From a virus, in the IMG/VR virus record IMGVR_UViG_3300035201_000245, positions 1-64,000 of that record: a stretch of DNA of 64,000 nt. One strand, 5' to 3'. A model generated the notes under the pieces. That model worked only from the letters and a program-made list of their open reading frames with translations, was not told where the DNA came from and made no database searches. Positions 1-64,000 of the stretch are shown here, piece by piece. The position numbers were made by a program, and so were the translations under genes. The number at the start of each line of letters is the position of its first letter. Position 1 is the stretch's first letter.

Positions 1-184
1 CAATAGTTTGTACAACTCCTGGGTTTTGATTACCACCAGGAATAATTCCACGACCTCTATTACTCTGTATTGTTGTTCCCTTTGGTAGGGTCATATAATT
101 CAGACTATCAAAAGTTATATCTCCCTCGAAGACTGTTCCTTCTGTTCCAATTCCTGATACTGTGTCGGTCTTAAGTATTGTCAT
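1..184 (-). CDS. Partial propeller-type adhesin/fibre protein (N-terminus only)
   Basis: The first 61 codons of a leftward gene run off the left edge of the window. The start ATG overlaps the stop of the next gene as TAATG, and a GGAGG ribosome site lies inside the last codons of that gene. The protein begins MTILKTDTVSGIG, like the other members of this array, and reaches the first repeat strand (GRGIIPGGNQ) before the window ends. It is the eighth member of the tandem family; repeat number and C-terminus are not visible. A role as a virion adhesin is inferred from the family context only. Confidence 0.8.
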   Translation of the reverse strand, partial: MTILKTDTVSGIGTEGTVFEGDITFDSLNYMTLPKGTTIQSNRGRGIIPGGNQNPGVVQTI

Positions 185-1230
185 TATAATCCTCCATGAC
201 AATTTGAAAGTCCAGCATTATATGCAATTACAGCTGTTAAATCACCAAATACAACTGATTCAGCATTAGAACCATTAAGAGAGAATTGATGAATACGACT
301 TTGCCTTGATGGTTCTCCACCTATCATATATCCATGAGTTGGTGATGAACAATATGCTGCATTAAGTCCCGCAATCGACAAATCACCAAAATCAATTGTA
401 TTTCCTAATGTTGGGATTATTGTCAATTGAACAGTATCAGTAGCTCCTGGAGTATCATAACCACCAGCCCAAACAGCACGAATGTTATTTGATGTTCCAC
501 CAAGCCAATGCTGTGGATTAATTAAATCTCCAAAATCTAATGAATTTCCTGTTGATGCAATAGTCACAAAATTCATTACATTTGTATCACCCTGATTTGG
601 AATATACTGTGTTGAACCACCTGCCCATATACCACGAGTTCTATTGGATGCAGTTCCACAAAACATTTTTGGAGTAACTACATCTCCAAAATCTTGTGCA
701 TTTCCTGTTGATGCAATCGTTACATAATCAATATGATTAGTAACGGGAAAAGCAGGACCAGAACTTGAATGACCACATGCAGAAAGCATACGAATACTGT
801 TAGAAAATGTTCCAGGATGCATAGTTCCAGAACTCAAATCACCAAAATCAATTGCATTTCCTTGTTGTGCAATAGTTATATAATCAATTGTATTAACATA
901 TGCATTAGCTCCTGGATAACTATAACCACCCCCAAATAATCCACGAGTAAAGGATCCAGATCCACCTTCCCTACAATATCTTGATTGAGTCAAATCACCA
1001 AAATCAGATGCATTACCCGCTGATGCTAAATTAAAATATTCAATTTCAGTAACACTTCTAGATGGTGATGGATGCTGACCGCCACCACTTATACCACGCT
1101 GACTTGTGGTCGTAGACTCTTCAGTGGACATCTCCCACCACTGATCCTGAGCAAAAAACTCTAGTTTCTGCGAGTCAGTATTCAGTCTTATAGCACCCTG
1201 TGGTACTTCTACTGGTGGTTTTAGTGCCAT
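184..1230 (-). CDS. Six-repeat propeller-type adhesin/tail fibre-like protein
   Basis: A 348-residue member of the tandem array. Residues 1-40 carry a short fibre motif (GAIRLN, LEFF, WW). Residues 44-348 hold six repeats, each with a strand like TRGLFGGG, a variable loop, a strand like IDYVTIASTGNA and an FGDL turn. It ends SNCHGGL, which resembles the first strand and could close the ring. A beta-propeller or kelch-like fold is inferred from the repeat pattern, not proven. It probably forms part of the virion surface that meets the host. A late-promoter-like CATAAATA lies just upstream, near 1246-1253. Confidence 0.8.
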   Translation of the reverse strand: MALKPPVEVPQGAIRLNTDSQKLEFFAQDQWWEMSTEESTTTSQRGISGGGQHPSPSRSVTEIEYFNLASAGNASDFGDLTQSRYCREGGSGSFTRGLFGGGYSYPGANAYVNTIDYITIAQQGNAIDFGDLSSGTMHPGTFSNSIRMLSACGHSSSGPAFPVTNHIDYVTIASTGNAQDFGDVVTPKMFCGTASNRTRGIWAGGSTQYIPNQGDTNVMNFVTIASTGNSLDFGDLINPQHWLGGTSNNIRAVWAGGYDTPGATDTVQLTIIPTLGNTIDFGDLSIAGLNAAYCSSPTHGYMIGGEPSRQSRIHQFSLNGSNAESVVFGDLTAVIAYNAGLSNCHGGL

Positions 1231-1251
1231 GTAATTATACCTCTATCATAT

Positions 1252-2952
1252 TTATGAGATGCCACCGTGACTGTCAGAACATCCTGCAGGATTTAATCTT
1301 GCTAAAGTAGAATCTCCAAAATCTGATGCATTACCTATTGTTGCAATGGTTACATAATCTATTGTATTAACATTAGCAGGTGAACCCTCACCACTATTAA
1401 ATATTCCACGAAGAGAATTAGAAGCAGCTCCATGACCTCTTCTTGCAACTGTCAAATTACCAAAATCTGTAGCGTTTCCTGTGCTTGCAATGGTTACATA
1501 ATCTATTACATCTGAATGTGATGGAGTTGTACCACCACTCCATATTCCTCTTGTTGAAGAAGAAAGACTTGCTGTTGAAACTCTTGCTACACTTAAATCA
1601 CCATAATCAGTTCCATTACCTGTTGATGCAATCGTAAAATAATCAATTGTATTCATACCACCATTAGGAGGAGCTCCACCACCAAATAATCCACGAGTAG
1701 GTGATGCACATCCTGCACCAGAATTACGAATTGATTGCAAATTACCAAAATCTGCTGCATTTCCTGTGGTTGCAATAGTAACATAATCTACTGTATCACT
1801 ATTTGCACTTGCTGGTTCTAGTCTTCCTCCTAAAAATAAACCCCTTGTAGAATTAGAAAGACCACCCACAAAATCCCTTACAACACTTAAATCACCAAAA
1901 TCTGTTGCATTAGATGTTGTTGCAATGGTTACATAACTAATAATATTAGTTTTACCTGGTGCTTGACCACCACCAAATATTCCACGAGTTGAAGAAGATC
2001 CTGCACCACCAGCTGTTTGTGCTGTTATTAAATCACCAAAATCTACTGCATTTCCCTCTGATTGTATTTGAACATATTCTATATTATTTACATTACTTGG
2101 AGCATTTCCTAAACCAAATACTGCACGACCTCTATTACTCTCTGCTGTTGTTCCTCCTGGTGGAACCATATATGAGAGAGTATCAAATTTTGTATTGTCT
2201 TCAAATGTTGTTCCGTGATCTTCTCCTATATCTGGAGCAAAACGTGATGCTGATGGTCCTTTATTACTAGTAGCACTTACATATGTTTGAATTGTCTTTC
2301 CTGTTTCTTCCTGTAATACATTTCCAGGTGACTGACAACAAAGAAGAATAGTACTTGAAAGTTTCTCCAATCTTGCCGATGGTACTGTAAATGCTGCAGT
2401 ATAAAGTGCAGTATTACTTATGCGAGCATTACTAACATATCCAACAATACCTCTATTACTAGGAGAATTTCCCTGAGCTCCAACATATGCTTCATTAGAA
2501 TAAGCAGTAGTTAAATCAGAAGATGAACTTCCTGATGCTTCCAATACTCCATCTATAAAAATCTTTACTGCAGATCCAGAACGAGACATCGCAACATGAT
2601 ACCACGTATCATTAGACATGCTAGATGAAGAAGTTATATCCAAATTCCAAGAACCACTACCATAATGCACCCTTCCTTCAAGTTTTCCTTGAGCATCTGC
2701 TAACCATATACCATTCTGACCGTTTTGATTACCAGTCTCCATAATAATATTACCTACAGCATCATCATGTGTTCCCAAACCACTCTTATAATACCAACAT
2801 TCAAGTGTAAAATCTCCTGTTCCCACCGCAAAATCATCGGATGCGATTTTTAAAAATATTGGTTTATTTCTACCAGTCTCAAAATTTACTGATCCATTAA
2901 TAGCATTTGCACCACCTAATCCAGATACTCTATCAGATCGTAATATTCCCAT
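1252..2952 (-). CDS. LamG-domain plus six-repeat adhesin/tail fibre-like protein
   Basis: This 566-residue protein has two parts. Residues about 25-205 look like a laminin-G/concanavalin A-like jelly roll of the kind common in marine phage fibres, with FTLECWYY, WYHVAMSRSG, IFIDGVL and a terminal LLCCQ. Residues about 270-566 hold six RGxFGGG/FGDL repeats and end SDSHGGIS. The jelly roll suggests carbohydrate binding. Its start ATG overlaps the stop of the upstream paralogue (TAATGGG), so the two are probably translationally coupled. It is closely similar in architecture to the gene at 3967-5628. Confidence 0.8.
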   Translation of the reverse strand: MGILRSDRVSGLGGANAINGSVNFETGRNKPIFLKIASDDFAVGTGDFTLECWYYKSGLGTHDDAVGNIIMETGNQNGQNGIWLADAQGKLEGRVHYGSGSWNLDITSSSSMSNDTWYHVAMSRSGSAVKIFIDGVLEASGSSSSDLTTAYSNEAYVGAQGNSPSNRGIVGYVSNARISNTALYTAAFTVPSARLEKLSSTILLCCQSPGNVLQEETGKTIQTYVSATSNKGPSASRFAPDIGEDHGTTFEDNTKFDTLSYMVPPGGTTAESNRGRAVFGLGNAPSNVNNIEYVQIQSEGNAVDFGDLITAQTAGGAGSSSTRGIFGGGQAPGKTNIISYVTIATTSNATDFGDLSVVRDFVGGLSNSTRGLFLGGRLEPASANSDTVDYVTIATTGNAADFGNLQSIRNSGAGCASPTRGLFGGGAPPNGGMNTIDYFTIASTGNGTDYGDLSVARVSTASLSSSTRGIWSGGTTPSHSDVIDYVTIASTGNATDFGNLTVARRGHGAASNSLRGIFNSGEGSPANVNTIDYVTIATIGNASDFGDSTLARLNPAGCSDSHGGIS

Positions 2953-3944
2953 TATCCTAAACCTCCGTGTGCATTAGAAGTACCACTCGTATAATTTGTG
3001 TTAGTATTGGTTAAATCACCAAAATCATATGCATCTCCTGAAGTTAATAAAGAAGTATATTCCATTGTATTAATAGTGCCTGGAGATCCACCAGAGACTA
3101 TTCCTCTAATAGGACTAGAAACTGCGACTCCACCAGTATGAGTAGTATCACAATCACCAAAAAGTATTCCATTTCCTTTTGATACAAGTTCTGTTTTAGT
3201 TATAGTTTTAATATGACTACCATCATCTCCTGCATAAGTAACTGATCTAGTTGAATTAGAACAAGCACCAAATTCTCTAACAGTAATTGGTAAATCACCA
3301 AAATCTTGTGTATTTCCTGTTGTTGCAATAGTTACAAATTGAATTATATTAATTTTTGCAGGTACACCACCACCATGTAAGAATCCACGAGTGGGAGTGG
3401 CAGCTGCAGCTCCTCCTGCCTGGTTTCCATTATAACAATTACCAAAGTCTATTGCATTTCCTGTGGATGCAATGGTTATATATTGACACACATCTGAAGA
3501 AGGGTCTGTTCCCATTGAAACACCTCTAATTTGATTAGAGCACATTCCATTATTAAGAGCTTTATCAGAAAGTAAATTACCAAAATCTGTTGCGTTTCCT
3601 TGGGCAGAATGTGTCCAATAATCAATCGTGTCTACCCTAGATCCATTATGACCACCCGCAAGTACTCCTCTAGTTCTTGATGCACATCCTCCTGCAGAGT
3701 TTCTTGCCTGTGTCAAATCTCCAAAATCAGATGCATTTCCTATTGTAGGTATTGTATACCAATCTATTACATTACTATAAGGACCTGGAGATCCACCTGC
3801 TGTAAAACCACGAGCACCACCATTTAAATCTGGACTAAATGTATTAATCTGCATCCACACGTCACCATTAAAATACTCCAACTTCTGAGAATCAGAGTTG
3901 AATCGGATTGCTCCTAATGGTATCTCCTTTGGTGGTAAACTCAT
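2952..3944 (-). CDS. Six-repeat propeller-type adhesin/tail fibre-like protein
   Basis: A 330-residue paralogue with the short fibre motif at the N-terminus (IPLGAIRFNSDSQKLEYF...W) followed directly by six RG..GG/FGDL repeats and the terminal AHGGLG. The third repeat is degenerate (IRGVSMGTDP). The C-terminal codons for HGGLG contain a GGAGG sequence that serves as ribosome site for the next gene. There is no LamG domain. Function as a host-contact virion protein is inferred. Confidence 0.8.
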   Translation of the reverse strand: MSLPPKEIPLGAIRFNSDSQKLEYFNGDVWMQINTFSPDLNGGARGFTAGGSPGPYSNVIDWYTIPTIGNASDFGDLTQARNSAGGCASRTRGVLAGGHNGSRVDTIDYWTHSAQGNATDFGNLLSDKALNNGMCSNQIRGVSMGTDPSSDVCQYITIASTGNAIDFGNCYNGNQAGGAAAATPTRGFLHGGGVPAKINIIQFVTIATTGNTQDFGDLPITVREFGACSNSTRSVTYAGDDGSHIKTITKTELVSKGNGILFGDCDTTHTGGVAVSSPIRGIVSGGSPGTINTMEYTSLLTSGDAYDFGDLTNTNTNYTSGTSNAHGGLG

Positions 3945-3966
3945 AATAGTATTCTCCTATTCATAT

Positions 3967-5628
3967 TTATTGCGTAAGACCACCACCACTATCAGAACAT
4001 CCACCAGGACCACTATTGACACCATCAGAATAGGTATCACCAAAATCATTTGCATTTCCTGTAGTTGCTATGTTTACATATTCAATTGTATTGGTCCTAG
4101 AAGGAGAAGATGGAGTCCAACCACCATAAACACCTCCACGAACACAATTACTAAATCGACCAGGCCAACCTTTTATTGCACCTAAATCACCAAAATCAGT
4201 TGTATTACCTGTTGTTGCAATCGTTATATATTCAATAATATTCTTATCAGCACCATCATATCCTGCAGCATAACATCCACGAGTATTACTAGACCAGGCT
4301 GTTAGTCCGTGACGAGCATCAACAATATCACCAAAATCAGTAGCATTACCTGTAGATGCAATCGTTATATACTCCATTGTATTGGTATCATTACTAGCAG
4401 TACCACCAGCTTGTACACCACGAGTAGGAGATGAACACGCTGATGTATTACGAGTTGCAGCAACCAAATCACCAAAATCTGTTGTGTTTGCTGTTGTTGC
4501 AAATGTTAAATATTGAATTGTATTTAAATTAGTAGGAGTTCTACCACCCATCATTATTCCACGAGTATCACTACCACAAGAACCTGATCCACTATTGACC
4601 TGTAAAGAATCACCAAAATCTGTTGCATTACCTGTTGTTGTAAATGTTATATAATCTAAAGTATTAACACGAGTTGGAGTTGCTCCACCACAAAATACTC
4701 CACGAGTTGCTGATCCACAAGCTGAAAGTTCTACTCTTGCTGCTGTTAAACTACCAAAACTAACTGCATTTCCTGTTGATTGAATTGTTATATAATCTAC
4801 CCTACTTAAAGCACTTGGGTTTCCACCACCACCAAATACTGCACGACCTCTACCTCTCTGTGTTGTATCTCCTGTTGGAAAATACATATGTCCTGGAGTA
4901 TTAATCTTAACATCTCCATTAAATACTACTCCCTCATCTATTCCTACTGGTGGAACTTTTTTATGTTGAATAGGTTGTCCTGCAGCAAGTTTTCCATAAC
5001 CAGTAATAGTCTTTCCTGTTGCTTCTTGTGTTGGATCATTAGAATCCTGACAACAAAGAAGAACTGTTCCATCAATTACTGTTAGTTTTTCTGTTGGTGG
5101 TGTGAATGCTGCTGTATAAAGTGCAGTTCCTTTAATTACACGTAAATTGGAAATATACCCTTTAAATGCACCTTCAGTAGCCGACCTTGCTCCAACAATA
5201 AAAGCACCAGAACTTGCAACTGAACCAGAGTTAGTTGTTGAATCAACTTCCACTCCATTTACAAATGCTTTTAATGTTGTTCCTGATCTAGCAAGTGCAA
5301 TATGAGTCCAAACATTAAGACCTGGTTTATATGTTGATCTTTCATCAGTTCCAGAAACTAATGAACCAGTTAAACCAGTTCCATCAGATGTAATATACCA
5401 TCCTAATTGTCCTCCATTAGAATCAAATACCCTTTGACTATATCCACCTTCCGCATGACTATAATCTGTTGTATATATCCAGCATTCTACAGTAAAAGCA
5501 CCTGTTCCCATCGCAAAATCTGTATTAGCTGCAAGACTTAAATAATCATCTCCATTAAAAATTACTGATCCATCAATAGCATTTCTTCCGCCAGTTCCAC
5601 ATACATTGTTTGCTCTTAAATTTGCCAT
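3967..5628 (-). CDS. LamG-domain plus six-repeat adhesin/tail fibre-like protein
   Basis: A 553-residue protein with the same order as the 1252-2952 gene: a LamG-like jelly roll at about residues 28-200 (FTVECWIY, WTHIALARSGTT, AFVNGVEV, LLCCQDS) followed by six propeller-type repeats and an unusual end, SDSGGGLTQ, in which the conserved HGG is altered. A CAATAAATA late-promoter-like box sits close to its 3' end, ahead of the 2952-3944 gene. The paired LamG architectures suggest duplication within the array. Confidence 0.8.
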   Translation of the reverse strand: MANLRANNVCGTGGRNAIDGSVIFNGDDYLSLAANTDFAMGTGAFTVECWIYTTDYSHAEGGYSQRVFDSNGGQLGWYITSDGTGLTGSLVSGTDERSTYKPGLNVWTHIALARSGTTLKAFVNGVEVDSTTNSGSVASSGAFIVGARSATEGAFKGYISNLRVIKGTALYTAAFTPPTEKLTVIDGTVLLCCQDSNDPTQEATGKTITGYGKLAAGQPIQHKKVPPVGIDEGVVFNGDVKINTPGHMYFPTGDTTQRGRGRAVFGGGGNPSALSRVDYITIQSTGNAVSFGSLTAARVELSACGSATRGVFCGGATPTRVNTLDYITFTTTGNATDFGDSLQVNSGSGSCGSDTRGIMMGGRTPTNLNTIQYLTFATTANTTDFGDLVAATRNTSACSSPTRGVQAGGTASNDTNTMEYITIASTGNATDFGDIVDARHGLTAWSSNTRGCYAAGYDGADKNIIEYITIATTGNTTDFGDLGAIKGWPGRFSNCVRGGVYGGWTPSSPSRTNTIEYVNIATTGNANDFGDTYSDGVNSGPGGCSDSGGGLTQ

Positions 5629-5629
5629 C

Positions 5630-6988
5630 TTAGAAACCTCCTAGTCCACCGTGGGAATCAGAACAAGCACCAATTCTAAATCTAGGTTCACTTAAATCAC
5701 CAAAGTCTACCGCATTTCCTGTTGATGCAATATCTACATAGTCAATAGTATTTCTCCTAACAGGTGCTTCATAACCACCACCAAAACATGCTCTAGTTTG
5801 AGATGCTACAGCTCCTGCACCATTTCTTGCTAGTGTTAAATCACCAAAAACTATTGCATTACCTTCAGATGCAATAGTTACATAATCCATAAGAACTACT
5901 GAAACAGTAGGTTCAGATCCACCACCAAATACTCCTCTAACTGAATTAGATGCTCCATTAACATTCCACCTTCCATGAGACAAATCACCAAACCTTGTTG
6001 CATTTCCTTTTGATGCAATTTCATAAGATTGAATTATATAATCCGCATAAGGTGCTGCAGGACTACCAAAACCACCACCCATCACACCACGAGTAGGTGA
6101 TGAAAGTGATCCATGTGCATATACCATTTGATAAGGATCACCAAAATCTTTTGCATTTCCTATTGTTGCTATCTCCACATAATCAATTACAGAATTCCAA
6201 TAAGGTGATGGAGAAGATTTATAACCACCATTAAACATTCCACGAGTAGATGATGAACAATTAGAATTAAATGAACAATTATCACCCGTTGATATATCAC
6301 CAAAATCACTTCCAAGACCACCTGAAGCAAGAGTATTATATTCTATCGAATTTAAATATCCTGGATTATTACCATATCCAAATATACCACGAGTCGAACT
6401 TGAACATGCACCATGATTAGTTCTTTGAACAAGTAATCTACCAAAATCTACTGCATTACCTGTTGATGCTATATCAATATAATCCATAACATCACATCCA
6501 TTAGTATCATATATGGATCCACCACCTGAAAATACTCCACGACCCCTATTACCCATATCAACATAAGAATTTACTGTTCTCCATTCCACACCAGTATAAA
6601 ATTCAAGTGATCCTAAATCCTCATTAAATCTTGTTGTTCCTACTGATGGTTTATCTTCACTAATACCAGGAAGAGTGAAACTATCTGTTACTGTTAAATT
6701 CTCTGGACCACTTGTAAATGTTGCTCCTGCTGATACTGTTGTACTACCTTCAATAATAATCTCACCAGATATTGAACCCTGTTCAGAACCTTCAAGACCA
6801 GATATTGATGCCTTAGTATCTACAAACCCATCAAAGGTTGTAAGAGTAGATACACCAACTGCTTTTGCATTAGATGAATGAATATTTCCAAGTGCCTGAA
6901 GAGTATTGGTAGGATTATCAGTTCCTATACCAACTAGTTCGTTTTCTAATTCAAATGCGGTTGAAAAACCTATGCGTACTTTTGCCAT
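5630..6988 (-). CDS. Six-repeat adhesin with trimeric-fibre N-terminus
   Basis: A 452-residue paralogue. Residues 1-110 resemble the shaft of cyanophage fibres (VGIGTDNPTNTL, a series of short beta strands), followed by TRFNEDLGSLEFYTG..W at about 118-136 and six RGxFGGG/FGDL repeats from about residue 148. It ends SDSHGGLGGF. The codons for GLGGF contain GGAGG, used as the ribosome site for the next gene after a 1-base gap. The shaft may attach the repeat head to the virion. Confidence 0.8.
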   Translation of the reverse strand: MAKVRIGFSTAFELENELVGIGTDNPTNTLQALGNIHSSNAKAVGVSTLTTFDGFVDTKASISGLEGSEQGSISGEIIIEGSTTVSAGATFTSGPENLTVTDSFTLPGISEDKPSVGTTRFNEDLGSLEFYTGVEWRTVNSYVDMGNRGRGVFSGGGSIYDTNGCDVMDYIDIASTGNAVDFGRLLVQRTNHGACSSSTRGIFGYGNNPGYLNSIEYNTLASGGLGSDFGDISTGDNCSFNSNCSSSTRGMFNGGYKSSPSPYWNSVIDYVEIATIGNAKDFGDPYQMVYAHGSLSSPTRGVMGGGFGSPAAPYADYIIQSYEIASKGNATRFGDLSHGRWNVNGASNSVRGVFGGGSEPTVSVVLMDYVTIASEGNAIVFGDLTLARNGAGAVASQTRACFGGGYEAPVRRNTIDYVDIASTGNAVDFGDLSEPRFRIGACSDSHGGLGGF

Positions 6989-6989
6989 C

Positions 6990-8345
6990 TTAGAAACCTC
7001 CTAGTCCACCATGACAATCAGAGATACTTCCCATATGATCTCTTGCCTCAGTTAAATCACCAAAATCTAATGCATCTCCTGACGATGCAATAGTTACATA
7101 ATCAATAGTATTTAAGTGTGCATTACTTGGTTCAGTATCACCTCCACCAAATAACACTCTCGTATTAGTTGCAGCTGCTCCTGCACGATAATATGAGGCT
7201 CTATTCTGAGATAAATCCCCAAAGTATTGAGCAACTCCCCCACTAGCCATAACAAATGAAAACAAACCTGTTATATTAGGTTGATCATTCGTTGCCAGAT
7301 ACATTACTCCCTTAACAGAATTAGAATCTGCAGCAGAAGAATTTCCTGCATCACATTCTCCAAAATCAATTGCAGCTCCACCACTTCCATAATGAATTCT
7401 TTGGATTGTTCGTTGATTATTCGATCCCGCTGTAATATGTGCATGTGTTGGATTATTAAATGATTGACCACTATGTACATAGTCCAACGATCCAAAACTA
7501 ACTGCATTTCCTGCTGTAGACATTTCTACTTTTGCGATATCTGTATTATTATTCCATCCAGCACAAAATAAACCCCTTGTAGAATTTGATGCTCCTATTA
7601 TTCCCCAATGTCCACCAGCAGTAAGATCACCAAAATCTTCTCCATCACCCTGCGATGCAAGTGTTATATAATTCATATCAGTCTGAGTAGAAGTTCCACC
7701 CGAATCTTTATATCCACCACCAAATATTCCTCTTGTAGAACTAGAAACTCCATCCAAAGCAGCATACTTATTACCAGAACTAGTCAGTTTACCAAAGTCT
7801 TTTGCATTCCCTAGTGATGAACCATTCACATAATCAATAGTTGTAGATATTTCATACCCACCACCCCAAATACAACGAGTACTAGTTGTTGTATGGTCTA
7901 CCTGTCTCCAGAAATTACCATCCCAATATTCAATTGTTCTAAAATCTTTATTATAATATAATGCTCCTGGTTGTGGTGCTGATGGTCTATCATTTGTTCT
8001 ACCAATCGGAGGATTAAATGTATTACTTACTTTCAGACTCTTAATACTTCCTTGACCAGTTGTTGCACCAGTTCCTACAGACATTGTAAGACCAGATCCT
8101 ACAACTACCTCACCTGATAGAGTTCCACTCTCTCCACTATCAATAACTACATCACCCGTATATGATGTATTTTTATTTAAGAAACCACTTGAAGATGTAA
8201 GAGTTGCAATACCTGTTACAACTACATCCCCACCCCTTGTTCCACCAATAACCTCTAGCTTCTCACTTGGTGTGGAAGTTCCTATACCAACCTTTTGACC
8301 CTTAAGGGATAAATCGTCTAAGTAACCGAAGCGTTTAGTAGCCAT
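6990..8345 (-). CDS. Six-repeat adhesin with trimeric-fibre N-terminus
   Basis: A 451-residue paralogue of the 5630-6988 gene, with shaft-like strands at residues 1-115 (VGIGTSTPSEKLEV), the ALYYNKDFRTIEYWDG..W motif, then six repeats. Repeats 4 and 5 are diverged (THAHITAGSN, VKGVMYLATN), so loops and strands differ strongly from the neighbours while the repeat number stays at six. It ends SDCHGGLGGF, again with the ribosome site for the next gene inside these codons. Confidence 0.8.
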   Translation of the reverse strand: MATKRFGYLDDLSLKGQKVGIGTSTPSEKLEVIGGTRGGDVVVTGIATLTSSSGFLNKNTSYTGDVVIDSGESGTLSGEVVVGSGLTMSVGTGATTGQGSIKSLKVSNTFNPPIGRTNDRPSAPQPGALYYNKDFRTIEYWDGNFWRQVDHTTTSTRCIWGGGYEISTTIDYVNGSSLGNAKDFGKLTSSGNKYAALDGVSSSTRGIFGGGYKDSGGTSTQTDMNYITLASQGDGEDFGDLTAGGHWGIIGASNSTRGLFCAGWNNNTDIAKVEMSTAGNAVSFGSLDYVHSGQSFNNPTHAHITAGSNNQRTIQRIHYGSGGAAIDFGECDAGNSSAADSNSVKGVMYLATNDQPNITGLFSFVMASGGVAQYFGDLSQNRASYYRAGAAATNTRVLFGGGDTEPSNAHLNTIDYVTIASSGDALDFGDLTEARDHMGSISDCHGGLGGF

Positions 8346-8346
8346 A

Positions 8347-9693
8347 TCAATAACCTCCTAGTCCGCCGTGGGAATTAGAAACACCAGAAGCACCACGACG
8401 ACCAAGCCCTAAATCACCAAAATCCATTGCATCTCCTAAAGTACTAAAGTTTATATACTCTATTAAATTCAATGCTGTTGCTCCTCCAGACCATACTCCT
8501 CTTGTTTCATTAGAAACACCACCATTAATTATGTAACGAGATGACATTGCATCACCAAAATCTTGTGCATTTCCATCCGATGCAATAGTTATATAATCTA
8601 ATGTAGTGACCGTTCCAGGAGATCCATGTGCTTCTCCACAAACAAAAACACCTCTCGTACTATTAGAACATCCAGCAAGACCTTTACGAGCAACAGATAA
8701 ATCACCAAATTTAATTGAGTTACCTTTTGCTGCAATAGTAATCACATCAATAAGACTATCAGGACTGCTACCACCAGCAAATATTCCACGAGTTGGTGAA
8801 TTAACTAATCCACTATGAAGATCCTTACGGACTTTTGTTAAATCCCCAAAATCAACTGCATTTCCTATAGTATTAATCTCAATATATTCTATTATATTAA
8901 CATTAGTACCAGGTTGCTCACCACCACCCCAGACTCCTCTAGTTGAACTAGAAGTTGATCCTAACATTCCACGAACTGCTGATAAATTACCAAAATCTAT
9001 TGCATTTCCTGCTGATTGAATGGTAAAATATTCCATTGTATCAGTCCTAGCAGGTGAACCTTCTCCACCACCCGTAACTCCTCTTACAGAACTAGCAACT
9101 CCACGTAAAAAACCACGAGCAACTGTCAAATCACCAAAAAATTGTGCGTTTCCTAAAGAAGATATAGTAATATAATCTTGAAAAGTATAATAAGTTGGAG
9201 TAGCACCACCACCCCATACTCCACGACCACTTCCACCAGAATTATTTACAGTAAATTGTCTCCAATCTACTCCATCATAAAATTCAAGTGTATTTAACTC
9301 TGTATTAAACCTAACAGTTCCTTCTACTGGTACTTCTGGTCTATCTTCTACACCACCAGTTGGAGGAGAAAAATGAGTTCCTATACTTACACTCTCAACA
9401 GTTCCAACAGTAACAGTAGCACCTGTTGATACTGTAAATGTACTATTTAATCCTACAACAATATCTCCTATCGTACTGTGCTCTGAACTAAGACTTGTAT
9501 CTCTATTAATATTTAAATCATCTGCAGCAAAACCAGCATATCTCTGGAAAGTAGATACACCTGTTACATCTAAATTCGCTGTCTTTATAGTTCCTTCTAC
9601 CTTAAGATTTCCAAGGCCACTAGACTCCGTACCAATGCCGACAGCACCGTCTTTTAAGTTAAAAGATCCTATTCCGACGCGGTAAGTTGCCAT
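8347..9693 (-). CDS. Six-repeat adhesin with trimeric-fibre N-terminus
   Basis: A 448-residue paralogue, first gene of the array in transcription order. N-terminal shaft strands (VGIGSFNLKDGAVGIGTE) are followed by GTVRFNTELNTLEFYDG..W at about residues 125-145 and six well conserved repeats (VRGVTGGG, TRGVWGGG and so on), ending SNSHGGLGGY. Only about 10 bases separate it from the upstream fibre gene, so it is likely in the same late transcript. Confidence 0.8.
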   Translation of the reverse strand: MATYRVGIGSFNLKDGAVGIGTESSGLGNLKVEGTIKTANLDVTGVSTFQRYAGFAADDLNINRDTSLSSEHSTIGDIVVGLNSTFTVSTGATVTVGTVESVSIGTHFSPPTGGVEDRPEVPVEGTVRFNTELNTLEFYDGVDWRQFTVNNSGGSGRGVWGGGATPTYYTFQDYITISSLGNAQFFGDLTVARGFLRGVASSVRGVTGGGEGSPARTDTMEYFTIQSAGNAIDFGNLSAVRGMLGSTSSSTRGVWGGGEQPGTNVNIIEYIEINTIGNAVDFGDLTKVRKDLHSGLVNSPTRGIFAGGSSPDSLIDVITIAAKGNSIKFGDLSVARKGLAGCSNSTRGVFVCGEAHGSPGTVTTLDYITIASDGNAQDFGDAMSSRYIINGGVSNETRGVWSGGATALNLIEYINFSTLGDAMDFGDLGLGRRGASGVSNSHGGLGGY

Positions 9694-9704
9694 TTCTTAC
9701 CCCC

Positions 9705-10634
9705 TTATACTGTCACGGGGTTTGGAAGTACCGTAACCGTCGCAGACGAGGCACTACCCATATTCACATAAACTTTTAGATTTGATCCATCTATACCAGC
9801 AGTAAATGTTCCAAGCATAGATCCTGTTGCAATTGCCGATTCTTCTATAATTGTAGCAGTCGTTCCATCATGTATTACCAAATACCGACCTACTTGATAT
9901 GCACTACCTTGAGTAATCTGCATTATCATATATGCAGAACGATAAGTTGCGTGTGCTATTGTATATACAGCAGTTGCACTTGTTGATGAAACTGCAACAT
10001 CTGTTTCTGCAGCTCCTCCACCACCACCTATCTCACCCCATTCGTCAGTATATCCCTCAAACTTTCCGTCTGTAGTATTATATCTAAAGTCACCTGCAGC
10101 TGGAGAACCAGGTCTTTGTCCTGTCGTACCTTTTGTTACACCAATTGCACCAGTACCACCAAAATCTGCACCGTCAGTTGTTGTACTTACTCTAGCAGCA
10201 TTATCATAATATACAACACCAGATCCATCTGTAGTAAATACAAATCCACTTTCAGTACCTGCTGCATTTTGAATTGCAACTGCATCGCCTCTCAAATGAA
10301 GAGCACCAGTTCCAGCATCAGCAATGATACTATTTGATGCGTCATGCCATATTTTTAAATCTGAACCAACACCCGCAATTATCTGCTCTCCATCCCCTAA
10401 TTTTAATCCACCAACTGTTGCTATACCACTAATATTCCAACCATCGGTATATATTTCCTTACACGTTACAATACCACAAGCTAATTTACCTGGGTTATTA
10501 GCACTTACAGGATCACTAACAACTGTAGTACCAATACCAACATTTTTATCGAAGGTAAAACCATCACCCGCAAAACTCAGGGTGTTAATACCTGCTCTTC
10601 CTTTTATGGTATCTACTCTAATTTCAGCAGCCAT
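9705..10634 (-). CDS. Tail fibre-like virion protein
   Basis: A 309-residue protein of the cyanophage fibre type. Residues 1-60 have VDTIKGRAGINTLSF and VGIGTTVV segments; the middle contains LKIWHDASNSII and GALHLRGD, also found in the neighbouring 752-residue protein. Residues about 175-205 carry the GDFRYNTTDGKFEGYTDEW motif. The last 100 residues are a distinct beta-rich domain rich in small residues, possibly a tip or trimerisation domain. The gene is preceded by one of three near-identical promoter and ribosome-site leaders. Confidence 0.7.
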   Translation of the reverse strand: MAAEIRVDTIKGRAGINTLSFAGDGFTFDKNVGIGTTVVSDPVSANNPGKLACGIVTCKEIYTDGWNISGIATVGGLKLGDGEQIIAGVGSDLKIWHDASNSIIADAGTGALHLRGDAVAIQNAAGTESGFVFTTDGSGVVYYDNAARVSTTTDGADFGGTGAIGVTKGTTGQRPGSPAAGDFRYNTTDGKFEGYTDEWGEIGGGGGAAETDVAVSSTSATAVYTIAHATYRSAYMIMQITQGSAYQVGRYLVIHDGTTATIIEESAIATGSMLGTFTAGIDGSNLKVYVNMGSASSATVTVLPNPVTV

Positions 10635-10669
10635 TCGGGTTCACTCTCCCCCTAGTTTTTACTATTTAG
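10635..10669 (-). promoter_or_regulatory. Repeated late-promoter/ribosome-site leader, copy 1
   Basis: Reading leftward, a CTAAATAG late-promoter-like box is followed by GTAAAAA, CTAGGGGGAGAGTGAACCCG and then the ATG of the 9705-10634 gene. The same block of about 35 bp recurs with almost no change at 12931-12966 and 21667-21702. The GGGGGAG run is the likely ribosome site. Confidence 0.65.
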
Positions 10670-10671
10670 CA

Positions 10672-12930
10672 TTAAACCACCACATAATTACCATCAATAG
10701 TCAAGACACCGTTAATAGTGACTGGACCTGCCATCATACCATTAAAATTAGTTCCAATGTAATGATTACCATTCAGTGCATTATCAACCATAAGCATACC
10801 ATTACCAATATAAAGTCCTTGGAATGAATTACCAATACCTTGGACATCTGGATCGTTAAGTGCCGTCGTATTAATACCAACCGATTTACTGGTTGATATA
10901 CCAATAGACCCTTCTGGTGTCCATGTTCCTGCAGCACCTGCATTACCACCTCCACCTTGGAAGCAAAGTGTAGCAATACCAAGATTACCATCATAATATG
11001 CTGTGGTAAATCCAGCACCTTTAAATTCAAGATAGGTTACACCATAACCAACAGGATGAATACCTGCTGAACCATCACCAGTTGTTCCAATACCAATGGT
11101 AACACCAGTTAGATTTGCACCATCACCATAGTATGTAATAATACCTGCATGAGCACCAACTGTTGCACCACCACCAACATAACCTGCACCAGTAACTAAT
11201 AGTCCTGATACACCACCATTTCCACTACCAAAGGTACTAACACCAGATATGTTGAGGTTTCTACCAGATACTTCATCATAAGTGATATCACCAGTAACAT
11301 CAAGGTTTCCAAGTACAACAAGATCACTACCTACAGTTGCAATACCAGAAATAGTTACATTACCATTAGAAAATATAGTAGCAGCAGAACCAATTATTAT
11401 ACTTGAACCAGTACCAACAACAATTCCACCATTAGCAGTTACAATTCCTGCAGCAGCAATATTACCGTTTGCAGAAGCTGTAACACCAGAACCAACGGAT
11501 ATCTTACCACTTACAGTCTCATCTCCAGTAACCGCAAGTGTCGATCCATCAAATGTTAAGTTACCACTATCTTCCAGTTCTCCAGAAGTTCCAGCAATAA
11601 CAACTCTATTATCTGTTAGATCAGAAATCTTTGCAGTATCAGCAACTAATGCATCAACAGTTGCAGTACCATCAAGGAATAAATCACCCCACTCACTTGT
11701 AGCAGCACCAATATTTCTAGTACCGTCTACATCTGGTATTAAATTACTACCAATAGATGTAAAGGTAGATACTCCACTGATGTTTAATCTATTACTTGTC
11801 GTTACTCCACTAACATTAACACCTTGCGGAGTAGTCTGGAAAACGTTTCCATTATCATAATAAAGAGATACAGCTCCATTCTCTGCAAAGGTTGCTTGAG
11901 TTTCATTACCTGCTGCATTTCTTACCTGTAAACTATTACTATCGACATATAAATTCCCAGTTCCTGTGGTATCCTGTATATAACTATGTGATCCATCATG
12001 CCATACAATTAAGTCAGATTGAGCTCCGAATGTTAACTTAGCACTATCTTGGAATGTTGATACACCAGATACTACATTAATTCTATCAGAGAATGTAGTG
12101 ATACCAGTTATATTGAGGCCACCACTTGTAGACTCTAGCTTCTTCGAATTATCATAGTAGACTTCTACTGAGCCAGTATCATTAGCAATAATATAATTCT
12201 CACTACTTGCACTTTGTAATTTTATATCTGCAGAACCTCTAATAATAAGGTCTCCAGTTCCTACATCTTGAATGTAGGAATTCGAACCATCATGATGAAT
12301 TTTTAAATCTGAGCCATCTCCCATAAAGATAGCTGCATTATCTCTAAAGAATGCAGTAGTACCAAATCCAACAGTTGCACCTACAGCAACATAGTTAGAT
12401 GATAATCCTGCCTGACCATCAATCTTAGAAATACCAAACTGAACAGGAGCACTAAAAGTAGATACACCTGATCTAAGATCTACATCAATTCCACCAAGGA
12501 ATGATGCAATACCTACAAATGTAGAAATTCCAGCAACTTTTAAGTCACTGAAACTGTTTGGACCAACCCTTATTGCTTCTTCAATTGTTGCAGTCGTTGT
12601 TGCGTCAAGTGATGCAATACCACTCAAACGCATTCCTCTATCTACTATCTCTGTCGTACCTATCGCAAGTGATTGAGCACTAACTATTCCGCTAACACTT
12701 ACATCCGAACTAAACCCAGAATATCCGCTAACTAATAAATCTTTAACTGTACCAACACCTATTATATTCAGGTCGGTTGCGCCTATTCCACCTCTCGCGC
12801 CACCAACATGGAGGGTATACCCAGGAACCGTAGTACCTATACCAACTTTGTTTGTCGTCGAATCACCTACGATCAGGTTAGTGTTTACCTGAACACCATT
12901 CTTAATGACAAAATTCTTATTAATTGCCAT
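10672..12930 (-). CDS. Long tail fibre-like virion protein (GVSTF-repeat shaft)
   Basis: A 752-residue protein made of many short repeats with the consensus ISGVSTF/IAGVGT and several copies of SDLxIxHDGSxSYIQDxGTG, typical of trimeric beta-structured fibres in cyanomyoviruses. The last 70 residues (IGNGMLMVDNALNGNHYI...GPVTINGVLTI) resemble the end of the small protein at 26705-27217, so both may carry the same trimerisation or capping module. It is preceded by leader copy 2. Attachment partner in the tail cannot be told from sequence. Confidence 0.75.
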   Translation of the reverse strand: MAINKNFVIKNGVQVNTNLIVGDSTTNKVGIGTTVPGYTLHVGGARGGIGATDLNIIGVGTVKDLLVSGYSGFSSDVSVSGIVSAQSLAIGTTEIVDRGMRLSGIASLDATTTATIEEAIRVGPNSFSDLKVAGISTFVGIASFLGGIDVDLRSGVSTFSAPVQFGISKIDGQAGLSSNYVAVGATVGFGTTAFFRDNAAIFMGDGSDLKIHHDGSNSYIQDVGTGDLIIRGSADIKLQSASSENYIIANDTGSVEVYYDNSKKLESTSGGLNITGITTFSDRINVVSGVSTFQDSAKLTFGAQSDLIVWHDGSHSYIQDTTGTGNLYVDSNSLQVRNAAGNETQATFAENGAVSLYYDNGNVFQTTPQGVNVSGVTTSNRLNISGVSTFTSIGSNLIPDVDGTRNIGAATSEWGDLFLDGTATVDALVADTAKISDLTDNRVVIAGTSGELEDSGNLTFDGSTLAVTGDETVSGKISVGSGVTASANGNIAAAGIVTANGGIVVGTGSSIIIGSAATIFSNGNVTISGIATVGSDLVVLGNLDVTGDITYDEVSGRNLNISGVSTFGSGNGGVSGLLVTGAGYVGGGATVGAHAGIITYYGDGANLTGVTIGIGTTGDGSAGIHPVGYGVTYLEFKGAGFTTAYYDGNLGIATLCFQGGGGNAGAAGTWTPEGSIGISTSKSVGINTTALNDPDVQGIGNSFQGLYIGNGMLMVDNALNGNHYIGTNFNGMMAGPVTINGVLTIDGNYVVV

Positions 12931-12966
12931 TCGGGTTCACTCTCCCCCTATTTTTTACTATTTATG
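12931..12966 (-). promoter_or_regulatory. Repeated late-promoter/ribosome-site leader, copy 2
   Basis: On the minus strand this contains CATAAATAG, GTAAAAAATAGGGGGAGAG and TGAACCCG before the ATG of the 752-residue gene. It differs from copies 1 and 3 only in a few bases around the late box and CTAG/ATAG. Its position fits a late promoter plus leader. Confidence 0.65.
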
Positions 12967-12974
12967 AAAAAAGT

Positions 12975-15900
12975 TTAGTGTAAATCAACCCAGGCTGCTC
13001 CAGTAAATCCTTGGAACTTACTTGTAGCAGTATTGAACATCATTGCACCTGCAGTTGTACCTAAACCAACAACGCTGCTGACCTTAGGAAGAATCATAAA
13101 GGTGTTAATTCCAACACCTTCCGCAAGATCTAATGTTGCTCTAGGTGATGCAGTTCCAACTCCAGCAGAAGAAACTCCAATAATAGTATTAATAGATGCA
13201 GTAACAGCAGTTACAATTCCTGAGAATGTTGCATTACCGTTAGAATTAATAGTTGCACCAGTTCCAACGCTAAGTCTATCAACACTAGCATAATCATAAT
13301 TTACATCAGTGCTTATGTTACCAAATCTCTTCCAGGCTTTATCGGTTGTGTAAACCCATCCAAGATACTTACCACCTTGTGGATTATCATTGAAAGTAAT
13401 ATCACCAGGAGTTGCTGAATCAGTTGGAGTAGCAATTCCAACGGTTAACTTACGTGATACTGATGCATCTCCTTGTAAGAATAGAGATGATGCTTCAAGT
13501 CCCTTAGTAGAAGATGAAGTTACCTTATTACTAAAGACAACTGGACCTTTAAACTCAGAGATTGACTTATTCTGATCTCCACCATCAATCTTAATAGACT
13601 GTGTGAACTCACCTTCAGTTGCATTAACAATATTGACTCCCTTCTTAACAGAGATGTCTTCACCTGTTACCGTTCTGATTGGAGTATTAACAACTTCTTC
13701 CTTACCAGTAACAGAATTTAACTTCTTATTACCAGAGTAGAAGATACCCTTATCATTCATACCAGTGAAGTAGTTAATACCACCATTCTTTCTGAGAGAT
13801 TGACCTAACAACTCTTCAGTATCTGATATTTGACGGGTTTGTTTCTCTGGAAGTGCAGTTGAGTAGTTACCTGGACCAAATCCAACGTACTCAAATGTAT
13901 GACCTGCAACTCTATTAATTGAATGTCTTCTTAATTCAACAGGCAGTGGTCTAATTCTACGAACAACTGCATTTGCTGCGTGTGTTGCTGCTTTTGTTCC
14001 AAGACAAGCACGGAAAACATAAAGTGGGTTTGTTACAGGATTAGCAGGAGTAGTCTTAATTCTGACTATCTCATCATCAATCACGAAGTAATCACCCATC
14101 TGTAATCCAATTTCATCTTGCTCACCAGCAGTTAAATTCATTTCTGTGGTGGTCTTAGTCATTGCAGCATTCAAGTTTGTATGAAGATTATTCAAATCTC
14201 CACTAATTGGTGTCATTCTTCCGTTTAGACTCTCATCTTCTAATGTTGGAGTACCATTTGCACAAGCAAAACCTGTACGTTCAACAAACATAGAAGAACC
14301 AACAGATATTGTACCTGCACTAACTGTCTTACCAGCACCAACATTTAACTCAAATTCATTCCAAGTATTACTCTTGGTTACAACATAATCTCCAACAAAG
14401 TAATCTTTAGCAGAAGGTCCAGTACTTGCACCATCTGTTCTAACACCAACAGTAGATATAGCAACCTTAACCTTAGCATTTACACTTAATCCGTGAGCAG
14501 TTGATACTCCAACTGTTGCAATACCTAAACTTGTATCATAAGTGAATGTACTAATACCAAGAGCATCTCCAGTATTATATAAGTATGCATTAGAAGTTAC
14601 AACAGAACCTATACCTGCAGTTGTTACACCTGTTACTGGAGTATTACCAACAACAGTGAAACTTCTTGCTGCACCTACATGAACATCAAGAATACGATAA
14701 AGATTGTTATATTGTCCGTAAGTTTCTGATGATACACCAGCAATTCTAACAATATTACCTATATTGTTGTAAATCTTACTGACGGTAATCTTAGCAGCAC
14801 TGTATCCTGTACCGACACTACTTGCGTGAGTTGTAATACCCGCAACATATAATGTGTTACCAATACCATAAGCACTACCACCATTCATGATGAGTAGTTC
14901 AGTAATACCACCACTATTCTTATCTACAGTAACCTTCGCAGTAGCAAAGTGTCCAGTTGTTGTACCAATACCAGCACTAGTCCAAACAAAATGCTGCTCG
15001 CTATTTAATAACTGAGCATTATAGTAGACTTCTTCAGTACCACCACCTGTACCATATCCACCACCACTACTTGCAATACTGACTTGAGTAACAGGATTTA
15101 ATCCATGATCAGCATCAGTGTAAATGGTATGAACCTTAGAATTAGGGAAGTTAAATGATCCTACTGGAATCTTAACTGGTTGTGAAGCAATTCCAGTTGT
15201 ACTGGAAGCTGGGGCCATATGTGTCTCAGTAGAACCAACACTTGTTATAATCTGTGTTATACCAACACCGACTTTAACATCACTCATAAAGTTATCAAGT
15301 GCTTCTCTAGTAAGACTATCTCTAACATCACTTACAGTAACATCTCCAATTGGATCCGAAACAGCATGAGTTGTTGTTGCTTCAGGATCAAGAACAGGGT
15401 TATCACGATTTACTTGAGGATAAAGATACTTAACTGGTTGAATAAATTTCTCTCCAGTAAATGGTGAAACAGAAGGAGCATTTGATGACTTTAATGCAGT
15501 TACATAGTAAATACCATCTTGCTTACCACTAACATACTGCTGAACTTCTTCAGTATCCTGAACAACATATGAATTATTATAATTCTTTCTCTTAAAGTAT
15601 GGGAGATCAATATCTCTTGTTGTAGTATCGTTTGTAAATGAACCACCATCAGTTGACATTCCAACAAAGAATTCCCTTGCACTTGTAATACCAGTAATAG
15701 CAAATGTACCATTAAATCCAGAATTACCAGCACCAGTAGTATTCACACTACTCTTAACATTAGCAATCTCAACAAGAGAACCAACAGATAAGTTATGTGG
15801 TTGCTCTGTTAAATATCTTGCTCTATCAACACTAGTTGATGAATCCCAGTTTGCATGTGCAATTAAATTAAAGTTTCTTTGCTGATTGACATTAGTTAAT

Positions 15901-18386
15901 GAACCAGTACCAAAGTAAGTCTGAACTTCTGCAGTTGTTGATCCAATAGAAGTATTAGACTCCTGAATAACATATCCACTTGTAGGAGGTCTTGCAACAG
16001 AACCACCAGTGGATGAAGGAATAATATATCTTAAACGATACGTAGTATCTTCTGCTTTTCTATCATCAGTCTTTCTCTTAATATAAGTTCTAGGAGAAGC
16101 ATTTCCTAATCCCGCAGTTCCTTGATTTAGGAAATATGGATGAATTGCATCTTTTCCTATAGCAGTATCAATACCAACCTTAACATACCATTGAGAAGCA
16201 GTTGTATCATACTGAATAGGATGTCCAATATCACCAGAATCCTTATCAGATACTCTACTTACAATTTTTAGAGGTCCACCAAGATTGTTAATCGTTAATG
16301 CTGTTGTATTCTCTGCATCATTTAAAGTCTTAGCAAGTTTTAAACCAACATTAGTTGATATTCCTGTAGTAATAGCATAATATATTCTATTTGGATCGAT
16401 TCCATCAGGCAATCTACCGTCAGAACTTATAACCCTAACAGTTTCTCCATTCTCAAAAGTATGTGCTGCTGTTAATTCAAACTGATTACTTGTAATACTA
16501 TTGATACCAGTAGCACTTCTATTAACTTTAAAACTCTTCTCTCCACTCGTTTGTGAATTAGGCATCACAATACGAGAACTAAACTCCGAACTAACACCTG
16601 CAGAAATAGGAATTAATACATTAAGTCTATCAGATGCTGCTGCACCTACTCTATAACCATCAACAACACTCTCTGGTTTAACAGATGAATTTGTTTGTCC
16701 CTTAAGATACAAACGTTCACAAGTTGTACCAGAACCAACTATCTTAGAAATATCAAGAGCAGTAAATTCTACAGTCTTTTCAGTAGACTGGAATCCTTTT
16801 GGAGGAATAACGTGTGTAATATATCCTAAATCGTCCTGTGAATACGCATCCTTTTTATATCCTGCAGAAACTAATGCCTTTGCACCAAAGTTTGAATTGG
16901 AGTTGGTGATAGACATATCACCACCAGTATCAGTAACAAAGTGTTCTGCATAACCTATAGCAAATGCTGATGCTGCTTGAATTGTTGCATCATTAATTGC
17001 TTTAATATGATAGTTATTATATGCAGGTTTAAAGACTGCTCTCGAATCTGTAACTAAATTCTCATTTCCAGTAACAGTACCATCATCATATGCACCTGTA
17101 GTTGCATTATACTTTAAGAATGCATTATTATCCTTCTGCAATCCAATACCTGTGTACTGGGCAACAACCATTGATTTAAATCCAGTTGCTTTGTTACCAT
17201 CTGCAAGCAAACCACACATACCATAAACTGATCTCAATGAGCAGTTAAAGATATATGGAGAAGCAGAGGAAACAGTATCAACAGTAAGAGCTGCTACACC
17301 ACCAGATGTACCTGGAAGTGCATCAGAAGGAGCATTTTGTACAGAATACTTAAATTGAGTAGAATTTACCTTCTCTGTAATAACAAATCGACCATTATAT
17401 GAAGTATCAGTTAATCCACTAATATGAACTGCAGTATCTACATCTGCACCAGTCAGAGCAGAAGTAGTAGTAACTGTAATAACTGTAGATGAGGTTGTAC
17501 CATCACCCGATTTAATGCTACTAATACCTACAGAACCTGCAGTAGGACCAACAATACGATATTCATCAACTTTAGGTTGAATATCTAATCCAGTTGATGG
17601 ATAATCTGGTTCTATTTCACGACCAGATGTAACACCATAAACTAAACCAACCTTCTCATAATACATGTCAAGGTCAGTTCTGGTATTAGAACCATAAGTT
17701 TGGTTATTATCATTAATACTTACCTTGTTTACACCATCAGCATATTCAAATGCAGTTAACTTATGGTGTGAAAAATCAGGTGCATATGCATTATTAGTAT
17801 AATCTAGATATACCTGTCCGTTTGGATCTCCATCAAATATAGAGAATTGCCAGAAATAACATCCACCAGTTACACGGAATATTGCGGATTTTTCAACATT
17901 ATCATTAGTTGGATTAGGAACATACTTAGGACGGATCTTGGTCTTTCTAAGATCCATACCAACAAGTGAAGTACCACGAGGTACAATTACACCACCATAA
18001 ACACTATTCAGTTTATAAAGTGAATTATTAACATTAGATAACTCAAAATTAGTATTTAAATCCCATGCACTAAAATCAGAAGAGGTTGAACCAAATCTAT
18101 CTCTAAAATTTCCAGATCCATCAGGAATCCAACCAGGCCTATTATCTACTACGTGCTCACCAGGATACAACAAGATTGTGGTTTGACCAAAACGATCATT
18201 ATTCAAACCACGTTGATATGAAAACCTTGATGCCTCTACGAGTGCTCTTTGAATCGTCTTAAATGGACGAGTTAATGAATTCCCTTTATTCTCAACACTA
18301 TCCGTTGCATCCAAATCATTTGGACTGACATACAGGATATTCCCGCGAACATTTTTGAGAAAATTCTCTAATCTGGAAAGACCCAT
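12975..18386 (-). CDS. Giant virion structural protein (1803 aa)
   Basis: The longest gene of the window. The N-terminus (LSRLENFLKNVRGNILYVSPND...PFKTIQRALVEASRFSY) looks like the start of a right-handed beta-helix of the kind seen in large cyanophage structural proteins. The middle, about residues 280-1500, is made of repeated beta-sandwich-like segments with HxLxxGxxV and NGTFxITG motifs. The C-terminus has fibre-shaft strands and ends with GAMMFNTATSKFQGFTG..W, the motif shared with the adhesins. It is probably a tail fibre, collar or baseplate-attached structural protein; which one is not decidable here. Confidence 0.75.
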   Translation of the reverse strand: MGLSRLENFLKNVRGNILYVSPNDLDATDSVENKGNSLTRPFKTIQRALVEASRFSYQRGLNNDRFGQTTILLYPGEHVVDNRPGWIPDGSGNFRDRFGSTSSDFSAWDLNTNFELSNVNNSLYKLNSVYGGVIVPRGTSLVGMDLRKTKIRPKYVPNPTNDNVEKSAIFRVTGGCYFWQFSIFDGDPNGQVYLDYTNNAYAPDFSHHKLTAFEYADGVNKVSINDNNQTYGSNTRTDLDMYYEKVGLVYGVTSGREIEPDYPSTGLDIQPKVDEYRIVGPTAGSVGISSIKSGDGTTSSTVITVTTTSALTGADVDTAVHISGLTDTSYNGRFVITEKVNSTQFKYSVQNAPSDALPGTSGGVAALTVDTVSSASPYIFNCSLRSVYGMCGLLADGNKATGFKSMVVAQYTGIGLQKDNNAFLKYNATTGAYDDGTVTGNENLVTDSRAVFKPAYNNYHIKAINDATIQAASAFAIGYAEHFVTDTGGDMSITNSNSNFGAKALVSAGYKKDAYSQDDLGYITHVIPPKGFQSTEKTVEFTALDISKIVGSGTTCERLYLKGQTNSSVKPESVVDGYRVGAAASDRLNVLIPISAGVSSEFSSRIVMPNSQTSGEKSFKVNRSATGINSITSNQFELTAAHTFENGETVRVISSDGRLPDGIDPNRIYYAITTGISTNVGLKLAKTLNDAENTTALTINNLGGPLKIVSRVSDKDSGDIGHPIQYDTTASQWYVKVGIDTAIGKDAIHPYFLNQGTAGLGNASPRTYIKRKTDDRKAEDTTYRLRYIIPSSTGGSVARPPTSGYVIQESNTSIGSTTAEVQTYFGTGSLTNVNQQRNFNLIAHANWDSSTSVDRARYLTEQPHNLSVGSLVEIANVKSSVNTTGAGNSGFNGTFAITGITSAREFFVGMSTDGGSFTNDTTTRDIDLPYFKRKNYNNSYVVQDTEEVQQYVSGKQDGIYYVTALKSSNAPSVSPFTGEKFIQPVKYLYPQVNRDNPVLDPEATTTHAVSDPIGDVTVSDVRDSLTREALDNFMSDVKVGVGITQIITSVGSTETHMAPASSTTGIASQPVKIPVGSFNFPNSKVHTIYTDADHGLNPVTQVSIASSGGGYGTGGGTEEVYYNAQLLNSEQHFVWTSAGIGTTTGHFATAKVTVDKNSGGITELLIMNGGSAYGIGNTLYVAGITTHASSVGTGYSAAKITVSKIYNNIGNIVRIAGVSSETYGQYNNLYRILDVHVGAARSFTVVGNTPVTGVTTAGIGSVVTSNAYLYNTGDALGISTFTYDTSLGIATVGVSTAHGLSVNAKVKVAISTVGVRTDGASTGPSAKDYFVGDYVVTKSNTWNEFELNVGAGKTVSAGTISVGSSMFVERTGFACANGTPTLEDESLNGRMTPISGDLNNLHTNLNAAMTKTTTEMNLTAGEQDEIGLQMGDYFVIDDEIVRIKTTPANPVTNPLYVFRACLGTKAATHAANAVVRRIRPLPVELRRHSINRVAGHTFEYVGFGPGNYSTALPEKQTRQISDTEELLGQSLRKNGGINYFTGMNDKGIFYSGNKKLNSVTGKEEVVNTPIRTVTGEDISVKKGVNIVNATEGEFTQSIKIDGGDQNKSISEFKGPVVFSNKVTSSSTKGLEASSLFLQGDASVSRKLTVGIATPTDSATPGDITFNDNPQGGKYLGWVYTTDKAWKRFGNISTDVNYDYASVDRLSVGTGATINSNGNATFSGIVTAVTASINTIIGVSSAGVGTASPRATLDLAEGVGINTFMILPKVSSVVGLGTTAGAMMFNTATSKFQGFTGAAWVDLH

Positions 18387-18421
18387 GTTATTGTTCCAAG
18401 CTATATGTATCCGTTATGGAT

Positions 18422-18429
18422 TATTTATA
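18422..18429 (-). promoter_or_regulatory. T4-type late promoter TATAAATA
   Basis: A perfect TATAAATA on the minus strand lies 36 bases before the ATG of the 1803-residue gene, in the gap after the preceding gene. It matches the T4 late promoter consensus. Confidence 0.65.
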
Positions 18430-18447
18430 ATTAATGCTAACATGTAT

Positions 18448-18882
18448 TTATGGACGCGATTCTAGAATTTCTGACCAACCAGTTCTGTTACTATCATAAA
18501 ATGTATAGGAATCATATAATTCTTCATCCCATCTATAAGGTTTTCCATCATTAGGATATGCAATTGGGGCTTCCCATCGGCAAGTAGTTTCATTTAAAAC
18601 CCAAGAATTCCATACAATTCCATCCATTTGAGGTTGTGGATCTATAAAAGCATCTTTATCTGCATCATAAGTACCACCTACTGTTGCATAATTTTTTCGC
18701 ATATTTGAATTATAAGATGTTTGTTTATAAGTAACTCCTCCACCACCATGAATCTGTTCTAAAAAATCAATACCTAATTGCTCTTGTTCATCACCATTAG
18801 AATCAGTGATCACTGCGTTATTAACTACTTCAATGTTAATAACTTTATTTGTGGAATTATCTATTGTTGCGAAATGTGCCAT
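18448..18882 (-). CDS. Conserved marine-phage protein of unknown function
   Basis: A 144-residue protein beginning MAHFATIDNSTNKVINIEVV, with a central GGxYDADKDAFIDPQP and a WxLNETTCRWEAPIAYP segment. Proteins with this pattern of a beta-rich N-terminus and W(V/T)LNExxxxWExPxxYP recur beside fibre genes in marine phages. No catalytic motif is visible. The start overlaps the stop of the glycine-rich gene by one base, so the two are likely translated together. It could be a fibre-associated or tip protein. Confidence 0.65.
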   Translation of the reverse strand: MAHFATIDNSTNKVINIEVVNNAVITDSNGDEQEQLGIDFLEQIHGGGGVTYKQTSYNSNMRKNYATVGGTYDADKDAFIDPQPQMDGIVWNSWVLNETTCRWEAPIAYPNDGKPYRWDEELYDSYTFYDSNRTGWSEILESRP

Positions 18883-19805
18883 TATACAGTATAAGTACCT
18901 GAAGCATTGTATGTTATTATGGTATAACCATCAGCAGTTGTAACAGATGGTGATCCTGATGTCGTACCTGAATAATCAGCAGCTGCCATCTTAATTATAA
19001 CAACTCCTGATCCACCAGCACCACTAGGTTGTGCAACACCAGGAGGGGAAGGGGATGTATCAAAGTTTCCTCCACCACCTCCACCTGATCCAGTGTTAAC
19101 AGTTCCTGCAGATGCTAGTCGTTGAATAGGTGATGATCTTCCTGCACCATGACCGCCACCGCCTGAACCTGCTTCACCACCACCATAGTTAGGATCATTA
19201 GTAGCCCAATATCCAGTACCACCACCACCTCCACCTGCTCTTGTTACTCCAGAACCAGTAATTGAGGATGAACGTCCTGCTCCTCCATCTCCTGAATGAC
19301 CTACAGATGGAGCATTTTGTCCAACACCTCCTGCTCCTCCACCGCCACCACCTGCTTGTTCCCACCAAGTACCATGATGACCGCCATCTTCACCACCATC
19401 ATGACCTTGATAAGTTGCAGTACCAAAAGTTCCACCATCATTTATACCAGAACCTCCAGGATAACCACCTAATCCACCACCAGCACCTCCACCTGAACCA
19501 CCATCACAAGATGCAGGACTAGTATTAAAATTAGCACCACCACCTCCTCCTGTTGAGGTTATATCAGCCATAACAGAATTCGATCCCGCATTTCCATTTG
19601 CTACGATTGAAGCTCCACCAGCACCTACAGTTATTGTTACTGTACCAGAAATTTTATGATTAGTACCTATTCTATAACCACCAGCACCACCTCCTCCACC
19701 AGCATATCCACCACCACCTGCTCCGCTACCTCCACCAGCGATAACTAGATATTCAACCTCAATGGATTTAGCTCCATGACCCAAGAGAATCTGCTGAATA
19801 GCCAT
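18882..19805 (-). CDS. Glycine-rich adhesin-like fibre tip protein
   Basis: A 307-residue protein that is largely glycine, with a short hydrophobic start (EVEYLVIAGGGSG), a VTITVGAGG segment, many runs such as GGGGGGAGG, and a beta-rich end (GVVIIKM...). Glycine-rich domains of this type occur in phage adhesins; T4-like gp38 adhesins use polyglycine-II sandwiches as host-range determinants. The two conserved hydrophobic ends with variable glycine loops fit a receptor-binding tip. Assignment to a gp38-like role is by analogy only. Confidence 0.7.
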   Translation of the reverse strand: MAIQQILLGHGAKSIEVEYLVIAGGGSGAGGGGYAGGGGGAGGYRIGTNHKISGTVTITVGAGGASIVANGNAGSNSVMADITSTGGGGGANFNTSPASCDGGSGGGAGGGLGGYPGGSGINDGGTFGTATYQGHDGGEDGGHHGTWWEQAGGGGGGAGGVGQNAPSVGHSGDGGAGRSSSITGSGVTRAGGGGGGTGYWATNDPNYGGGEAGSGGGGHGAGRSSPIQRLASAGTVNTGSGGGGGGNFDTSPSPPGVAQPSGAGGSGVVIIKMAAADYSGTTSGSPSVTTADGYTIITYNASGTYTV

Positions 19806-19806
19806 T

Positions 19807-21666
19807 TTAACTTAACCCCGAACCTGAAATGTAAGCAGTAGATCCATTATGGAACCACACAGTTGCAACCCCTCTTCCAGCTAAAGTTCTATTTCCAGTA
19901 GTACCAGCATCACCTCCCAAATACATTGTAAGACTAGATCCTTGTGTAATTGTTTGATTACTATTACTTGAATTGACTATTGTAACTGCTTCACCACCTG
20001 CAAAAGTAGCATTAGGTACTGTTACTCCTCCAGTAGTAATATGAATTGCCTTACCACCATCAGTAGCAACTAATGTATAAGCACTTGTTTTACTAACATT
20101 TGGTATATCTCTAACATCACCTTTACTATCATCTATTGTTCCACTAAATATAGCATTTCCACTTGAGTTGATAGTAAGTCTCGTTCCAGCATTAACCCAA
20201 AACTCCATTTTATTATCAGTATGATTATACTGAACATAACCAGGAGCCCAAGAATCAGAATCACCAAAAACTACTCCACCAATTCCAGTATTATTGGCAA
20301 CATTTACACTTAACCAACTATTTGCATTGGAGGTATTTTTAAATGCTGCAACTTGTCCTGCATTATCTCTTGCTGTTTGACCTGCACCCATCCACCCAGT
20401 TGTGTCGATGCGAAGTCTTTCTGTTGCTGATTCTGCACCATCAGCAGTTGTACTGAATACCAAACGACCTGGCATATCTCCAGCACCAGGCGTTCCATCT
20501 ACTTCTGCCTTGATGCTTGCAGCAATAGACAAATAATCAACACCATCATCACCTCTGAATTGAATTTCTCCTAGATTATCATCATCCTGAACAATAGTCT
20601 TTGATCCGGCCGTACCATTTCTACTTTTTGCCATTACATGAGTTGGACCAGAGGCAGAAGCAGTAAATCTTATTTGAGAAGATGAAGAAGTATTTCCATC
20701 TTCACCTACAAGTTGACTTCTAAATCCATAACCAATATCAGAAGTGTGTCCTAAAAGTAATCTACCACTTGAGTCGATCATTAATCTAGTTTGGTTTCCA
20801 TTAACACGGAAGATCATAGAATTATCACCGTGATTATACATTATCTGCCCAACACGATTACTTCCATCATCAGCAAACTGTATGACTCCACCACCACCTT
20901 CTCCATAGATGGTCATTCCACGCCAACCAGAACCACCAACAACTAAATCATCTCCTTCGGAATGAGCAGCAAATGTATGTGTAGCAGCATCTCCAATTGT
21001 TACAGAACCACCTGAATCGATGCGAAGTCTTTCTGTTGGTGCTGCTGCTCCATCAGCAGTTGTTTGGAAAGTTAACCTAGTAGGTATATCATTAGAACCT
21101 GGAGTTCCATCTACTGTTGCTTCTATTCTCGCACCTTCAGATGCAATATCAGTTCCGTCACCACCACCAAATCTAATAGCTCCTAAATCATCAGCATCTT
21201 GAATAACTGTTACCGCACCAAGAGCTGTTCCTCTGGATTTAGCTAAAGAAATATAAGGTCCGTGTGCATCATTAGAGTTACGAACAGCAGAAAAACCAGC
21301 AGCAGCAGTAAGACCTTCAACTTGAACTAATTGAGCACCACCTACAGCACTACGAGAACTACCACCACCATGAACAAGATTTCCAGATGCGTCTATAATT
21401 GCTCTATCATCTCCATTTGTACCAAAGGTCAATACATTACCTGACCCGTTAGATATACTTGCTCCTAAACCTATATTTAATCCACCACCCTGAGAAAAGT
21501 CAGTCCATGCTGCTCCAACTGATGCTGTGGCAAAGGTAGTTACTCCAGTTGAACCAGTAATCGTTCTTAAAAGTGATCCATCAGCTTTATGGATCGACAA
21601 AGAATTACCCGTTTGAACGGTAATTGAATTTATACCAGAAACTGCATTTGGATGTACAACAGTCAT
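19807..21666 (-). CDS. Tail fibre-like virion protein with duplicated ERLRID modules
   Basis: A 619-residue protein starting MTVVHPNAVSGINSIT. It holds at least two copies of a module of about 130 residues that begins GAIRF/GEIQF, continues VDGTPGxxDxPxRL and ends TTADGAxxxTERLRID. The same module occurs in the 23260-24774 protein. The C-terminus (SKTSAYTLVATDGGKAIHIT, VTVPNATF, AVTIVNSS) is a common beta-rich tip domain of phage structural proteins. Leader copy 3 lies just upstream. Confidence 0.75.
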   Translation of the reverse strand: MTVVHPNAVSGINSITVQTGNSLSIHKADGSLLRTITGSTGVTTFATASVGAAWTDFSQGGGLNIGLGASISNGSGNVLTFGTNGDDRAIIDASGNLVHGGGSSRSAVGGAQLVQVEGLTAAAGFSAVRNSNDAHGPYISLAKSRGTALGAVTVIQDADDLGAIRFGGGDGTDIASEGARIEATVDGTPGSNDIPTRLTFQTTADGAAAPTERLRIDSGGSVTIGDAATHTFAAHSEGDDLVVGGSGWRGMTIYGEGGGGVIQFADDGSNRVGQIMYNHGDNSMIFRVNGNQTRLMIDSSGRLLLGHTSDIGYGFRSQLVGEDGNTSSSSQIRFTASASGPTHVMAKSRNGTAGSKTIVQDDDNLGEIQFRGDDGVDYLSIAASIKAEVDGTPGAGDMPGRLVFSTTADGAESATERLRIDTTGWMGAGQTARDNAGQVAAFKNTSNANSWLSVNVANNTGIGGVVFGDSDSWAPGYVQYNHTDNKMEFWVNAGTRLTINSSGNAIFSGTIDDSKGDVRDIPNVSKTSAYTLVATDGGKAIHITTGGVTVPNATFAGGEAVTIVNSSNSNQTITQGSSLTMYLGGDAGTTGNRTLAGRGVATVWFHNGSTAYISGSGLS

Positions 21667-21702
21667 TTCGGGTTCACTCTCCCCCTAGTTTTTACTATTT
21701 AT
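21667..21702 (-). promoter_or_regulatory. Repeated late-promoter/ribosome-site leader, copy 3
   Basis: The minus strand carries AATAAATAG, GTAAAAACTAGGGGGAGAG and TGAACCCGAA before the ATG of the 619-residue gene; a second CATAAATA box overlaps the end of the upstream gene near 21708. It is nearly identical to the copies at 10635 and 12931. Confidence 0.65.
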
Positions 21703-21708
21703 TGATAT

Positions 21709-23217
21709 TTATGCTGATTCAAGTGCTTCAACCCTAGCAACCAATTCTTGAAGTGCTTTAGTTAATAAAGGTGTAAATTTACCATAATCAACACCTTGAG
21801 GATTAATTTCAGTGCTTGAGTATTGTCCAGTCCAATCACCTACCTTTTTACCTTCAGGAATTGTATCTCCTGATTTGTAGTAAGTAGGAGCCATCTCATC
21901 TTTAGTTCCTGTTACGGCTGTAGGTACAACTTCAGCTGCTTCGTGTGCATAAAAACCATCTACTTTGTCACTAGGATACGTTTTAAAGTTAAAGGTATAA
22001 GGTTTAAGTGCTTTTAACTTAGTTATAGCATTCTCTAATGGTACTTCATTCTCTTTTAAACGATAGTCAGAACTGGTATTAAACGAAGTAGCAGCTGCAT
22101 TAGTTTTAATACTACCTACATTACCATTTCCAGGATTAAAGAACATGAATAAACTTGCTGTAGTATTACCAGTCGCATACCACTTACCTCCAATGTTTGC
22201 ATTACCTAATGAAATACCACCATTAGTAACACCTGAATCAACAGCACAACATACAATTGGTCCATTATCAGCCATTGCTATATTCATTTTTTCTTCCCAA
22301 GAACCAGAAGTAGCTGAATCTATAGAAAATCCACCACCAGCAGCTACATTGAGTCGCCACCTATCATCATCATCATCACCTTCATCAGCACTAAGATGTA
22401 TATTACAATCACCACCTTCTGCTCCCCAAACATCTATTCCAGTTGATGTTGTAGCAAAAACCTTAGTATTATCGCTATAAAGTGATACAACCCCATCATC
22501 TGCAAATTTTCCAAAAATTTCATTACCACCAATATCTCCAATTATAACCTCTGCATCTGACTGTAAATGTAGATTTGAATTAGGAGCACGGATAATTCCT
22601 TGTGTTCCATCCGAATACAAGTACAAATCTTCTCCAGCTCCAGCAGAGAACCTTCCATTATCTGGTATTATACATTTACCATCATTATCAATGCGAAGTC
22701 TTTCTGTTGTTCCAGCAGTTTTAAATATATGCACACCTGCTGCCGCTGGATTATCAACAACATACTCCATATCACCTGAAGTATTATGTTTTATCCATGA
22801 ATAATCACTACCAGCACCATCACCGTCTGAATCACCATCAAAATAAATGCTAGCTCCACCAGCATCAGTAGAACCAATCAGTATATGAGTATCGCCACTT
22901 CCAGTTTCTTTTAATTGATTTGTCCCATTCCAAGTAAGATTTACTTCACCTTCTAGTGTATTAGCAGTACCTGAACCAGTTATTAATCTATTATCTGCAT
23001 TATTGTTTATTGTTGTTCCAGTAATACCAGTTAAATTTGCACCACTACCATAATATGTTGTAGCAGTAATAACACCAACATTTAATACCTTAGTATTTGC
23101 AGAAACAGCAGCATTACTTGGAACGGAACTTCCAATACCAACGTTACCAGATGAGTCCTGCCAAACTCCACCTGTTCCGCTTCTGTGTAACCAACCGTTG
23201 AATCTAATATCAGACAT
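21709..23217 (-). CDS. Tail fibre-like protein with C-terminal S74 chaperone domain
   Basis: A 502-residue fibre. The N-terminal half has shaft strands (VGIGSSVPSNAAV, YYGSGANLTGITG, TERLRIDNDG). The last 110 residues match the intramolecular chaperone family S74: SSDYRLKENEVPLENAITKL, LKPYTFNFK, DGFYAHEAAEVVP and a final coiled segment (ALQELVARVEALES). In that family the domain trimerises the fibre and then cleaves itself off at a serine before the DYRLKE-type motif. A leader with CCTAAATATCTAAAAAG precedes the gene. Confidence 0.85.
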   Translation of the reverse strand: MSDIRFNGWLHRSGTGGVWQDSSGNVGIGSSVPSNAAVSANTKVLNVGVITATTYYGSGANLTGITGTTINNNADNRLITGSGTANTLEGEVNLTWNGTNQLKETGSGDTHILIGSTDAGGASIYFDGDSDGDGAGSDYSWIKHNTSGDMEYVVDNPAAAGVHIFKTAGTTERLRIDNDGKCIIPDNGRFSAGAGEDLYLYSDGTQGIIRAPNSNLHLQSDAEVIIGDIGGNEIFGKFADDGVVSLYSDNTKVFATTSTGIDVWGAEGGDCNIHLSADEGDDDDDRWRLNVAAGGGFSIDSATSGSWEEKMNIAMADNGPIVCCAVDSGVTNGGISLGNANIGGKWYATGNTTASLFMFFNPGNGNVGSIKTNAAATSFNTSSDYRLKENEVPLENAITKLKALKPYTFNFKTYPSDKVDGFYAHEAAEVVPTAVTGTKDEMAPTYYKSGDTIPEGKKVGDWTGQYSSTEINPQGVDYGKFTPLLTKALQELVARVEALESA

Positions 23218-23223
23218 TGTTTA

Positions 23224-23245
23224 TTACTTTTTAGATATTTAGGAA
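23224..23245 (-). promoter_or_regulatory. Late-promoter-like leader CTAAATATCTAAAAAG, copy 1
   Basis: On the minus strand CCTAAATATCTAAAAAGTAA lies just before the ATG at 23217. The same 20-mer, with one change, lies before the next fibre gene at 24781-24802. CTAAATA is a variant of the T4 late box used in cyanophages. Confidence 0.55.
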
Positions 23246-23259
23246 AGATTTGAATAACA

Positions 23260-24774
23260 TTATGTATCAGCCCATCTTATAAAGTGACATCCACTATAGA
23301 GATCATTATCATCACCACCTGTATATAATGTACCAGGACCACCAGCTATTACAAACTTAACCTTACAATTACTTGTATTTGTAATATCTAAAAGAAAAGG
23401 CATAGTACTAACACTCATATAGTTTGTAGAACTGTTGTTGTGGAACCATCCATATTGACGACCTATAATATCCCAACTACTACCATCATCTGTAGTACCA
23501 TATGTTTCTAATCGAAATTCTGTTGTACCACCATTTAAATAGAAAAGAATAGAGGCTTGACATTCCCATATTCCTGTGGAAGGGAATGAAAATACACCAT
23601 TAGTATTAGTTACAGCAGTATTAATAGTTGGTGATATACCAGGACTATATAAATCCCAATTGTTAATCGGGTTTTGGTTTCCTTGTACGCTTTCTAAAGT
23701 AAATTTACTATAATGAGTTGGTCCACCACTAACAGAAGCCCACTGAACCGCTGACCCAGAACCTTGACTTGTTAATACTTGACCTGATGTTCCATAGTTA
23801 GCACCAGCAATACCCCATGCACCAGCACTTGTGATGCGAAGTCTTTCTGATACACCACCTGCACCATCAGCAGTTGTAGAGAACATCAATCTACCAGGCG
23901 TATCATTACCACCTGGAGTTCCATCTACTACACAATCAATACGACCAGATGTATTTTCTCTATCTGTTCCATCTGCACCAGTAAACGAAATAGTTCCTAA
24001 GTAATCACCATCTTGAACAACAGTAGCAGAACCATCAGAAGTTCCTCTTGATTTACAAAAAGCAAGATAGAAAGGTGCATTACTATTTTGATTACTAATC
24101 AAAGCTGCAGTAGCAGTAGAAGCAGTAGTACCTTCTACCTGCAGAGCTCCCTGCAATCCCCATACTTGATTTGATGCAGTAGATCCTATTAATAATCTAC
24201 CTGCAGAGTCGATGCGAACTGATTCTGTTCCTGCATTTGCAAATGCAAGATTACTACTCAACATAGAAATAGTTGCTGAGTGAGAAACGTTATCACTTAA
24301 CTGAATTGTTGCATCTCTACCAGCAGCTCCTGATGATTGGAATCTTGCAACTATATTTCCACCTACAGTTGTGCTAGTTCCATCAGTTTGAACTTGAAAT
24401 GGATAGGAAGAAGCAGTGGTATTGATACCAACCGCACCACCAGATGAGATGCGAAGTCTTTCTGTACCAGCAGTAGTTACTCCAAATACATCTGATCCTG
24501 GTAAAAATATCCCTGTATTTGTATCATCAACACTTGAATAAGTTGGTGTTGTTGCAGAAGATAATGCAGACCTTAAATATACTCCCTTCTGTCCAGCAGT
24601 TCCTTTAAATACGTTTGCACTTGTTAAAAATGAATTAGCACCTGTTGTTACTTCAAGTTGTCCTGTTACTTTTGCTCCAGTACTCGTCGTAACACCACTA
24701 ACACTCAAACCATCACTAATAGTGACGGTAGGAGTGGTATCCGATGCAATAGTATCAACCTTTAGTGTACTCAT
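23260..24774 (-). CDS. Tail fibre-like protein with C1q-like head
   Basis: A 504-residue fibre starting MSTLKVDTIASDTTPTVTI. It carries several ERLRI(D/S)SxG turns, one VDGTPGGNDTPGRL module shared with the 619-residue protein, and the linker GIAGANYGTSGQVLTSQGSG. The last 150 residues (GVFSFPSTGIWECQASI, DDGSSWDIIG, DITNTSNCKVKF, CHFIRWADT) resemble a C1q/TNF-like jelly roll, typical of trimeric fibre heads. The 25266-26678 protein ends with a related head, so the two are probably paralogues. Confidence 0.75.
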   Translation of the reverse strand: MSTLKVDTIASDTTPTVTISDGLSVSGVTTSTGAKVTGQLEVTTGANSFLTSANVFKGTAGQKGVYLRSALSSATTPTYSSVDDTNTGIFLPGSDVFGVTTAGTERLRISSGGAVGINTTASSYPFQVQTDGTSTTVGGNIVARFQSSGAAGRDATIQLSDNVSHSATISMLSSNLAFANAGTESVRIDSAGRLLIGSTASNQVWGLQGALQVEGTTASTATAALISNQNSNAPFYLAFCKSRGTSDGSATVVQDGDYLGTISFTGADGTDRENTSGRIDCVVDGTPGGNDTPGRLMFSTTADGAGGVSERLRITSAGAWGIAGANYGTSGQVLTSQGSGSAVQWASVSGGPTHYSKFTLESVQGNQNPINNWDLYSPGISPTINTAVTNTNGVFSFPSTGIWECQASILFYLNGGTTEFRLETYGTTDDGSSWDIIGRQYGWFHNNSSTNYMSVSTMPFLLDITNTSNCKVKFVIAGGPGTLYTGGDDNDLYSGCHFIRWADT

Positions 24775-24780
24775 TTTTAA

Positions 24781-24802
24781 CTACTTTTTAGATATTTAGG
24801 AA
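24781..24802 (-). promoter_or_regulatory. Late-promoter-like leader CTAAATATCTAAAAAG, copy 2
   Basis: Minus-strand CCTAAATATCTAAAAAGTAG precedes the ATG at 24774. It is nearly identical to the copy at 23224-23245. Confidence 0.55.
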
Positions 24803-24816
24803 GGATTTAAATAACA

Positions 24817-25263
24817 TTATGTATCACCCATAATTGGATACTTGTCCTTAACAGCCTTGATACTCTTATAAAAAGAACCAGTCTTATCAAGTTTACCATT
24901 TTCAATATCATGATATATCATATCCAATTGTTCCCTCAAACTAGGGTACTCATCCAATCTTGGTCGCTTATAAGAAGAAAATTTATCATCCCATTCTTTT
25001 TGTGATTTTAATAATTGATCATTTAATTCATCCAAAGATGGAAGATTCTTAATGGGATTAGGTTTCATCACCAAAGGTCCATTAGGATTTTTGGCATATG
25101 CCTCCTCATCATATACTTTCTCAACCAATCTCAAATTTTCATAAACTTTATTCTTACTATCAGCCCAATAAAACCAACCACCAGGATGTAATTGATGAAC
25201 TATTTCAGAATAATGTTTAGGTCTAGAAGGTCCAATTGGGACCTCTTGTTGAAAAGGTATCAT
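24817..25263 (-). CDS. Fibre-associated conserved phage protein
   Basis: A 148-residue protein placed between two fibre genes. The N-terminal half has GGWFYWADSKNKVYENL, and the C-terminal third has RPRLDEYPSLREQLDMIYHDIENG followed by a basic helix ending KYPIMGDT. The YPSxxxQLDMxxHDI pattern is frequent in small phage proteins encoded next to fibre or glycine-rich adhesin genes. A role in fibre assembly or as a tip subunit is a guess from position. It is separated from the 25266 gene by two bases. Confidence 0.6.
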   Translation of the reverse strand: MIPFQQEVPIGPSRPKHYSEIVHQLHPGGWFYWADSKNKVYENLRLVEKVYDEEAYAKNPNGPLVMKPNPIKNLPSLDELNDQLLKSQKEWDDKFSSYKRPRLDEYPSLREQLDMIYHDIENGKLDKTGSFYKSIKAVKDKYPIMGDT

Positions 25264-25265
25264 GA

Positions 25266-26678
25266 TTATGTAGCAGCCAATCGAATAAAGATAAATCCAG
25301 TGTAAGTATATGTAGTATGTCCTTCAAGATACTCACCACCTTGACCAGCACCAAAATTAAAGGCTACTTTAACATTACTAGTACTAGTAACATCAATTAA
25401 CGCATTTGTGCCTATATTACCATATGAATCAGAACCTTGGTCATAAATTCCTTGAGCACCTACAGAAGCAGTAGCCCAGTTACTACCACCATCTGCTGTG
25501 TATCTAATTTGTAAAGTGTTTGTTTGAGAATGGTTAGCAGAATAAACATTACCAAAAGCATGTACCCAATAAAGTCCTGTAGCTGGGAATGTAAATACAC
25601 CACTACTCTCCGTCATTCCAGATCCAAGTAATGATCCAGTACCAAAACCATAAGTATCTACTCGTTCTAAATTAGAAGCAATTGGAAGTTGGTTTGCTTG
25701 CAAACTAGAACTTAATCTCCAAAAATCAGCTTGAGTTATACCACCAGCAGTTGCCCAAGAAACAGCAGAACCAGAACCACCAGATGTTAATACTTGACCT
25801 GATGTTCCATAATTTGCTCCAGCAATTCCAATTTCACCTGAAGTTCCTATACGAATTCTTTCTGTAAAAGTTGCTGCGGCATCAGCAGTACCAGAAGGAG
25901 CGTTATGGAAACTCCAAACTCCTGATTGTTGTCCAGTATAAGATGCAGTAGCAGTATTGTTATACTTCCAAGAAGTTCCCGTATATCTAGCATTAACAAC
26001 TGTATAAAAATTGACGTTACCAGAACCCCATATATTTGCATTACCATTAGCAAAATACAAACTATTTGCTTGTCCATCTGTCTCAGGAGTAGTTCCTAAT
26101 CCCATACTACCATCAGATGTGATGAGAAGTCTTTCTGAGCCATCATTGGTTCCAAAAGAAAGAGAATTAGTAGAGTGACTATAACTTACATAACCAGCAT
26201 ATTCAGCAGTGCCTGATGTTGCATCAGAGAAATAGATATTACCAGCATTACTTGTTCCACTTCTAATTGTTATTCCAGTAGCACCTGAAGTTGCAATTGT
26301 TAAATCATCTGCACTTGTATGTCCCTCAGTCGTGGTTCCTAAAAGTAATCTACCACTTGTATCAAGCCTAGCTACCTCTGTATGATTAGTTCTAAGAATT
26401 AAAGGATCATTACTTTTCGATCCTATAAACGTTCCTGTACTGTCTGCATATAATCTTCCATAACCAGATGTAATATCACCAAAATCAATCATCCCATTGG
26501 AACCACTGTCAACTTCTATGTTCCCAGAAAACTTTGCTGTTCCACTTGAGTCAATACGAACCCTCTCATCACCATTTGTTCCTAATGTCAGGGTATTACT
26601 TGCAGGAGAATGTACTGATGCCCCTGCACCTACCGTGACGGTTCCATTTCCAGCAACACCAACCTGTAAATTAGCCAT
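25266..26678 (-). CDS. Tail fibre-like protein with C1q-like head
   Basis: A 470-residue fibre that starts MANLQVGVAGNGTVTVGAGA. It has repeated RVRID/ERLLI turns, the linker GIAGANYGTSGQVLTSGGSG at about residue 290 and a C1q-like C-terminal head (GVFTFPATGLYWVHAFG, DGGSNWATASVG, DVTSTSNVKVAFNF, GFIFIRLAAT). Linker and head match the 23260-24774 protein in order and spacing. It is most likely a trimeric receptor-contact fibre. A CATAAATA late-promoter-like box lies near 26703-26710. Confidence 0.75.
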   Translation of the reverse strand: MANLQVGVAGNGTVTVGAGASVHSPASNTLTLGTNGDERVRIDSSGTAKFSGNIEVDSGSNGMIDFGDITSGYGRLYADSTGTFIGSKSNDPLILRTNHTEVARLDTSGRLLLGTTTEGHTSADDLTIATSGATGITIRSGTSNAGNIYFSDATSGTAEYAGYVSYSHSTNSLSFGTNDGSERLLITSDGSMGLGTTPETDGQANSLYFANGNANIWGSGNVNFYTVVNARYTGTSWKYNNTATASYTGQQSGVWSFHNAPSGTADAAATFTERIRIGTSGEIGIAGANYGTSGQVLTSGGSGSAVSWATAGGITQADFWRLSSSLQANQLPIASNLERVDTYGFGTGSLLGSGMTESSGVFTFPATGLYWVHAFGNVYSANHSQTNTLQIRYTADGGSNWATASVGAQGIYDQGSDSYGNIGTNALIDVTSTSNVKVAFNFGAGQGGEYLEGHTTYTYTGFIFIRLAAT

Positions 26679-26704
26679 TTATCAGATAATCCTATTTTTT
26701 GTAT

Positions 26705-27217
26705 TTATGCTATAAGTAGGGTACATCCTGCTTCCACAGTAATCCCAATTCCTGCAGCAACTTGTACAGGACCTACTAATATTGCGTTCTTACCTGCAGG
26801 TAATGTTATATTCTTATCAATAACCTGATCAAGCATTAACATACCATCATATATGGAAACATTACCATGTGCCTGAACTGCACCTTCTGAAGTAGCAGCA
26901 CCAGCAGCAATTCCTTTAACACCAGTAGTATTAATACCAGCAACCTTAATTGTGCTGACACCAACTGAATCTTCTGTCCAGACACCAGCAGCAACACCTG
27001 TTAATAATGAACCATCACCAACAAAAGCATTCGCAGTAACTATACCCGCAAAAGTAGAGTTACCTCCGTTATATATCCCAATCGTTACGGCACTTCCTAC
27101 TCGAAATCCAGATGCAGCAGTTACAATTCCAGTAGTATTAATCTGCTGTCCTTCAATGGTAAGACTGCCATCCGCTGCTGATAAAACATCGGTTTGTCCA
27201 TCTATGCGAATACCCAT
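26705..27217 (-). CDS. Short fibre-like virion protein
   Basis: A 170-residue protein that starts MGIRIDGQTDVLSAADGSLTIEGQQINTTG as short shaft strands and contains FVGDGSLLTGVAAG, the common fibre turn. Its last 80 residues (YDGMLMLDQVIDKNITL, GKNAILVGPVQV, GITVEAGCTLLI) resemble the end of the 752-residue fibre at 10672-12930. It lies just after a terminator and has a GATAAATAA late-promoter-like box about 25-35 bases upstream. It is probably a small trimeric virion component. Confidence 0.65.
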   Translation of the reverse strand: MGIRIDGQTDVLSAADGSLTIEGQQINTTGIVTAASGFRVGSAVTIGIYNGGNSTFAGIVTANAFVGDGSLLTGVAAGVWTEDSVGVSTIKVAGINTTGVKGIAAGAATSEGAVQAHGNVSIYDGMLMLDQVIDKNITLPAGKNAILVGPVQVAAGIGITVEAGCTLLIA

Positions 27218-27261
27218 TTCTGCTTACACATAACTTTTTTATTATTTATCAAAAAAGTAAT

Positions 27262-27300
27262 AGGGCGAAAAAATTGCCGCGATTTTTATCGCCCTTTTTT
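27262..27300. terminator. Rho-independent terminator, element T1 (possibly bidirectional)
   Basis: A 7-bp outer stem AGGGCGA/TCGCCCT encloses an A/T-rich inner stem and is followed by TTTTTT on the plus strand and by ATTACTTTTTT on the minus strand. It lies directly after the 83-residue gene in the leftward direction. A near copy lies at 45312-45350. Confidence 0.7.
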
Positions 27301-27304
27301 GGAA

Positions 27305-27556
27305 TCAAAAGTCGTTTTTCCCTGAGGATATTGGATCTGCATACACTAACCTCTCTTCAGGACAGGTAGCACGTACCAACTCCAACACATTCATAAACTG
27401 TTCTGTATCATCACACACTACCGTCTTAGTATCCCCTTCATTAGAATATAAGTAGAAAGTTTTCTTTGTAGGGTCAACCACACACTTCATTAAATATTCT
27501 TCATCTTCATACTGAATATTATCTTCTCCTAGATCAGGCCTTTGATTCTCTTCCAT
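27305..27556 (-). CDS. Conserved small cyanophage protein, unknown function
   Basis: An 83-residue protein starting MEENQRPDLGEDNIQYEDEE. The start at 27556 is chosen because GGAG lies seven bases upstream. The sequence is acidic, with a strand-rich middle (YLMKCVVDPTKKTFYLYSNEGDTKTV) and DTEQFMNVLELVRATCP near the end. No known domain was recognised. It is the only protein gene of a separate transcription unit: strong promoter at 27773-27801, structured leader of about 210 nt, this gene, terminator T1. That isolation within late fibre genes suggests early or regulated expression. Confidence 0.7.
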   Translation of the reverse strand: MEENQRPDLGEDNIQYEDEEYLMKCVVDPTKKTFYLYSNEGDTKTVVCDDTEQFMNVLELVRATCPEERLVYADPISSGKNDF

Positions 27557-27766
27557 AGAAGTCTCCAAAATAGTTGTGTGGGAGGTTGGATTCCTGTTTA
27601 CCAACAAGAGCAGGGCATTTCTACAGTTTAGAATTACCACTCTGCCTACGACCTACTTGGTATGTAGTTCTGTCTCAAGGACAGCGAGCACCACCTCTGT
27701 CGTATCACCTTAACCAGCTATATGCCAGTAAGTTTATTCAGTCACTCCCTATGTTGTGCGCTCAAC
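27557..27766 (-). ncRNA. Structured leader RNA or small RNA, cloverleaf-like core
   Basis: The gap between the 83-residue gene and its promoter has no convincing protein but several perfect stems. Reading leftward: a 5-bp hairpin at the transcript start (27752-27767); a 6-bp stem TACGAC/GTCGTA (27699-27704 with 27647-27652) that encloses a short GAG/CTC arm, a CTGTC-CTTGA-GACAG hairpin (27670-27684) and a CTAC-7nt-GTAG hairpin (27653-27667); a GGCA/TGCC stem enclosing TTCTA-AACTG-TAGAA (27614-27646); and a GTTGG/CCAAC hairpin (27585-27605). Base composition is visibly less AT-rich than the neighbours. It resembles no riboswitch or tRNA that I can name. Confidence 0.5.
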
Positions 27767-27772
27767 AAAGAT

Positions 27773-27801
27773 AATATAGCACTATAATTAGGTCTTGTCA
27801 A
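27773..27801 (-). promoter_or_regulatory. Sigma70-like promoter TTGACA-17-TATATT
   Basis: A perfect -35 TTGACA (27796-27801), a 17-bp spacer and -10 TATATT (27773-27778) face leftward. The -35 box overlaps the stop codon of the oxygenase gene. The expected start is near 27766, about 210 bases before the next ATG. Such a host-type promoter inside a late structural block is unexpected. Confidence 0.7.
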
Positions 27802-28331
27802 GGGTTAGAAATAAACGACTCTTCAGATGAAATAAAATTTCCCGCAATAATATATCGTCCTTCACATTCATTAGAAGGAATATAATGACGCAATCTACTC
27901 TCAAAAATAATAACCTTTCCATTCTCTGCTTTAATTTCATGTCCAGAAGTTGGAAAAACTAAAGGAGAAGACCCATCAGGAGCATTAACATAATAAACAA
28001 AAGAAAAATAATTAGGAGTAGATGAATCAATAACATCACCCTGCTTATGAGTGTGAGTATTAATATAATCTCCTTTATTATAAATTACACCCCATGCTTC
28101 TGAGCACACTAACGGAATATCAACAATATCATCACAAATTTTCTTATGTATCCATTCTAATAAAGATTTAACCTCATCAGGTTCTTCCTTAAAATAAGTA
28201 ATATAATATTTGCTATTAGGACCTTCAACTCTAAGTTTATTTTCTTCAATTAAATTATGAAAAATAGGATTACTAGTACTGGATGCAGGATAAAAGCATT
28301 CCAGTACATGTAAATCTTCAGAAAGTTTCAT
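27798..28331 (-). CDS. 2OG-Fe(II) oxygenase-like protein
   Basis: A 177-residue protein with the core of the short 2-oxoglutarate/Fe(II) oxygenases found in marine phages. Candidate metal ligands are H93 and H95 or D99 (segment NTHTHKQGD) and H149 (RLRHYIPS), with R159 as the candidate 2-oxoglutarate ligand. The strand FSFVYYVNAPDGSSPLVFP is typical of this group. In cyanophages such genes are often near structural genes and may hydroxylate a protein or nucleotide; the substrate is unknown. Its last codon overlaps the TTGACA of the downstream promoter. Confidence 0.75.
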   Translation of the reverse strand: MKLSEDLHVLECFYPASSTSNPIFHNLIEENKLRVEGPNSKYYITYFKEEPDEVKSLLEWIHKKICDDIVDIPLVCSEAWGVIYNKGDYINTHTHKQGDVIDSSTPNYFSFVYYVNAPDGSSPLVFPTSGHEIKAENGKVIIFESRLRHYIPSNECEGRYIIAGNFISSEESFISNP

Positions 28332-29239
28332 TACATAGTAAAGGTATTACGTGAACCTCTATATTTCTCATCCAATAGATTTCTATCAGGATCAAGGGGA
28401 TCAAAGTTCCTATGGTTAGGATCAGGATAATCTTCCCAAGTCTCACCCTCATATTCTACATGTAATGGGTTAATATCCTTTCTTTCTCCATATACATGAT
28501 AAAAACAATCAATTGGTAATCCACCTTGAGCTTGAAGATGTATAAATTCATCATCCCATCTCTTCACAATAATATCCTGATGAGATCCAATAGGTTGAAG
28601 TTGAACTGAAATACTATCTGTATGAACTAAACCTTTCCAATAATCTGGTATTTTTATTGCCTTTTGATTCCTACACCTTCCTCTAAAATATACACCAACT
28701 TCTGGACCCTCAATACAAGCATGAGCAAGTCTCCATCCCTGTCCCTTGGTGGGATGAACCATATCAAAAACTTTACCCAAGGAATCAGCAGTTCCAAATC
28801 TAGAAGCAAGTCTTCCTTTATTATCACCATCTATCTTACCACTAACGTATAAATCACCCTCAACATAAAGAGCATTATCTGATGATCCACCTGTTACATA
28901 TAAACCATTAGCAGTCTGCCCATTACCTATTATCTCTTGATTACCTTCAACATTAACTGCCCAAGGAGTTCCACTATCACCTTCTACATGAACATTACCT
29001 CTTGTATTAAGTGCTCTAGGTGTCGGTTTAGTATCTGTTCGACCAATCATTACAGTCGCAGTACCTGGATAATCACCTGCTCCAAAATCATCAACCGCAC
29101 CAACCTGAAGTGATCCTTGAATATAAGAGGACCACTTAATTTTTTCTGCACCAACCCCCAATACTTTTGGTGTAGTAAAAGGTTTTGCAACTACATGTTG
29201 ACCATTATAAACCCATTGTTCATCAATAGAAAATGCCAT
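28331..29239 (-). CDS. Cyanophage virion structural protein
   Basis: A 302-residue protein downstream of the hub genes. Residues about 25-140 are fibre-like strands (YIQGSLQVGAVDDFG, ALNTRGNVHVEGDSG, ALYVEGDLYVSGKI). Residues about 165-250 form a distinct domain, WRLAHACIEGPEVGVYFRGR and IKIPDYWKGLVHTDSI, known at the C-terminus of several cyanophage tail proteins. It ends in a charged tail. Placement between the gp5 block and the fibre genes suggests a baseplate-fibre connector, which is inference. Confidence 0.7.
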   Translation of the reverse strand: MAFSIDEQWVYNGQHVVAKPFTTPKVLGVGAEKIKWSSYIQGSLQVGAVDDFGAGDYPGTATVMIGRTDTKPTPRALNTRGNVHVEGDSGTPWAVNVEGNQEIIGNGQTANGLYVTGGSSDNALYVEGDLYVSGKIDGDNKGRLASRFGTADSLGKVFDMVHPTKGQGWRLAHACIEGPEVGVYFRGRCRNQKAIKIPDYWKGLVHTDSISVQLQPIGSHQDIIVKRWDDEFIHLQAQGGLPIDCFYHVYGERKDINPLHVEYEGETWEDYPDPNHRNFDPLDPDRNLLDEKYRGSRNTFTM

Positions 29240-29248
29240 ATTTACCTC

Positions 29249-29860
29249 CTAGCCGTTTTGAATTTGTGTTCCTGGTTTGGGCATCGTACCAGGTATAGAT
29301 GCTGCTGTTACCCCTGTTATAAGAGGAGAAATAATATGAACCCCCAACAAACCACTTAAAGTCAGAATTCCTGTACTCACTATTTTATATGATTGCTTAC
29401 CATCTATTGTAATATTCTTTGAGTCAAGTTTAATACTCTCATACCCATTAATCTCAACCCTTCCATGATCTGGTGGTTGACCTGTTGCAACCATCTCTAT
29501 ATCATGGGCCTCCATTCTAATTTTACCATTCGCTGCTTTCAATTGAATGTCACCATTCTTTGCAATAACAACAAAGGCTTCCTTCTCACAGATACCTTCT
29601 GGTGGATCACTTCCTTCAGGAACTGCTGCTAAATCTTCTCCTGTGTGAATCATTGTTGCACCAGGAGAATTCATTACAGTCCATCCTGTACGAACCCCAT
29701 CCTCATCTAAAGATAAGAAATGCCTACCATCTAGTCCTTTTAATTCTACACTAGAAGTAACATCATCTCTTGGACTCAAAGCACCAAATTGAATCATGCC
29801 ATTCATAGCACTCCAGGCTTGTACCCAGAAATTCTTTTTTGGTCCTGCGTTACCTGACAT
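29249..29860 (-). CDS. Probable baseplate/tail structural protein
   Basis: A 203-residue protein, beta-rich, with GDIQLKAANGKIRMEAHDIEM followed by repeating short strands (VEINGYESIKL, NITIDGKQSYKIVST). The strand pattern recalls the beta-helical needle part of tail spikes such as the C-terminal region of T4 gp5, and the gene lies close to gp5. In this phage the spike function might be split off into this protein; this is a structural guess. The sequence shows no enzymatic motif. Confidence 0.6.
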   Translation of the reverse strand: MSGNAGPKKNFWVQAWSAMNGMIQFGALSPRDDVTSSVELKGLDGRHFLSLDEDGVRTGWTVMNSPGATMIHTGEDLAAVPEGSDPPEGICEKEAFVVIAKNGDIQLKAANGKIRMEAHDIEMVATGQPPDHGRVEINGYESIKLDSKNITIDGKQSYKIVSTGILTLSGLLGVHIISPLITGVTAASIPGTMPKPGTQIQNG

Positions 29861-29868
29861 AATAGTAT

Positions 29869-30855
29869 CTATTGAAGTTTTTCTGTAGTTGGGTTATCAA
29901 TACTCTCTAAACGAGTATCATAAACTCTAATGTCTGTTCCATCACTAGTAGTAGTACCAGCATACTTTGTTCCACCAACAAAGTAAACGTTTCCATAATA
30001 AGCTTTACCGTCAACATATCCATTAAGAGTTAGACCAACAAGATCATAAACACGAACAAGTTGTGATTGATCTATCAATCTTACCTCTTCAGGATCACGA
30101 TTAATCTCAAAGACAGGAATAAATGATGCATTAAATCCACTCTCAGTATCCATTGCTATATTTGGAAGTTGAGTAAAACTACCTCGCTGATCGACACTAA
30201 CAGATCTAATCTTACCAAATGGATCACATTTATATGTTAATACTGTACCATTACTAGGAGTAATTGTCAATTTATCTACACCACAATTATAATTAAATCC
30301 TGGATTCTTTACGCGAACTTCTGTAAGTGTTAGAACTGCTGGATATTGTGAAGTTGTTCCTGCTGGTGGAAGATAACCCAAACCACTATCATTAACAATA
30401 ACTTTTACAACAACACCATCCTTTACTAATGTCTGTAGAACAGCACCAGAACCATTCTTACAAGGATCTATAACCTGTACTTGAGGTGGAGATTTATATC
30501 CTCCACCACCACGTATAAGATCAACAGCAATCAATTGACCATTACTATCGATAACTGGATTTGCTGCTGCACCTATACCCTGACCACCAAAGAACTTAAG
30601 AATAGGAGGACCACAAGGTTTGTCTCTTGTATCACAAGGATCAGACCTTAATAAATTTTTAGGTGTTAGTTGATTAACACCATCAATGTCTAAGTATATA
30701 ACTTTATTATCACCATTTATAAAGATAAATTCAGTCTTTGGATTTGCTTCTGCATATGTATTTGCATCAGCAATAGACAAATTCTTAACATATCCGTCAG
30801 TCTGACTGATATATCCTACTTTAATATTATTAAATGAGGTTGGTGTTATTGGCAT
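29869..30855 (-). CDS. Cyanophage virion structural protein
   Basis: A 328-residue protein with several Cys-containing segments (DPCDTRDKPCGPP, IDPCKNGSG, NYNCGVDK, TYKCDP) and the repeated motif RGGGGYKSPPQV/VNDSGLGYLPPA, which also occurs in large cyanophage structural proteins. Its start overlaps the stop of gp5 by one base, so it is co-translated with the baseplate hub and probably sits in the baseplate. No known T4 counterpart was recognised. Confidence 0.65.
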   Translation of the reverse strand: MPITPTSFNNIKVGYISQTDGYVKNLSIADANTYAEANPKTEFIFINGDNKVIYLDIDGVNQLTPKNLLRSDPCDTRDKPCGPPILKFFGGQGIGAAANPVIDSNGQLIAVDLIRGGGGYKSPPQVQVIDPCKNGSGAVLQTLVKDGVVVKVIVNDSGLGYLPPAGTTSQYPAVLTLTEVRVKNPGFNYNCGVDKLTITPSNGTVLTYKCDPFGKIRSVSVDQRGSFTQLPNIAMDTESGFNASFIPVFEINRDPEEVRLIDQSQLVRVYDLVGLTLNGYVDGKAYYGNVYFVGGTKYAGTTTSDGTDIRVYDTRLESIDNPTTEKLQ

Positions 30856-32981
30856 TATAAGAAGTTACCTCCAGACCCTAAACTCATTGCTTTTTCAGCT
30901 TGACTTTGTGCTGCTTGTGCAACTCCAGCACCACTTCCACCATCCGATGAAGAACCTCCACCCTGCATAGTATGAACATCATTTGGTGAACAATGTGGTG
31001 GTGGATCACAATTAAACAATTCCGAAACTGATTGTACAAAAGTTAATGATGATGCGATATCAAAACTCATTCCACCCAGTCCACCCAAACCACCCAGTAA
31101 ATTACCAGGATTTATTCCTGCTAATGCAGCACCCTTACCTGCAATTGAATTTAAAACTCCAGGATACATTGAAGCAAGTCCTCCTGCTGCACTAAGAAGA
31201 TTTGCCGTATTACCTGATGAGATTGCATCAAAAGCTGTACCCATTCCTTGCATTAACTTAGAATCTACACCTAATATATTAGTCATTGCACCAAAACCAC
31301 TCAGCAAATCTCCATTCTTAATTGCTGCAATTGCTACACCTATTGCAGCAGCATTTGCGGGAATATTTTTACCAGAAAGGTCAAGGAATGATGACATTCC
31401 TGCATCATAATTACCTCTATTAAAACTATTAACAACAGATCCTATCTCATTAGGACTTACTCCTGCTTGCTCTGCCATAGTAGATGACATAGCACCAACA
31501 AAATCTCCTGATGATACTGCTGCTAAAACATTTGCTTCATTAATTGCAGTATCAAAACTACCCACTCCTTCAGTTCCACCCTCATTCATATCTCCACCCA
31601 AAGATTGTTTAACAGTATTAACAATTGGACCAGCAGCTGCATCATATGCACCCATTATATCATTAATAACAGACCCCAATACTTCCCCAACTAATTCCTC
31701 AGTTGAACAAAGAGGATCGGGAGAATAATATCCATCTCTTGGAAGTGGTGGAAGTATCTCTGCACCTGGAGTTTTAAGTTCTGGTATCATCTCTTCAGTT
31801 GCAACCCAGTTTCCATGACTATCACCATCTGCATTTACAACAGGAATAAATGTCTCAAGAACACCATTGTTTGCTCTTGTACTTCCTAATGCAGTACCAA
31901 TACCAACAGGTGGTGTCGCTCTTGATTGATTCTTTTTCTTTTGGAATGCTTTTATTAATGCACCAGCAAGTAACCCCGCTAACCTACCATTAATACCATT
32001 AAATGCACAAGAAATACCTTCAAGTCCCGCAATCTGTTCTTCCAATAACTTATTCTTAAAAGATGGAACAGCCAAATTTAACATTGGTTGCATCTTCTCT
32101 ACAAAATCATTTGTAGTAAACTGTTGAACCTGTCCCATTATACCTTTCATATACTTGGACATCTCTTTTGATGCTCTATCAATTTCATCACTTACATTTC
32201 TACTCATCTGAACTATGGGCATTCCTGCAGCTGCAGCAGCATCCGCTTCTGCCTTTTTAAACTTATCTAAAGTTTCAGTAAGAGTTTCCTGTACTGTCTG
32301 AATATTTTTCATATCAGACCCTCGATTTGGATTAGGACATGCTAATGCATGTTTCTCTTCCAATACATTCTTTTTCTTCTCGTCTGCTGTTGTATATAAA
32401 TTAGTAGAATCTACACTTTCTCTTGATACATTTGAATCTGATGGGGAATTATATGCTTCATTTCCTGCTTGCTGTGGAGCAAAATCATTATCCTTTAACT
32501 TCTTCTGAGTTGTTGGTTCTTCATCTGCATTTTTAGAATGAAAACTTTGAGGTGCATAGTTCTCACCACCACCCTCTTCACTACCAGTCTTTCTTCCCAT
32601 AATTGTCTTGGCATTATTACCAAGAACACCCATAATCACAGGAGATTGTTTATCCTGTCCATCAAGAAAGAAACCAAAAACAAACATCCCTTGCTTTAAT
32701 GCAGGAGTCATAGATGATCCACCTTGACCACCACCAGCAGTAATAGGATACATTACTTGGGCCCAAGGAAGTTGCTCTGCTTTAATAGCAGCTTCAGATT
32801 GATCATGGTAACCCATAATCTTTACCTTATAACGGTAACCCCAAGCAGGAATGTCTGTTACCTTCTCAAATTTTTCTGGGTTTATGTTTTCACGCCACGT
32901 AGAATCATCTACAATCTGGCCAATCCACCAATGGAAACCAGATCCTACAAAACCAGGATTAAAAAGACCATTACCTTCCAT
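30855..32981 (-). CDS. 5: Baseplate hub subunit gp5 (OB-fold, no lysozyme domain visible)
   Basis: A 708-residue protein. Residues 1-125 match the gp5 OB-fold of T4-like hubs (FHWWIGQIVDDSTW, YRYKVKIMGYHDQ, LPWAQVMYPITAGGGQGGSS, KQGMFVFGFFLDG, PVIMGVLGNN). After that the sequence is Gln/Ser/Ala-rich, with long Ala/Gly/Ser helices at about residues 430-650. I see no T4 gp5 lysozyme domain or its catalytic Glu-Asp-Thr context, so cell-wall cutting must come from elsewhere or from an unrecognised domain. It forms the tail tip with the gp27-like hub encoded two genes upstream. Confidence 0.85.
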   Translation of the reverse strand: MEGNGLFNPGFVGSGFHWWIGQIVDDSTWRENINPEKFEKVTDIPAWGYRYKVKIMGYHDQSEAAIKAEQLPWAQVMYPITAGGGQGGSSMTPALKQGMFVFGFFLDGQDKQSPVIMGVLGNNAKTIMGRKTGSEEGGGENYAPQSFHSKNADEEPTTQKKLKDNDFAPQQAGNEAYNSPSDSNVSRESVDSTNLYTTADEKKKNVLEEKHALACPNPNRGSDMKNIQTVQETLTETLDKFKKAEADAAAAAGMPIVQMSRNVSDEIDRASKEMSKYMKGIMGQVQQFTTNDFVEKMQPMLNLAVPSFKNKLLEEQIAGLEGISCAFNGINGRLAGLLAGALIKAFQKKKNQSRATPPVGIGTALGSTRANNGVLETFIPVVNADGDSHGNWVATEEMIPELKTPGAEILPPLPRDGYYSPDPLCSTEELVGEVLGSVINDIMGAYDAAAGPIVNTVKQSLGGDMNEGGTEGVGSFDTAINEANVLAAVSSGDFVGAMSSTMAEQAGVSPNEIGSVVNSFNRGNYDAGMSSFLDLSGKNIPANAAAIGVAIAAIKNGDLLSGFGAMTNILGVDSKLMQGMGTAFDAISSGNTANLLSAAGGLASMYPGVLNSIAGKGAALAGINPGNLLGGLGGLGGMSFDIASSLTFVQSVSELFNCDPPPHCSPNDVHTMQGGGSSSDGGSGAGVAQAAQSQAEKAMSLGSGGNFL

Positions 32982-33235
32982 TATTCGTCGTATACTCTAC
33001 ACTCTAGTGCATCAGGATGATTATCACAATACTGATCCAACTTCTTATCCTGATGTCTTAAATGATAATCATTAATACCAGTTTCTGGTTCATCATCCTT
33101 ATGGTACTCTTCATAATTAGCATGAATATTTTCTAAGTCGTCCTTAGAATATTCTAACATACCATGATTGATATGTTCTTTACCATCCTTAGGGTCAAGA
33201 TAAACTTCGTGATCTAAATCGTGCTTCTTTGTCAT
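32981..33235 (-). CDS. Small acidic conserved protein next to gp5
   Basis: An 84-residue, strongly charged and His-rich protein (DHEVYLDPKDGKEHINHG, ENIHANYEEYHKDDEPE, HLRHQDKKLDQYCDNHPDALEC). It lies between the gp27-like hub and gp5 and overlaps the gp5 start by one base. No family was recognised. The many His residues and two Cys could bind metal, but no standard zinc motif is present. Confidence 0.6.
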   Translation of the reverse strand: MTKKHDLDHEVYLDPKDGKEHINHGMLEYSKDDLENIHANYEEYHKDDEPETGINDYHLRHQDKKLDQYCDNHPDALECRVYDE

Positions 33236-33241
33236 AATGGA

Positions 33242-34630
33242 TTACCTATTGGTGTGGTTGCCTTTTCTTCCAAATGAATCCCGTGCCAAGTTTAACTTAG
33301 TCCAAGTTCCATCTGGATTCACTAAGTGGCATAAGTCAGCTATAATATATAGACCCCCACTTTGCCTATTTACTGTATCATCTCTTTCAGACTGAACAGC
33401 AGGAATGTCAACAAATATAACATCTCCTGCGTGTAAACTAAAGTCACCAGCAATAGTAATCTCCATCATACCAGAAAAGAGTTGATTATACCTACGAATT
33501 GCTTGATTGAGATTCTTTGCTACGTTAAGATTTTCTTCTTCGTTAGACTTTATCTGCTCATCAGTAGCACCAGCAGGAAGAGAACCAATATCTAATAAAT
33601 GATATGTTGTACGTGTTGCTTTCTTATTCTCAAACTTCTCATTAAATACAGGAAGTTCTTTACCAGCAAGTTGCAATCCAGGAGATTGATTACTATCAAG
33701 ATCAGTAGCACTCTGTTCTATTACTTCATAATGACAATTAAATGGATTAAAAATAACCAACTTTGTAGCATATGCACCCATCATCATTTTCTCTTGAGCA
33801 TTAATAGCATTATCAGATGACTGCTTTAATATTTTTCCATCATAACCCACAGGAATTTGACCACGAGCATCTGTAGATTCATTAAAGATAAAAGATTTCT
33901 TTTTCTCTTGCTTAAACAATGAATCTATGGATTTAAAATGAAACTTTTCTGATGTCTCAAAGAAAAGAAATCCTGCAGTCTTATTTGTTCCACCACTAGT
34001 TGGATTATTTTCTGTGGAAACATTTGCTTGTTGATTAATCGGAACTGAATACTTAGAGAGATAGTTAAGAATATAAAATGGTTTACGTCCATTACCAAGA
34101 AAGTTATAAGTATTAGAAGTCTCCTCTATATCAACTTCCTTTGTAGTCTTAAAAGATATACTTGTCTTTGGTTCTTCTGCACCAGCAGGAGCACCTTTTA
34201 TAATACTAGTAACATGATCAGAAATCTTTCCACTATATCTTTCAATTAATCTCATCCTACCTTCTTCATTCTTAATATATTCTTCTGATACCAATTGAAT
34301 ACTAACTATCTGTTTATTTGTATCCTCTACAACTGGTGTTACCTTATTAACATTTAAATCTACCTTTATTTCATTCTCCTGATTATCCTTAAATACTAAT
34401 TTCACATCCTCTGTTCCTACTAAAGGTAAACCTTCTAAAATAGATTGATTATCAATAGCATTACCAGAATCAACAAATGTATAAACTGCTTTTATAGAAT
34501 CTTGTAAAATACTTTCATAATATCTAAGCTCAATAAATCCACCAAGTAAACTTGCAGATTTACTTGAATCTTTATTGGATGTTACATCTACCTTGGTTGG
34601 AAGGGATGGTACTGAGAGTTGTGAAGCCAT
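33242..34630 (-). CDS. Baseplate hub gp27-like protein
   Basis: A 462-residue protein. The N-terminus (GGFIELRYYESILQDSIKAVYTFVDSGNA, LPLVGTEDVKLVF) matches the start of T4-like hub proteins related to gp27 and the gpD tail-protein fold. The C-terminal quarter (MMEITIAGDFSLHAGDVIFVDIPAV, GGLYIIADLCHLVNPDGTWTKLNLARDSFGR) is characteristic of hub domains that end with a beta-barrel. Its place upstream of gp5 supports the call. T4 gp27 is about 390 residues, so this version is longer. Confidence 0.7.
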   Translation of the reverse strand: MASQLSVPSLPTKVDVTSNKDSSKSASLLGGFIELRYYESILQDSIKAVYTFVDSGNAIDNQSILEGLPLVGTEDVKLVFKDNQENEIKVDLNVNKVTPVVEDTNKQIVSIQLVSEEYIKNEEGRMRLIERYSGKISDHVTSIIKGAPAGAEEPKTSISFKTTKEVDIEETSNTYNFLGNGRKPFYILNYLSKYSVPINQQANVSTENNPTSGGTNKTAGFLFFETSEKFHFKSIDSLFKQEKKKSFIFNESTDARGQIPVGYDGKILKQSSDNAINAQEKMMMGAYATKLVIFNPFNCHYEVIEQSATDLDSNQSPGLQLAGKELPVFNEKFENKKATRTTYHLLDIGSLPAGATDEQIKSNEEENLNVAKNLNQAIRRYNQLFSGMMEITIAGDFSLHAGDVIFVDIPAVQSERDDTVNRQSGGLYIIADLCHLVNPDGTWTKLNLARDSFGRKGNHTNR

Positions 34631-34637
34631 ATCTTAT

Positions 34638-36695
34638 TTACCCCTGATATAAATGCGTAACCATTGGATCATCAGAACTTTCTGAAGATGAGGATGATCC
34701 ACCACCACCTCCACCAGAAGTAACAACTGCTCTATTAGGAGTTATTATAGGTATAGGAATAATCATTGGTTCCCCTTCTCCACCCTCATAAGAAGTAGAC
34801 TCGGATACATCTGAAGCATCAGAATTACCATTACTTGATGCTACAGATTCTGCTCCACCATTAGATCCACCACTACCAGGGAAGAAAGCATTCTTAGTAT
34901 GGTTAAACATAAACCCAGGATGACCAAGCAACCAGAACTTAGGAAATCCTTTTACTTCACCATTATCATCTACAAGTGCAGATAATCCAGGAATACTCTG
35001 CCATAAGAAACCTAATATTCTAGGTAACCTTGGAAGATTTTCTAAAAAGTCTGGTCTCCATTCATGTAAGAATGGTAAAACAGGTTCACCACCAATACCT
35101 AATGATATCTTACCACTAAAAGGCCAAATGTCAGGCCATGTCATATCGAAGAATTTATATAACGCATCCTGTATACCCACATTGGGTATCTCAAACATTG
35201 GGAAGGTTGACTTCCATCTTTCTACTCCAGAACCAATCCATTCTCCTATTATCCTTCCTATATTACCTATCTTTGCAGTTGCCCAAGGTATTGCTTCAAG
35301 GAACACCCACTTTCCAAAATTAAATAATATATTTCCACCTTGCTGAATTATTCTTAGTAAATCACCAATGATAGGAATCTTAGTAAGGAATCCAAAAATA
35401 CCTTTAAAGGTATCTACAAGCATCGTTAATGCTTTACCAGGATTTCTCTCCATAATTGCATAATAAAGTAAGTCACCAACAAATGCACCTACCATTTCAC
35501 CAATCATCAAACCAATAAATGCAACAGGTCCACCAACAGCACCAATTCCTGCACCTATTGCTCCACCCAATGCAGAACCAACCGCTTTAAATAATGCCTG
35601 TCCAAGTGGTTCCCCAGACATCAATGATACTATACCAACAATTAATGGACCAAGAATGGGAATCCTACCAAAGAATCCTTTAACTGCTGGCATTGCACCT
35701 TTAATAGCAGGTCCAATAATGTTAGCAGCTTTACCAAATATCTTAACAACTAATCCACTTGCTCTACCTGCTGCTGTTCCACCTAATCTTGAGGCAATCG
35801 CAGTACCACCCCTACTAAGAAGACCACCTACTCTACTTAGACCAGCTCTACCTACATTAAGTAATCCCCGACCAGCACTCCTAACAATACCACCAGCACG
35901 TTGAGCAAGTTTAGCAAAGAACATTCTCGCCTTTCTACCTATCAATCTCCTCACCTTAGTCCAAATAGTCCTAACAATTCTCCTAACAAATCCAAATACT
36001 CTTTTTATATTCGCAATTATTTGTTTAAATATTTTTTCAAAAACTAATTTCCATACAAGGAAACCCGTAATTAAATCCTTTAGACTTGAAGTAAAAGTTT
36101 TAAATTTTTCTAATGCTTCTTCACCAAACGTATTACCTACCCATTGCTCAAGTTGATCATAAAGACCATAAGCCCAATCAATAAAAGTTGCAAGTCCATC
36201 TAATATCTTTCCACCAATATTACCAACCCATGAAATAAAGTCAATAAAACCATTCAAAAATCCTAAAAATTCAGGATCTTGCAACTTATCAACCAACTTC
36301 ATTATAACACTACCAATCAAGAAAGTTATAAGGAAATGAAATACCCTATCAAAAATACCCATTCCTTTAGCCTTTAGACCACCTCCACCACCACCTTTTT
36401 TCTTCTCTGCTTCTAATGCTGCTTCTCTAGCCTTACGTCTTTCATTTTCTGCTTTTCTTTTTCTAAGACCTTCTCTTACTTTAGATAATACTAACTGATC
36501 CTTTAATCCATTACTAACCTCACCAAGTTTTACATTAACAATATGTAAAGACTGAACTTGTTCTGAGGTAATCCTTGCACCACCACCTGGTTTTGTTGGT
36601 AATAATTTCTCAGCAGTTATCTTTGGAGATGATTTCTTATCTCCACCACCCATAATCTTTTGAACTCTTGCTCTTCTTTCTTCTTTTACTGCCAT
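34638..36695 (-). CDS. Tape-measure-like membrane-active tail protein (685 aa)
   Basis: Residues 1-110 are basic and coiled-coil-like (EGLRKRKAENERRKAREAAL). Hydrophobic segments follow at about 118-135 (VFHFLITFLIGSVIM) and 345-415, where glycine-zipper stretches (ALGGAIGAGIGAVGGPVAFIG) resemble membrane-inserting parts of tape-measure proteins. A run of basic residues (RRIVRTIWTKVRRLIGRKAR) lies at about 240-260. The last 70 residues are Ser/Gly-rich. It follows the probable gp26/gp51 chaperone and a related 528-residue protein, as expected for tape-measure proteins. The T4 counterpart would be gp29, but direct similarity is not clear to me. Confidence 0.6.
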   Translation of the reverse strand: MAVKEERRARVQKIMGGGDKKSSPKITAEKLLPTKPGGGARITSEQVQSLHIVNVKLGEVSNGLKDQLVLSKVREGLRKRKAENERRKAREAALEAEKKKGGGGGGLKAKGMGIFDRVFHFLITFLIGSVIMKLVDKLQDPEFLGFLNGFIDFISWVGNIGGKILDGLATFIDWAYGLYDQLEQWVGNTFGEEALEKFKTFTSSLKDLITGFLVWKLVFEKIFKQIIANIKRVFGFVRRIVRTIWTKVRRLIGRKARMFFAKLAQRAGGIVRSAGRGLLNVGRAGLSRVGGLLSRGGTAIASRLGGTAAGRASGLVVKIFGKAANIIGPAIKGAMPAVKGFFGRIPILGPLIVGIVSLMSGEPLGQALFKAVGSALGGAIGAGIGAVGGPVAFIGLMIGEMVGAFVGDLLYYAIMERNPGKALTMLVDTFKGIFGFLTKIPIIGDLLRIIQQGGNILFNFGKWVFLEAIPWATAKIGNIGRIIGEWIGSGVERWKSTFPMFEIPNVGIQDALYKFFDMTWPDIWPFSGKISLGIGGEPVLPFLHEWRPDFLENLPRLPRILGFLWQSIPGLSALVDDNGEVKGFPKFWLLGHPGFMFNHTKNAFFPGSGGSNGGAESVASSNGNSDASDVSESTSYEGGEGEPMIIPIPIITPNRAVVTSGGGGGGSSSSSESSDDPMVTHLYQG

Positions 36696-36696
36696 C

Positions 36697-38283
36697 TTAT
36701 CTTCTTATCCCCAATGTCTGCTCTTTTGGTTTACCACCCCAAGCAATAGCACTAAAAGATGGAACACCACTTCCAGTTCCAGGTGGAGCTCCAGTTACTC
36801 CTCCTGAACCAGAACCTGCTTCTGTAGGAACTAACTGAATAGATTGAGCAGTCATAACTGGAGTACCTGGAGGTGCTATATTATCATTAGTACCAGACGG
36901 TTGAACTGATCCACCACCAGCAAAATGTTTCTCAACACCACTCCCACCACTATGATAATGATGCTCAACAGGTACATTAGTTCCACCAGCAGCAGCATTC
37001 ATAGAAGCAAAAGTATTAGCACCAAAAGTATTCACAGCACTCTTACTCATCACAAATTCACCTGCAGTTAACTTCGCAGGAACTTTATCTACTCCACCTC
37101 TTCCTGTTACCTTACCACCTTTTGCAAATGGTTTACGATATTCTTTTCCTTCATATGGAAGCATTGTTTGAGTTGGTTTAACTTCAACATTATTATTTGT
37201 ATCTCCACTATAACTATTCTTATTCAGAACTAATCCACCACCATTAAATGCAGATCCACCACCACTACTATTACTACTACCTGATGGTCTATTAGTTCCA
37301 CCAGCTGCAGCATTCATACCAGCAAGAGTATCAGAACCATACTGTTGAACTGCACCCTTACTCATTACAAATTCACCTGCAGTTAATTGTGCAGGAACTT
37401 TATCTACTCCACCAGGTCCTTTTACTAATCCACCTTCATTGAACATCTGCAAAGGTTCTTCCTGATCCCGCTGTGTTGGTGGTTGTTCCTCTGGTGGAGT
37501 AACATCTGGTTGTTCAGAATCTTGTTCAGCCTCGTTTATCAGATTATCTACATCTATATCTTCACCTAGAGTCTCAAGATTATTCAGATCCGAATCACCT
37601 TCAGCAATAACTTCAGCAGTATCTTTATTCAATCCAAAAATAGATTTAACTGCAGCAATAATCTTAGTTACAGCCCATGTTCCCAATACAATTATCCCTA
37701 AAATAACTCCACCTGGTCCCAATAAAGCTGGAAAAAATGCTATCAAACCAGCAAGTAAAACAGGCCACCAATCTTTAAAGAATCTAATTAAAGTTGTAAC
37801 TTTTTTCGAATTATTCTTATCTTGGAACCAATCAAAGAATTTCATTACTCCTGCACCAAGAAGAAAAACTCCTATAAACTTTAGTATCCTATCAAAAAGA
37901 TTTTTTACAGGTGCTATTGCCTTCATTGCTACTTTCTTAACACCACCACCCATCTTTTCTAAGAAATTTTCTCTCTTCTTTCTACCTTTCTGTTCTGTAG
38001 ATATTCTTTCATCTTCTACCTTATCCTTTTCAAATTTATTCTGATCTTCAACTGTTTCAGAAATACTCTCAACAGATGCAGCAATACCTGATATAGTATC
38101 ACCAACCTTATTCTTACCATCAGATTGCTGACGCATCTTCAGGATATTTTTCAATATAGTTATCTTCCTCTCATTAGTTTCAACTCTCTTCTCTAACTTA
38201 TTACCTGCAGCAAAAGATGCACCCATAAATTTGGATGGATCTATCCCTCTTCTAGTTGGTGCTGCTTGTTCTTCTTCAGGCAT
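36697..38283 (-). CDS. Tape-measure-like tail protein with duplicated GEFVMS module
   Basis: A 528-residue protein. It shares with the 685-residue neighbour a coiled N-terminus followed by NLFDRILKFIGVFLLGAGVMKFFDWFQ, then two further hydrophobic segments to residue 215. Two copies of a module of about 45 residues (GGVDKVPAxLTAGEFVMSKxAV...MNAAAGGTN) lie at about 285-335 and 395-445. This VPAxLTxGEFVMS motif is typical of phage tape-measure C-termini. It overlaps gp51 by 8 bases, the usual order of chaperone then tape measure. Confidence 0.65.
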   Translation of the reverse strand: MPEEEQAAPTRRGIDPSKFMGASFAAGNKLEKRVETNERKITILKNILKMRQQSDGKNKVGDTISGIAASVESISETVEDQNKFEKDKVEDERISTEQKGRKKRENFLEKMGGGVKKVAMKAIAPVKNLFDRILKFIGVFLLGAGVMKFFDWFQDKNNSKKVTTLIRFFKDWWPVLLAGLIAFFPALLGPGGVILGIIVLGTWAVTKIIAAVKSIFGLNKDTAEVIAEGDSDLNNLETLGEDIDVDNLINEAEQDSEQPDVTPPEEQPPTQRDQEEPLQMFNEGGLVKGPGGVDKVPAQLTAGEFVMSKGAVQQYGSDTLAGMNAAAGGTNRPSGSSNSSGGGSAFNGGGLVLNKNSYSGDTNNNVEVKPTQTMLPYEGKEYRKPFAKGGKVTGRGGVDKVPAKLTAGEFVMSKSAVNTFGANTFASMNAAAGGTNVPVEHHYHSGGSGVEKHFAGGGSVQPSGTNDNIAPPGTPVMTAQSIQLVPTEAGSGSGGVTGAPPGTGSGVPSFSAIAWGGKPKEQTLGIRR

Positions 38284-38458
38284 TATTTTTTTGTTGTTGT
38301 TGTTTCAACTTCTCTTCTTCGAGATGTTGTTTTAATAATCCAACATAAATGTCTCGTTCCCAAGGCATCCAATTTTCAATCTCTGTTAAGCTATATTTAT
38401 GGTACTGCATCAAAGCAAAATTAAGCCTGAAATAAGATTCCAGGTTCATGTATACCAT
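38276..38458 (-). CDS. 51: gp51-like tail assembly/baseplate hub chaperone extension
   Basis: A 60-residue reading frame (LNFALMQYHKYSLTEIENWMPWERDIYVGLL, then Gln-rich). The pattern of an aromatic helix followed by WMPWERDIY is the T4 gp51/siphophage gpT type. Its frame is -1 relative to gp26 and remains open back to a T TTT TTC heptamer just before the gp26 stop. It is probably made mainly as a gp26-gp51 fusion of about 301 residues, although its own ATG at 38458 could also be used. Role: chaperone for the following tape-measure proteins, inferred. Confidence 0.65.
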   Translation of the reverse strand: MVYMNLESYFRLNFALMQYHKYSLTEIENWMPWERDIYVGLLKQHLEEEKLKQQQQKNNA

Positions 38459-38460
38459 AG

Positions 38461-39180
38461 CTACGCGAAAAAAGACGCTAAGCCCTCCAATACCACTTCA
38501 CTTTCAACTTTTGTATTAGGATTAGTTACCTTCACTGTATGAGATAACTTAGGCATTGTTGTAAAGAAACTTTCAATCTCCTTAAACTGTGCCGAATTCA
38601 TTGACTCAAGAAAGTCATTCATTTCTTTCTTGGTACAATCAGATGAAGTCCAAACCTCTTCCTCATTATAAATTTTATCAATACAAGATGCAATCAATTC
38701 AAATGACTGCTGCATCTGATTCTTTTCATCAAACTCAAAGTTATTCTTAATAAACTCATTCAAAGATGGATACTTCATCTCCATCATTAAACTTTTATCT
38801 AACTGAATCTTATTACTATGTTCCTCAGTTTTCTGAACATGAATATCATCAAGATCAATAGTTATAGGAACTTGGGTCTTCTCATCATCAGGACAAATAA
38901 TATTAACTTCTAGTTCTTCTCCAACAGATTTACCCCTGATATGTAAGAACAAAAATTCAATATCAAATGTTGGTAATGTTTCTACTTTAATTCCCTTTGT
39001 AAGAACACAAGCTTTGATGACTGCTTTAATAGCATTCGTTATTTGTTTTGTATCTTCACTCTCTAAAGCAAGTACAAGTAATTTTTCTTCTTTAACTAGG
39101 AAAGGTCTGTATGTAATTGTCTTTCCTGTTGATGGCAACTCAAGTTCATAAGTTGGCGTAGCAATCTTTGGTAAAGGCAT
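38461..39180 (-). CDS. 26: gp26 baseplate hub/tail assembly chaperone
   Basis: A 239-residue protein matching the T4 gp26 baseplate family: YELELPSTGKTITYRPFLVKEEKLLVLALES, ITNAIKAVIKACV, LPTFDIEFLFLHIRGKSVG and a helical C-terminal half (FELIASCIDKIYN, MNDFLESMNSAQFKEIESFF). It acts in hub assembly. The final codons TCT TTT TTC GCG TAG include a canonical slippery heptamer, and the -1 frame continues into gp51. Confidence 0.85.
   Translation of the reverse strand: MPLPKIATPTYELELPSTGKTITYRPFLVKEEKLLVLALESEDTKQITNAIKAVIKACVLTKGIKVETLPTFDIEFLFLHIRGKSVGEELEVNIICPDDEKTQVPITIDLDDIHVQKTEEHSNKIQLDKSLMMEMKYPSLNEFIKNNFEFDEKNQMQQSFELIASCIDKIYNEEEVWTSSDCTKKEMNDFLESMNSAQFKEIESFFTTMPKLSHTVKVTNPNTKVESEVVLEGLASFFA
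38467..38473 (-). other. Predicted programmed -1 frameshift site T TTT TTC
   Basis: On the minus strand the heptamer T TTT TTC fits the X XXY YYZ rule in the gp26 frame, two codons before the TAG at 38461. After a -1 slip translation continues CGC GTA GCT ATG, straight into the gp51 frame. This matches the conserved overlapping-chaperone arrangement of tailed phages (lambda G/GT type). Confidence 0.6.
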
Positions 39181-39211
39181 AATGTTTTATAACAAGTCGT
39201 ATATGTATATA

Positions 39212-40045
39212 TCAGCTCAGTAGAGACTCTGTAAGACCACCAGCAAAATCACCAAGCCATCTGTTACCAGTAAGACTAGTGACTGCTCTATCAGCCAATG
39301 CTCCACCAAACTGAGAGATATTAAACCCTGCTTGACCTATAGGATTTAATATTGGGTCAGATGAATCTGAATTACCAGCAGTTGTAATGTACCTAGAATA
39401 AGTAAATGAAACAGTACACTTTAAAAGTGATGATGAATCATATGTCACAGGCATTGAAGAAATTGCTAACGGATATGTATTAATAAAGGTATAGGTAAGA
39501 GGTATTGCTCTCCGAATTCTATCAGCACTACCTCTTTTTGCTTCTATATTCTTCTCAAACTTTGTAATCTCAAGGGATCCCTTATAATCATTAGGGAATC
39601 TCATACGATAATGAAAGTGTGGACTCCTATTATCCATCTTTTCATTACCAATAAACTGAATCCATGATTCAAAATATCTAATAGGTAAGTACTCTACTGC
39701 ATCACAATAGAATGTTAAGTCAATTCTATCATCAAATATTCTACGGTGAACATGTCTTTCTGTTACACCAGTATGATCATTAAGTAATTCAGTTGTTGCT
39801 AAGTTTGATCCCGGCAATGCTGTCTCACAACACATTAAATTTAACTTATCTCTCTTTTCATTAGGAAGACTACTTCCAACCTCCATGATCCCTTGCTTAC
39901 GAAGATAATCTCCAAAATCTGAAGTACCAAATGCACCTCTAGAAGGATCTCCAATCATCACTTGAAAGTGTGATGTGGTAGCTGGATTTAATAGTTTGGC
40001 CTTGACTTCTGAAAGAGACCTTGATCGTGGTCTTGGTGATGCCAT
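39212..40045 (-). CDS. 54: Baseplate tail-tube initiator gp54-like protein
   Basis: A 277-residue protein with the tail-tube fold pattern: HFQVMIGDPSRG near the N-terminus, CCETALPGSNLATTELLNDH, RRIFDDRIDLTFYCDAVEYLPIRYFESWIQFI and a strand-rich middle (ITKFEKN...YTFINTYPLAISSMPVTYDSSSLLKCTVSFTYSRY). T4 gp54 and gp48 are both tube-related; the gp48 gene is recognisable on the opposite strand at 40945, leaving this as gp54. T4 gp54 is about 320 residues. Confidence 0.7.
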   Translation of the reverse strand: MASPRPRSRSLSEVKAKLLNPATTSHFQVMIGDPSRGAFGTSDFGDYLRKQGIMEVGSSLPNEKRDKLNLMCCETALPGSNLATTELLNDHTGVTERHVHRRIFDDRIDLTFYCDAVEYLPIRYFESWIQFIGNEKMDNRSPHFHYRMRFPNDYKGSLEITKFEKNIEAKRGSADRIRRAIPLTYTFINTYPLAISSMPVTYDSSSLLKCTVSFTYSRYITTAGNSDSSDPILNPIGQAGFNISQFGGALADRAVTSLTGNRWLGDFAGGLTESLLS

Positions 40046-40046
40046 T

Positions 40047-40054
40047 TATAAATA
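40047..40054 (+). promoter_or_regulatory. T4-type late promoter TATAAATA, rightward
   Basis: A perfect TATAAATA overlaps the region just before the gp54 start and faces right, 34 bases before the ATG of gp4. It should drive the rightward late operon gp4, unknown, gp48, gp53. Confidence 0.7.
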
Positions 40055-40087
40055 CTATTTGACCTTATATATTATGTATGCAAGATA

Positions 40088-40531
40088 ATGGCAGAAAGTA
40101 TTAAGAGTCGGTACAAACCATTAAATCCACAGAAATATCAAGGCAATCCCAACAATATTATCTGTAGAAGTAGTTGGGAAAGAAAGTTTTGTCAGTGGGC
40201 TGATAGAAAAGATAGTGTAATCTCTTGGGCATCAGAAGAAATTACTATACCATACGTTTCTCCTAAAGATAATAAAGTGCATCGTTACTATCCAGACTTT
40301 CTTATTAAAATAAAAGAAACTAACAATAGAATTAAAACATATGTGGTTGAAGTCAAACCAAAGAAACAAACACTACCACCTAAACCAAGAAAGAAAGTGA
40401 CCAAATCATACATCTATGAGTGTCAAACCTATGCTGTAAATCAAGCGAAGTGGAAAGCAGCATCAGAATTCTGTAAGGATAATCGTATTGAATTTAAAAT
40501 CATAACAGAACAAGAATTAGGTATCAGATAA
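40088..40531 (+). CDS. 4: Head completion protein gp4 (nuclease-like fold)
   Basis: A 147-residue protein matching T4 gp4 (head completion; about 150 residues in T4). It contains CRSSWERKFCQWADR, WASEEITIPY, and a PD-(D/E)xK-like set P69-D70 with E88-V-K90 (YYPDFLI, VVEVKPKK), as in TnsA/endonuclease-like folds. It completes filled heads before tail joining. First gene of the rightward late operon; it overlaps the next gene by one base (TAATG). Confidence 0.85.
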   Translation: MAESIKSRYKPLNPQKYQGNPNNIICRSSWERKFCQWADRKDSVISWASEEITIPYVSPKDNKVHRYYPDFLIKIKETNNRIKTYVVEVKPKKQTLPPKPRKKVTKSYIYECQTYAVNQAKWKAASEFCKDNRIEFKIITEQELGIR

Positions 40532-40932
40532 TGACATACTCTCCTGGTAAAGAATTCGTATTTGATGAAAAATTTGATCAAAATGAAAATAGAATTATAG
40601 GAAATGATATAAACCTCAGAACCAACGACCCTGAAGATATGATGTTAGAAATTATGGAGTTATTAAATGATACTGTAACACCTATACCTGAAGTAGGTAA
40701 GTTCTATACCTTTGTATATAATGCTAAGACTCCTGGTTATCAATACGATCAGCACCCATTGATTGCTTGTACTTCATTAGAACAATGGGGTTTTAAAGGA
40801 CTTAATTTTCACTGGCAACAATCCAGAAACTACACCTGGAATGAACTGGCAGGTCAATTATATATTGTACAATGGAATGAACTTGATGACCTCATGGCCA
40901 TACCTTATGCAAAATTCATCCTAAATAAATAA
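40531..40932 (+). CDS. Conserved phage protein of unknown function in the gp4-gp48 operon
   Basis: A 133-residue protein. The C-terminal half contains VGKFYTFVYNAKTPGYQYDQ, HPLIACT and FKGLNFHWQQSRNYTWNEL; the pattern PLI..(10-20)..F.GLNFHW recurs in proteins of marine T4-like phages. No known T4 partner was recognised. Being between gp4 and gp48 suggests a head-completion or baseplate role. Confidence 0.65.
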   Translation: MTYSPGKEFVFDEKFDQNENRIIGNDINLRTNDPEDMMLEIMELLNDTVTPIPEVGKFYTFVYNAKTPGYQYDQHPLIACTSLEQWGFKGLNFHWQQSRNYTWNELAGQLYIVQWNELDDLMAIPYAKFILNK

Positions 40933-40944
40933 AAAGTCTTATAT

Positions 40945-42363
40945 ATGGCATCTGCGGCATCCCCTACCATTTATAGAACAACTACTAATACTGACGGTAC
41001 TAAAACAAGAACCGCCTATAGGGTTAATGTTGACTATTCTACAGATACTCAAGGTAAACCTAAACAATTTGAAGTTCAACTACAAAATGATCTTGTTGCA
41101 CAAGATGCTGGAGTAACTGGCGGTGGTATTAATGCATCTTGGACCACAGGTGCAAAGTTAAACGAGGGTAATATATGGTCTAGAATGTATAGAGATGAAG
41201 ATGATACAACTAAAGGATGGGTAACTCCTGATAATGGTTGGGAAGAATTAACAGATAGAAAAGGAACTTTTAATTCACAAGTTATGGATGCTGGTGCTGA
41301 TGCATTAGCAAAGCATTTTAATTCATCAAACTATGGTATGGACTTTGGATTTGCAACCAAAGCAGGTGCAAGACTTAATCTACAAAACGCTTTAGGTACA
41401 AATCAAGCTGGTACGGGTTCAGCACTAAGTGGTGATGGTGGTGCTAGAATGACCCCACGTTTAGAAGGTGCAGATTCAATTCCAGGCAATGCAAATACTC
41501 GCCCTAGTTACTCAAAAGAAATGCTGTATTATCCAGCAGCATTGAGAAATAATAAAGGTCAAGATAGATTAAAAATATCCGTCCTTAAATATGAGGCTAG
41601 AACAGCAGGTACAGGATTCACATTAGAAGATAGAAAAAGTTTTACAGAAAGAATTATTGGTACTTGTGTCTTACCTGTTCCTGGTGGAGTAGGAGATCAA
41701 AACTCAGTTAGTTGGGGTCCAGATAATATGGATCCAGCATCAATGGCAATAGCTGGTGCAACTTTTGACGCTCTCCAAGCAGAAAACCCTGCAGAAGCAG
41801 CAAAAAAATCAATAGAAGATATGAAAACAGGTCTAAGTGGAGCAACACAAGAGGTTAAAGCAGCATTAGCAGGAATACTTGCAAAGGAAGCAACTGGTGT
41901 TACTGGTAACATCCTAACAAGAAGAACTGGTGCAATTGTAAACCCAAATATGGAATTACTTTTTAATGCTCCAGCTCTAAGACCATTTTCATTTACCTAT
42001 AAATTAAGTCCTAGAAGTAGAGAAGAAAGTGTAATGGTGAGAAAGATAATTAGAATGTTTAAACAATCAATGGCAGTACAAAGATCACAAAGTCAACTCT
42101 TTTTAAAATCACCCAACACATATAAACTACAGTGGTTAACTGGATTTAGTAGACAAAAAGAACATGATTATCTACCAAGAATAAAAGAAGTTGCACTACA
42201 AACTTTCAATGTTAACTACACACCTGATGGTAACTATGCAACATATGAAGATACTTCTATGGTTTCTTATGAAATTCAGTTTGGGTTCTCAGAACTAGAA
42301 CCAATATACAATGATGATTATACTAAACTTGATAAAAATTCAGACGAATCTATAGGTTACTAA
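40945..42363 (+). CDS. 48: Baseplate tail-tube cap gp48
   Basis: A 472-residue protein recognised as the gp48 type by SKEMLYYPAALRNNKGQDRLKISVLKYE, IIGTCVLPVPGGVGDQNSVSWGPDNMDP and the C-terminal tube-like domain (MELLFNAPALRPFSFTYKLSPRSREESVMVRKIIRMFKQ, WLTGFSRQKEHDYLPRIKEVALQTFNVNYTPDG, SYEIQFGFSELEPIY). T4 gp48 is 364 residues; the extra length is in the N-terminal 170 residues. It caps the tube at the baseplate, next to gp54. Confidence 0.8.
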   Translation: MASAASPTIYRTTTNTDGTKTRTAYRVNVDYSTDTQGKPKQFEVQLQNDLVAQDAGVTGGGINASWTTGAKLNEGNIWSRMYRDEDDTTKGWVTPDNGWEELTDRKGTFNSQVMDAGADALAKHFNSSNYGMDFGFATKAGARLNLQNALGTNQAGTGSALSGDGGARMTPRLEGADSIPGNANTRPSYSKEMLYYPAALRNNKGQDRLKISVLKYEARTAGTGFTLEDRKSFTERIIGTCVLPVPGGVGDQNSVSWGPDNMDPASMAIAGATFDALQAENPAEAAKKSIEDMKTGLSGATQEVKAALAGILAKEATGVTGNILTRRTGAIVNPNMELLFNAPALRPFSFTYKLSPRSREESVMVRKIIRMFKQSMAVQRSQSQLFLKSPNTYKLQWLTGFSRQKEHDYLPRIKEVALQTFNVNYTPDGNYATYEDTSMVSYEIQFGFSELEPIYNDDYTKLDKNSDESIGY

Positions 42364-42364
42364 A

Positions 42365-43036
42365 ATGGCAAATCAATACTTTAGAAATCTTCCAGATATT
42401 GATTACGTTAATCGTACCAAAGACGGTCAATTTATTTCTAACTACACTCAAGTAAAGAACTTTTTTAAAAGAGGTAAATTAAGAGAAGATATCTTCCAAG
42501 ACTTAACTGTTTTTCAAAAATATAATGTCAAAGGCGATGATCGTCCAGATAATGTTGCGAATGAAATCTATCAAGATCCCCGTTTAGATTGGGTTGTTCT
42601 CCTATCTAATAATATTGTTAACGTCTACAACGAATGGCCATTATCTCAACAAGCATTTGATACTTATATATTAGATAAGTATGGTTCTGTTGAGAAATTA
42701 AATGAAGTACATCACTACGAATCAAATGAAGTTAAGGATACTCAAGAGGTTATATTGTTTCCTAGAGGAGTTCAAGTTAGTGTTGCACAAAGTATAAGTT
42801 ACTATGAACATATGACAGACGAATCAAAAACTGTTAACCCAATCTCAAGAGCAGTTACTAATTTACAATATGAAGAAGATATAAACAATAAAAAGAGACG
42901 TATATTTTTACTTAAACCATCATATCTAAGTGTTGTATTTGATGACCTAGAAGAAATGATGGCATATAAAGAAGGTTCCACTCAGTATGTGAATGGAACC
43001 TTGAAACGTGCAGATAATACTAGATTGTATAATTAA
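42365..43036 (+). CDS. 53: Baseplate wedge subunit gp53
   Basis: A 223-residue protein matching the gp53 family: YFRNLPDIDYVNR, VKNFFKRGKLREDIFQDL, DRPDNVANEIYQDPRLDWVVLLSNNIVNVYNEWPLS. The DNVAxxIYxDPxxxWVxLLxNNI stretch is a LysM-like segment typical of gp53. It joins the wedge to the hub. It ends convergently with gp32, overlapping by four bases, and its last codons carry a 9-bp inverted repeat (42972-43002) that may serve as the gp32 3' hairpin. Confidence 0.85.
   Translation: MANQYFRNLPDIDYVNRTKDGQFISNYTQVKNFFKRGKLREDIFQDLTVFQKYNVKGDDRPDNVANEIYQDPRLDWVVLLSNNIVNVYNEWPLSQQAFDTYILDKYGSVEKLNEVHHYESNEVKDTQEVILFPRGVQVSVAQSISYYEHMTDESKTVNPISRAVTNLQYEEDINNKKRRIFLLKPSYLSVVFDDLEEMMAYKEGSTQYVNGTLKRADNTRLYN
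42972..43002 (-). terminator. Candidate gp32 3' hairpin inside the gp53 coding region
   Basis: The perfect 9-bp inverted repeat AAGGTTCCA/TGGAACCTT has a 13-base loop. On the minus strand it lies about 30 bases past the gp32 stop and is followed by CTTTATAT. It may end or protect the gp32 mRNA. The U tract is weak, so a terminator call is tentative. Confidence 0.45.
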
Positions 43037-43929
43037 CTCTCTGCTAACTTTTGGAAGTAACTTAGAGCATCATCTTCATCCTCATCTTTAGAGGATACTG
43101 CTTGAGTCACTGTCCTTTCTGCTGTAGCATAAGAACCACGACCTTCACTCTCATCCTCTAGTTCCTCATCTACACGACGAGTAGCAGGACGACCTTGACC
43201 TAACACATACTTCAGACGTTTCTCAAGTTCATCATATGTCTTGAACTGATCTGGAGCAGTTACTGCTGTGAGTGAATACTCTTTCTTCCATAATGCTTCT
43301 AATGCATCATCATCGTCAAGAAGTGGTGATACTTTATCAAATTCTGAACTATCATAGTTCCAGAATCCTGCTACCTTCTTGATCTTCAACTTGAAGTTTG
43401 CACCTTGCCAGAAGTCAAAGGGATTGATTGCCTCTTCATCTTCAAACTCAGGTTGCATTGCTTCCATAACCTTATCAAAGATCTTCTTACCGTACTTAAA
43501 CAGAAATACTCCACCCTCATTCTGAGGATTAGTTGGATCCTTAACAACATAGATGTTGCTGTAGTAGGACAACTTACGCTTCTGCTTGCGAACAGTATCC
43601 TTATCTGCTTCATTACCACTGTTCCATAAGGTACGGTTGTAATCAGAGACAGGATCTTTGCCACCAGTTGTGGTCAAAGAGTTCTCTATGTACCACCCAC
43701 CAGGTCCTTGGAACGCATGGGAGTACAACTTTGCCCAGGGAATTTCTTCTCCATCTGGTGCAGGTAAGAATCGGACAACGGCATAACCGTTTCCTGTTTT
43801 ATCTAGTTCTGGTTTCCAGAGGCGGTCATCTCCACCTCCACCAGCATTATTTGTTTTCTCTACTTCTTTAACTAACTTAGCGGTCAACGAACCAAGCGAT
43901 GACTGCTTCTTTAGACTTGCGAAAGACAT
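43033..43929 (-). CDS. 32: Single-stranded DNA-binding protein gp32
   Basis: A 298-residue protein with the order of T4 gp32: basic N-terminal cooperativity region (MSFASLKKQSSLGSLTAKL), OB-fold core (DKTGNGYAVVRFLPAPDGEEIPWAKLYSHAFQGPGGWYIEN, SYYSNIYVVKDP, GVFLFKYGKKIFDKVMEAM, NPFDFWQGANFKLKIKKVAGFWNYDSSEF) and an acidic C-terminal tail. It coats ssDNA in replication and recombination. T4 gp32 binds zinc through one His and three Cys; this protein has no cysteine at all, so the zinc site is lost. It has its own sigma70-like promoter at 43976-44004. Confidence 0.9.
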   Translation of the reverse strand: MSFASLKKQSSLGSLTAKLVKEVEKTNNAGGGGDDRLWKPELDKTGNGYAVVRFLPAPDGEEIPWAKLYSHAFQGPGGWYIENSLTTTGGKDPVSDYNRTLWNSGNEADKDTVRKQKRKLSYYSNIYVVKDPTNPQNEGGVFLFKYGKKIFDKVMEAMQPEFEDEEAINPFDFWQGANFKLKIKKVAGFWNYDSSEFDKVSPLLDDDDALEALWKKEYSLTAVTAPDQFKTYDELEKRLKYVLGQGRPATRRVDEELEDESEGRGSYATAERTVTQAVSSKDEDEDDALSYFQKLAES

Positions 43930-43975
43930 TCGGATTACCTCGGATTAAATTGGATTTGGCTTGTGGTACTTTGTT

Positions 43976-44004
43976 ATTTTAGGATTAATTTTAGGAGATG
44001 TCAA
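43976..44004 (-). promoter_or_regulatory. Sigma70-like promoter of gp32, TTGACA-17-TAAAAT
   Basis: A perfect -35 TTGACA (43999-44004) lies inside the last codons of the DUF1825-like gene, with a 17-bp spacer and -10 TAAAAT (43976-43981). The predicted leader of about 40 nt is A/C-rich and without obvious structure; the ribosome site GAGG is flanked by a direct repeat TAATCCGA. Confidence 0.65.
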
Positions 44005-44323
44005 GCTGTTGTTTCATCATACCAATCATATCTGCCATCTGTCTCCAGATGATATTCATATCAACATTTTGAGGAAGACCCATCATTGCAGCAGACTCAG
44101 TGATTTCTTTTTTCATCCTCTTAGCTTCAGGATCCTCAGATAAACTCAACCTAGCGTACATAATTTTTTGTTTATCAATAAGTTTCTCCAAAAGTTCAAT
44201 ATGATATGCCTTATCAGCATTATTCATATAAGGAAATTTCATGACTTGCTCATAAATTTCCTCTTGAAGTTCTTGGATTTCGGCCATTTCTGACCGAACT
44301 ATATCTGAGTTAAAGAAACTCAT
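43991..44323 (-). CDS. DUF1825-like cyanobacterial-type protein
   Basis: A 110-residue all-helical protein. The start MSFFNSDIVRSEMAEIQELQEEIY, the central MNNADKAYHIELLEKLIDKQKIMYARLSLSEDPEAKRMK and the Met-rich C-terminus follow the plan of the cyanobacterial DUF1825 family. The function of that family is unknown. It lies between gp59 and gp32, so it is expressed with replication genes. Its C-terminal codons contain the -35 box of the gp32 promoter. Confidence 0.65.
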   Translation of the reverse strand: MSFFNSDIVRSEMAEIQELQEEIYEQVMKFPYMNNADKAYHIELLEKLIDKQKIMYARLSLSEDPEAKRMKKEITESAAMMGLPQNVDMNIIWRQMADMIGMMKQQLDIS

Positions 44324-44520
44324 TCGCCTCCTTCATTCTCCACTACTTCAACAGAACCTGTTTCAGCAGGTACTTCTTCCTTACTCTCTTCAATCTGCTC
44401 TAGTACATCAATTGCACCAAGCAGTTTCATACGAGTAACAGAAAGACTTTCATACTGTTCATTAACTGTTTTCAATTGTTCTTTTAAATTACCAAGAACT
44501 TCACTGTTTTCAAGAGCCAT
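44320..44520 (-). CDS. Small coiled-coil protein between gp59 and gp32
   Basis: A 66-residue protein, probably one long coiled coil (NSEVLGNLKEQLKTVNEQYESLSVTRMKLLGAIDVLEQIEES) with an acidic tail. It overlaps the next gene by four bases and the gp59 stop by 11. Prefoldin-like heptads are visible, but no family was assigned. It may act as an adaptor in the replication complex, judged only by position. Confidence 0.6.
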   Translation of the reverse strand: MALENSEVLGNLKEQLKTVNEQYESLSVTRMKLLGAIDVLEQIEESKEEVPAETGSVEVVENEGGE

Positions 44521-45103
44521 GGATGACTACCTCCTTCAAGATTTTTTTATAACGGAATACATCAATATTTATGAAGGGTGAATATTTTCTCACTCTTCTA
44601 CTGACGGTTTCCCACACTGGGTCTTTTAACTTCTTATCGAAGTTTTTAGTGTACCCAAGTATTCTATCATAGATTACCAAAGTTTCCAAGTTTATATTCC
44701 CACCCAAGAATTTCTTCAATACTATAGGATGACCTTTACTACAATCAAATACATCATCAATCTTATTATCTGTAAATAATTTCTCACAATCTTCTTTAAA
44801 CATATAAGATAATGACTGCAATTTCTTCTGCCAATCCTGATACCTACCTTCACCATCCTTTATCATCTCTCCAATCCATAAGGATTCTGGGTCCGTACAA
44901 GATGTAAAGTTAGCAACAAAAAAATCTTCTATTTCTTTATCACTTTTCTGTCGTGCAAATTTTTCAAACCAAAATCTATCTTTACGTTTATAAAAGGCCT
45001 CATTCGTTGCCCTAACCTTACCTCTATACTTTATATAATCATACTTATCCTTAGTGAAGTGATTCTTCATCGCAAGGTAACATCTATAAGCATCAGCTGG
45101 CAT
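44510..45103 (-). CDS. 59: DNA helicase loader gp59
   Basis: About 197 residues if it starts at the ATG at 45103, chosen because GAGG lies six bases upstream; ATG 45106 and a GTG at 45121 are alternatives. T4 gp59 features are present: MPADAYRCYLAMKNHFTKDKYDYIKY, YKRKDRFWFEKFARQKSDKEIEDFFVANF, WIGEMI, and the C-terminal helical half (VLKKFLGGNINLETLVIYDRI). In T4 it loads the gp41 helicase onto gp32-covered DNA. Confidence 0.85.
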   Translation of the reverse strand: MPADAYRCYLAMKNHFTKDKYDYIKYRGKVRATNEAFYKRKDRFWFEKFARQKSDKEIEDFFVANFTSCTDPESLWIGEMIKDGEGRYQDWQKKLQSLSYMFKEDCEKLFTDNKIDDVFDCSKGHPIVLKKFLGGNINLETLVIYDRILGYTKNFDKKLKDPVWETVSRRVRKYSPFINIDVFRYKKILKEVVIHGS

Positions 45104-45296
45104 CATCTTCCTCTTCTTCACACTCTAACGTGGATATTGAATCAACAGGAACCTCTGCTCCTCCTATACGATACCAAGGAACATCTTCTCCTGTTTTATA
45201 ACTAGGACGCTCACCAAGGTATTCTAGATCAGGAAAACTATGTTCTTCTAATATCGCTTGAAGTTTGCGATGCATTAATTCACCTGTAAGATTCAT
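45093..45296 (-). CDS. Small conserved protein upstream of gp59
   Basis: A 67-residue protein (MNLTGELMHRKLQAILEEHSFPDLEYLGERPSYKTGEDVPWYRIGGAEVPV) with an acidic end. No domain was recognised. It overlaps gp59 by 11 bases and follows a terminator-like element, so it needs read-through or a promoter within the element. Confidence 0.55.
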   Translation of the reverse strand: MNLTGELMHRKLQAILEEHSFPDLEYLGERPSYKTGEDVPWYRIGGAEVPVDSISTLECEEEEDDAS

Positions 45297-45311
45297 TATA
45301 AAAAAAGTAAT

Positions 45312-45350
45312 AGGGTGATTTTTTTGGCGGGATTTTTTTCGCCCTTTTTT
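45312..45350. terminator. Rho-independent terminator, element T2 (near copy of T1)
   Basis: The outer stem AGGGTGA/TCGCCCT (one G-U pair) has an A/T-rich inner stem and is followed by TTTTTT on the plus strand and ATTACTTTTTTT on the minus strand. It lies between gp33 and the 67-residue gene. The element at 27262-27300 shares both the stem and the flanking AAAAAAGTAAT. Confidence 0.65.
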
Positions 45351-45354
45351 GAAA

Positions 45355-45612
45355 TTAAAAAACCAATTTAGCCCGTGAAGTTCTCTTTAAAAAGTTTAAC
45401 TCTTGTGCTTCGTATTTAATTTTTTCTTTAAGGGGTTTGGATATAAGTTTAGGAACGGATTCTAAATCAATAGAATTAATTTCGCAGAATGAAACTATCG
45501 CATCAATATAGTTCATGCCCTCATGAGTTTGCACCATGCTCTCAATCTCTTGTGCAAACCTTGCAGGACAAAAGAACTTGTCTTCAAATGCCTTTTCTAG
45601 TTCATTCTCCAT
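45355..45612 (-). CDS. 33: Late transcription co-activator gp33
   Basis: An 85-residue protein from the ATG at 45612. It matches T4 gp33: ARFAQEIESMVQTHEGMNYIDAIVSFCEINSIDLESVPKLISKPLKEKIKYEAQELNFLKRTSRAKLVF. In T4, gp33 links the sliding clamp to RNA polymerase for late transcription and carries a C-terminal clamp-binding motif. The hydrophobic end LVF fits that motif. The gene overlaps the exonuclease gene by 11 bases. Confidence 0.8.
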   Translation of the reverse strand: MENELEKAFEDKFFCPARFAQEIESMVQTHEGMNYIDAIVSFCEINSIDLESVPKLISKPLKEKIKYEAQELNFLKRTSRAKLVF

Positions 45613-46285
45613 GCTTTGACCCAGTATTGTAAGATACAAATTCTTTTATATAACGTACTAATAATTTAATATAATCCCCTTTGTTCCTTTTGTCAAATAC
45701 TTTGACCTCTCCACCAGGTGTAACCATAATGGTGATCAGTTTTTTCACAGGAATTTCAGTGAGTTCATAGTACGCTGCTGCATAAAACATCTCCTGAACG
45801 AAATAGTTTTCCAACCACTTCTCAGGTTTAATTTTTTCTGATGTCTTAAAATCTATCACCGCTAGTTCGCCATCATACTCAGCGATACAATCAACTCTAC
45901 CTGCAAGACCGTAGTATTCTGAGTAAAGAGTCCTTTCTATAGCGTGTATGTTATTTATCTTGTCCAGATATGGAGTAGCATGATGGAACATAAACTTAGT
46001 AGCAGGAAGGTAATCCTCCCACACCAAATTTCTATTCTCCAAATATGCCTGAGCAGCTTCATGAAAATCTGTTCCACGGGCAGTCGCCTTCCTTGTAATA
46101 CGGTTTGCTTCTTCTATACCAATTCTCTTTCTCCAATCAGCAAAGATCTGTCTATTATAAAAAGATGTTACTGATGTAATGGATGGAACCCATCGACCAT
46201 CTGGGAGATTATATAATCGAATCCCATTCTTTTCTTTCTTTTCTAATTCTAAATCACCTAAATGATTTTCATGGATAAAATTCAT
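45602..46285 (-). CDS. PD-(D/E)XK exonuclease (RecB/Cas4/MGME1-like)
   Basis: A 227-residue protein with the exonuclease motifs in order: RGTDFHE around H75, the E117-R-T segment, D132 in GRVDCIAEYDG, D145-F-K147 in AVIDFKTS, and the QxxxYAAAYYEL helix at about 164-176. These are the residues of the RecB-like PD-(D/E)XK nucleases found in many cyanophages. It probably works in DNA degradation or recombination. It overlaps the downstream gp33 start. Confidence 0.8.
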   Translation of the reverse strand: MNFIHENHLGDLELEKKEKNGIRLYNLPDGRWVPSITSVTSFYNRQIFADWRKRIGIEEANRITRKATARGTDFHEAAQAYLENRNLVWEDYLPATKFMFHHATPYLDKINNIHAIERTLYSEYYGLAGRVDCIAEYDGELAVIDFKTSEKIKPEKWLENYFVQEMFYAAAYYELTEIPVKKLITIMVTPGGEVKVFDKRNKGDYIKLLVRYIKEFVSYNTGSKHGE

Positions 46286-46995
46286 TAAAATCCCCTCACT
46301 GTTCCAAGATTAGATTTCTTCTTTTTAGTTTTCCCAAATAGAAAACTTACAGGACATTTACTTTCACTAGTTGTTCTAGTAAATAATTTTCCTTTCCAAT
46401 TTTTATCACTCCAACCTTGCTTCTGCTTCTTTGCATACCTAGTTTTAATTTTCTCAATCACTTTAGAGTTCTTCTCTTCCTTAAGAAGAACCCCATCATC
46501 CAAATCATCTGTTGGATAAAAACGTATGTTGCAAACAGGATCACCCCTCTTAATAATGACTGGTTTAGTCTCATCAACTATAGTCATTGCAAGACTAGAT
46601 GCTCTTGACCAATTAGATAAATTAAACCAACCACCAACAGCAATAAAATTATTATTCAATGCTGTCATAGGATGAGCATCAAATTCAAACCAAACGTTAT
46701 CTGCTTCTGTCCAAAATAAAAACATAGGAGACTTCAATTGAAGGACTGGATTAGGTGCAGAAAAATAATCATCATTATATTCCAATAACTCTTGGTTATC
46801 ACACCTAACAGTAATTCCCTCCGAAGTTCTATCAACCTTTGCTTCAAAATCAATGGGAGAATGTGCTACAAATATCCTGTTATTCTTATGATGAACAACA
46901 GGACATTGTGAATAGATATACTGCTCATCAAGTCTTTGTTTAACAAGACAGTCACCAGGAGTATCAACTCCAAAATAATGTATCTTTGTGGACAT
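46285..46995 (-). CDS. Conserved cyanophage protein of unknown function
   Basis: A 236-residue protein with IHYFGVDTPGDCLVKQRL, a beta-rich core (FLFWTEADNVWFEFDAHPMTALNNNFIAVGGWFNLSNWSRAS) and a basic C-terminus (TKKKKSNLGTVRGF). The WxEFxxHPMTxLNN pattern occurs in cyanophage proteins of unknown role. Start and stop overlap both neighbours by one base, so it belongs to the phoH-exonuclease-gp33 operon. Confidence 0.6.
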   Translation of the reverse strand: MSTKIHYFGVDTPGDCLVKQRLDEQYIYSQCPVVHHKNNRIFVAHSPIDFEAKVDRTSEGITVRCDNQELLEYNDDYFSAPNPVLQLKSPMFLFWTEADNVWFEFDAHPMTALNNNFIAVGGWFNLSNWSRASSLAMTIVDETKPVIIKRGDPVCNIRFYPTDDLDDGVLLKEEKNSKVIEKIKTRYAKKQKQGWSDKNWKGKLFTRTTSESKCPVSFLFGKTKKKKSNLGTVRGF

Positions 46996-47747
46996 TACAT
47001 ACCCATTTCTAACTTGGTAAGAATGTATTCTTTAACTAATCCTGAACGAACAATATCTTCTATTCCAAACTCAACAATATCAACTGACGACATGTTGCGA
47101 AGAATTTTCATAAAGTCTATGATACCATTCCTCTCATTAGTTTTAACCAAATCCGATTGAGTAGCATCACCACAGAACATAATCTTAGAACTCTCACCAA
47201 CTCTAGTCATTATACTATCAAGTTCGTGAAAATTCAAGTTCTGGAATTCATCAACGATAATAATTGCTTTATCAAATGTTGTACCACGAATGAAACTGGT
47301 AGACCAGAACCCAATAGTATCCTGTGCTTTTAGATTACCATACAACATCTCAAAGTCGGCCTCTGTAGGCATCTCAAACATATACTTTACCATATTCTTA
47401 TATGGTATCTGGTATAAGAAAGACTTGTCCTCATGATCTCCTGGTAGGAAACCAATCTCCCTTGTAGAAACAAGAGACCTGACGATATAGATCTTTTCGT
47501 AGGGTGTCTCTGGATCTAAAACATCTTTAAGAGCATTATAAAGAGTAATAAAAGTCTTACCTGTACCAGCAACACCATATGCTATGAGATTTTTATCTTC
47601 CTCATATGCATTATAAAGAAGTCTCTGGTTATCTGTGAGGGGTTCAATGTCCCTCATCATATCTGTATTAATAGGTTTCTTTCTCTTCATCTGCTTCGCG
47701 GTCATCCCGACCCCTATTGGTTGATCTGATTTCTTCTTTCTAGGCAT
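46995..47747 (-). CDS. phoH: PhoH-like P-loop ATPase
   Basis: A 250-residue protein with Walker A GVAGTGKT (residues 58-65), Walker B IIIVDEFQN (about 167-175), and the MTRVGESSKIMFCGDATQSDL segment of the PhoH family. PhoH-like ATPases are widespread in cyanophages. The family is RNA- or helicase-associated and often phosphate-regulated in hosts; the phage role is not settled. No Pho box was recognised upstream. Confidence 0.85.
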   Translation of the reverse strand: MPRKKKSDQPIGVGMTAKQMKRKKPINTDMMRDIEPLTDNQRLLYNAYEEDKNLIAYGVAGTGKTFITLYNALKDVLDPETPYEKIYIVRSLVSTREIGFLPGDHEDKSFLYQIPYKNMVKYMFEMPTEADFEMLYGNLKAQDTIGFWSTSFIRGTTFDKAIIIVDEFQNLNFHELDSIMTRVGESSKIMFCGDATQSDLVKTNERNGIIDFMKILRNMSSVDIVEFGIEDIVRSGLVKEYILTKLEMGM

Positions 47748-47749
47748 AC

Positions 47750-48001
47750 TTAAAAACTGTAGTCACGGTTTTTACGAACATTAGCACCAGGTTGTTTAGA
47801 TGCTCTGTCTAAAACTTCATTCCAACCACTGGAATTGGCTTCACCAGTCCACCTAAATTCATTTGACGCGGTAGCACATCCTTTTGACCAATCCTTATCC
47901 CAATCTGGATTATCTTCTTTCCATTGTGCATATTCTTTCATAGTCATAGAGAGTTCTTTCTCCTCTCCAGTCTCTTTATTTTTTACAGGATATGTGGGCA
48001 T
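47750..48001 (-). CDS. FmdB-like small protein lacking its zinc cysteines
   Basis: An 83-residue protein. The start MPTYPVKNKETGEEKELSM at 48001 is preferred because a CTAAATA late-promoter box lies 21-27 bases upstream; a longer frame would overlap thyX. The opening MPTYxxK, the middle KEDNPDWDKDW and the end GWNEVLDRASKQPG resemble cyanophage versions of FmdB-type zinc ribbons, but the paired cysteines of true FmdB proteins are absent. Function unknown. Confidence 0.6.
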   Translation of the reverse strand: MPTYPVKNKETGEEKELSMTMKEYAQWKEDNPDWDKDWSKGCATASNEFRWTGEANSSGWNEVLDRASKQPGANVRKNRDYSF

Positions 48002-48021
48002 AGTAAGATAATGTGTAGTTT

Positions 48022-48028
48022 TATTTAG
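48022..48028 (-). promoter_or_regulatory. Late-promoter-like CTAAATA
   Basis: CTAAATAAAAC on the minus strand overlaps the thyX stop region and lies just before the ATG at 48001. It resembles the cyanophage form of the T4 late box. Confidence 0.5.
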
Positions 48029-48660
48029 ACCCAAGCAAGGGCTTCAGAGACTGCAGGGAACTGTTCAGTGAATACATCTCTACATTGCTCTGCAATGTCC
48101 TTATGTTCTTTTTGTGTTCCGTGTGCAGAACGTAAATTTATATAATGAATCCAAGAACGACAAGAACCAGTCATATAGATTCGTGTAGGAGTAGAAAGAG
48201 GAAGTACAAACCTTGCACATTCCTTTGCAATACCATCATCAAGCATCTTATTATAAAGATCCATAGAAGATTTAAAATGTTCTTCCATTAATATATCATA
48301 CTTCTGAACAATATAAGGATCTACATCATCAGTAGAGTTCTGACGATTCTTAGTGTCTTGTCTTCTTAATTTAGGAAGAGGAATCTTTTCACTTAATAAA
48401 TTAGCATCAGCATATCTCTGAGAGAATTCTTGATAAGTAAATGATCTATGACGTAATATCTGTGCAGCAAGTCCTCTGGTAGTATTAATCTCCAGCGTCA
48501 TATATGCTTGCTCAAATACACTCCAATGCCCATGCTTAATACAGTAACTTAATAGACCAGCAAACTTATCGTTATTCTGGTTCTTTGGATTAGAAACTCT
48601 AGCAACATATGCCATTGTCTTTTCAGCATCTGGAGTTACACTAATCAATTTAACTGTCAT
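48025..48660 (-). CDS. thyX: Flavin-dependent thymidylate synthase ThyX
   Basis: A 211-residue enzyme from the ATG at 48660. The ThyX signature RHRSFTYQEFSQRY lies at residues 70-83, with TTRGLAAQILRH before it and IHYINLRSAHGTQKEH near the C-terminus. It makes dTMP from dUMP using methylene-tetrahydrofolate and FADH2/NADPH. It supplies thymidine for phage DNA. It overlaps the upstream 52-residue gene by 11 bases and shares its sigma70-like promoter at 48828-48856. Confidence 0.9.
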   Translation of the reverse strand: MTVKLISVTPDAEKTMAYVARVSNPKNQNNDKFAGLLSYCIKHGHWSVFEQAYMTLEINTTRGLAAQILRHRSFTYQEFSQRYADANLLSEKIPLPKLRRQDTKNRQNSTDDVDPYIVQKYDILMEEHFKSSMDLYNKMLDDGIAKECARFVLPLSTPTRIYMTGSCRSWIHYINLRSAHGTQKEHKDIAEQCRDVFTEQFPAVSEALAWV

Positions 48661-48808
48661 CGTCTTCGAAAACCTCATCATAATCTGGTGATGGTGAAGA
48701 GAAATCAGAACCCGTATATGCATCTGGATCAGAATAAACTTCCGATTCCAGTTCATCTACAATCTCTTTAAGAGCTCTAACTAAAACTTTTAGTTTTGCT
48801 TTGTTCAT
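48650..48808 (-). CDS. Small acidic protein upstream of thyX
   Basis: A 52-residue protein: a basic helix (MNKAKLKVLVRALKEIVDELESEV) followed by an acidic, Ser-rich tail (SDPDAYTGSDFSSPSPDYDEVFEDDDS). The start ATG is just downstream of a strong promoter with a leader of only about 12 bases. Its stop overlaps thyX, so it probably affects thyX translation by coupling. No family recognised. Confidence 0.6.
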   Translation of the reverse strand: MNKAKLKVLVRALKEIVDELESEVYSDPDAYTGSDFSSPSPDYDEVFEDDDS

Positions 48809-48827
48809 TACTTTCTCTTTCTCACTA

Positions 48828-48856
48828 ATTATAATACAAAAAAAGAGTAGGGTCAA
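48828..48856 (-). promoter_or_regulatory. Sigma70-like promoter TTGACC-17-TATAAT nested in a terminator
   Basis: -10 TATAAT (48828-48833) and -35 TTGACC (48851-48856) with a 17-bp spacer face left toward the small gene and thyX. The -35 box forms the loop and top of a terminator hairpin and the T tract is the spacer. Confidence 0.65.
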
Positions 48857-48867
48857 TCCCTACTCTT
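48838..48867 (-). terminator. Rho-independent terminator upstream of the thyX operon
   Basis: A perfect 10-bp stem AAGAGTAGGG/CCCTACTCTT with a 5-base loop is followed by seven T residues on the minus strand. It ends leftward transcripts of the two small genes at 48893-49221 and overlaps the promoter of the next operon. Confidence 0.8.
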
Positions 48868-48892
48868 GTAAACGTATATGTAAGTCAGTTAC

Positions 48893-49021
48893 TTACCTTG
48901 CACATACAGTTTTTTCCTCTGTATGCTTGATGCCTCTGTATGTGAGTTCAGAGACTTGCTTCTGACAAGTTTGCTTGTCATTGGTGTTGTATGTAACACC
49001 ACGGTAGGTTACTTGTGCCAT
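48893..49021 (-). CDS. DUF4278-like 42-residue protein
   Basis: A short gene with a good ribosome site (AGGAG, seven bases before ATG). The protein MAQVTYRGVTYNTNDKQTCQ...SELTYRGIKHTEEKTVCAR has the (V/L)TYRG(V/I) signature of the small cyanobacterial DUF4278 family, and in this case two imperfect copies of it, each followed by a Cys. Host origin is likely. The function is unknown. It ends 26 bases before the terminator hairpin. Confidence 0.65.
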   Translation of the reverse strand: MAQVTYRGVTYNTNDKQTCQKQVSELTYRGIKHTEEKTVCAR

Positions 49022-49062
49022 GTTGATACTCCTAAAGTAGTTGGATTTTTAGGCCCGTTCCT

Positions 49063-49221
49063 TTAGTCGTTTGCGTCCCAACACCCAGCTTCTGTAGAGT
49101 TTTTAACAACTCTAATCAACTCAACCTTCTGTTCTTGAGAAACATTTCTCTTGTTGAATTTCTCTACGAGAGATTCAGCATCAGAGCAAGAAAGAGTTGA
49201 TGCTAGAAGGAAAGGTATCAT
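49063..49221 (-). CDS. Small lipoprotein-like protein
   Basis: A 52-residue protein. It starts MIPFLLASTLSCSDAE, and LSTLSC-like LAST-LSC could serve as a lipobox, although the signal lacks a basic N-terminus. The rest is a helical, polar segment (SLVEKFNKRNVSQEQKVELIRVVKNSTEAGCWDAND). GGAACGGAG lies upstream as ribosome site. It forms a small unit with the 42-residue gene, bounded by the terminator at 48838-48867. Function unknown. Confidence 0.55.
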   Translation of the reverse strand: MIPFLLASTLSCSDAESLVEKFNKRNVSQEQKVELIRVVKNSTEAGCWDAND

Positions 49222-49336
49222 GGGATGAACGCTCCGTTCCGCGACTTACTTGCGGCCCCGAAGGGCTGAACGATTGTGTTAATAATAACACAGTTATATT
49301 ATATATGCAACCAATACTGTAGTCTTTGATACAATT

Positions 49337-49495
49337 TTAAACATTATTAACAAACCTATTCCATATTCCTAAAGCATGTTTATTATGATCACACAATTTC
49401 TGAGCCCAAATTCTTTCTGCAAGTGTTGTCTCTCTACCCAACTTGACTTTGCAAGCAATCTCTGTCAATCTTAGTCTGCTGTCTTTGCTTAACAT
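49337..49495 (-). CDS. Small conserved cyanophage helical protein overlapping purN
   Basis: A 52-residue frame, MLSKDSRLRLTEIACKVKLGRETTLAERIWAQKLCDHN...GIWNRFVNNV. The pattern LRLxxIxxxxxxGxxxxLxExIWAxKxxxHN recurs in cyanophages as a short stand-alone protein. It overlaps the last 62 bases of purN in another frame, which lowers confidence but fits the compressed genome. An AT-rich gap of 115 bases follows it, with a TATAAT near 49295 but no good -35. Confidence 0.5.
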   Translation of the reverse strand: MLSKDSRLRLTEIACKVKLGRETTLAERIWAQKLCDHNKHALGIWNRFVNNV

Positions 49496-50003
49496 ACTTA
49501 ATTGCCTCAGGTAGAATTGCGTATTCCTTTCTTTGAATTTCTTTTGTTAATGATTCTACAGTATCATCAGAAAGAATAGGAACCTTTGACTGCATAATTA
49601 TCTCACCACCATCCAATTCCTCATTAACATAATGAACAGTACATCCAGTATGAGTATCACCAGCATCCATTGCCTTTTGAATCACATCTAATCCTTTATG
49701 TTTGGGAAGTAATGATGGATGGACATTTATAATAGGACAATGAAATCCAGAAGGATTCTTAAGGACTCTCATATATCCTGCAAGAATAATAAGATCAACA
49801 CGCCAAGCATCAAACAACTGAATCATCTGATCTTCATTCTTATGACTGATATGACAATGGGGGATTCCTAATTTTTCTGCTCTCTTTGCTGCTCCACACT
49901 TCTCTTTGTTGTGAATCATTAACACAACTTCATCCTCTCTACAAGTACGCACTATGTTCTCAAAATTTGTACCATTTCCAGAACACATTACGCCAAGTCT
50001 CAT
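49434..50003 (-). CDS. purN: Phosphoribosylglycinamide formyltransferase PurN
   Basis: A 189-residue enzyme from the ATG at 50003, which overlaps the upstream stop as ATGA. It has the N-terminal MCSGNGTNF loop, catalytic N93 and H95 in INVHPSLLPKHKG and D131 in NEELDGGEII, matching N106, H108 and D144 of E. coli PurN. It transfers a formyl group from 10-formyl-THF to GAR in purine synthesis. Together with purC at 53.6 kb it supports nucleotide supply. The length is slightly short of the bacterial enzyme (about 212). Confidence 0.9.
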   Translation of the reverse strand: MRLGVMCSGNGTNFENIVRTCREDEVVLMIHNKEKCGAAKRAEKLGIPHCHISHKNEDQMIQLFDAWRVDLIILAGYMRVLKNPSGFHCPIINVHPSLLPKHKGLDVIQKAMDAGDTHTGCTVHYVNEELDGGEIIMQSKVPILSDDTVESLTKEIQRKEYAILPEAIKYVKQRQQTKIDRDCLQSQVG

Positions 50004-50236
50004 CTCTCGTACCCCTCCTTCCACTTACCCTTCTCATAATCATAATTTGGATGTGGTGCTGCAGAAACTACAGGATTTTTAGTTCTATTTGTTAATGTAA
50101 TAAATTTATCTCCAGCAAAAGTTCCTGCAATATTTACAGAAATGTCATCACCATCTTCCCATATCTCATCACCACTCTTCTTTCTCATGTCGAGTGCTTT
50201 CTCTAAATCATCAATAATCTTTTGAGTAATTTTCAT
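50000..50236 (-). CDS. Small conserved protein upstream of purN
   Basis: A 78-residue protein: helix (MKITQKIIDDLEKALDMRKKSGDEIW), then strands (ISVNIAGTFAGDKFITLTNRTKNPVV) and a charged end. It is linked to both neighbours by 4-base overlaps. No domain recognised. Confidence 0.55.
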   Translation of the reverse strand: MKITQKIIDDLEKALDMRKKSGDEIWEDGDDISVNIAGTFAGDKFITLTNRTKNPVVSAAPHPNYDYEKGKWKEGYER

Positions 50237-50529
50237 TGGTAATAAGAAGGTTTATAACGTGGTTTATACTCTGGTTCATCCTCTACTACAGTATGCTTAA
50301 ACTTTTCAGTTTCAAAATAAGATGTATAATCAAACTTACCTTCTCTCTCATCCAATACTTCATGGATAAGAATCTTTAACTCCATCACATCCGTAGAAGT
50401 AAGAATTCTTCTAGGTTTAACAGTAGAAGGTTTATATTCCTGCTCCTGTGCATTCTTTGCATCTTCAGGAGACAGTGGAGCACCCATACCCTGGGTGTCT
50501 ATGTAACTTCCTGGTATAGGTTTACTCAT
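50233..50529 (-). CDS. Conserved small cyanophage protein
   Basis: A 98-residue protein with a disordered, Pro/Lys-rich N-terminus, a helix (TSTDVMELKILIHEVLDEREG) and an aromatic tail ending KPSYYQ. Linked by 4-base overlaps at both ends to a run of small genes. No function can be assigned. Confidence 0.55.
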   Translation of the reverse strand: MSKPIPGSYIDTQGMGAPLSPEDAKNAQEQEYKPSTVKPRRILTSTDVMELKILIHEVLDEREGKFDYTSYFETEKFKHTVVEDEPEYKPRYKPSYYQ

Positions 50530-50810
50530 AAAGGCCTCCCATTCTTATCAACTAAACCAAGTTTTTTTATTTGACTAAAATTAGACTTGCTTTTCCTCTT
50601 GAGTTTCTTATATTCTTTAATCAATTTATCAACTTCATCTTTAGGTACATTAACCTTAAGTTCCTTTTCCTTATCTTCTTTAGTAACGAACCCACTGAAA
50701 CCTTCTGGATTAACAACTTTCTCCTTGTCATCAACATAGTTGTTGATAACATCTTGAATTTCATCTCTAATGATAGCATCAACCTGTGCTCTCAGTAGTT
50801 CATCACTCAT
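50526..50810 (-). CDS. Conserved small cyanophage protein
   Basis: A 94-residue charged helical protein (LLRAQVDAIIRDEIQDVINNYVDDKEK, DKLIKEYKKLKRKSKSNFSQIKKLGLVDKNGRPL). ATGA overlaps connect it to both neighbours. The basic C-terminus could bind nucleic acid, but this is only a composition argument. Confidence 0.55.
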   Translation of the reverse strand: MSDELLRAQVDAIIRDEIQDVINNYVDDKEKVVNPEGFSGFVTKEDKEKELKVNVPKDEVDKLIKEYKKLKRKSKSNFSQIKKLGLVDKNGRPL

Positions 50811-51163
50811 CCTTTTCTCCTCTTCTTTCTTTCAGGTGCTTTATAACCCCATTGTGCAGGATTAACAGTTCCATGTCCATAATCTATTTTTTGAATAGCA
50901 TCCTTACCAAATTTATCATAATAAAGATCAAAGATATTAACTCTTGGACCTCGAACAAGATCTTTATGAATCTTACCCTCAGTCTTATAAGATACTATCA
51001 TAGTATCAGTTGGAAGTTTTCTTTCTTGAATCTGATCTTCATTAGCATCATCTACCAGTAACTGACAACCATAGTTAGAGATGTTCTTCCGTTCTTCAGA
51101 TGACCAAATAGATTTCTTTGGTTTCTCTAATACTTTCTTTTCTTCTTTTACTTCTTCTGTCAT
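50807..51163 (-). CDS. Conserved cyanophage protein of unknown function
   Basis: A 118-residue protein with WSSEERKNISNYGCQLLVDD, a strand-rich centre (TMIVSYKTEGKIHKDLVRGPRVNIFDLYYDKFG) and a basic C-terminus (PERKKRRKG). It is linked to the DUF6433-like gene by a 4-base overlap. The pattern is known to me from other cyanophages without function. Confidence 0.6.
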   Translation of the reverse strand: MTEEVKEEKKVLEKPKKSIWSSEERKNISNYGCQLLVDDANEDQIQERKLPTDTMIVSYKTEGKIHKDLVRGPRVNIFDLYYDKFGKDAIQKIDYGHGTVNPAQWGYKAPERKKRRKG

Positions 51164-51672
51164 GATCCTCTATACCTACCCCAAACAATATCAGGAAATG
51201 CTTCCTGCACTACATCAATAGTAACTTTAGGATATACATCTCTTAGATTTTTATCTTTAACAAGACAAATAATCTCTGCTTCCTTTGGATGAAGTCCTTC
51301 AAGTAACTGAATAAACATAGACTCTCTACGAAGACTACTAAGAGAATCATTACCACCTTTAATAAAATGATATAATGTCTTCCACTCTCTACGTAATGAA
51401 GTGTGGTCAGTTCCTACTGGTACTTCATTCTCCTTATAAGGAACTTGTCCTTCGGGAACTGCAGACTGAACTCTTTCATCAAAATTCCAAATAAGAATCG
51501 CAGTTAATGAGTCATCACGGTACTCTTTAAGAATTTCAACTCTCTTTGCCTTTGTCCTTTGTTCACTTACAAGATCAAGAATCTCATGAATAAAAGGATT
51601 AGGTGGGAGTTTAACTCTCTTAACGACAGGTTTCTTCCTAGTCGTCGTCTTCTTCGTCGTCGTTGGTGTCAT
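51160..51672 (-). CDS. DUF6433-like conserved cyanophage protein
   Basis: A 170-residue protein; the ATG at 51672 is preferred to a TTG at 51684. After a Thr/Lys-rich start it has FIHEILDLVSEQRTKAKRVEILKEYRDDSLTAILIWNFDERV, GTDHTSLRREWKTLYHFIKGGNDSLSSLRRESMFIQLLEGLHPKEAEIICLVKD and a terminal PDIVWG, the plan of the DUF6433 family typical of cyanomyoviruses. The role is unknown. It overlaps the upstream membrane-protein gene by 35 bases. Confidence 0.65.
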   Translation of the reverse strand: MTPTTTKKTTTRKKPVVKRVKLPPNPFIHEILDLVSEQRTKAKRVEILKEYRDDSLTAILIWNFDERVQSAVPEGQVPYKENEVPVGTDHTSLRREWKTLYHFIKGGNDSLSSLRRESMFIQLLEGLHPKEAEIICLVKDKNLRDVYPKVTIDVVQEAFPDIVWGRYRGS

Positions 51673-51874
51673 AATTGTTTTCAAAGCGTACTGCTACAAT
51701 TTCATCAGGTGTTAAATTACCATTCTCATCAAACATTTCTGGATGAGTATAGACTATCTGAGGAGTTGTTTCATATGAATGCTGTCTTGCTAACCATCCT
51801 ATCATACCTCCTACTAGAAGTGCAAGGAACGACACAACTGTCGTTAATGTTAACGTTACTATGGTAGTTTCCAT
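51638..51874 (-). CDS. Small membrane protein
   Basis: A 78-residue protein with one clear transmembrane helix near the N-terminus (TLTTVVSFLALLVGGMIGWLA), then YETTPQIVYTHPEMFDENGNLTPDEIVAVRF and an acidic tail. No family known to me. Located ahead of the DUF6433-like gene. Confidence 0.6.
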   Translation of the reverse strand: METTIVTLTLTTVVSFLALLVGGMIGWLARQHSYETTPQIVYTHPEMFDENGNLTPDEIVAVRFENNYDTNDDEEDDD

Positions 51875-51892
51875 AATACCCCCAGATAATTT

Positions 51893-52069
51893 TTACTTTT
51901 TTTTAACGTCCAAGTAAAAAGTTATCTCCCATTTAAAGAAAGAAAACTCTACCTGAAATGATTTTGATCTTGGTTTCTTCCTCCTATTTCTTAATAGTAA
52001 TTCAACACCTTTATTGATTTCAGTGTTGTCTTTATTTAGATCGTCGTTTGCGTCCTCTTCGTTTGTCAT
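51893..52069 (-). CDS. Small charged protein
   Basis: A 58-residue frame from ATG 52069 (MTNEEDANDDLNKDNTEINKG...RNRRKKPRSKSFQVEFSFFKWEITFYLDVKKK), acidic first and basic later. It overlaps the upstream gene by 38 bases. A CTAAATA late box is found near its start. Expression is plausible but not certain. Confidence 0.45.
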   Translation of the reverse strand: MTNEEDANDDLNKDNTEINKGVELLLRNRRKKPRSKSFQVEFSFFKWEITFYLDVKKK

Positions 52070-52388
52070 TACTATACTGAACTGCATCTTCAAGAATGCA
52101 AGCAAGATAATCTCTTATCTTTCTTGCTTGAGGTTTGGGTATGTGATGATAGGCCTCTCGTAATTGTTTGTGGTCACTATCCATACCCCCTTTAATATAC
52201 TCAGTAAGTTCTGTAACAACTGAAGCAATCTCGTGAGCAGTAGAACTGTTCAAAAATTGATCTGCTTCTAATTTAGTTACTCCCCTTGACTGAAAATATT
52301 CATACAATTTTACCACAAATTGACCCTTAAAAGCAAGTTCTAGAGACTCCTCCAGAACATAATATACTTCTTCGAAATTATTCGACAT
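52032..52388 (-). CDS. Conserved helical cyanophage protein
   Basis: A 118-residue all-helical protein from ATG 52388 (MSNNFEEVYYVLEESLELAFKGQFVVKLYEYFQSRGVTKLEADQFLN, EIASVVTELTEYIKGGMDSDHKQLREAYHHIPKPQARKIRDYLACILED), with a basic C-terminus (KRRGRKRRSK) that could contact nucleic acid. It lies four bases after the glutaredoxin gene. Function unknown. Confidence 0.6.
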   Translation of the reverse strand: MSNNFEEVYYVLEESLELAFKGQFVVKLYEYFQSRGVTKLEADQFLNSSTAHEIASVVTELTEYIKGGMDSDHKQLREAYHHIPKPQARKIRDYLACILEDAVQYSNDKRRGRKRRSK

Positions 52389-52392
52389 AGCA

Positions 52393-52638
52393 TTAGACCA
52401 GTTGTTGCTCCTGTAAATACTGGACTGTATCAGTACAACCTCCAAGTTTCTGACCATTTACTGTTACCTGAGGGAATGTCGATCCTTCCCCAAATTCACC
52501 ATAGAAACTTTTTTTGTCAAAGTCCTTACCTAATTTATAAGTTACAAAATTTAAACCAGCTAACTTAAGGACTTCTTGTATCTTAGAACAGTAAGGGCAA
52601 CCGTCCTTAGAAAAGACTGTAAAGTTTCTCAGTGTCAC
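52393..52638 (-). CDS. grx: Glutaredoxin
   Basis: An 81-residue protein with the glutaredoxin active site C14-P-Y-C17, the cis-Pro strand TFPQVTV and the GGCTDT glutathione-binding turn. It starts with GTG overlapping the talC stop (GTGA). It likely reduces disulphides, including those of ribonucleotide reductase, which is not in this window. Full length for the family. Confidence 0.85.
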   Translation of the reverse strand: MTLRNFTVFSKDGCPYCSKIQEVLKLAGLNFVTYKLGKDFDKKSFYGEFGEGSTFPQVTVNGQKLGGCTDTVQYLQEQQLV

Positions 52639-53300
52639 TTTCCTTCCTCCAAAACTCTAATAGCTTCTGCGTAATCTTGATCAAAAAGTTGTAGACCTTT
52701 CTCTGTAAGAATGTGCTTGTACATACCTTCAAATACTGCTGGTGGTATGGTACAAATGTTAGCACCATATTCAAATGCTCTACCAACATCTCTCACTCCT
52801 CGAATAGAAGCACCTAAGATTTCAGTAGTATCCCAATTCTGTTTGGCATATACATTAGCAATATCTTTTATAAGACATAACCCACCAAAGGAATTATCAT
52901 CTACTCTACCCACAAAGGGTGAAACATATGCTGCTCCTGCCTTAGCGGCCAGGATCGCCTGAGAGGGACTAAAGATCAAAGTAACATTAACCCTTATACC
53001 AGACTCAGAAAGATCCTTACAGGCACGTAGACCGTTAGGAGTACAAGGCACTTTAATAGTAGCAACCTTACCAAATTTCTTATGCAATCTCTTACCTTCA
53101 GAAATCATGTTACCTGTATCACCTATGACTTCCATACTGATATCAGTAAGACCTATATCTTTAATCTCCTGATATACATCTTCATGATTTCTACCACTCT
53201 TCCTAATGAGTGTAGGATTAGTAGTGATACCATCAATTAAACCTGTCTTCCACCCAGAACTAATAGCACCCACATCAGCAGTGTCTAAAAAGATTTTCAT
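52635..53300 (-). CDS. talC: Transaldolase TalC-type
   Basis: A 221-residue enzyme of the small TalC/FSA type. Key features: FLDTADVGAI at the N-terminus, TTNPTLIRKSG, Schiff-base K83 in ATIKVPC, NVTLIFSPSQAILAAKAGAAYVSPFVGRVDD and GASIRGVRDV. TalC is a hallmark cyanophage auxiliary gene that shifts carbon flow from the Calvin cycle to the pentose phosphate pathway during infection. It is followed by glutaredoxin with a 4-base overlap. Confidence 0.92.
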   Translation of the reverse strand: MKIFLDTADVGAISSGWKTGLIDGITTNPTLIRKSGRNHEDVYQEIKDIGLTDISMEVIGDTGNMISEGKRLHKKFGKVATIKVPCTPNGLRACKDLSESGIRVNVTLIFSPSQAILAAKAGAAYVSPFVGRVDDNSFGGLCLIKDIANVYAKQNWDTTEILGASIRGVRDVGRAFEYGANICTIPPAVFEGMYKHILTEKGLQLFDQDYAEAIRVLEEGK

Positions 53301-53362
53301 AGTAGATTTTAAAAATGTATTTGTATTTAACGGACTTGATTTTTTTAAATGTTAGGGAAAGA

Positions 53363-53572
53363 TCATCTACCTTCCCTAGATTTGTTCCGAATAGTAATAT
53401 GATTACCCTCTATTGCAAACTCAAGTTTGTCTCGATGATCCCATAACAATTCTTCATAAAGAGAATCAAGTTTCTTCATGTCCTCCCACACATCAGTAGG
53501 AGTAGGTTCACCCCAAAAAGGATTAGGATTCTCCCTCCAAACGTGTTCTTCTGGTTCTAATGATCCGTGCAT
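53363..53572 (-). CDS. Small conserved cyanophage protein
   Basis: A 69-residue protein rich in Trp and Pro (LEPEEHVWRENPNPFWGEPTPTDVWEDMKKLDSLYEELLWDHRDKLEF). Located between purC and talC. It has no recognisable domain; the ExLLWDHRDKLEFA helix-turn and the final strand suggest a small folded unit. Confidence 0.55.
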   Translation of the reverse strand: MHGSLEPEEHVWRENPNPFWGEPTPTDVWEDMKKLDSLYEELLWDHRDKLEFAIEGNHITIRNKSREGR

Positions 53573-53582
53573 AGAAATCTCC

Positions 53583-54344
53583 TTATGTAAATTGTCTAAG
53601 CTTCTGTAGTATATATTTGTATGCCTCCACTATGTCTCCCTCATCTTTTCTAAAAAGATCCTTATCGAATCTCTCTTTCGTTCCTTTCTTCCAGAGTCGC
53701 ATGTTGTCAGGTGATAGTTCATCAGCCAAGAATAAATCGCCGTGAGCATCGTAACCAAACTCCAATTTAAAATCAACAAGGTCAATACCCATAAGGGTAA
53801 ATAAGGATTGCAACTCAAAATTAATGAGGAGTGCTTGTTCCTTCATAGGTTCAGGATCAATACCCATTAATCTTACACGATCATATGTAAGTAATGGATC
53901 ATCCTTAGCATCATCCTTTAAGAAGTACTCAACAATAGGAGGTTGTATTAATACACCCTCATTGATATTGGTATTCTTAACGATAGAACCTGCTGCTATG
54001 TTCCTAACAATAACTTCTACTGGTATGATTGTCAACTTTCTACAGAGTAATGTGTCGAGAGATGGACAATCAATGTAATGAGTTTTAACCCCCTGCTTTT
54101 CTATGTGTTCAAAAAGAAGTGCTGAAATAAGACAACACACCTTACCCTTCTCTTCTGGATACTCTACAAGTCTTCCATTACCAGCAGTTACTTTATCATG
54201 AAAATGTATATGAACTTTATCTGCTACACCTGATATCTCATATACAGATTTTACTTTACCTTGAAGCATCAAGATATCTTTTGCATCTGATGGTTCCTTG
54301 GAATGAAATATGGGTATTTTGTCTGGTCCTGGATCTCCACTCAT
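53583..54344 (-). CDS. purC: SAICAR synthetase PurC
   Basis: A 253-residue enzyme. Motifs of the SAICAR synthetase family: LMLQGKVKSVYE, VTAGNGR, CPSLDTLLCRKLTIIPVEVIVRNIAAGSIVKNTNINEG (VEVIVRN with AxGS), and LVDFKLEFGYDAHGDLFLADELSPDNMRLW. It joins CAIR and aspartate in purine synthesis. The unusual N-terminal 25 residues before LMLQGK extend the normal start. Acts with PurN to supply purines. Confidence 0.9.
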   Translation of the reverse strand: MSGDPGPDKIPIFHSKEPSDAKDILMLQGKVKSVYEISGVADKVHIHFHDKVTAGNGRLVEYPEEKGKVCCLISALLFEHIEKQGVKTHYIDCPSLDTLLCRKLTIIPVEVIVRNIAAGSIVKNTNINEGVLIQPPIVEYFLKDDAKDDPLLTYDRVRLMGIDPEPMKEQALLINFELQSLFTLMGIDLVDFKLEFGYDAHGDLFLADELSPDNMRLWKKGTKERFDKDLFRKDEGDIVEAYKYILQKLRQFT

Positions 54345-54387
54345 AATTTCTATTAATTTTTTTATATATTATACCACAAACTCACAA

Positions 54388-54981
54388 TCATTTCAACGGT
54401 TCATCTCCGTGATACCATTTCACTAGAGAATATCTTGTACCAGAAGTAACAGGAGTTACCTCATGTATAAATCTACTATCAAAAACAATGACACTTCCTT
54501 TACCCCTAGAAGCTTGGGCATAAGTTTCTTCTGATGCTTCTATACTTGGATTCCATATACCAGTATAAAATTTAAGATCTCCTCCTTCATAATCATTTTC
54601 ATCTGAAAGTTGAATAGTTAAACTTAATTTTCTTGTTGAAGATTTACAGTCTCCATAATAGATACTACAATCTACATGTCTTTGATAAAAATCATCTTTT
54701 GAATACTTAGATATCTGTACTAGTTCTTTATCAATATCAGACAAATTATAATGAAAATTTGCATGATTAGCATATCGTATATAACCAGAAAGCAATGCAT
54801 TTATCCAATTCATACTACCAAATTGCATATCAACCTGTCTTTTTCTAGTATCTAAATCTGCTTCTTCTCCCCAACCTCCTGTTCTTCCTTTCTTAAATTC
54901 GTTTTTATCAACAGTATCAATAATATAATCACATAGATCACTGGGTATTTCACCTTTCTCCCACTGCCAAATTGGAACCAT
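54388..54981 (-). CDS. Prolyl-4-hydroxylase-like 2OG-Fe(II) oxygenase
   Basis: A 197-residue protein with all expected ligands: H102-x-D104 in YQRHVDCSIY, H173 in FDSRFIHEV and R183 in SGTRYSLVKWY for 2-oxoglutarate. LSLTIQLSDENDYEGGDL is typical of the P4H group. Such oxygenases are among the most frequent cyanophage auxiliary genes; substrates are not known. It is the second oxygenase in this window, only distantly related to the one at 27798-28331. Confidence 0.85.
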   Translation of the reverse strand: MVPIWQWEKGEIPSDLCDYIIDTVDKNEFKKGRTGGWGEEADLDTRKRQVDMQFGSMNWINALLSGYIRYANHANFHYNLSDIDKELVQISKYSKDDFYQRHVDCSIYYGDCKSSTRKLSLTIQLSDENDYEGGDLKFYTGIWNPSIEASEETYAQASRGKGSVIVFDSRFIHEVTPVTSGTRYSLVKWYHGDEPLK

Positions 54982-55010
54982 TTCTCAATTACTTCTACGG
55001 ATATTATACA

Positions 55011-55238
55011 TTACCAATCTGGATATGTCCACTCTGGAAAAGTCTTAGTCTTCTTTCTACGTTCTATTATTCTTTTAATCGTACACTCCTTACACTCATA
55101 CGAATAAGATGATGGAAGTTTTACATTCTTACGAACACGATAGTAAGAATGCAATAAGTTCTTTTGTTCTCCGCAAACTCTACAGACTCTTTCTTCCAAC
55201 AGAAGATGTCCGAGTTGTATTTGTTCGTCTAAATCCAT
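55011..55238 (-). CDS. Small zinc-ribbon protein
   Basis: A 75-residue protein with two CxxC pairs, CRVCG and CKEC about 30 residues apart, followed by a basic helix (TIKRIIERRKKTK). The layout resembles the zinc-binding part of endonuclease VII/HNH proteins, but the HNH catalytic residues are not visible. It may bind nucleic acid. It begins directly after the terminator at 55244-55274 and probably depends on read-through. Confidence 0.6.
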   Translation of the reverse strand: MDLDEQIQLGHLLLEERVCRVCGEQKNLLHSYYRVRKNVKLPSSYSYECKECTIKRIIERRKKTKTFPEWTYPDW

Positions 55239-55243
55239 GCATT

Positions 55244-55274
55244 AAAAAAGACCCTAAAGTAATTTAGGGTCTTT
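55244..55274 (-). terminator. Rho-independent terminator after psbA
   Basis: A perfect 12-bp stem AAAGACCCTAAA/TTTAGGGTCTTT with a 4-base loop is followed on the minus strand by a T tract that overlaps the stem end (CTTTTTTAAT). It ends the psbA plus 24-codon transcript. Confidence 0.8.
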
Positions 55275-55301
55275 CTTCTAGGACTTACCGACACGCAGTG
55301 C

Positions 55302-55376
55302 CTAGTTTTTTGGAGTCATACTCCATGCACCTAATGCAGCACCACCTACAGCGGCAACTATGATTAGGATTTCCAT
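55302..55376 (-). CDS. 24-residue membrane peptide coupled to psbA
   Basis: The ATG overlaps the psbA stop as TAATG. The peptide [20 protein letters not shown]...PKN is one hydrophobic helix with a GGxxxG pattern. Size and single-helix design resemble small photosystem subunits, but I recognise no specific Psb protein. The coupling with psbA and the position before the terminator argue for expression. In phage S-PM2 an antisense RNA is known downstream of psbA, so an RNA role of this region is another possibility. Confidence 0.5.
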   Translation of the reverse strand: MEILIIVAAVGGAALGAWSMTPKN

Positions 55377-56458
55377 TATCCTATAGCAGGAGCAACAAGA
55401 GCAACCTCACTGACGTTAGCAGCAGCCAAGTCTAATGGGAAGTTGTGTGCGTTCCTTTCATGCATAACTTCCATACCAAGGTTAGCACGGTTAAGGACAT
55501 CTGCCCACGTTGGAACAACCTTACCATTAGCGTCTAGAATAGACTGGTTGAAGTTAAATCCATTGAGGTTAAATGCCATCGTACTTATACCCATCGAAGT
55601 AAACCAGACACATACGACTGGAAATACTGCTAAGAAGAAGTGTAGAGAACGACTATTGTTGAACGATGCATACTGGAAGATTAACCTACCGAAGTACCCG
55701 TGGGCAGCAACGATGTTATAGGTCTCTTCTTCTTGTCCAAATTTGTATCCATAGTTTTGGGATTCAATATCAGTTGTTTCACGGATAAGTGAGGAAGTAA
55801 CCAATGAACCGTGCATAGCACTGAACAAAGAACCTCCAAACATCCCCGCAACTCCCAACATATGGAAAGGATGCATAAGGATATTATGTTCCGCTTGGAA
55901 TACAAACATAAAGTTGAACGTACCTGAGATTCCCAACGGCATACCGTCAGAGAAACTTCCTTGTCCGAACGGATAAATGAGGAATATTGCAAAGGCAGCT
56001 GAGACGGGTGCAGAGTAAGCAACACAGATCCAAGGCCTCATTCCTAAACGATAAGACAATTCCCACTGGCGACCCATGTAGGCACAGATACCAATAAGGA
56101 AATGCATAACTACCAATTGGTAAGGACCTCCATTGTATAACCACTCATCAAGAGTAGCTGCTTCCCAGATGGGATAGAAGTGCATACCAATTGCGTTGCT
56201 TGAAGGAACAACAGCACCAGAAATGATGTTGTTACCATACATTAAAGAACCAGCAACAGGTTCTCTGATTCCGTCGATATCGACTGGAGGAGCAGCGATG
56301 AACGCTATTATGAAACAAGTAGCTGCAGTTAGAAGGCAAGGGATCATAAGGACTCCAAACCATCCTAAGTACAAGCGATTGTTCGTGGAAGTAACCCAAG
56401 AACAAAACTCGTCCCAATTCTGTAGCGGTGAACTGCTCTGTTTTTGCAGAGTTGTCAT
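55376..56458 (-). CDS. psbA: Photosystem II D1 protein PsbA
   Basis: A 360-residue, full-length D1 from the ATG at 56458. Landmarks: [18 protein letters not shown], the [52 protein letters not shown] core with chlorophyll and iron ligands, [22 protein letters not shown] and the processed C-terminus [22 protein letters not shown]. It replaces damaged host D1 during infection. No intron interrupts it. The promoter is a perfect sigma70 consensus, and the leader starts with a hairpin. Confidence 0.96.
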
Positions 56459-56547
56459 CTGAATTAATAGGGCGGGTAATTTACTTGTAAGATGAGAGGC
56501 ATGTCGCATCCACGACTCCCCATGGCCTCGGTTTGGGGATAAAAAAG

Positions 56548-56561
56548 GACGGTAAACCGCC
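56548..56561 (-). promoter_or_regulatory. 5'-terminal hairpin of the psbA mRNA
   Basis: GGCGG-TTTA-CCGTC (one G-U pair) begins about four bases after the predicted start and is followed by CTTTTTT. It could protect the 5' end or act as an RNA control element. The Rfam PhotoRC motifs, known upstream of psbA, are candidates. Confidence 0.5.
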
Positions 56562-56571
56562 GAAGTTATTT

Positions 56572-56600
56572 ATTATAAACAAATGTTAAGTATCTGTCAA
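56572..56600 (-). promoter_or_regulatory. psbA promoter, perfect TTGACA-17-TATAAT
   Basis: -35 TTGACA (56595-56600), a 17-bp spacer and -10 TATAAT (56572-56577) exactly match the sigma70 consensus. The -10 continues AAATA, giving TATAATAAATA, which also resembles the late promoter box. Confidence 0.8.
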
Positions 56601-56633
56601 CCCCCGTGTACAAATATACTACGAGTATAATTA

Positions 56634-56640
56634 CTAAATA
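56634..56640 (+). promoter_or_regulatory. Late-promoter-like CTAAATA, rightward
   Basis: CTAAATACAACAAGGAAAG faces right, just before the exported-protein cluster. The gap between psbA and this cluster (56459-56664) therefore holds divergent promoters. Confidence 0.5.
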
Positions 56641-56664
56641 CAACAAGGAAAGTTGTCAGAACTT

Positions 56665-57189
56665 ATGAAAAGAATTGCACTTGCCGTTGGTATGTTATTG
56701 ATGACAGCACCGTTTGCTAATCCAGCTCGTGCTGACCTTGTTCACCGTATGACCAGTTCAACTCAGCTGAGTGTGAATGGAGCTTATACAGATGCTAGTC
56801 GCATAGGCTCAACTTATTCGGTATCTGGATCCAATATCAAAGTAGATACATCTAACAGTGGACACTTCGGTGCTCTTACTGCTGGTAGTGCTACTGCTGC
56901 ACCAACACTTGACGTTGGTACTTACGACGTAAATACAGCCGGCTCGGCCTTCACGTTCACGGAAACCTATACCCAAGGTGATGCTATTGCAGCAATGGGT
57001 GCAGGTGTTGACGTAACTGCTGGTGTCGTCGCAGACATGCCGTCGTATGGTGAAACCTTAACGATGTCTGGTGGTGTCGCAGGTACATTGGCTGGAACGA
57101 TTACCAGTGCGGGAGTCACGACTCTAACGGCAGGTGGGGCTGGAACTTCAGCTACAGGCCAATTTGTAACCGAGATCATAATTGACTAA
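56665..57189 (+). CDS. Exported protein of unknown function (Sec signal)
   Basis: A 174-residue protein from ATG 56665; a TTG at 56653 lies closer to the AAGGAAAG ribosome site and could add four residues. MKRIALAVGMLLMTAPFANPARA is a clear Sec signal with cleavage after ARA. The mature part is Ala/Gly/Thr/Ser-rich beta sequence (TYSVSGSNIKV, GSAFTFTETYTQGDAI). The motif SAFTFTETY resembles AAFQFTESY in the next gene, so the two are probably related. Possibly secreted or outer-membrane located. Confidence 0.65.
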   Translation: MKRIALAVGMLLMTAPFANPARADLVHRMTSSTQLSVNGAYTDASRIGSTYSVSGSNIKVDTSNSGHFGALTAGSATAAPTLDVGTYDVNTAGSAFTFTETYTQGDAIAAMGAGVDVTAGVVADMPSYGETLTMSGGVAGTLAGTITSAGVTTLTAGGAGTSATGQFVTEIIID

Positions 57190-57191
57190 CC

Positions 57192-57632
57192 ATGAAAGGA
57201 TTACTAACAGTACTATTACTGCTTAGTAGTGCAGGGGCTGCAAGAGCAGTCCCCGTTGTGCCTAATTTTACACAAGGCTCAATGACCTCAAATACGACTA
57301 CTACTAGCACAGTCGTTGAGACCATAAATTCGATGGACTATAACACAGGCTGGCAGTATGTAGTAACTGGGACAAACGTTCAAGCAGATGGAAACCTAGT
57401 ACCAACAGGTACAGGTTCTACTACTAATACAGCAGTAACATTAGACGGAGTGACTTCAACATGGAATGGATTGAATCTAAATCAAAGACCAAATTTCACA
57501 ATGACAACCCCTGGAGCGGCCTTTCAATTTACCGAAAGTTATCAAGGGCCAGGCCTCTCAAATCACACAATAATTCAAAGAACGACTACAATACAAAGCG
57601 TCACAGATACAACAAGCACGTTTACACAATAA
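57192..57632 (+). CDS. Exported protein of unknown function (Sec signal)
   Basis: A 146-residue protein starting two bases after the previous stop. MKGLLTVLLLLSSAGAARAVPVV is a Sec signal with cleavage near ARA. The mature part is Thr-rich (NTTTTSTVVETINSMDYNTG...PGAAFQFTESYQGPG) and shares the GxAFxFTE(T/S)Y motif with the upstream protein. No enzymatic residues. The end overlaps the next frame by 172 bases, as counted from that gene's only ATG. Confidence 0.65.
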   Translation: MKGLLTVLLLLSSAGAARAVPVVPNFTQGSMTSNTTTTSTVVETINSMDYNTGWQYVVTGTNVQADGNLVPTGTGSTTNTAVTLDGVTSTWNGLNLNQRPNFTMTTPGAAFQFTESYQGPGLSNHTIIQRTTTIQSVTDTTSTFTQ

Positions 57633-58534
57633 GTACATTAGTACTATCATTATTGAGTCCGACGGCCGCAATGGCAGCAGATGTAGGTGGAGTTAGTGCA
57701 ACAGCAAACCCAATTGCGAACTCCTCTGGCTCAGTAACGAACCAAGCTATACAAGTATTACAAGGACCGTATATAACTAACACTTATGGTGGGCAGATTA
57801 GTTGTCAGGGACCTACCATGAACGTGACTCCATATGTTACTGGAACAGGTGCTTTCAAGCGTCCCTTTGAGCACATGTATAATGAACCTGTATATAATAA
57901 CGCAGATAATAATGACGATGGTATACCAGATAATCCAGGAGAAATTTTATATCATATCCCAACAAGAACTGGACAACAAGAAATTTATAACTTATCAGTA
58001 GGTTTATCTGCTACTTGGTCGCGACCATTAGATAGAGAACTGCAAGAATTATGTAAGAGTGCAGCAACCACTCAGATAGCGTTACAAAGTCAGATGGTTG
58101 CTAATAAAAGATTAGACTTTGAGATAGCTCGTCTCAAAAACTGTGGTGAACTAATGAAAGCTGGAATAATGTTCCATCCAAGATCACCATATGCAAAAGT
58201 ATGTGCTGATGTAGTATTAACAAACCCTGCTGGTGTAGTCGCAAATCATACACACGGACTACAACCCAATCAACCTGTAATACAACCTCCTGCTAATGGT
58301 ACTGCAGAAGACTTAGGAACATTTGAAATTAGAAATCCTATGGTTTTAGAGGAGGTAAATTCTTCTTCTTCCGATACTCATTCGCCTGAAGCGTCTGACG
58401 ACTCGGCTTCGTGGGGCTTTTTCCGAGGATGGCGTTTACCTTGGTCAAAGCCTGTTTTATCGCAGGACGAAACACCCGTAGAAGTAAATCAGCCAGAGGC
58501 TTTGCAAGAAGAGCAGACGCACCAGCAACAGTAG
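57461..58534 (+). CDS. Exported protein with CADVVLTN module; start uncertain
   Basis: The true protein probably begins near 57596-57620 with KRHRYNKHVYTISTLVLSLLSPTAAMA|ADVGG, a good Sec signal, but no ATG, GTG or TTG lies between 57461 and the hydrophobic core. The given start is the only ATG. The mature part has GSVTNQAIQVLQGPYITNTYGG and NKRLDFEIARLKNCGELMKAG...HPRSPYAKVCADVVLTN. The latter matches the minus-strand protein at 59932-60198. The last 66 residues overlap a gene on the other strand. Confidence 0.6.
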   Translation: MEWIESKSKTKFHNDNPWSGLSIYRKLSRARPLKSHNNSKNDYNTKRHRYNKHVYTISTLVLSLLSPTAAMAADVGGVSATANPIANSSGSVTNQAIQVLQGPYITNTYGGQISCQGPTMNVTPYVTGTGAFKRPFEHMYNEPVYNNADNNDDGIPDNPGEILYHIPTRTGQQEIYNLSVGLSATWSRPLDRELQELCKSAATTQIALQSQMVANKRLDFEIARLKNCGELMKAGIMFHPRSPYAKVCADVVLTNPAGVVANHTHGLQPNQPVIQPPANGTAEDLGTFEIRNPMVLEEVNSSSSDTHSPEASDDSASWGFFRGWRLPWSKPVLSQDETPVEVNQPEALQEEQTHQQQ

Positions 58535-59126
58535 CGATTACAGCCGTAGTAGTAGCAACCTGAGCACTAGGTAGGTACTGTTCTACTGGTCCAATGTCCT
58601 CATAAAGAACAACACATATTTTTCTACCTGGATTAACGGGATCAGGTTGTAATTCATGTCCAGATATCTTTTCTTTCTCATTAGGTCCAAGTGATCCTAT
58701 CCTCTGAGCATTAGGGCCAGGACAAGGAGGATCTTTAGGTCCTGTCTCTCCTGTGTCTGGTGTCTCAGGGGTTCCTGGAGGGTCAGGAGGAGGTGCAACT
58801 GCTGGTGCTTCTTGTTCTCTTATAATAACTAACTGCTCTGGTTCATAATTCATCGCATCAAATGTTGGATATGATCCGTCAGGACACACTGTCATTGCAC
58901 CATCAGGGTCATTAGTTACCAATCCTTTTTCAATAGGAAGACCATTATTATGCCTCTTGTTATCCTTGTGCATTGCAACACAACCAGGGATATTCACAAT
59001 AGGAAACCCTAGATGATTAGTTACAGGATAAAAATTAGGAACATATGGCTGATTGATTTGCCATGCAGGTACATAAGGAATACTCTGATTATAAACTTGA
59101 ACCCTTGGTATATTAGGGATTCCCAT
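58338..59126 (-). CDS. Pro-rich conserved cyanophage protein with membrane segment
   Basis: A 262-residue protein from ATG 59126 (MGIPNIPRVQVYNQSIPYVPAWQINQPYVPNFYPVTNHLGFPIVNIPGC). A Pro-rich linker (PPPDPPGTPETPDTGETGPKDPPCPG) lies at about 115-145. A hydrophobic segment (TTTAVIATVAGASALLAKPLADLLL) lies at about 195-220, followed by a basic C-terminus. The final 65 codons are antisense to the end of the 57461-58534 gene. Function unknown; likely membrane or virion associated. Confidence 0.6.
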   Translation of the reverse strand: MGIPNIPRVQVYNQSIPYVPAWQINQPYVPNFYPVTNHLGFPIVNIPGCVAMHKDNKRHNNGLPIEKGLVTNDPDGAMTVCPDGSYPTFDAMNYEPEQLVIIREQEAPAVAPPPDPPGTPETPDTGETGPKDPPCPGPNAQRIGSLGPNEKEKISGHELQPDPVNPGRKICVVLYEDIGPVEQYLPSAQVATTTAVIATVAGASALLAKPLADLLLRVFRPAIKQALTKVNAILGKSPTKPSRQTLQANEYRKKKNLPPLKP

Positions 59127-59439
59127 TTTGATTATCCTTATTAATAAAATCAACCCATTGTTGATTATCCTTTTGGGTTCTTAATACAGGTCCACTAGTC
59201 TGAGGAAACCTCATCATCAATTCTTTATCTACTATTTCTGTAATCTTATCTTGTAATTGTTGCTCTGCTTTCTTTTCTGCACCAGTTATCATACCAAGTA
59301 AAAAACCTCCAGTACCAATAAAAGCATACAAAAATGCTGCTACTGCTAGGTAATGAGGTATCTTACCACCAACAAACTTCTGGATCGCACTCTTCTCATT
59401 AGGATCCTTCAGTTTCTTTTTTAAGTTCATCATAGTCAT
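59113..59439 (-). CDS. Small membrane protein
   Basis: A 108-residue protein with a hydrophobic region YLAVAAFLYAFIGTGGFLLGMITG (about residues 30-53), then a coiled segment. ATGA overlap with the upstream gene. No family recognised. Confidence 0.6.
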   Translation of the reverse strand: MTMMNLKKKLKDPNEKSAIQKFVGGKIPHYLAVAAFLYAFIGTGGFLLGMITGAEKKAEQQLQDKITEIVDKELMMRFPQTSGPVLRTQKDNQQWVDFINKDNQNGNP

Positions 59440-59729
59440 AATGCAGGATACTCATCACCCAAATTAGCACAGTCAACTTCTACATCATCAATACTACAAG
59501 TCACATTATTAGGATCAAAGTTATCATCCAATAAACGATTAGGAAAATACTTACGTGGTTCCATCATCGTTTTAATAATACGTTCAACCTGATTTTTGTC
59601 TTGTCCAGCCATCATAATACAATTCTCCAAGCAAAGTAAAATACATTGTTTATCTGTCCAAGGAACTCTTTCCTGGAATCCATTCTCCTTACCCTTTGGA
59701 TAATGAAATTTGGGTTCAAATAAAGCCAC
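59436..59729 (-). CDS. Conserved small cyanophage protein
   Basis: A 97-residue protein with WTDKQCILLCLENCIMMAGQDKNQVERIIKTMMEPRKYFPNRLL and an acidic, Cys-containing end. Linked by short overlaps to both neighbours in a leftward operon. No function assigned. Confidence 0.55.
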   Translation of the reverse strand: MALFEPKFHYPKGKENGFQERVPWTDKQCILLCLENCIMMAGQDKNQVERIIKTMMEPRKYFPNRLLDDNFDPNNVTCSIDDVEVDCANLGDEYPAL

Positions 59730-59929
59730 TACTTCTTAGCAGTACACTTGTATAGTTTAGCACAAACCGCAGCAAGAACAACCACCCCAACTAAGATACC
59801 AAAATCACGAACTCTATTGTCTGGGGGTGCTACTACTTCCTGAACTGCTTCTTTCACTTCAATAACTTCTACTGCTGCTGGTACTACATCTGCTCCTGCA
59901 GATACAGCACTTTTAATAATCTTGTCCAT
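59729..59929 (-). CDS. Small single-pass membrane protein
   Basis: A 66-residue protein with a C-terminal transmembrane helix (FGILVGVVVLAAVCAKLY) ending in a basic CTAKK tail, and an acidic N-terminal region. Three bases separate it from the upstream gene. No family recognised. Confidence 0.6.
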   Translation of the reverse strand: MDKIIKSAVSAGADVVPAAVEVIEVKEAVQEVVAPPDNRVRDFGILVGVVVLAAVCAKLYKCTAKK

Positions 59930-59931
59930 TG

Positions 59932-60198
59932 TTATTCTCCTGAGTTAGTTAAAATTACATCAGCACATAAGTAATGCATTGGTGCTCTAGGATCTATATC
60001 AACACCATAGCGTTTCATTTCACCACAAGTCTTAATACGACCCAAATCGTAATCCAATTGTCGATTCATTAACAATTGCTCCTTCATTTTTTTATCAGGA
60101 CCCTTATCAAGAACATTCCCAACAAGACAAGCACCCCATGCTACAGCAGTTGCTATAGCAATAACATTAACTGTTGTCTGATTCAAATACTTTTTCAT
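59932..60198 (-). CDS. Membrane-anchored protein with CADVILTN module
   Basis: An 88-residue protein with an N-terminal hydrophobic segment (VNVIAIATAVAWGACLVGNVL) and a C-terminal module MNRQLDYDLGRIKTCGEMKRYG...DPRAPMHYLCADVILTN. The same module with the two Cys occurs in the plus-strand exported protein at 57461-58534. The two are the only proteins with it in this window. Function unknown; the shared motif suggests a common partner. Confidence 0.6.
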   Translation of the reverse strand: MKKYLNQTTVNVIAIATAVAWGACLVGNVLDKGPDKKMKEQLLMNRQLDYDLGRIKTCGEMKRYGVDIDPRAPMHYLCADVILTNSGE

Positions 60199-60201
60199 AG
60201 T

Positions 60202-60666
60202 TTACTCCACTAAAGTTCCATGTGCTCTACGAATCTCACGAAGTGCCTCAAGGTTCATATCCTTGGTTCCACCATCATAAGCGTGAGCATATCCCTCTTC
60301 GATCATTTGTTCGTTAAGAGAAACTGTATCCTCATTTATATATAACCATCCCAAAAGTCTACCGTACTTACCTACACCACCTTCTAGTTCAGTTCTAACA
60401 GTAAGTTCATCTCCATCACCTGCAATAGTATCTTCTAACTTTTTCTTCAACCAGTTAGTAGCATCTATTCCCAGTGCCTTCTCTTCCAAGTTTCTTGTTC
60501 TCTTCTCTGGCGTATCAACTCCTGCAACTCTAACTCTTTCTTTCTTGAATAAATCAAACCCAAGATCAATGGTGACATCAATAGTATCCCCGTCAAGAAC
60601 ACGGTTAATCTCTGTTACTCTGAAGTTGTAGCAGCTCTTCCTGCTCGGTGGGGTCATCGCTCCCAT
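60202..60666 (-). CDS. Thermonuclease (staphylococcal nuclease-like)
   Basis: A 154-residue protein with the SNase-like plan: VLDGDTIDVTIDLGF, R46-V-A-G-V-D51-T-P-E54 (Arg, Asp and Glu of the active site) and R103 in KYGRLLGWLYI, then SLNEQMIEEGYAHAY. All catalytic positions are present, so it should be an active Ca-dependent nuclease. It may degrade host nucleic acids. A TATAAATA late promoter lies 28 bases upstream, inside the preceding gene; the start overlaps that gene by 62 bases. Confidence 0.8.
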   Translation of the reverse strand: MGAMTPPSRKSCYNFRVTEINRVLDGDTIDVTIDLGFDLFKKERVRVAGVDTPEKRTRNLEEKALGIDATNWLKKKLEDTIAGDGDELTVRTELEGGVGKYGRLLGWLYINEDTVSLNEQMIEEGYAHAYDGGTKDMNLEALREIRRAHGTLVE

Positions 60667-60991
60667 TGTAGATCTCCAAATTAGCTAGTGCATTATTTAT
60701 AGAGTCTTCAGGGTCAGTTCTTGTTTTCTCTGCTTCATGTTCTCTTATTCTGTTTATCATCTCACCTACACTAGGCCATGGACTTGCCTCTACCTTGGGT
60801 GCAAAGTATCCAGCACCAATAACAGCAAGAACCACTGTACCCAATAGGGTAACAGCGGCTACTACCTTCTCATTAGCACGTACTCGTGCCGTAAGTTCTT
60901 TTTGTTTTTCGATTAAAGCATCAACCTTTGTATGGAGCACCGCTATGTGTGCATCAACCTTCAGATCCTCTAGTGTTTTGTCGCTCATCAT
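60605..60991 (-). CDS. Membrane protein with coiled coil
   Basis: A 128-residue protein with an N-terminal coiled coil (KTLEDLKVDAHIAVLHTKVDALIEKQKELTARV), one transmembrane helix (VVAAVTLLGTVVLAVIGAGYF) and an acidic C-terminus. The topology resembles small phage proteins in lysis regions, but no specific motif is present. It overlaps both neighbours. Confidence 0.6.
   Translation of the reverse strand: MMSDKTLEDLKVDAHIAVLHTKVDALIEKQKELTARVRANEKVVAAVTLLGTVVLAVIGAGYFAPKVEASPWPSVGEMINRIREHEAEKTRTDPEDSINNALANLEIYNGSDDPTEQEELLQLQSNRD
60694..60701 (-). promoter_or_regulatory. T4-type late promoter inside an upstream gene
   Basis: A perfect TATAAATA on the minus strand lies within the 128-residue gene and 28 bases before the thermonuclease ATG at 60666, the normal distance for T4 late promoters. 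Confidence 0.6.
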
Positions 60992-61094
60992 TCATTTCAA
61001 GGTAAGCTAACCTCATTATATAGTAAATTGACCAAGATACACCACCTAATAATATACCAATCATTATGTTGACGCTCTGGACAACTTCTTGCAT
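60954..61094 (-). CDS. Small membrane protein between petE and the coiled-coil gene
   Basis: A 46-residue protein from ATG 61094, which overlaps the plastocyanin stop as TAATG. One transmembrane helix (VNIMIGILLGGVSWSIYYIMRL) is followed by a charged tail. No family recognised. Confidence 0.55.
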   Translation of the reverse strand: MQEVVQSVNIMIGILLGGVSWSIYYIMRLAYLEMNDERQNTRGSEG

Positions 61095-61438
61095 TAGGAT
61101 ACGTGAATAACGCCTTTCATTCCAGCACCAGCATGAGGCTCGCATTGGAATTCATAATCACCTGGTTCATCAAATGTTACTGTGAAACTTTCTCCACCTG
61201 TAAACGCAAGGTCTGGGTGTGATAGTTCTGGATGATCTGCTACCACAAAATTATGTGGGGGTAGATCTCCGTTAGTGACGGTGACTGATTCACCAGCAGC
61301 AATAGTAAGTTCGCTAGGATCAAATACCAAATTGCCGTTGGAACCCATAGTAATTTCGGCTGCATAAGCCATCCTCGGCATAAAAATAACCGCTGCAGAT
61401 ATTAACATGATCCACAGGGTTTGTATAAATGTTTTCAT
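61094..61438 (-). CDS. petE: Plastocyanin PetE
   Basis: A 114-residue precursor with a Sec signal (MKTFIQTLWIMLISAAVIFMPRMAYA, cleavage before AE), then an 88-residue cupredoxin. Copper ligands are H62 (PPHNFVV), C99, H102 and M107 (CEPHAGAGM). It carries electrons from cytochrome b6f to photosystem I in the thylakoid lumen. Together with D1 and ferredoxin it points to phage control of photosynthetic electron flow. Part of a leftward operon of small genes from the promoter at 62178-62206. Confidence 0.93.
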   Translation of the reverse strand: MKTFIQTLWIMLISAAVIFMPRMAYAAEITMGSNGNLVFDPSELTIAAGESVTVTNGDLPPHNFVVADHPELSHPDLAFTGGESFTVTFDEPGDYEFQCEPHAGAGMKGVIHVS

Positions 61439-61617
61439 CTTATAGCACTGAATAAACTGCCTTCTGACAGTATACAGTCTATACTATTTGGATGAGAATG
61501 TAAATATGGTACGTCTTGTACTGCTTGATTTCTTGCTGAGAAAGCATCCTCTGCATATTCACAGATGCTTTGGTGATGCCTAGATTCATCTAGGTATTGA
61601 ACGGTATAGTGGGACAT
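61435..61617 (-). CDS. Small conserved protein upstream of petE
   Basis: A 60-residue protein (SHYTVQYLDESRHHQSICEYAEDAFSARNQAVQDVPYLHSHPNSIDCI) with 4-base overlap to petE. The pattern resembles small cyanobacterial and cyanophage proteins of unknown role. An AATAAATA late-promoter-like box lies about 30 bases upstream. Confidence 0.55.
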   Translation of the reverse strand: MSHYTVQYLDESRHHQSICEYAEDAFSARNQAVQDVPYLHSHPNSIDCILSEGSLFSAIR

Positions 61618-61677
61618 GATCTTTCAACTCCACGTTACCCAAATATTTATTTTACTTATGAGTAATATTAACTATTT

Positions 61678-61953
61678 TTATGTTGACTCGCTGACCTTAT
61701 ATTCAAAGAAGACTTCACCCTCATTTCCATACATAGCAACTCTCCAACCACCATCTTCATTCGTCCAAACCTCCTTAGAAGTCTCTGCACCAGTCTTAGT
61801 TGCTACCAACCAAGTTCTTTCCCACTGTTGTTCTTCCTTGTTATAATGAAAACCCTTCTCTTCTAACTCAGCAATCTTTGGATCTGGTTCATCTTTAGTT
61901 GCTGGTTCATTCCATCCATAGAATAGATTTTTAAACCAATCGATAAGGGTCAT
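61678..61953 (-). CDS. Conserved small cyanophage protein
   Basis: A 91-residue protein with an amphipathic start (MTLIDWFKNLFYGWNEP) and a WERTWLVATKTGAETSKEVWTNEDGGWRVAMYGNEGEVFFEY beta-rich domain. The ATG overlaps the upstream stop. No function assigned. Confidence 0.6.
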   Translation of the reverse strand: MTLIDWFKNLFYGWNEPATKDEPDPKIAELEEKGFHYNKEEQQWERTWLVATKTGAETSKEVWTNEDGGWRVAMYGNEGEVFFEYKVSEST

Positions 61954-62153
61954 CCATTTGCCTCCTTAATTGCTTCTACAATAACTCTTTTAAGTTCGTT
62001 ACGCTTTTTCTTACCAAGTCCTGCTCTAGTATCTATCTGTACCTTCAACCAATAAACAAAAGCAAGAACTAAAATAAATTGAATGCCTTCACCCCAAGAT
62101 AAATTCCACGCTTCATTAAGATCAAGGGATGCTGCTGCTAACGTGTTTAACAT
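61950..62153 (-). CDS. Small membrane protein
   Basis: A 67-residue protein from ATG 62153 with a hydrophobic helix IQFILVLAFVYWLKVQI and a basic C-terminus. It is first in the petE operon, directly after the promoter at 62178-62206. No strong ribosome site lies upstream, so translation may rely on the short AT-rich leader. Confidence 0.6.
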   Translation of the reverse strand: MLNTLAAASLDLNEAWNLSWGEGIQFILVLAFVYWLKVQIDTRAGLGKKKRNELKRVIVEAIKEANG

Positions 62154-62177
62154 TATATTAATATACAAAACAATACT

Positions 62178-62206
62178 AGTATACCAACAAAACTAAATTG
62201 CGTCAA
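62178..62206 (-). promoter_or_regulatory. Sigma70-like promoter TTGACG-17-TATACT
   Basis: -35 TTGACG (62201-62206), a 17-bp spacer and -10 TATACT (62178-62183), each one mismatch from consensus, face left. It is the likely promoter of the petE-containing operon. Confidence 0.6.
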
Positions 62207-62234
62207 GATGGTCATAAAGAACATCCCAAAGGTA

Positions 62235-62465
62235 TTATAAGACTTGGACGACTCCTTTGACATCTGGTATCTCGATCATTAATTTCTTTTCTATTCCCAT
62301 CTTTAATGTCTGAGAACTCATAGCACACGTAGAACATGCACCACCAAGTCTTACCTTAACCCATCCTTCTTCTGTCTCAACATATTCTAACCACCCACCA
62401 TCTGCTTCGATGTAGGGTAATAATTCATTAAGAACTTCAACAACATTACCATCATTCAATTCCAT
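62235..62465 (-). CDS. Nfu/NifU C-terminal-type Fe-S scaffold
   Basis: A 76-residue protein that equals the NifU C-terminal domain: VVEVLNELLPYIEADGGWLEYV and GGACSTCAMSSQTLKMGIEKKL with C44-x-x-C47. In cyanobacteria Nfu assembles Fe-S clusters for photosystem I and others. It lies two genes downstream of ferredoxin and may mature it or host clusters. TAATG overlap with the upstream gene. Confidence 0.85.
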   Translation of the reverse strand: MELNDGNVVEVLNELLPYIEADGGWLEYVETEEGWVKVRLGGACSTCAMSSQTLKMGIEKKLMIEIPDVKGVVQVL

Positions 62466-62623
62466 TACAATAAAATTGCTCCAATAATAAATCCTTTTGC
62501 AAATGAAATAACAAGCATTTGATAATCAGTCAGGTTAAACTTGTCCTGAAATTTCTTTGCTAGGTTTCTATCCCAAGCAACGACTTTATCAAATGCTTTC
62601 TGTGCTTTGTCTGGTAATCCCAT
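62465..62623 (-). CDS. Small membrane protein between ferredoxin and Nfu
   Basis: A 52-residue protein (MGLPDKAQKAFDKVVAWDRN...KFNLTDYQMLVISFAKGFIIGAILL) with a C-terminal hydrophobic helix. It is coupled to the Nfu gene by TAATG and lies nine bases after the ferredoxin stop. Similar short proteins occur in the same place in other cyanophages. Role unknown. Confidence 0.6.
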   Translation of the reverse strand: MGLPDKAQKAFDKVVAWDRNLAKKFQDKFNLTDYQMLVISFAKGFIIGAILL

Positions 62624-62632
62624 TAGTTTTAA

Positions 62633-62926
62633 TTAAAGGTTTTCTTCTTCACCCAACTGAATCTTACAATCCGATGTTGGATATGCGACACAAGTAAGAA
62701 CAAATCCATCATCTACCTGATCATCATCAAGGAATGATTGTTCAGATTGATCTACAGTTCCTTCCAAGACCTTACCAGCACATGTAGAACAAGCACCAGC
62801 ACGACAGGAGTAAGGAGCATCAGCACCTTCCTCCTCGGCTTTGTCTAGAATATATTCATCATCTGGACACTGAAAAGTTGTTTCGTTACCTTCAGTATCT
62901 ACAACTGTAACTTGATATGATGCCAT
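62633..62926 (-). CDS. petF: Plant-type 2Fe-2S ferredoxin
   Basis: A 97-residue ferredoxin with cluster ligands C41, C46, C49 and C79 ([12 protein letters not shown]...TCVAYP). It accepts electrons from photosystem I and may also feed phage-relevant reductases. Full length for the family. The upstream region has a sigma70-like promoter whose start is covered by a 16-bp palindrome. Confidence 0.93.
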
Positions 62927-62936
62927 GAGTAATTCC

Positions 62937-62985
62937 TATCATTCGAATGATATTTATTATATCACTCTTTAGGAGGATTTGTCGA
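62937..62985 (-). promoter_or_regulatory. Ferredoxin promoter with palindromic start site
   Basis: -35 TCGACA (62980-62985), an 18-bp spacer, -10 TATAAT (62956-62961) continuing AAATA, and a perfect 16-bp palindrome TATCATTCGAATGATA (62937-62952) across the predicted start. The palindrome could be an operator or a 5'-terminal hairpin. Confidence 0.6.
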
Positions 62986-63426
62986 TTGTTGTGGAGTCAA
63001 GACCAAAGGTGCTTGCTCAATTCTAATTGTCTGAGCAGGTGCTGCTTCAGTTGCCTTAGCAATCAACTTCTCCATATCTGCTTTAGATATAGATCCATTA
63101 GGACCACTACCACCACCCTTGTCCATCTTCATAGTACCATCACCCTTTTTAGATGCTGTCTGAATTCCGAAGCTAGCTAAAACTCCAGTAAACACCGAAG
63201 CAATGAATGTGGGATCTATTTTTTGCTGTGGAACTCCAGGTATGGCCACGTAATTTAAAGTCAAAATCCCTCCCGACCACACAAGAACTCCGATTCTCAC
63301 CATAGTACTGATGATTGCGGCTTGTTCTTCAGCGTCAGGAAGGATAGCGGCTTTTGCTTTAGCAAGAAGACCTTTCTTTTTTTCTTCTTTATGCTCTTCT
63401 AATTCTTCTTTTACTTCTTCGGCCAT
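62962..63426 (-). CDS. Two-helix membrane protein, holin-like by shape
   Basis: A 154-residue protein with a charged N-terminus (EEVKEELEEHKEEKKKGLLAKAKA), two hydrophobic segments (TMVRIGVLVWSGGILTLNYVAI and FIASVFTGVLASFGIQT) and a Gly/Ser-rich, helical tail. The two-segment topology fits a holin, but no endolysin lies nearby and no family was recognised. Its last codons overlap the -35 region of the ferredoxin promoter. Confidence 0.55.
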   Translation of the reverse strand: MAEEVKEELEEHKEEKKKGLLAKAKAAILPDAEEQAAIISTMVRIGVLVWSGGILTLNYVAIPGVPQQKIDPTFIASVFTGVLASFGIQTASKKGDGTMKMDKGGGSGPNGSISKADMEKLIAKATEAAPAQTIRIEQAPLVLTPQQSTNPPKE

Positions 63427-63456
63427 AAGAACAGGAGTGACTATTCTTATATATGC

Positions 63457-63744
63457 TTAAAAAGGACTTGCAGGTGCGTCAGGTGCAGCTGCTTGTGGAG
63501 CAACATCAGGATTAGTTGTAGGAGAAAGATCATTAGCACCAGTAGGAAGTGCATCTCCACTTACGGCAGATCCACCAAGTGCTCCACCCAATCCACCAGA
63601 ACCACCCAATACAGCTTCAAGAGCTTGAGACTTAATATTATCAATGAGTTGATCTCGCTGTACGTATACATATATACCACTGCCAACAACGGCAAGAGAT
63701 ACAACGCTAGACGCAACAGCAAGTACATTTACTACTTTTTGCAT
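63457..63744 (-). CDS. Small membrane-anchored protein
   Basis: A 95-residue protein with an N-terminal hydrophobic segment (VVNVLAVASSVVSLAVVGSGIYVYV), then a Gly/Ala/Pro-rich tail (LGGSGGLGGALGGSAVSG, APQAAAPDAPASPF). Likely anchored with its tail on one face of the membrane. No function assigned. A CTAAATA box lies about 22-28 bases upstream. Confidence 0.55.
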   Translation of the reverse strand: MQKVVNVLAVASSVVSLAVVGSGIYVYVQRDQLIDNIKSQALEAVLGGSGGLGGALGGSAVSGDALPTGANDLSPTTNPDVAPQAAAPDAPASPF

Positions 63745-63762
63745 TTTATTTAAACGAGTATG

Positions 63763-64000
63763 CTATTTAGTATAGTATGCTTTATAATAACTGACAAGCC
63801 CATTAGTGGTCGATTGTTTACCTGACCACTCATGAGCACATTCATAAATCGATTGAGCAGGATTTGATCCACCAAAGTTTGCCATCAACAACCTCAAAGA
63901 ATCCTGTCTCAATTTAAATTGTGACTCTGTTATTTCATCATCCAAACTATTAAAATATGCTTGTGCTTCACCACATACTATAGTATCTGTTTCATCGTAA
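63763..64000 (-). CDS. Partial gene at the right edge (C-terminus only)
   Basis: The frame stays open to the end of the window (YDETDTIVCGEAQAYFNSLDDEITESQFKLRQDSLRLLMANFGG...YYKAYYTK), so at least 78 residues are visible and the start lies outside. No ATG is in the visible part; a TTG at 63945 is a poor candidate. It appears helical. Function unknown. Confidence 0.55.
   Translation of the reverse strand, partial: YDETDTIVCGEAQAYFNSLDDEITESQFKLRQDSLRLLMANFGGSNPAQSIYECAHEWSGKQSTTNGLVSYYKAYYTK

Follow-up and report, generated by a model that had tools for sequence, protein, structure and literature searches.

The DNA analysed here is a 64,000-b stretch (the window), namely the first part of the 66,106-b IMG/VR virus record IMGVR_UViG_3300035201_000245, starting at record base 1. 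It contains psbA, gp32, thyX, an SAICAR synthase gene and T4-like tail genes, and its psbA is most similar to those of cyanophages (about 81%). Together these genes identify the record as a fragment of a T4-like cyanophage, a marine cyanobacterial virus. The left end of the window is taken up by an array of adhesin genes on the minus strand, seven of them complete and followed by the first part of an eighth; neighbouring genes are separated by -1 to 22 b. The array (g1-g7 and the partial gene) and the genes upstream of it are as follows.

1-184, minus strand: eighth adhesin gene, 5' part only (61 codons); short N-terminus, then the first strand, RGRGIIPGGN; cut by the contig start.
184-1230, minus strand: g1, 348 aa, ending SNCHGGL; short N-terminal motif; six-unit propeller at about 184-1101 (HMM).
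1252-2952, minus strand: g2, 566 aa, ending SDSHGGIS; LamG at about 2404-2838, linker, six-unit propeller at about 1252-2130.
2952-3944, minus strand: g3, 330 aa, ending SNAHGGLG; short N-terminal motif; six-unit propeller at about 2952-3815.
3967-5628, minus strand: g4, 553 aa, ending SDSGGGLTQ; LamG at about 5131-5556, linker, six-unit propeller at about 3967-4848.
5630-6988, minus strand: g5, 452 aa, ending SDSHGGLGGF; shaft N-terminus; six-unit propeller at about 5630-6544.
6990-8345, minus strand: g6, 451 aa, ending SDCHGGLGGF; shaft N-terminus; six-unit propeller at about 6990-7883.
8347-9693, minus strand: g7, 448 aa, ending SNSHGGLGGY; shaft N-terminus of 148 aa; six-unit propeller at about 8347-9228.
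9705-10634, minus strand: fibre-like gene with PHROG tail fibre matches, without propeller units.
10672-12930, minus strand: tail-fibre-like gene (phrog_8745 tail fiber, E 4e-31).
12975-18386, minus strand: large T4-like cyanophage tail fibre protein (phrog_529 tail fiber, E 0).

The eighth gene starts at 184, where its ATG overlaps the g1 stop codon, and is cut off at the first base of the record. Because the window begins where the record does, further adhesin genes may lie past this point. An earlier note on this DNA had described eight tandem adhesin genes with six repeats in each complete protein, and the description holds. With a profile HMM of the repeat unit (~48 aa), built from the window genes, each of the seven complete proteins resolves into six adjacent units, neither more nor fewer, and a second model, for which 1160 units served as training set, gives six again. 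As the note had it, the N-terminus varies while six stays: the number is the same behind the LamG domains of g2 and g4 (Pfam PF13385, E 1e-17 and 1.2e-18), the fibre-shaft type of N-terminus in g5-g7 and the short motif of g1 and g3. It is also kept where repeats have diverged. Three of the six units of g6 are barely recognisable (the weakest scores 5.9 bits), and their spacing is nevertheless kept. The six TRGxFGGG strands that had been read in every protein exist at the level of the profile, but many units are not literally TRGxFGGG. All seven proteins do end in S(D/N)xHGG or a variant of it, which is SDSGGG in g4.

Is six a rule among relatives? To see this, viral loci were fetched (153 at first, 313 in all) and their units counted. 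The loci were picked by similarity to the window propellers, a choice that may miss very different architectures; within them, 143 of 191 intact related ORFs have six units, 44 have 12, four have 18 and none has any other number. These 191 are the intact members among 194 complete distinct ORFs of the window family. The three odd ORFs are a 117-aa remnant (in locus L135) and the halves of a frameshift-split gene (in L144), with about 2.2 and 3.8 units. One protein (L110, 833-2740) scored 13 units, a count rejected as an artefact of gap filling; by inspection it has 12, and its 76-residue gap corresponds to one unit plus linker.

The larger proteins appear to be built from whole sets of six. 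The longest gap between units falls after unit 6 in 43 of 43 twelve-unit proteins, and after units 6 and 12 in all four eighteen-unit proteins. The linkers at these borders often have an internal HGG-type end inside them. Relatives with other repeat numbers had been named in advance as the observation that would speak against a closed ring. Unit numbers do differ between relatives, but every number is a multiple of six and the linkers lie at the six-unit borders, so that the proposal of a closed six-bladed propeller is strongly supported by the sequences. A given unit resembles the same-numbered unit of another protein (0.46-0.51) about as much as it resembles any other unit (0.44-0.50). This blade-by-blade orthology signal is almost nil, and no claim of blade-specific function is therefore made. 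In other words, six has been kept in spite of unit mixing and changes only by whole sixes, as closure of a six-bladed ring demands.

The same arithmetic recurs in a sister family. The window propeller profile reaches proteins of Synechococcus phage S-SKS1 (E 2.9e-25), and S-SKS1-like proteins (SWZG_00001, L160-L233) share with the window family homologous units, tandem six-unit modules and a linker after unit 6. Unlike the window family they are matched by Pfam Kelch models (Kelch_KLHDC2/KLHL20 in 13 of 14 members, best E 1.1e-27; Kelch_3 in 11 of 14) and usually carry two to four modules per protein. Their units are also far more alike than those of the window family (consensus YGYFGGG...NTIDRLDFSNET). 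Among 93 complete ORFs, 69 have 12 units, 11 have 18 and three have 24; the 10 that are not multiples of six are mostly fragments, but L226 and L225 have 16 and 17 units. In 59 of the 67 twelve-unit proteins the longest gap follows unit 6, and in the 24-unit proteins it follows units 6, 12 and 18. In the S-SKS1 gene the frames at the two ends of the phage record do not join.

What if these proteins were open, solenoid-like arrays in which six is a frozen accident of ancestry? They are homologous, so their counts are not independent, and this lends the idea some weight. However, an accident of this kind fits poorly with lengths that change only by six, with linkers found only at six-unit borders, with the near absence of excess similarity between same-numbered units, and with the return of the six-unit pattern in a sister family of different sequence. 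An open array is scarcely credible on these grounds. A closed, kelch-like propeller of six blades is most likely the best explanation of the fixed count, the fold being predicted from these regularities.

The details of the unit fit this prediction in part. In an alignment of 1184 units, a glycine pair ends strand B (column 7 is G in 88% and column 8 in 93%) and strand C has a tyrosine (column 20 is Y in 83% and F in 11%). The tryptophan of kelch strand D is replaced, with phenylalanine in 99% of units at column 32. No Pfam Kelch model matches the window propellers, which have no Pfam match of any kind, and only one of 62 relatives gives a Kelch match (E 0.084). A sequence search of the PDB with one protein, a profile and the S-SKS1 relative returned nothing credible. 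With phenylalanine in place of tryptophan and the Pfam Kelch models failing, the window family is termed kelch-like and not a member of kelch. As for closure of the ring, each unit opens with strand B, and strand A is the last strand of the final unit. The earlier note had the terminal HGG strand completing the first blade. By register it would indeed be a C-terminal strand, strand A, that does so, but HGG itself lies just past strand A, in the place of the next TRG.

Variation within the unit is not evenly spread. Over the 1184 units, entropy and indels peak in columns 9-15 (the B-C loop) and 37-42 (the D-A loop) and are almost confined to these loops, while the C-D turn (STGNAT) and the A-B turn (SNSTR) are near invariant. 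In kelch propellers the B-C and D-A loops lie on one and the same face (PMC4668279). Variation confined to the loops of one kelch face is the pattern expected of a binding disc, and receptor binding by the propeller heads is likely, as far as such a pattern can indicate it. Carbohydrate-active enzymes are numerous among six-bladed propellers, and kelch repeats are found in galactose oxidase. This general knowledge speaks for enzymes (glycan lyases, hydrolases or galactose-oxidase-type oxidases) that degrade polysaccharide of the host or of particles. However, active sites need blade-specific conserved polar residues, and among the 143 six-unit proteins conservation of a loop position never rises above 50% in any blade; the highest values, for P11 and R39, are alike in all blades. 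The absence of any residue conserved in a single blade argues against a common active site, as does the finding that same-numbered units of different proteins are hardly more alike than other units. An enzymatic function is thus very unlikely, and binding is the preferred reading of the loop face.

Where would such heads be carried? The adhesin genes come directly after tail fibre genes and are thus encoded with the tail genes. In a Desulfobacter vibrioformis contig (L157), six units form the C-terminus of a tail-tip protein (PF13550). Both observations weigh against the idea that the proteins are decoration or Hoc-like proteins of the capsid or tail sheath, which would bind particles or mucus-like polymers and not an infection receptor. 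LamG, fibronectin type III and beta-propeller domains are all generic adhesion modules, and there are many copies per genome, as decoration would allow. Nevertheless, decoration seems unlikely, and a place on the tail is favoured.

Related genomes differ in the number of copies: seven complete and one partial in the window, 14 in G001 and G003, and 9-10 in G004. In 26 of 62 relatives a fibronectin type III domain takes the place of LamG or shaft. In a set of 50,697 isolate phage records, S-SKS1 is the only one with a relative, and this relative is distant. A search of genome contigs with a single-protein query also places the window family in contigs binned with Pirellulales and Porticoccaceae and in an Epulopiscium single-cell assembly; these may be phage contigs or contamination. 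The Porticoccaceae contig has six tandem genes of six units each, in which the HGG ends are absent.

The large tail fibre gene at 12975-18386 is a conserved neighbour that served to locate syntenic relatives (L234-L313). Five of these (L250, L262, L254, L245 and L236) have adhesins at the corresponding place, and in L250 the order g7-g6-g5 is kept, as judged by the shafts. The heads tell a different story from the shafts. Between g7 and its counterpart in L262 (16130-17497) identity is 84% over the 148-residue shaft and drops sharply near residue 150, to 49% over the propeller. Random pairs of propellers are 47% identical (5-95%: 37-57%). In other pairs, N-termini of about 105 residues are 83-95% identical and propellers 44-62%, while an unswapped control pair (L116/L098) gives 88% and 83%. 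Agreement at third codon positions of identical residues is 0.66-0.84 in most N-termini versus 0.36-0.62 in propellers; for g7 and L262 it is 0.75 in the shaft and 0.62 in the propeller, and window paralogs have 0.64. Because identity and third positions are both lower in the propellers, the ancestry of the propellers is deeper than that of their shafts. Recombination at the shaft-head border seems the simplest way to bring this about. Third positions of the shafts are not identical either, and for this reason some head differences could reflect deep divergence and not replacement.

Another possibility is that heads differ through point diversification, by a diversity-generating retroelement or by strong positive selection acting on heads that stay where they are. 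Systems of this kind typically act on variable loops that share a face. However, the differences show a step at the border, take in the entire propeller and include synonymous third positions, and a search of this record, itself a fragment, found no reverse transcriptase (RVT_1). The contigs L001, L002 and L003, which come from different samples and are near-identical (99.9%), hardly vary at all, and hence show no sign of very fast hypermutation in place. Point diversification is rather unlikely as the source of these differences. With head replacement preferred, the broad receptor-binding set that had been proposed for these genes is plausible in view of the architecture, the gene neighbourhood, the one-face variability and the replaced heads.

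Taken together, it is probable that the array encodes tail-associated, kelch-like, six-bladed adhesins with one variable binding face, whose heads are replaced whole at the shaft-head border. The elements read directly from sequence are the six units, their quantisation in sixes, the linker positions, the variability pattern, the different heads on conserved N-termini and the tail-gene neighbourhood. From these we infer the three-dimensional fold, presence in the virion, receptor binding and recombination as the replacement mechanism. In each adhesin, the N-terminal module for attachment or as stalk would be a shaft, a LamG domain or a short motif, and the C-terminus would be a closed propeller of six B-C-D-A units, with the last strand A closing blade 1. 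Duplication of the propeller only as a whole would give 12 or 18 units. The B-C and D-A loops would form the variable binding face of the disc, probably directed at cyanobacterial surface glycans or proteins, and one phage would hold many such heads at once. A whole propeller might then be swapped by recombination at the shaft-head border, which would change the specificity of the lineage while the shaft keeps its slot on the tail.

Little is known of host recognition by T4-like cyanophages, whose fibre tips mostly carry the annotation 'hypothetical'. Six-fold quantisation makes the fold readable from sequence in many metagenomic proteins that Pfam fails to recognise and supplies a rule for annotation, namely to count units in sixes. 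The propeller and its B-C/D-A loop face are singled out as the candidate module for binding. Head replacement on conserved shafts, if true, is a concrete route to host-range change in the ocean. A broader and more tentative view is that these proteins belong to a large unnamed family of kelch-like heads nearly absent from isolates. Marine phages might present 7-14 different propellers at once on conserved shafts and swap whole heads with one another, changing specificity.

Propeller heads as such are already known from phages (phi11, PRD1 and phiKZ); what would be new is that units come in sixes, that the genes form tandem arrays and that heads are replaced while the shafts are conserved. A beta-propeller has been proposed as the receptor-binding domain of phi11 Gp45 (five blades), PRD1 P2 (five) and phiKZ gp131C (seven) (PMC4901313). 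The window heads differ from these in having six units. In phi11 the ring is closed by an N-terminal strand, whereas register points to a C-terminal strand in the window family. Nor are the three known propellers described as kelch-like or as products of tandem gene arrays. P-HM2, also a T4-like cyanophage, reportedly encodes a Kelch-repeat protein that P-HM1 lacks (PMC3037559), making this gene one of the few differences between near-identical phages. As described, P-HM2 has one annotated Kelch gene against at least eight genes in tandem in the window. Otherwise kelch fibre heads in cyanophages receive only passing mentions in the literature. The window propellers also match phrog_19111 and phrog_26444, both families of unknown function with no fold assigned.

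A further parallel is with the kelch domain of Keap1, in which GG ends strand B, Tyr occurs in strand C, blade I is completed by a strand A from the C-terminus and the binding face is made up of the BC and DA loops (PMC4668279). Like the window family, kelch domains of this type have six units each (~47 aa), the GG, the Tyr, a C-terminal strand A and variable B-C and D-A loops. The window family departs from them in strand D, where Phe (in FGD) stands for Trp, and in its failure to match Pfam Kelch. The roles differ as well: Keap1 is a ubiquitin-ligase adaptor, whereas the window family would serve as the head of a phage fibre.

Six propeller units also stand at the end of a tail-tip protein (Phage-tail_3) of Desulfobacter vibrioformis (L157:450-4232). 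This is the same head as in the window, carried by another kind of tail protein. Six adhesin genes of six units each lie in tandem on a contig binned as Porticoccaceae (L156:782-7786), which is probably a phage contig; their C-termini read ATSGAAS or similar in place of HGG.

Three related repeat genes of the distant S-SKS1-like family differ in unit number:

L225:2540-5188, S-SKS1-like gene, 17 near-identical units
L226:1858-4362, S-SKS1-like gene, 16 near-identical units
L227:1564-4362, S-SKS1-like gene, 18 near-identical units

The counts of 17 and 16, as opposed to 18 in L227, reflect either assembly collapse or true blade loss. The S-SKS1 record itself (HQ633071.1) terminates within a repeat gene, which makes its ends doubtful there. 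An unannotated stretch of it (L159:4318-5103; HQ633071.1 202317-203102) still codes for propeller-like units.

Inside tandem arrays, one adhesin gene is reduced to a one-unit remnant (L135:10978-11331) and another is split by a frameshift (L144:4846-6062), both signs of gene decay.

A short motif like GxIRFNxDxxxLExFxGxxW precedes the propellers at the N-termini of window adhesins g1 and g3, and also forms the C-terminal end of the large tail fibre protein (window 12975-18386). Perhaps this is a common collar or adaptor motif of phage fibres.

The window also carries three auxiliary genes:

48025-48756, thyX
53583-54344, SAICAR synthase (purC)
55376-56509, psbA

Such genes are typical of cyanomyoviruses.

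Follow-up and report, generated by a model that had tools for sequence, protein, structure and literature searches.

The structured stretch behind a host-type promoter in the window, by which we mean the whole 64,000-nt piece of cyanophage DNA analysed here, is a full-length member of a known RNA family, manA (Rfam RF01745). The family itself has been described before; what is new is the evidence opposing its standard reading as a riboswitch. The window copy has a conserved fold, its 5' boundary lies at the predicted +1, and relatives of it occupy tRNA-gene slots within tRNA arrays. As a whole, these comparisons suggest a free-standing RNA, a reading that we argue for rather than prove. The functional unit is probably a discrete, stable non-coding RNA of ~190-210 nt, which has its own host-type promoter here and acts in trans. 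We also lean toward a broader description of manA as a free-standing, tRNA-array-compatible, trans-acting RNA of cyanophage infection, a cousin of GOLLD and ROOL in kind and not by descent, present in one copy per genome, either among arrayed tRNA genes or downstream of a dedicated +1 promoter, and mobile between sites.

Viruses that infect the main photosynthetic organisms of the ocean commonly carry manA, which has been catalogued for some 15 years as an orphan candidate riboswitch. Should manA prove to be a free RNA, the appropriate experiments would be phage genetics and RNA-protein pull-downs, and hunts for a ligand would be misdirected. The RNA would then also be a compact (~200 nt) and tractable addition to the puzzling phage non-coding RNAs that travel with tRNA genes.

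Identity and layout of the window RNA

The window derives from the 66-kb record of a cyanophage that carries psbA along with structural genes of the T4 type. On the minus strand, the manA model aligns over 193 nt (27575-27767) and is covered from position 1 to 192, with a score of 161 bits (E 7.9e-43) against a gathering score of 55.2; the R1 model gives 180 bits. The first-pass annotation had proposed a new, undescribed RNA and a check against the Rfam covariance models. This check returns manA and thereby rules an undescribed RNA out. The same RNA, with the same helices and in the same cyanophage setting, was found in marine metagenomes and cyanophages by Weinberg et al. in 2010, who suggested a riboswitch and marked the pseudoknot with a '?' (PMC2864571), and it is carried by many cyanophages. 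The RF01745 entry files manA as cis-regulatory, a probable riboswitch and riboswitch candidate of cyanophages; the present comparison contributes the copies in tRNA arrays, the hairpin start fixed at +1, the exchange of sites between close relatives and a pseudoknot that is now firm. The manA-II motif, a Leptotrichia riboswitch candidate located upstream of manA and pflA-like genes (PMC11109978), is a different RNA, alike in name alone.

No other Rfam family matches in the window, the GOLLD and ROOL models included. ARAGORN finds no tRNA gene in the window, and neither ARAGORN nor the Rfam tRNA model recognises a cloverleaf in the window RNA. The earlier idea of a tRNA-like element thus fails as homology, although manA relatives do sit in tRNA arrays.

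The host-type promoter noticed in the first pass is confirmed at 27801-27773 on the minus strand. Its sigma-70-type -35 hexamer TTGACA (27796-27801), whose position is kept by 150 of the 153 distinct relatives of the promoter class among the matches listed, is separated by a 17-nt spacer from the -10 hexamer TATATT (27773-27778), which is preceded by TG. With 11 of 12 matches, it is the top promoter-like site within 26000-29500. The start of the manA model (27767) and the position of the -10 hexamer concur on a predicted transcription start at ~27766-27767, in agreement with the start near 27766 proposed earlier, and the 5'-terminal hairpin (UGUUG-AGCGCA-CAACA, 27752-27767, minus strand) begins at this predicted +1. 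Early synthesis of the window RNA from the sigma-70 promoter, as had been supposed, is plausible.

The original delimitation of the element to 27557-27801 was essentially right, comprising the promoter, the RNA and a short spacer. Its lower AT content holds as well, with ~43% GC in the manA region versus 28-42% in the surroundings. Downstream on the same strand, a direct reading of the sequence places a GGAG Shine-Dalgarno (27563-27566) before the 83-aa gene (27305-27556), a cyanomyovirus gene of unknown function encoding DUF7294 (PF23966, phrog_662), and one or more terminator-like hairpins behind it (27264-27292, with a minus-strand stem at 27279-27292), much as the first reading of an 83-residue gene followed by a terminator had it.

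Structure and covariation

Folded alone, the window RNA has an energy no better than that of shuffled sequences (z -0.39). The lone-sequence fold is therefore uninformative, and evidence for the manA structure has to be comparative. In the main covariation set of 57 manA relatives below 94% identity, 27 of 46 pairs display changes on both sides, whereas shuffles average 13.0 and none reaches 27. With the diverged copies described below added, 35 of the 46 pairs change on both sides. Pairing is seen in 98.4% of the alignment cells in manA helices, and sliding the partners lowers this to 50% or less. Covariation across the homologous RNAs is overwhelming, pseudoknot included, and the structured leader with at least six stems recognised at first is a genuine conserved RNA, manA at full length. 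Chance stems without a conserved RNA would agree with the unremarkable folding energy of the lone sequence; the Rfam match (E 8e-43) and covariation beyond every shuffle already refute this explanation and leave it next to no probability.

The closing helix (helix 1) pairs GGGAG (27745-27749) with CUCCC (27580-27584), both on the minus strand, and covaries, taking the form GGGUG/CACCC in P-HM1, GGGUA/UACCC in S-B43 and GGAUG/CAUCC in ACG-2014f. Helix 4, in which UACGAC (27699-27704) pairs with GUCGUA (27647-27652) on the minus strand, encloses helices 5, 6 and 7, and compensatory changes occur at all six of its closing pairs. It corresponds to the 6-bp closing stem that had been noted around three arms with junctions of 1, 1 and 2 nt. 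The pseudoknot joins CUGU in a hairpin loop (27623-27626) to ACAG in the loop of the last arm (27594-27597), again on the minus strand. Four complementary bases are present at these positions in 31 of 32 relatives, via seven different sequence pairs (CUGU:ACAG, AUGU:ACAU, CUUU:GAAG, UGUC:GACA, UCUU:AAGA, CAUU:AAUG and GAUU:AAUC). Since seven different complements keep it, the '?' of 2010 can be removed. About 60 columns of the manA alignment are invariant.

We also asked whether the closing strand, CCUCC, might mimic an anti-Shine-Dalgarno or take part in switching, and rejected this, as downstream pairing with the closing strand is not in excess (mean z -0.32), in a test of limited power given that its SAM-I control is only weakly positive (mean z -1.15, 3 of 9 below -2). 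Moreover, the strand covaries to CACCC, UACCC and CAUCC, so that its sequence as such is not kept.

manA copies within tRNA arrays

A scan of phages unselected for manA revealed a diverged copy in S-B43 (82.5 bits), flanked on both sides by a tRNA at a distance of 1 nt. Array loci were gathered with a pattern of the S-B43 subgroup, chosen regardless of tRNAs, and by BLAST with its members. The ten resulting loci, which constitute the diverged subgroup, belong to S-B43, ACG-2014f, S-CREM1 and seven IMG/VR contigs. A tRNA adjoins manA on at least one side in all ten and on both sides in eight. Upstream and downstream of manA lie tRNA-Arg and tRNA-Thr in S-B43 and L346, Arg and Asn in ACG-2014f and L347, Arg and Val in L348 and L349, Met and Asn in L352, and Leu and Asn in S-CREM1, whose depositors annotate both RNAs and label manA cis-regulatory (PMC9964418). 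In L350, manA lies between a tRNA and an ORF, and in L351 it follows a tRNA-like 3' half and precedes tRNA-Asn. The tRNA partners are varied, with Arg, Met, Thr and Leu found before manA and Thr, Asn and Val after it. manA begins 1-2 nt behind the tRNA upstream of it, its distance to the tRNA downstream ranges from -2 to +1 nt, and no promoter precedes the array copies (6-7 of 12 matches).

These copies align with the model of the promoter class over its whole length (E 1e-10 to 1e-16), with Rfam scores of 72-90 bits versus 140-197 for promoter-class copies. As they are diverged, applying their behaviour to the window copy is a step of inference; a position in or next to a tRNA island is true of all ten diverged copies, and no tRNA was found in the window itself. 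Given these tRNA neighbours, a search for the role of manA would best begin with translation or tRNA metabolism.

The published hypothesis holds that manA is a cis-acting metabolite riboswitch in a 5' UTR, where a ligand alters transcription or translation of the next gene. Such placement is true in the window and untrue for the tRNA-array copies, which have neither a promoter nor an mRNA to control. An RNA wedged between two tRNA genes is hardly explained by a 5' UTR riboswitch.

Promoter-driven copies

A scan of IMG/VR with one exact 20-mer gave at least 120 stretches. Among the matches listed, 150 of 153 distinct manA copies with enough upstream sequence are preceded by a sigma-70 promoter with at least 10 of 12 matches, compared with ~3 for shuffles. 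At least two of the three copies without such a promoter (L042 and L113) have a tRNA directly upstream, as read from the sequence. The 5' hairpin starts 4-6 nt after the -10 hexamer in 132 of the 150 promoter-class copies (among the matches listed), whatever the length of the hairpin. A start fixed relative to the -10 hexamer despite this varying length indicates that the transcript should begin with the hairpin. Of 110 promoter-class copies among the matches listed, 36 have an intrinsic terminator in the 120 nt that follow (3 for shuffles), one of the 36, in L064, being the 3' end of a tRNA rather than a terminator. In 842 kb of promoter-class loci, again among the matches listed, all 11 tRNAs found by ARAGORN lie within 100 nt of a manA, where 0.5 would be expected.

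The HK022 put RNA is a polymerase-modifying antitermination element. By analogy, manA might be a ligand-independent cis-acting 5' leader, either a put-like element that would help polymerase past the terminators behind it or a stabiliser whose hairpin at +1 protects from 5'-end-dependent decay. Such a leader would fit the hairpin at +1 in nearly all promoter-class copies and the terminators that directly follow about a third of them without competing pairing (both among the matches listed), as well as the strict coupling with strong promoters and the indifference to the downstream gene. However, a stabiliser needs neither ~60 invariant nucleotides nor a conserved pseudoknot, and within a tRNA array no terminator stands before the next tRNA, so that an antiterminator would have nothing to act on. 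We consider this explanation quite improbable.

The manA promoter often overlaps the intrinsic terminator of the upstream gene (GAGGGTGCTTGACACCCTCTTTTTTTATGCTATAAT), with the -35 hexamer inside the hairpin and the T tract inside the spacer; this is seen in L128 (2961-3016, P-HM1), L122, L125 and many others.

Downstream genes, change of site and copy number

The gene next to manA, examined for 197 copies among the matches listed, is gp32 in 48 and talC (transaldolase) in 44. HAD phosphatase (11), Hsp20 (11), a ManA-like cupin (11) and PurS (5) come next among the matches listed, and 2OG oxygenases, small unknowns, DUF7294 and tRNA-Asn, -Asp and -Gly are found as well. The names of these genes were read from the sequences, except where a phage record supplies them. 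They are unrelated and make up no coherent set. DUF7294 stands behind manA in the window and in two other loci (L014 and L193), and its homologues in seven other phages lie at the border of a tRNA island with no manA. A tie between manA and the 83-aa gene was rejected on account of these homologues, although L014 and L193 repeat the pairing.

The position of manA differs even between close relatives, being behind gp23 in P-HM1, where it has a terminator of its own, and before gp32 in P-HM2 (4771-4969). The two phages have reciprocal clean empty sites with flanks 77-92% identical, and before gp32 in P-HM1 only manA is missing, the promoter being still present. Exactly one copy is present in each of 14 manA-bearing complete genomes. 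As manA is absent from seven of eight phages not selected for it, a rare element would usually be single anyway; single copy is therefore only mild evidence and too weak as proof of action in trans. manA is often located near gp23-uvsY. A role as replication origin was set aside, as many relatives lack manA.

Occurrence outside phages

A pattern scan of 84,980 bacterial and archaeal species genomes gave 52 matches, of which three are true manA. All three are on contigs that carry T4-like phage genes and are phage-like by gene content, and one of these contigs accounts for the only genome with manA among 400 of the host family, the other 399 having none. In 395 genomes of a single order, with only a few candidates scored in each, we did not recover the gamma-proteobacterial copies described in 2010. 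With all three true copies of the pattern scan on phage-like contigs, bacterial manA was rejected, and manA is essentially phage-only. Two flavobacterial Wenyingzhuangia genomes (L157 4704-4841 and L175 1520-1657) match the manA model weakly (21 bits, E 8e-4) and contain at most possible homologues.

Mode of action

The riboswitch proposed by Weinberg et al. (PMC2864571) is what the first-pass annotation had in mind with a riboswitch-like leader, and several features speak for it. Protein genes lie downstream at most promoter-class loci and terminators behind about a third of the copies (both among the matches listed), and the ~60 invariant columns resemble a binding pocket. In the window, the Shine-Dalgarno lies ~13 nt past manA, and an unfolded CUCCC closing strand could mask its GGAG. 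The comparative evidence nevertheless opposes a riboswitch as the general function. Besides the array copies, no conserved expression platform was found and no excess complementarity to the closing strand, many downstream genes lack a Shine-Dalgarno, these genes share no common pathway and include tRNAs, and the host family is without manA apart from the phage contig. We therefore regard the riboswitch as rather unlikely.

A discrete RNA, by comparison, accounts for both classes: their boundaries are the same, it does not matter which gene lies next to them, the element is portable, and no expression platform is seen to be shared. If manA is such an RNA, host RNA polymerase would initiate at ~27766 early in infection and thereby set its 5' end. 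manA would fold while transcription continues through DUF7294 to the hairpin at 27292-27264, and the manA part, released or acting at the 5' end, would presumably be the functional product. In that case DUF7294, the 83-aa gene, would share the transcript as a neighbour and not be a regulated target. In array phages, the 5' end would be set by 3'-end maturation of the upstream tRNA. The 3' boundary common to both classes would be just past the closing helix, and in other phages the 3' end might be generated by an RNase P cut of the next tRNA, a terminator or cleavage, or transcription might read through into the gene. manA probably has a role in early or middle takeover.

Against a stand-alone RNA, most promoter-class copies, that of the window included, precede a gene in the same orientation and often lack a terminator. 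In addition, gp32 and talC recur too often for chance, so that a cis role, as stabiliser, antiterminator or switch, is possible for the promoter class.

RNAs C and D of phage T4 are small stable RNAs of unknown function encoded within its tRNA cluster. manA resembles them as a small RNA within a tRNA cluster of the T4 family, a likeness by description that serves as a lead only. GOLLD and ROOL, non-coding RNAs of phages and prophages near tRNA islands (PMC12286853), are like manA phage-encoded, elaborate and pseudoknotted, located at or in tRNA islands and free of a fixed protein gene. They have no relation to it by sequence or by structure and are several times its size (GOLLD often exceeds 800 nt).

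Elements found alongside manA

The wcaG RNA, another cyanophage motif termed cis-regulatory, shares tRNA islands with manA in S-CREM1 (L353, 724-821), L349 (5454-5551) and L346 (1181-1271); in S-CREM1 it lies 48 nt before tRNA-Met. It may deserve the same re-examination as manA.

A glutamine riboswitch or PhotoRC-II is found near some manA copies, with matches to the Glutamine and Glutamine-II aptamers that include L129 (2557-2609) and L016 (312-360). The glutamine-riboswitch-like sequence CGUUCAUCC, read from the sequence, follows shortly behind manA, after pstS in P-SSM3 and P-SSM4 (L127, L124 and L054).

About a quarter of the promoter-class manA copies among the matches listed are followed, at a distance of 8-19 nt, by a conserved hairpin, CC-UAA-GA-UGC-AACU...AGUSGG-GCA-GA-UGG. 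Its pattern, CCUAAGAUGCAACU-N-AGUSGGGCAGAUGG, contains a kink-turn-like internal loop and often continues into a U tract. Examples are L009 524-552, L011 3494-3523, L019 8953-8982 and L030 4581-4610, and ~115 other viral contigs carry it; the window does not. All 104 testable copies of the exact pattern stand behind a manA. Among 65 distinct copies, 46 have a U-rich tail, and the hairpin has one covarying outer pair and a varying apical pair. In the 11 loci scanned it reaches the gathering score of no Rfam family, and it may be a 3' domain of manA RNA that has so far gone undescribed, or a terminator specialised for this RNA.

Spurious small ORFs are annotated within manA in L131 (3055-3229, PHM2_011 and PHM2_012 of P-HM2), L128 (2981-3157), L127 (3074-3247) and L132 (3005-3211). 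Expression values given for such ORFs in published data sets would report manA RNA. RNA-seq of P-HM2 infection has been published (PMC5082946).
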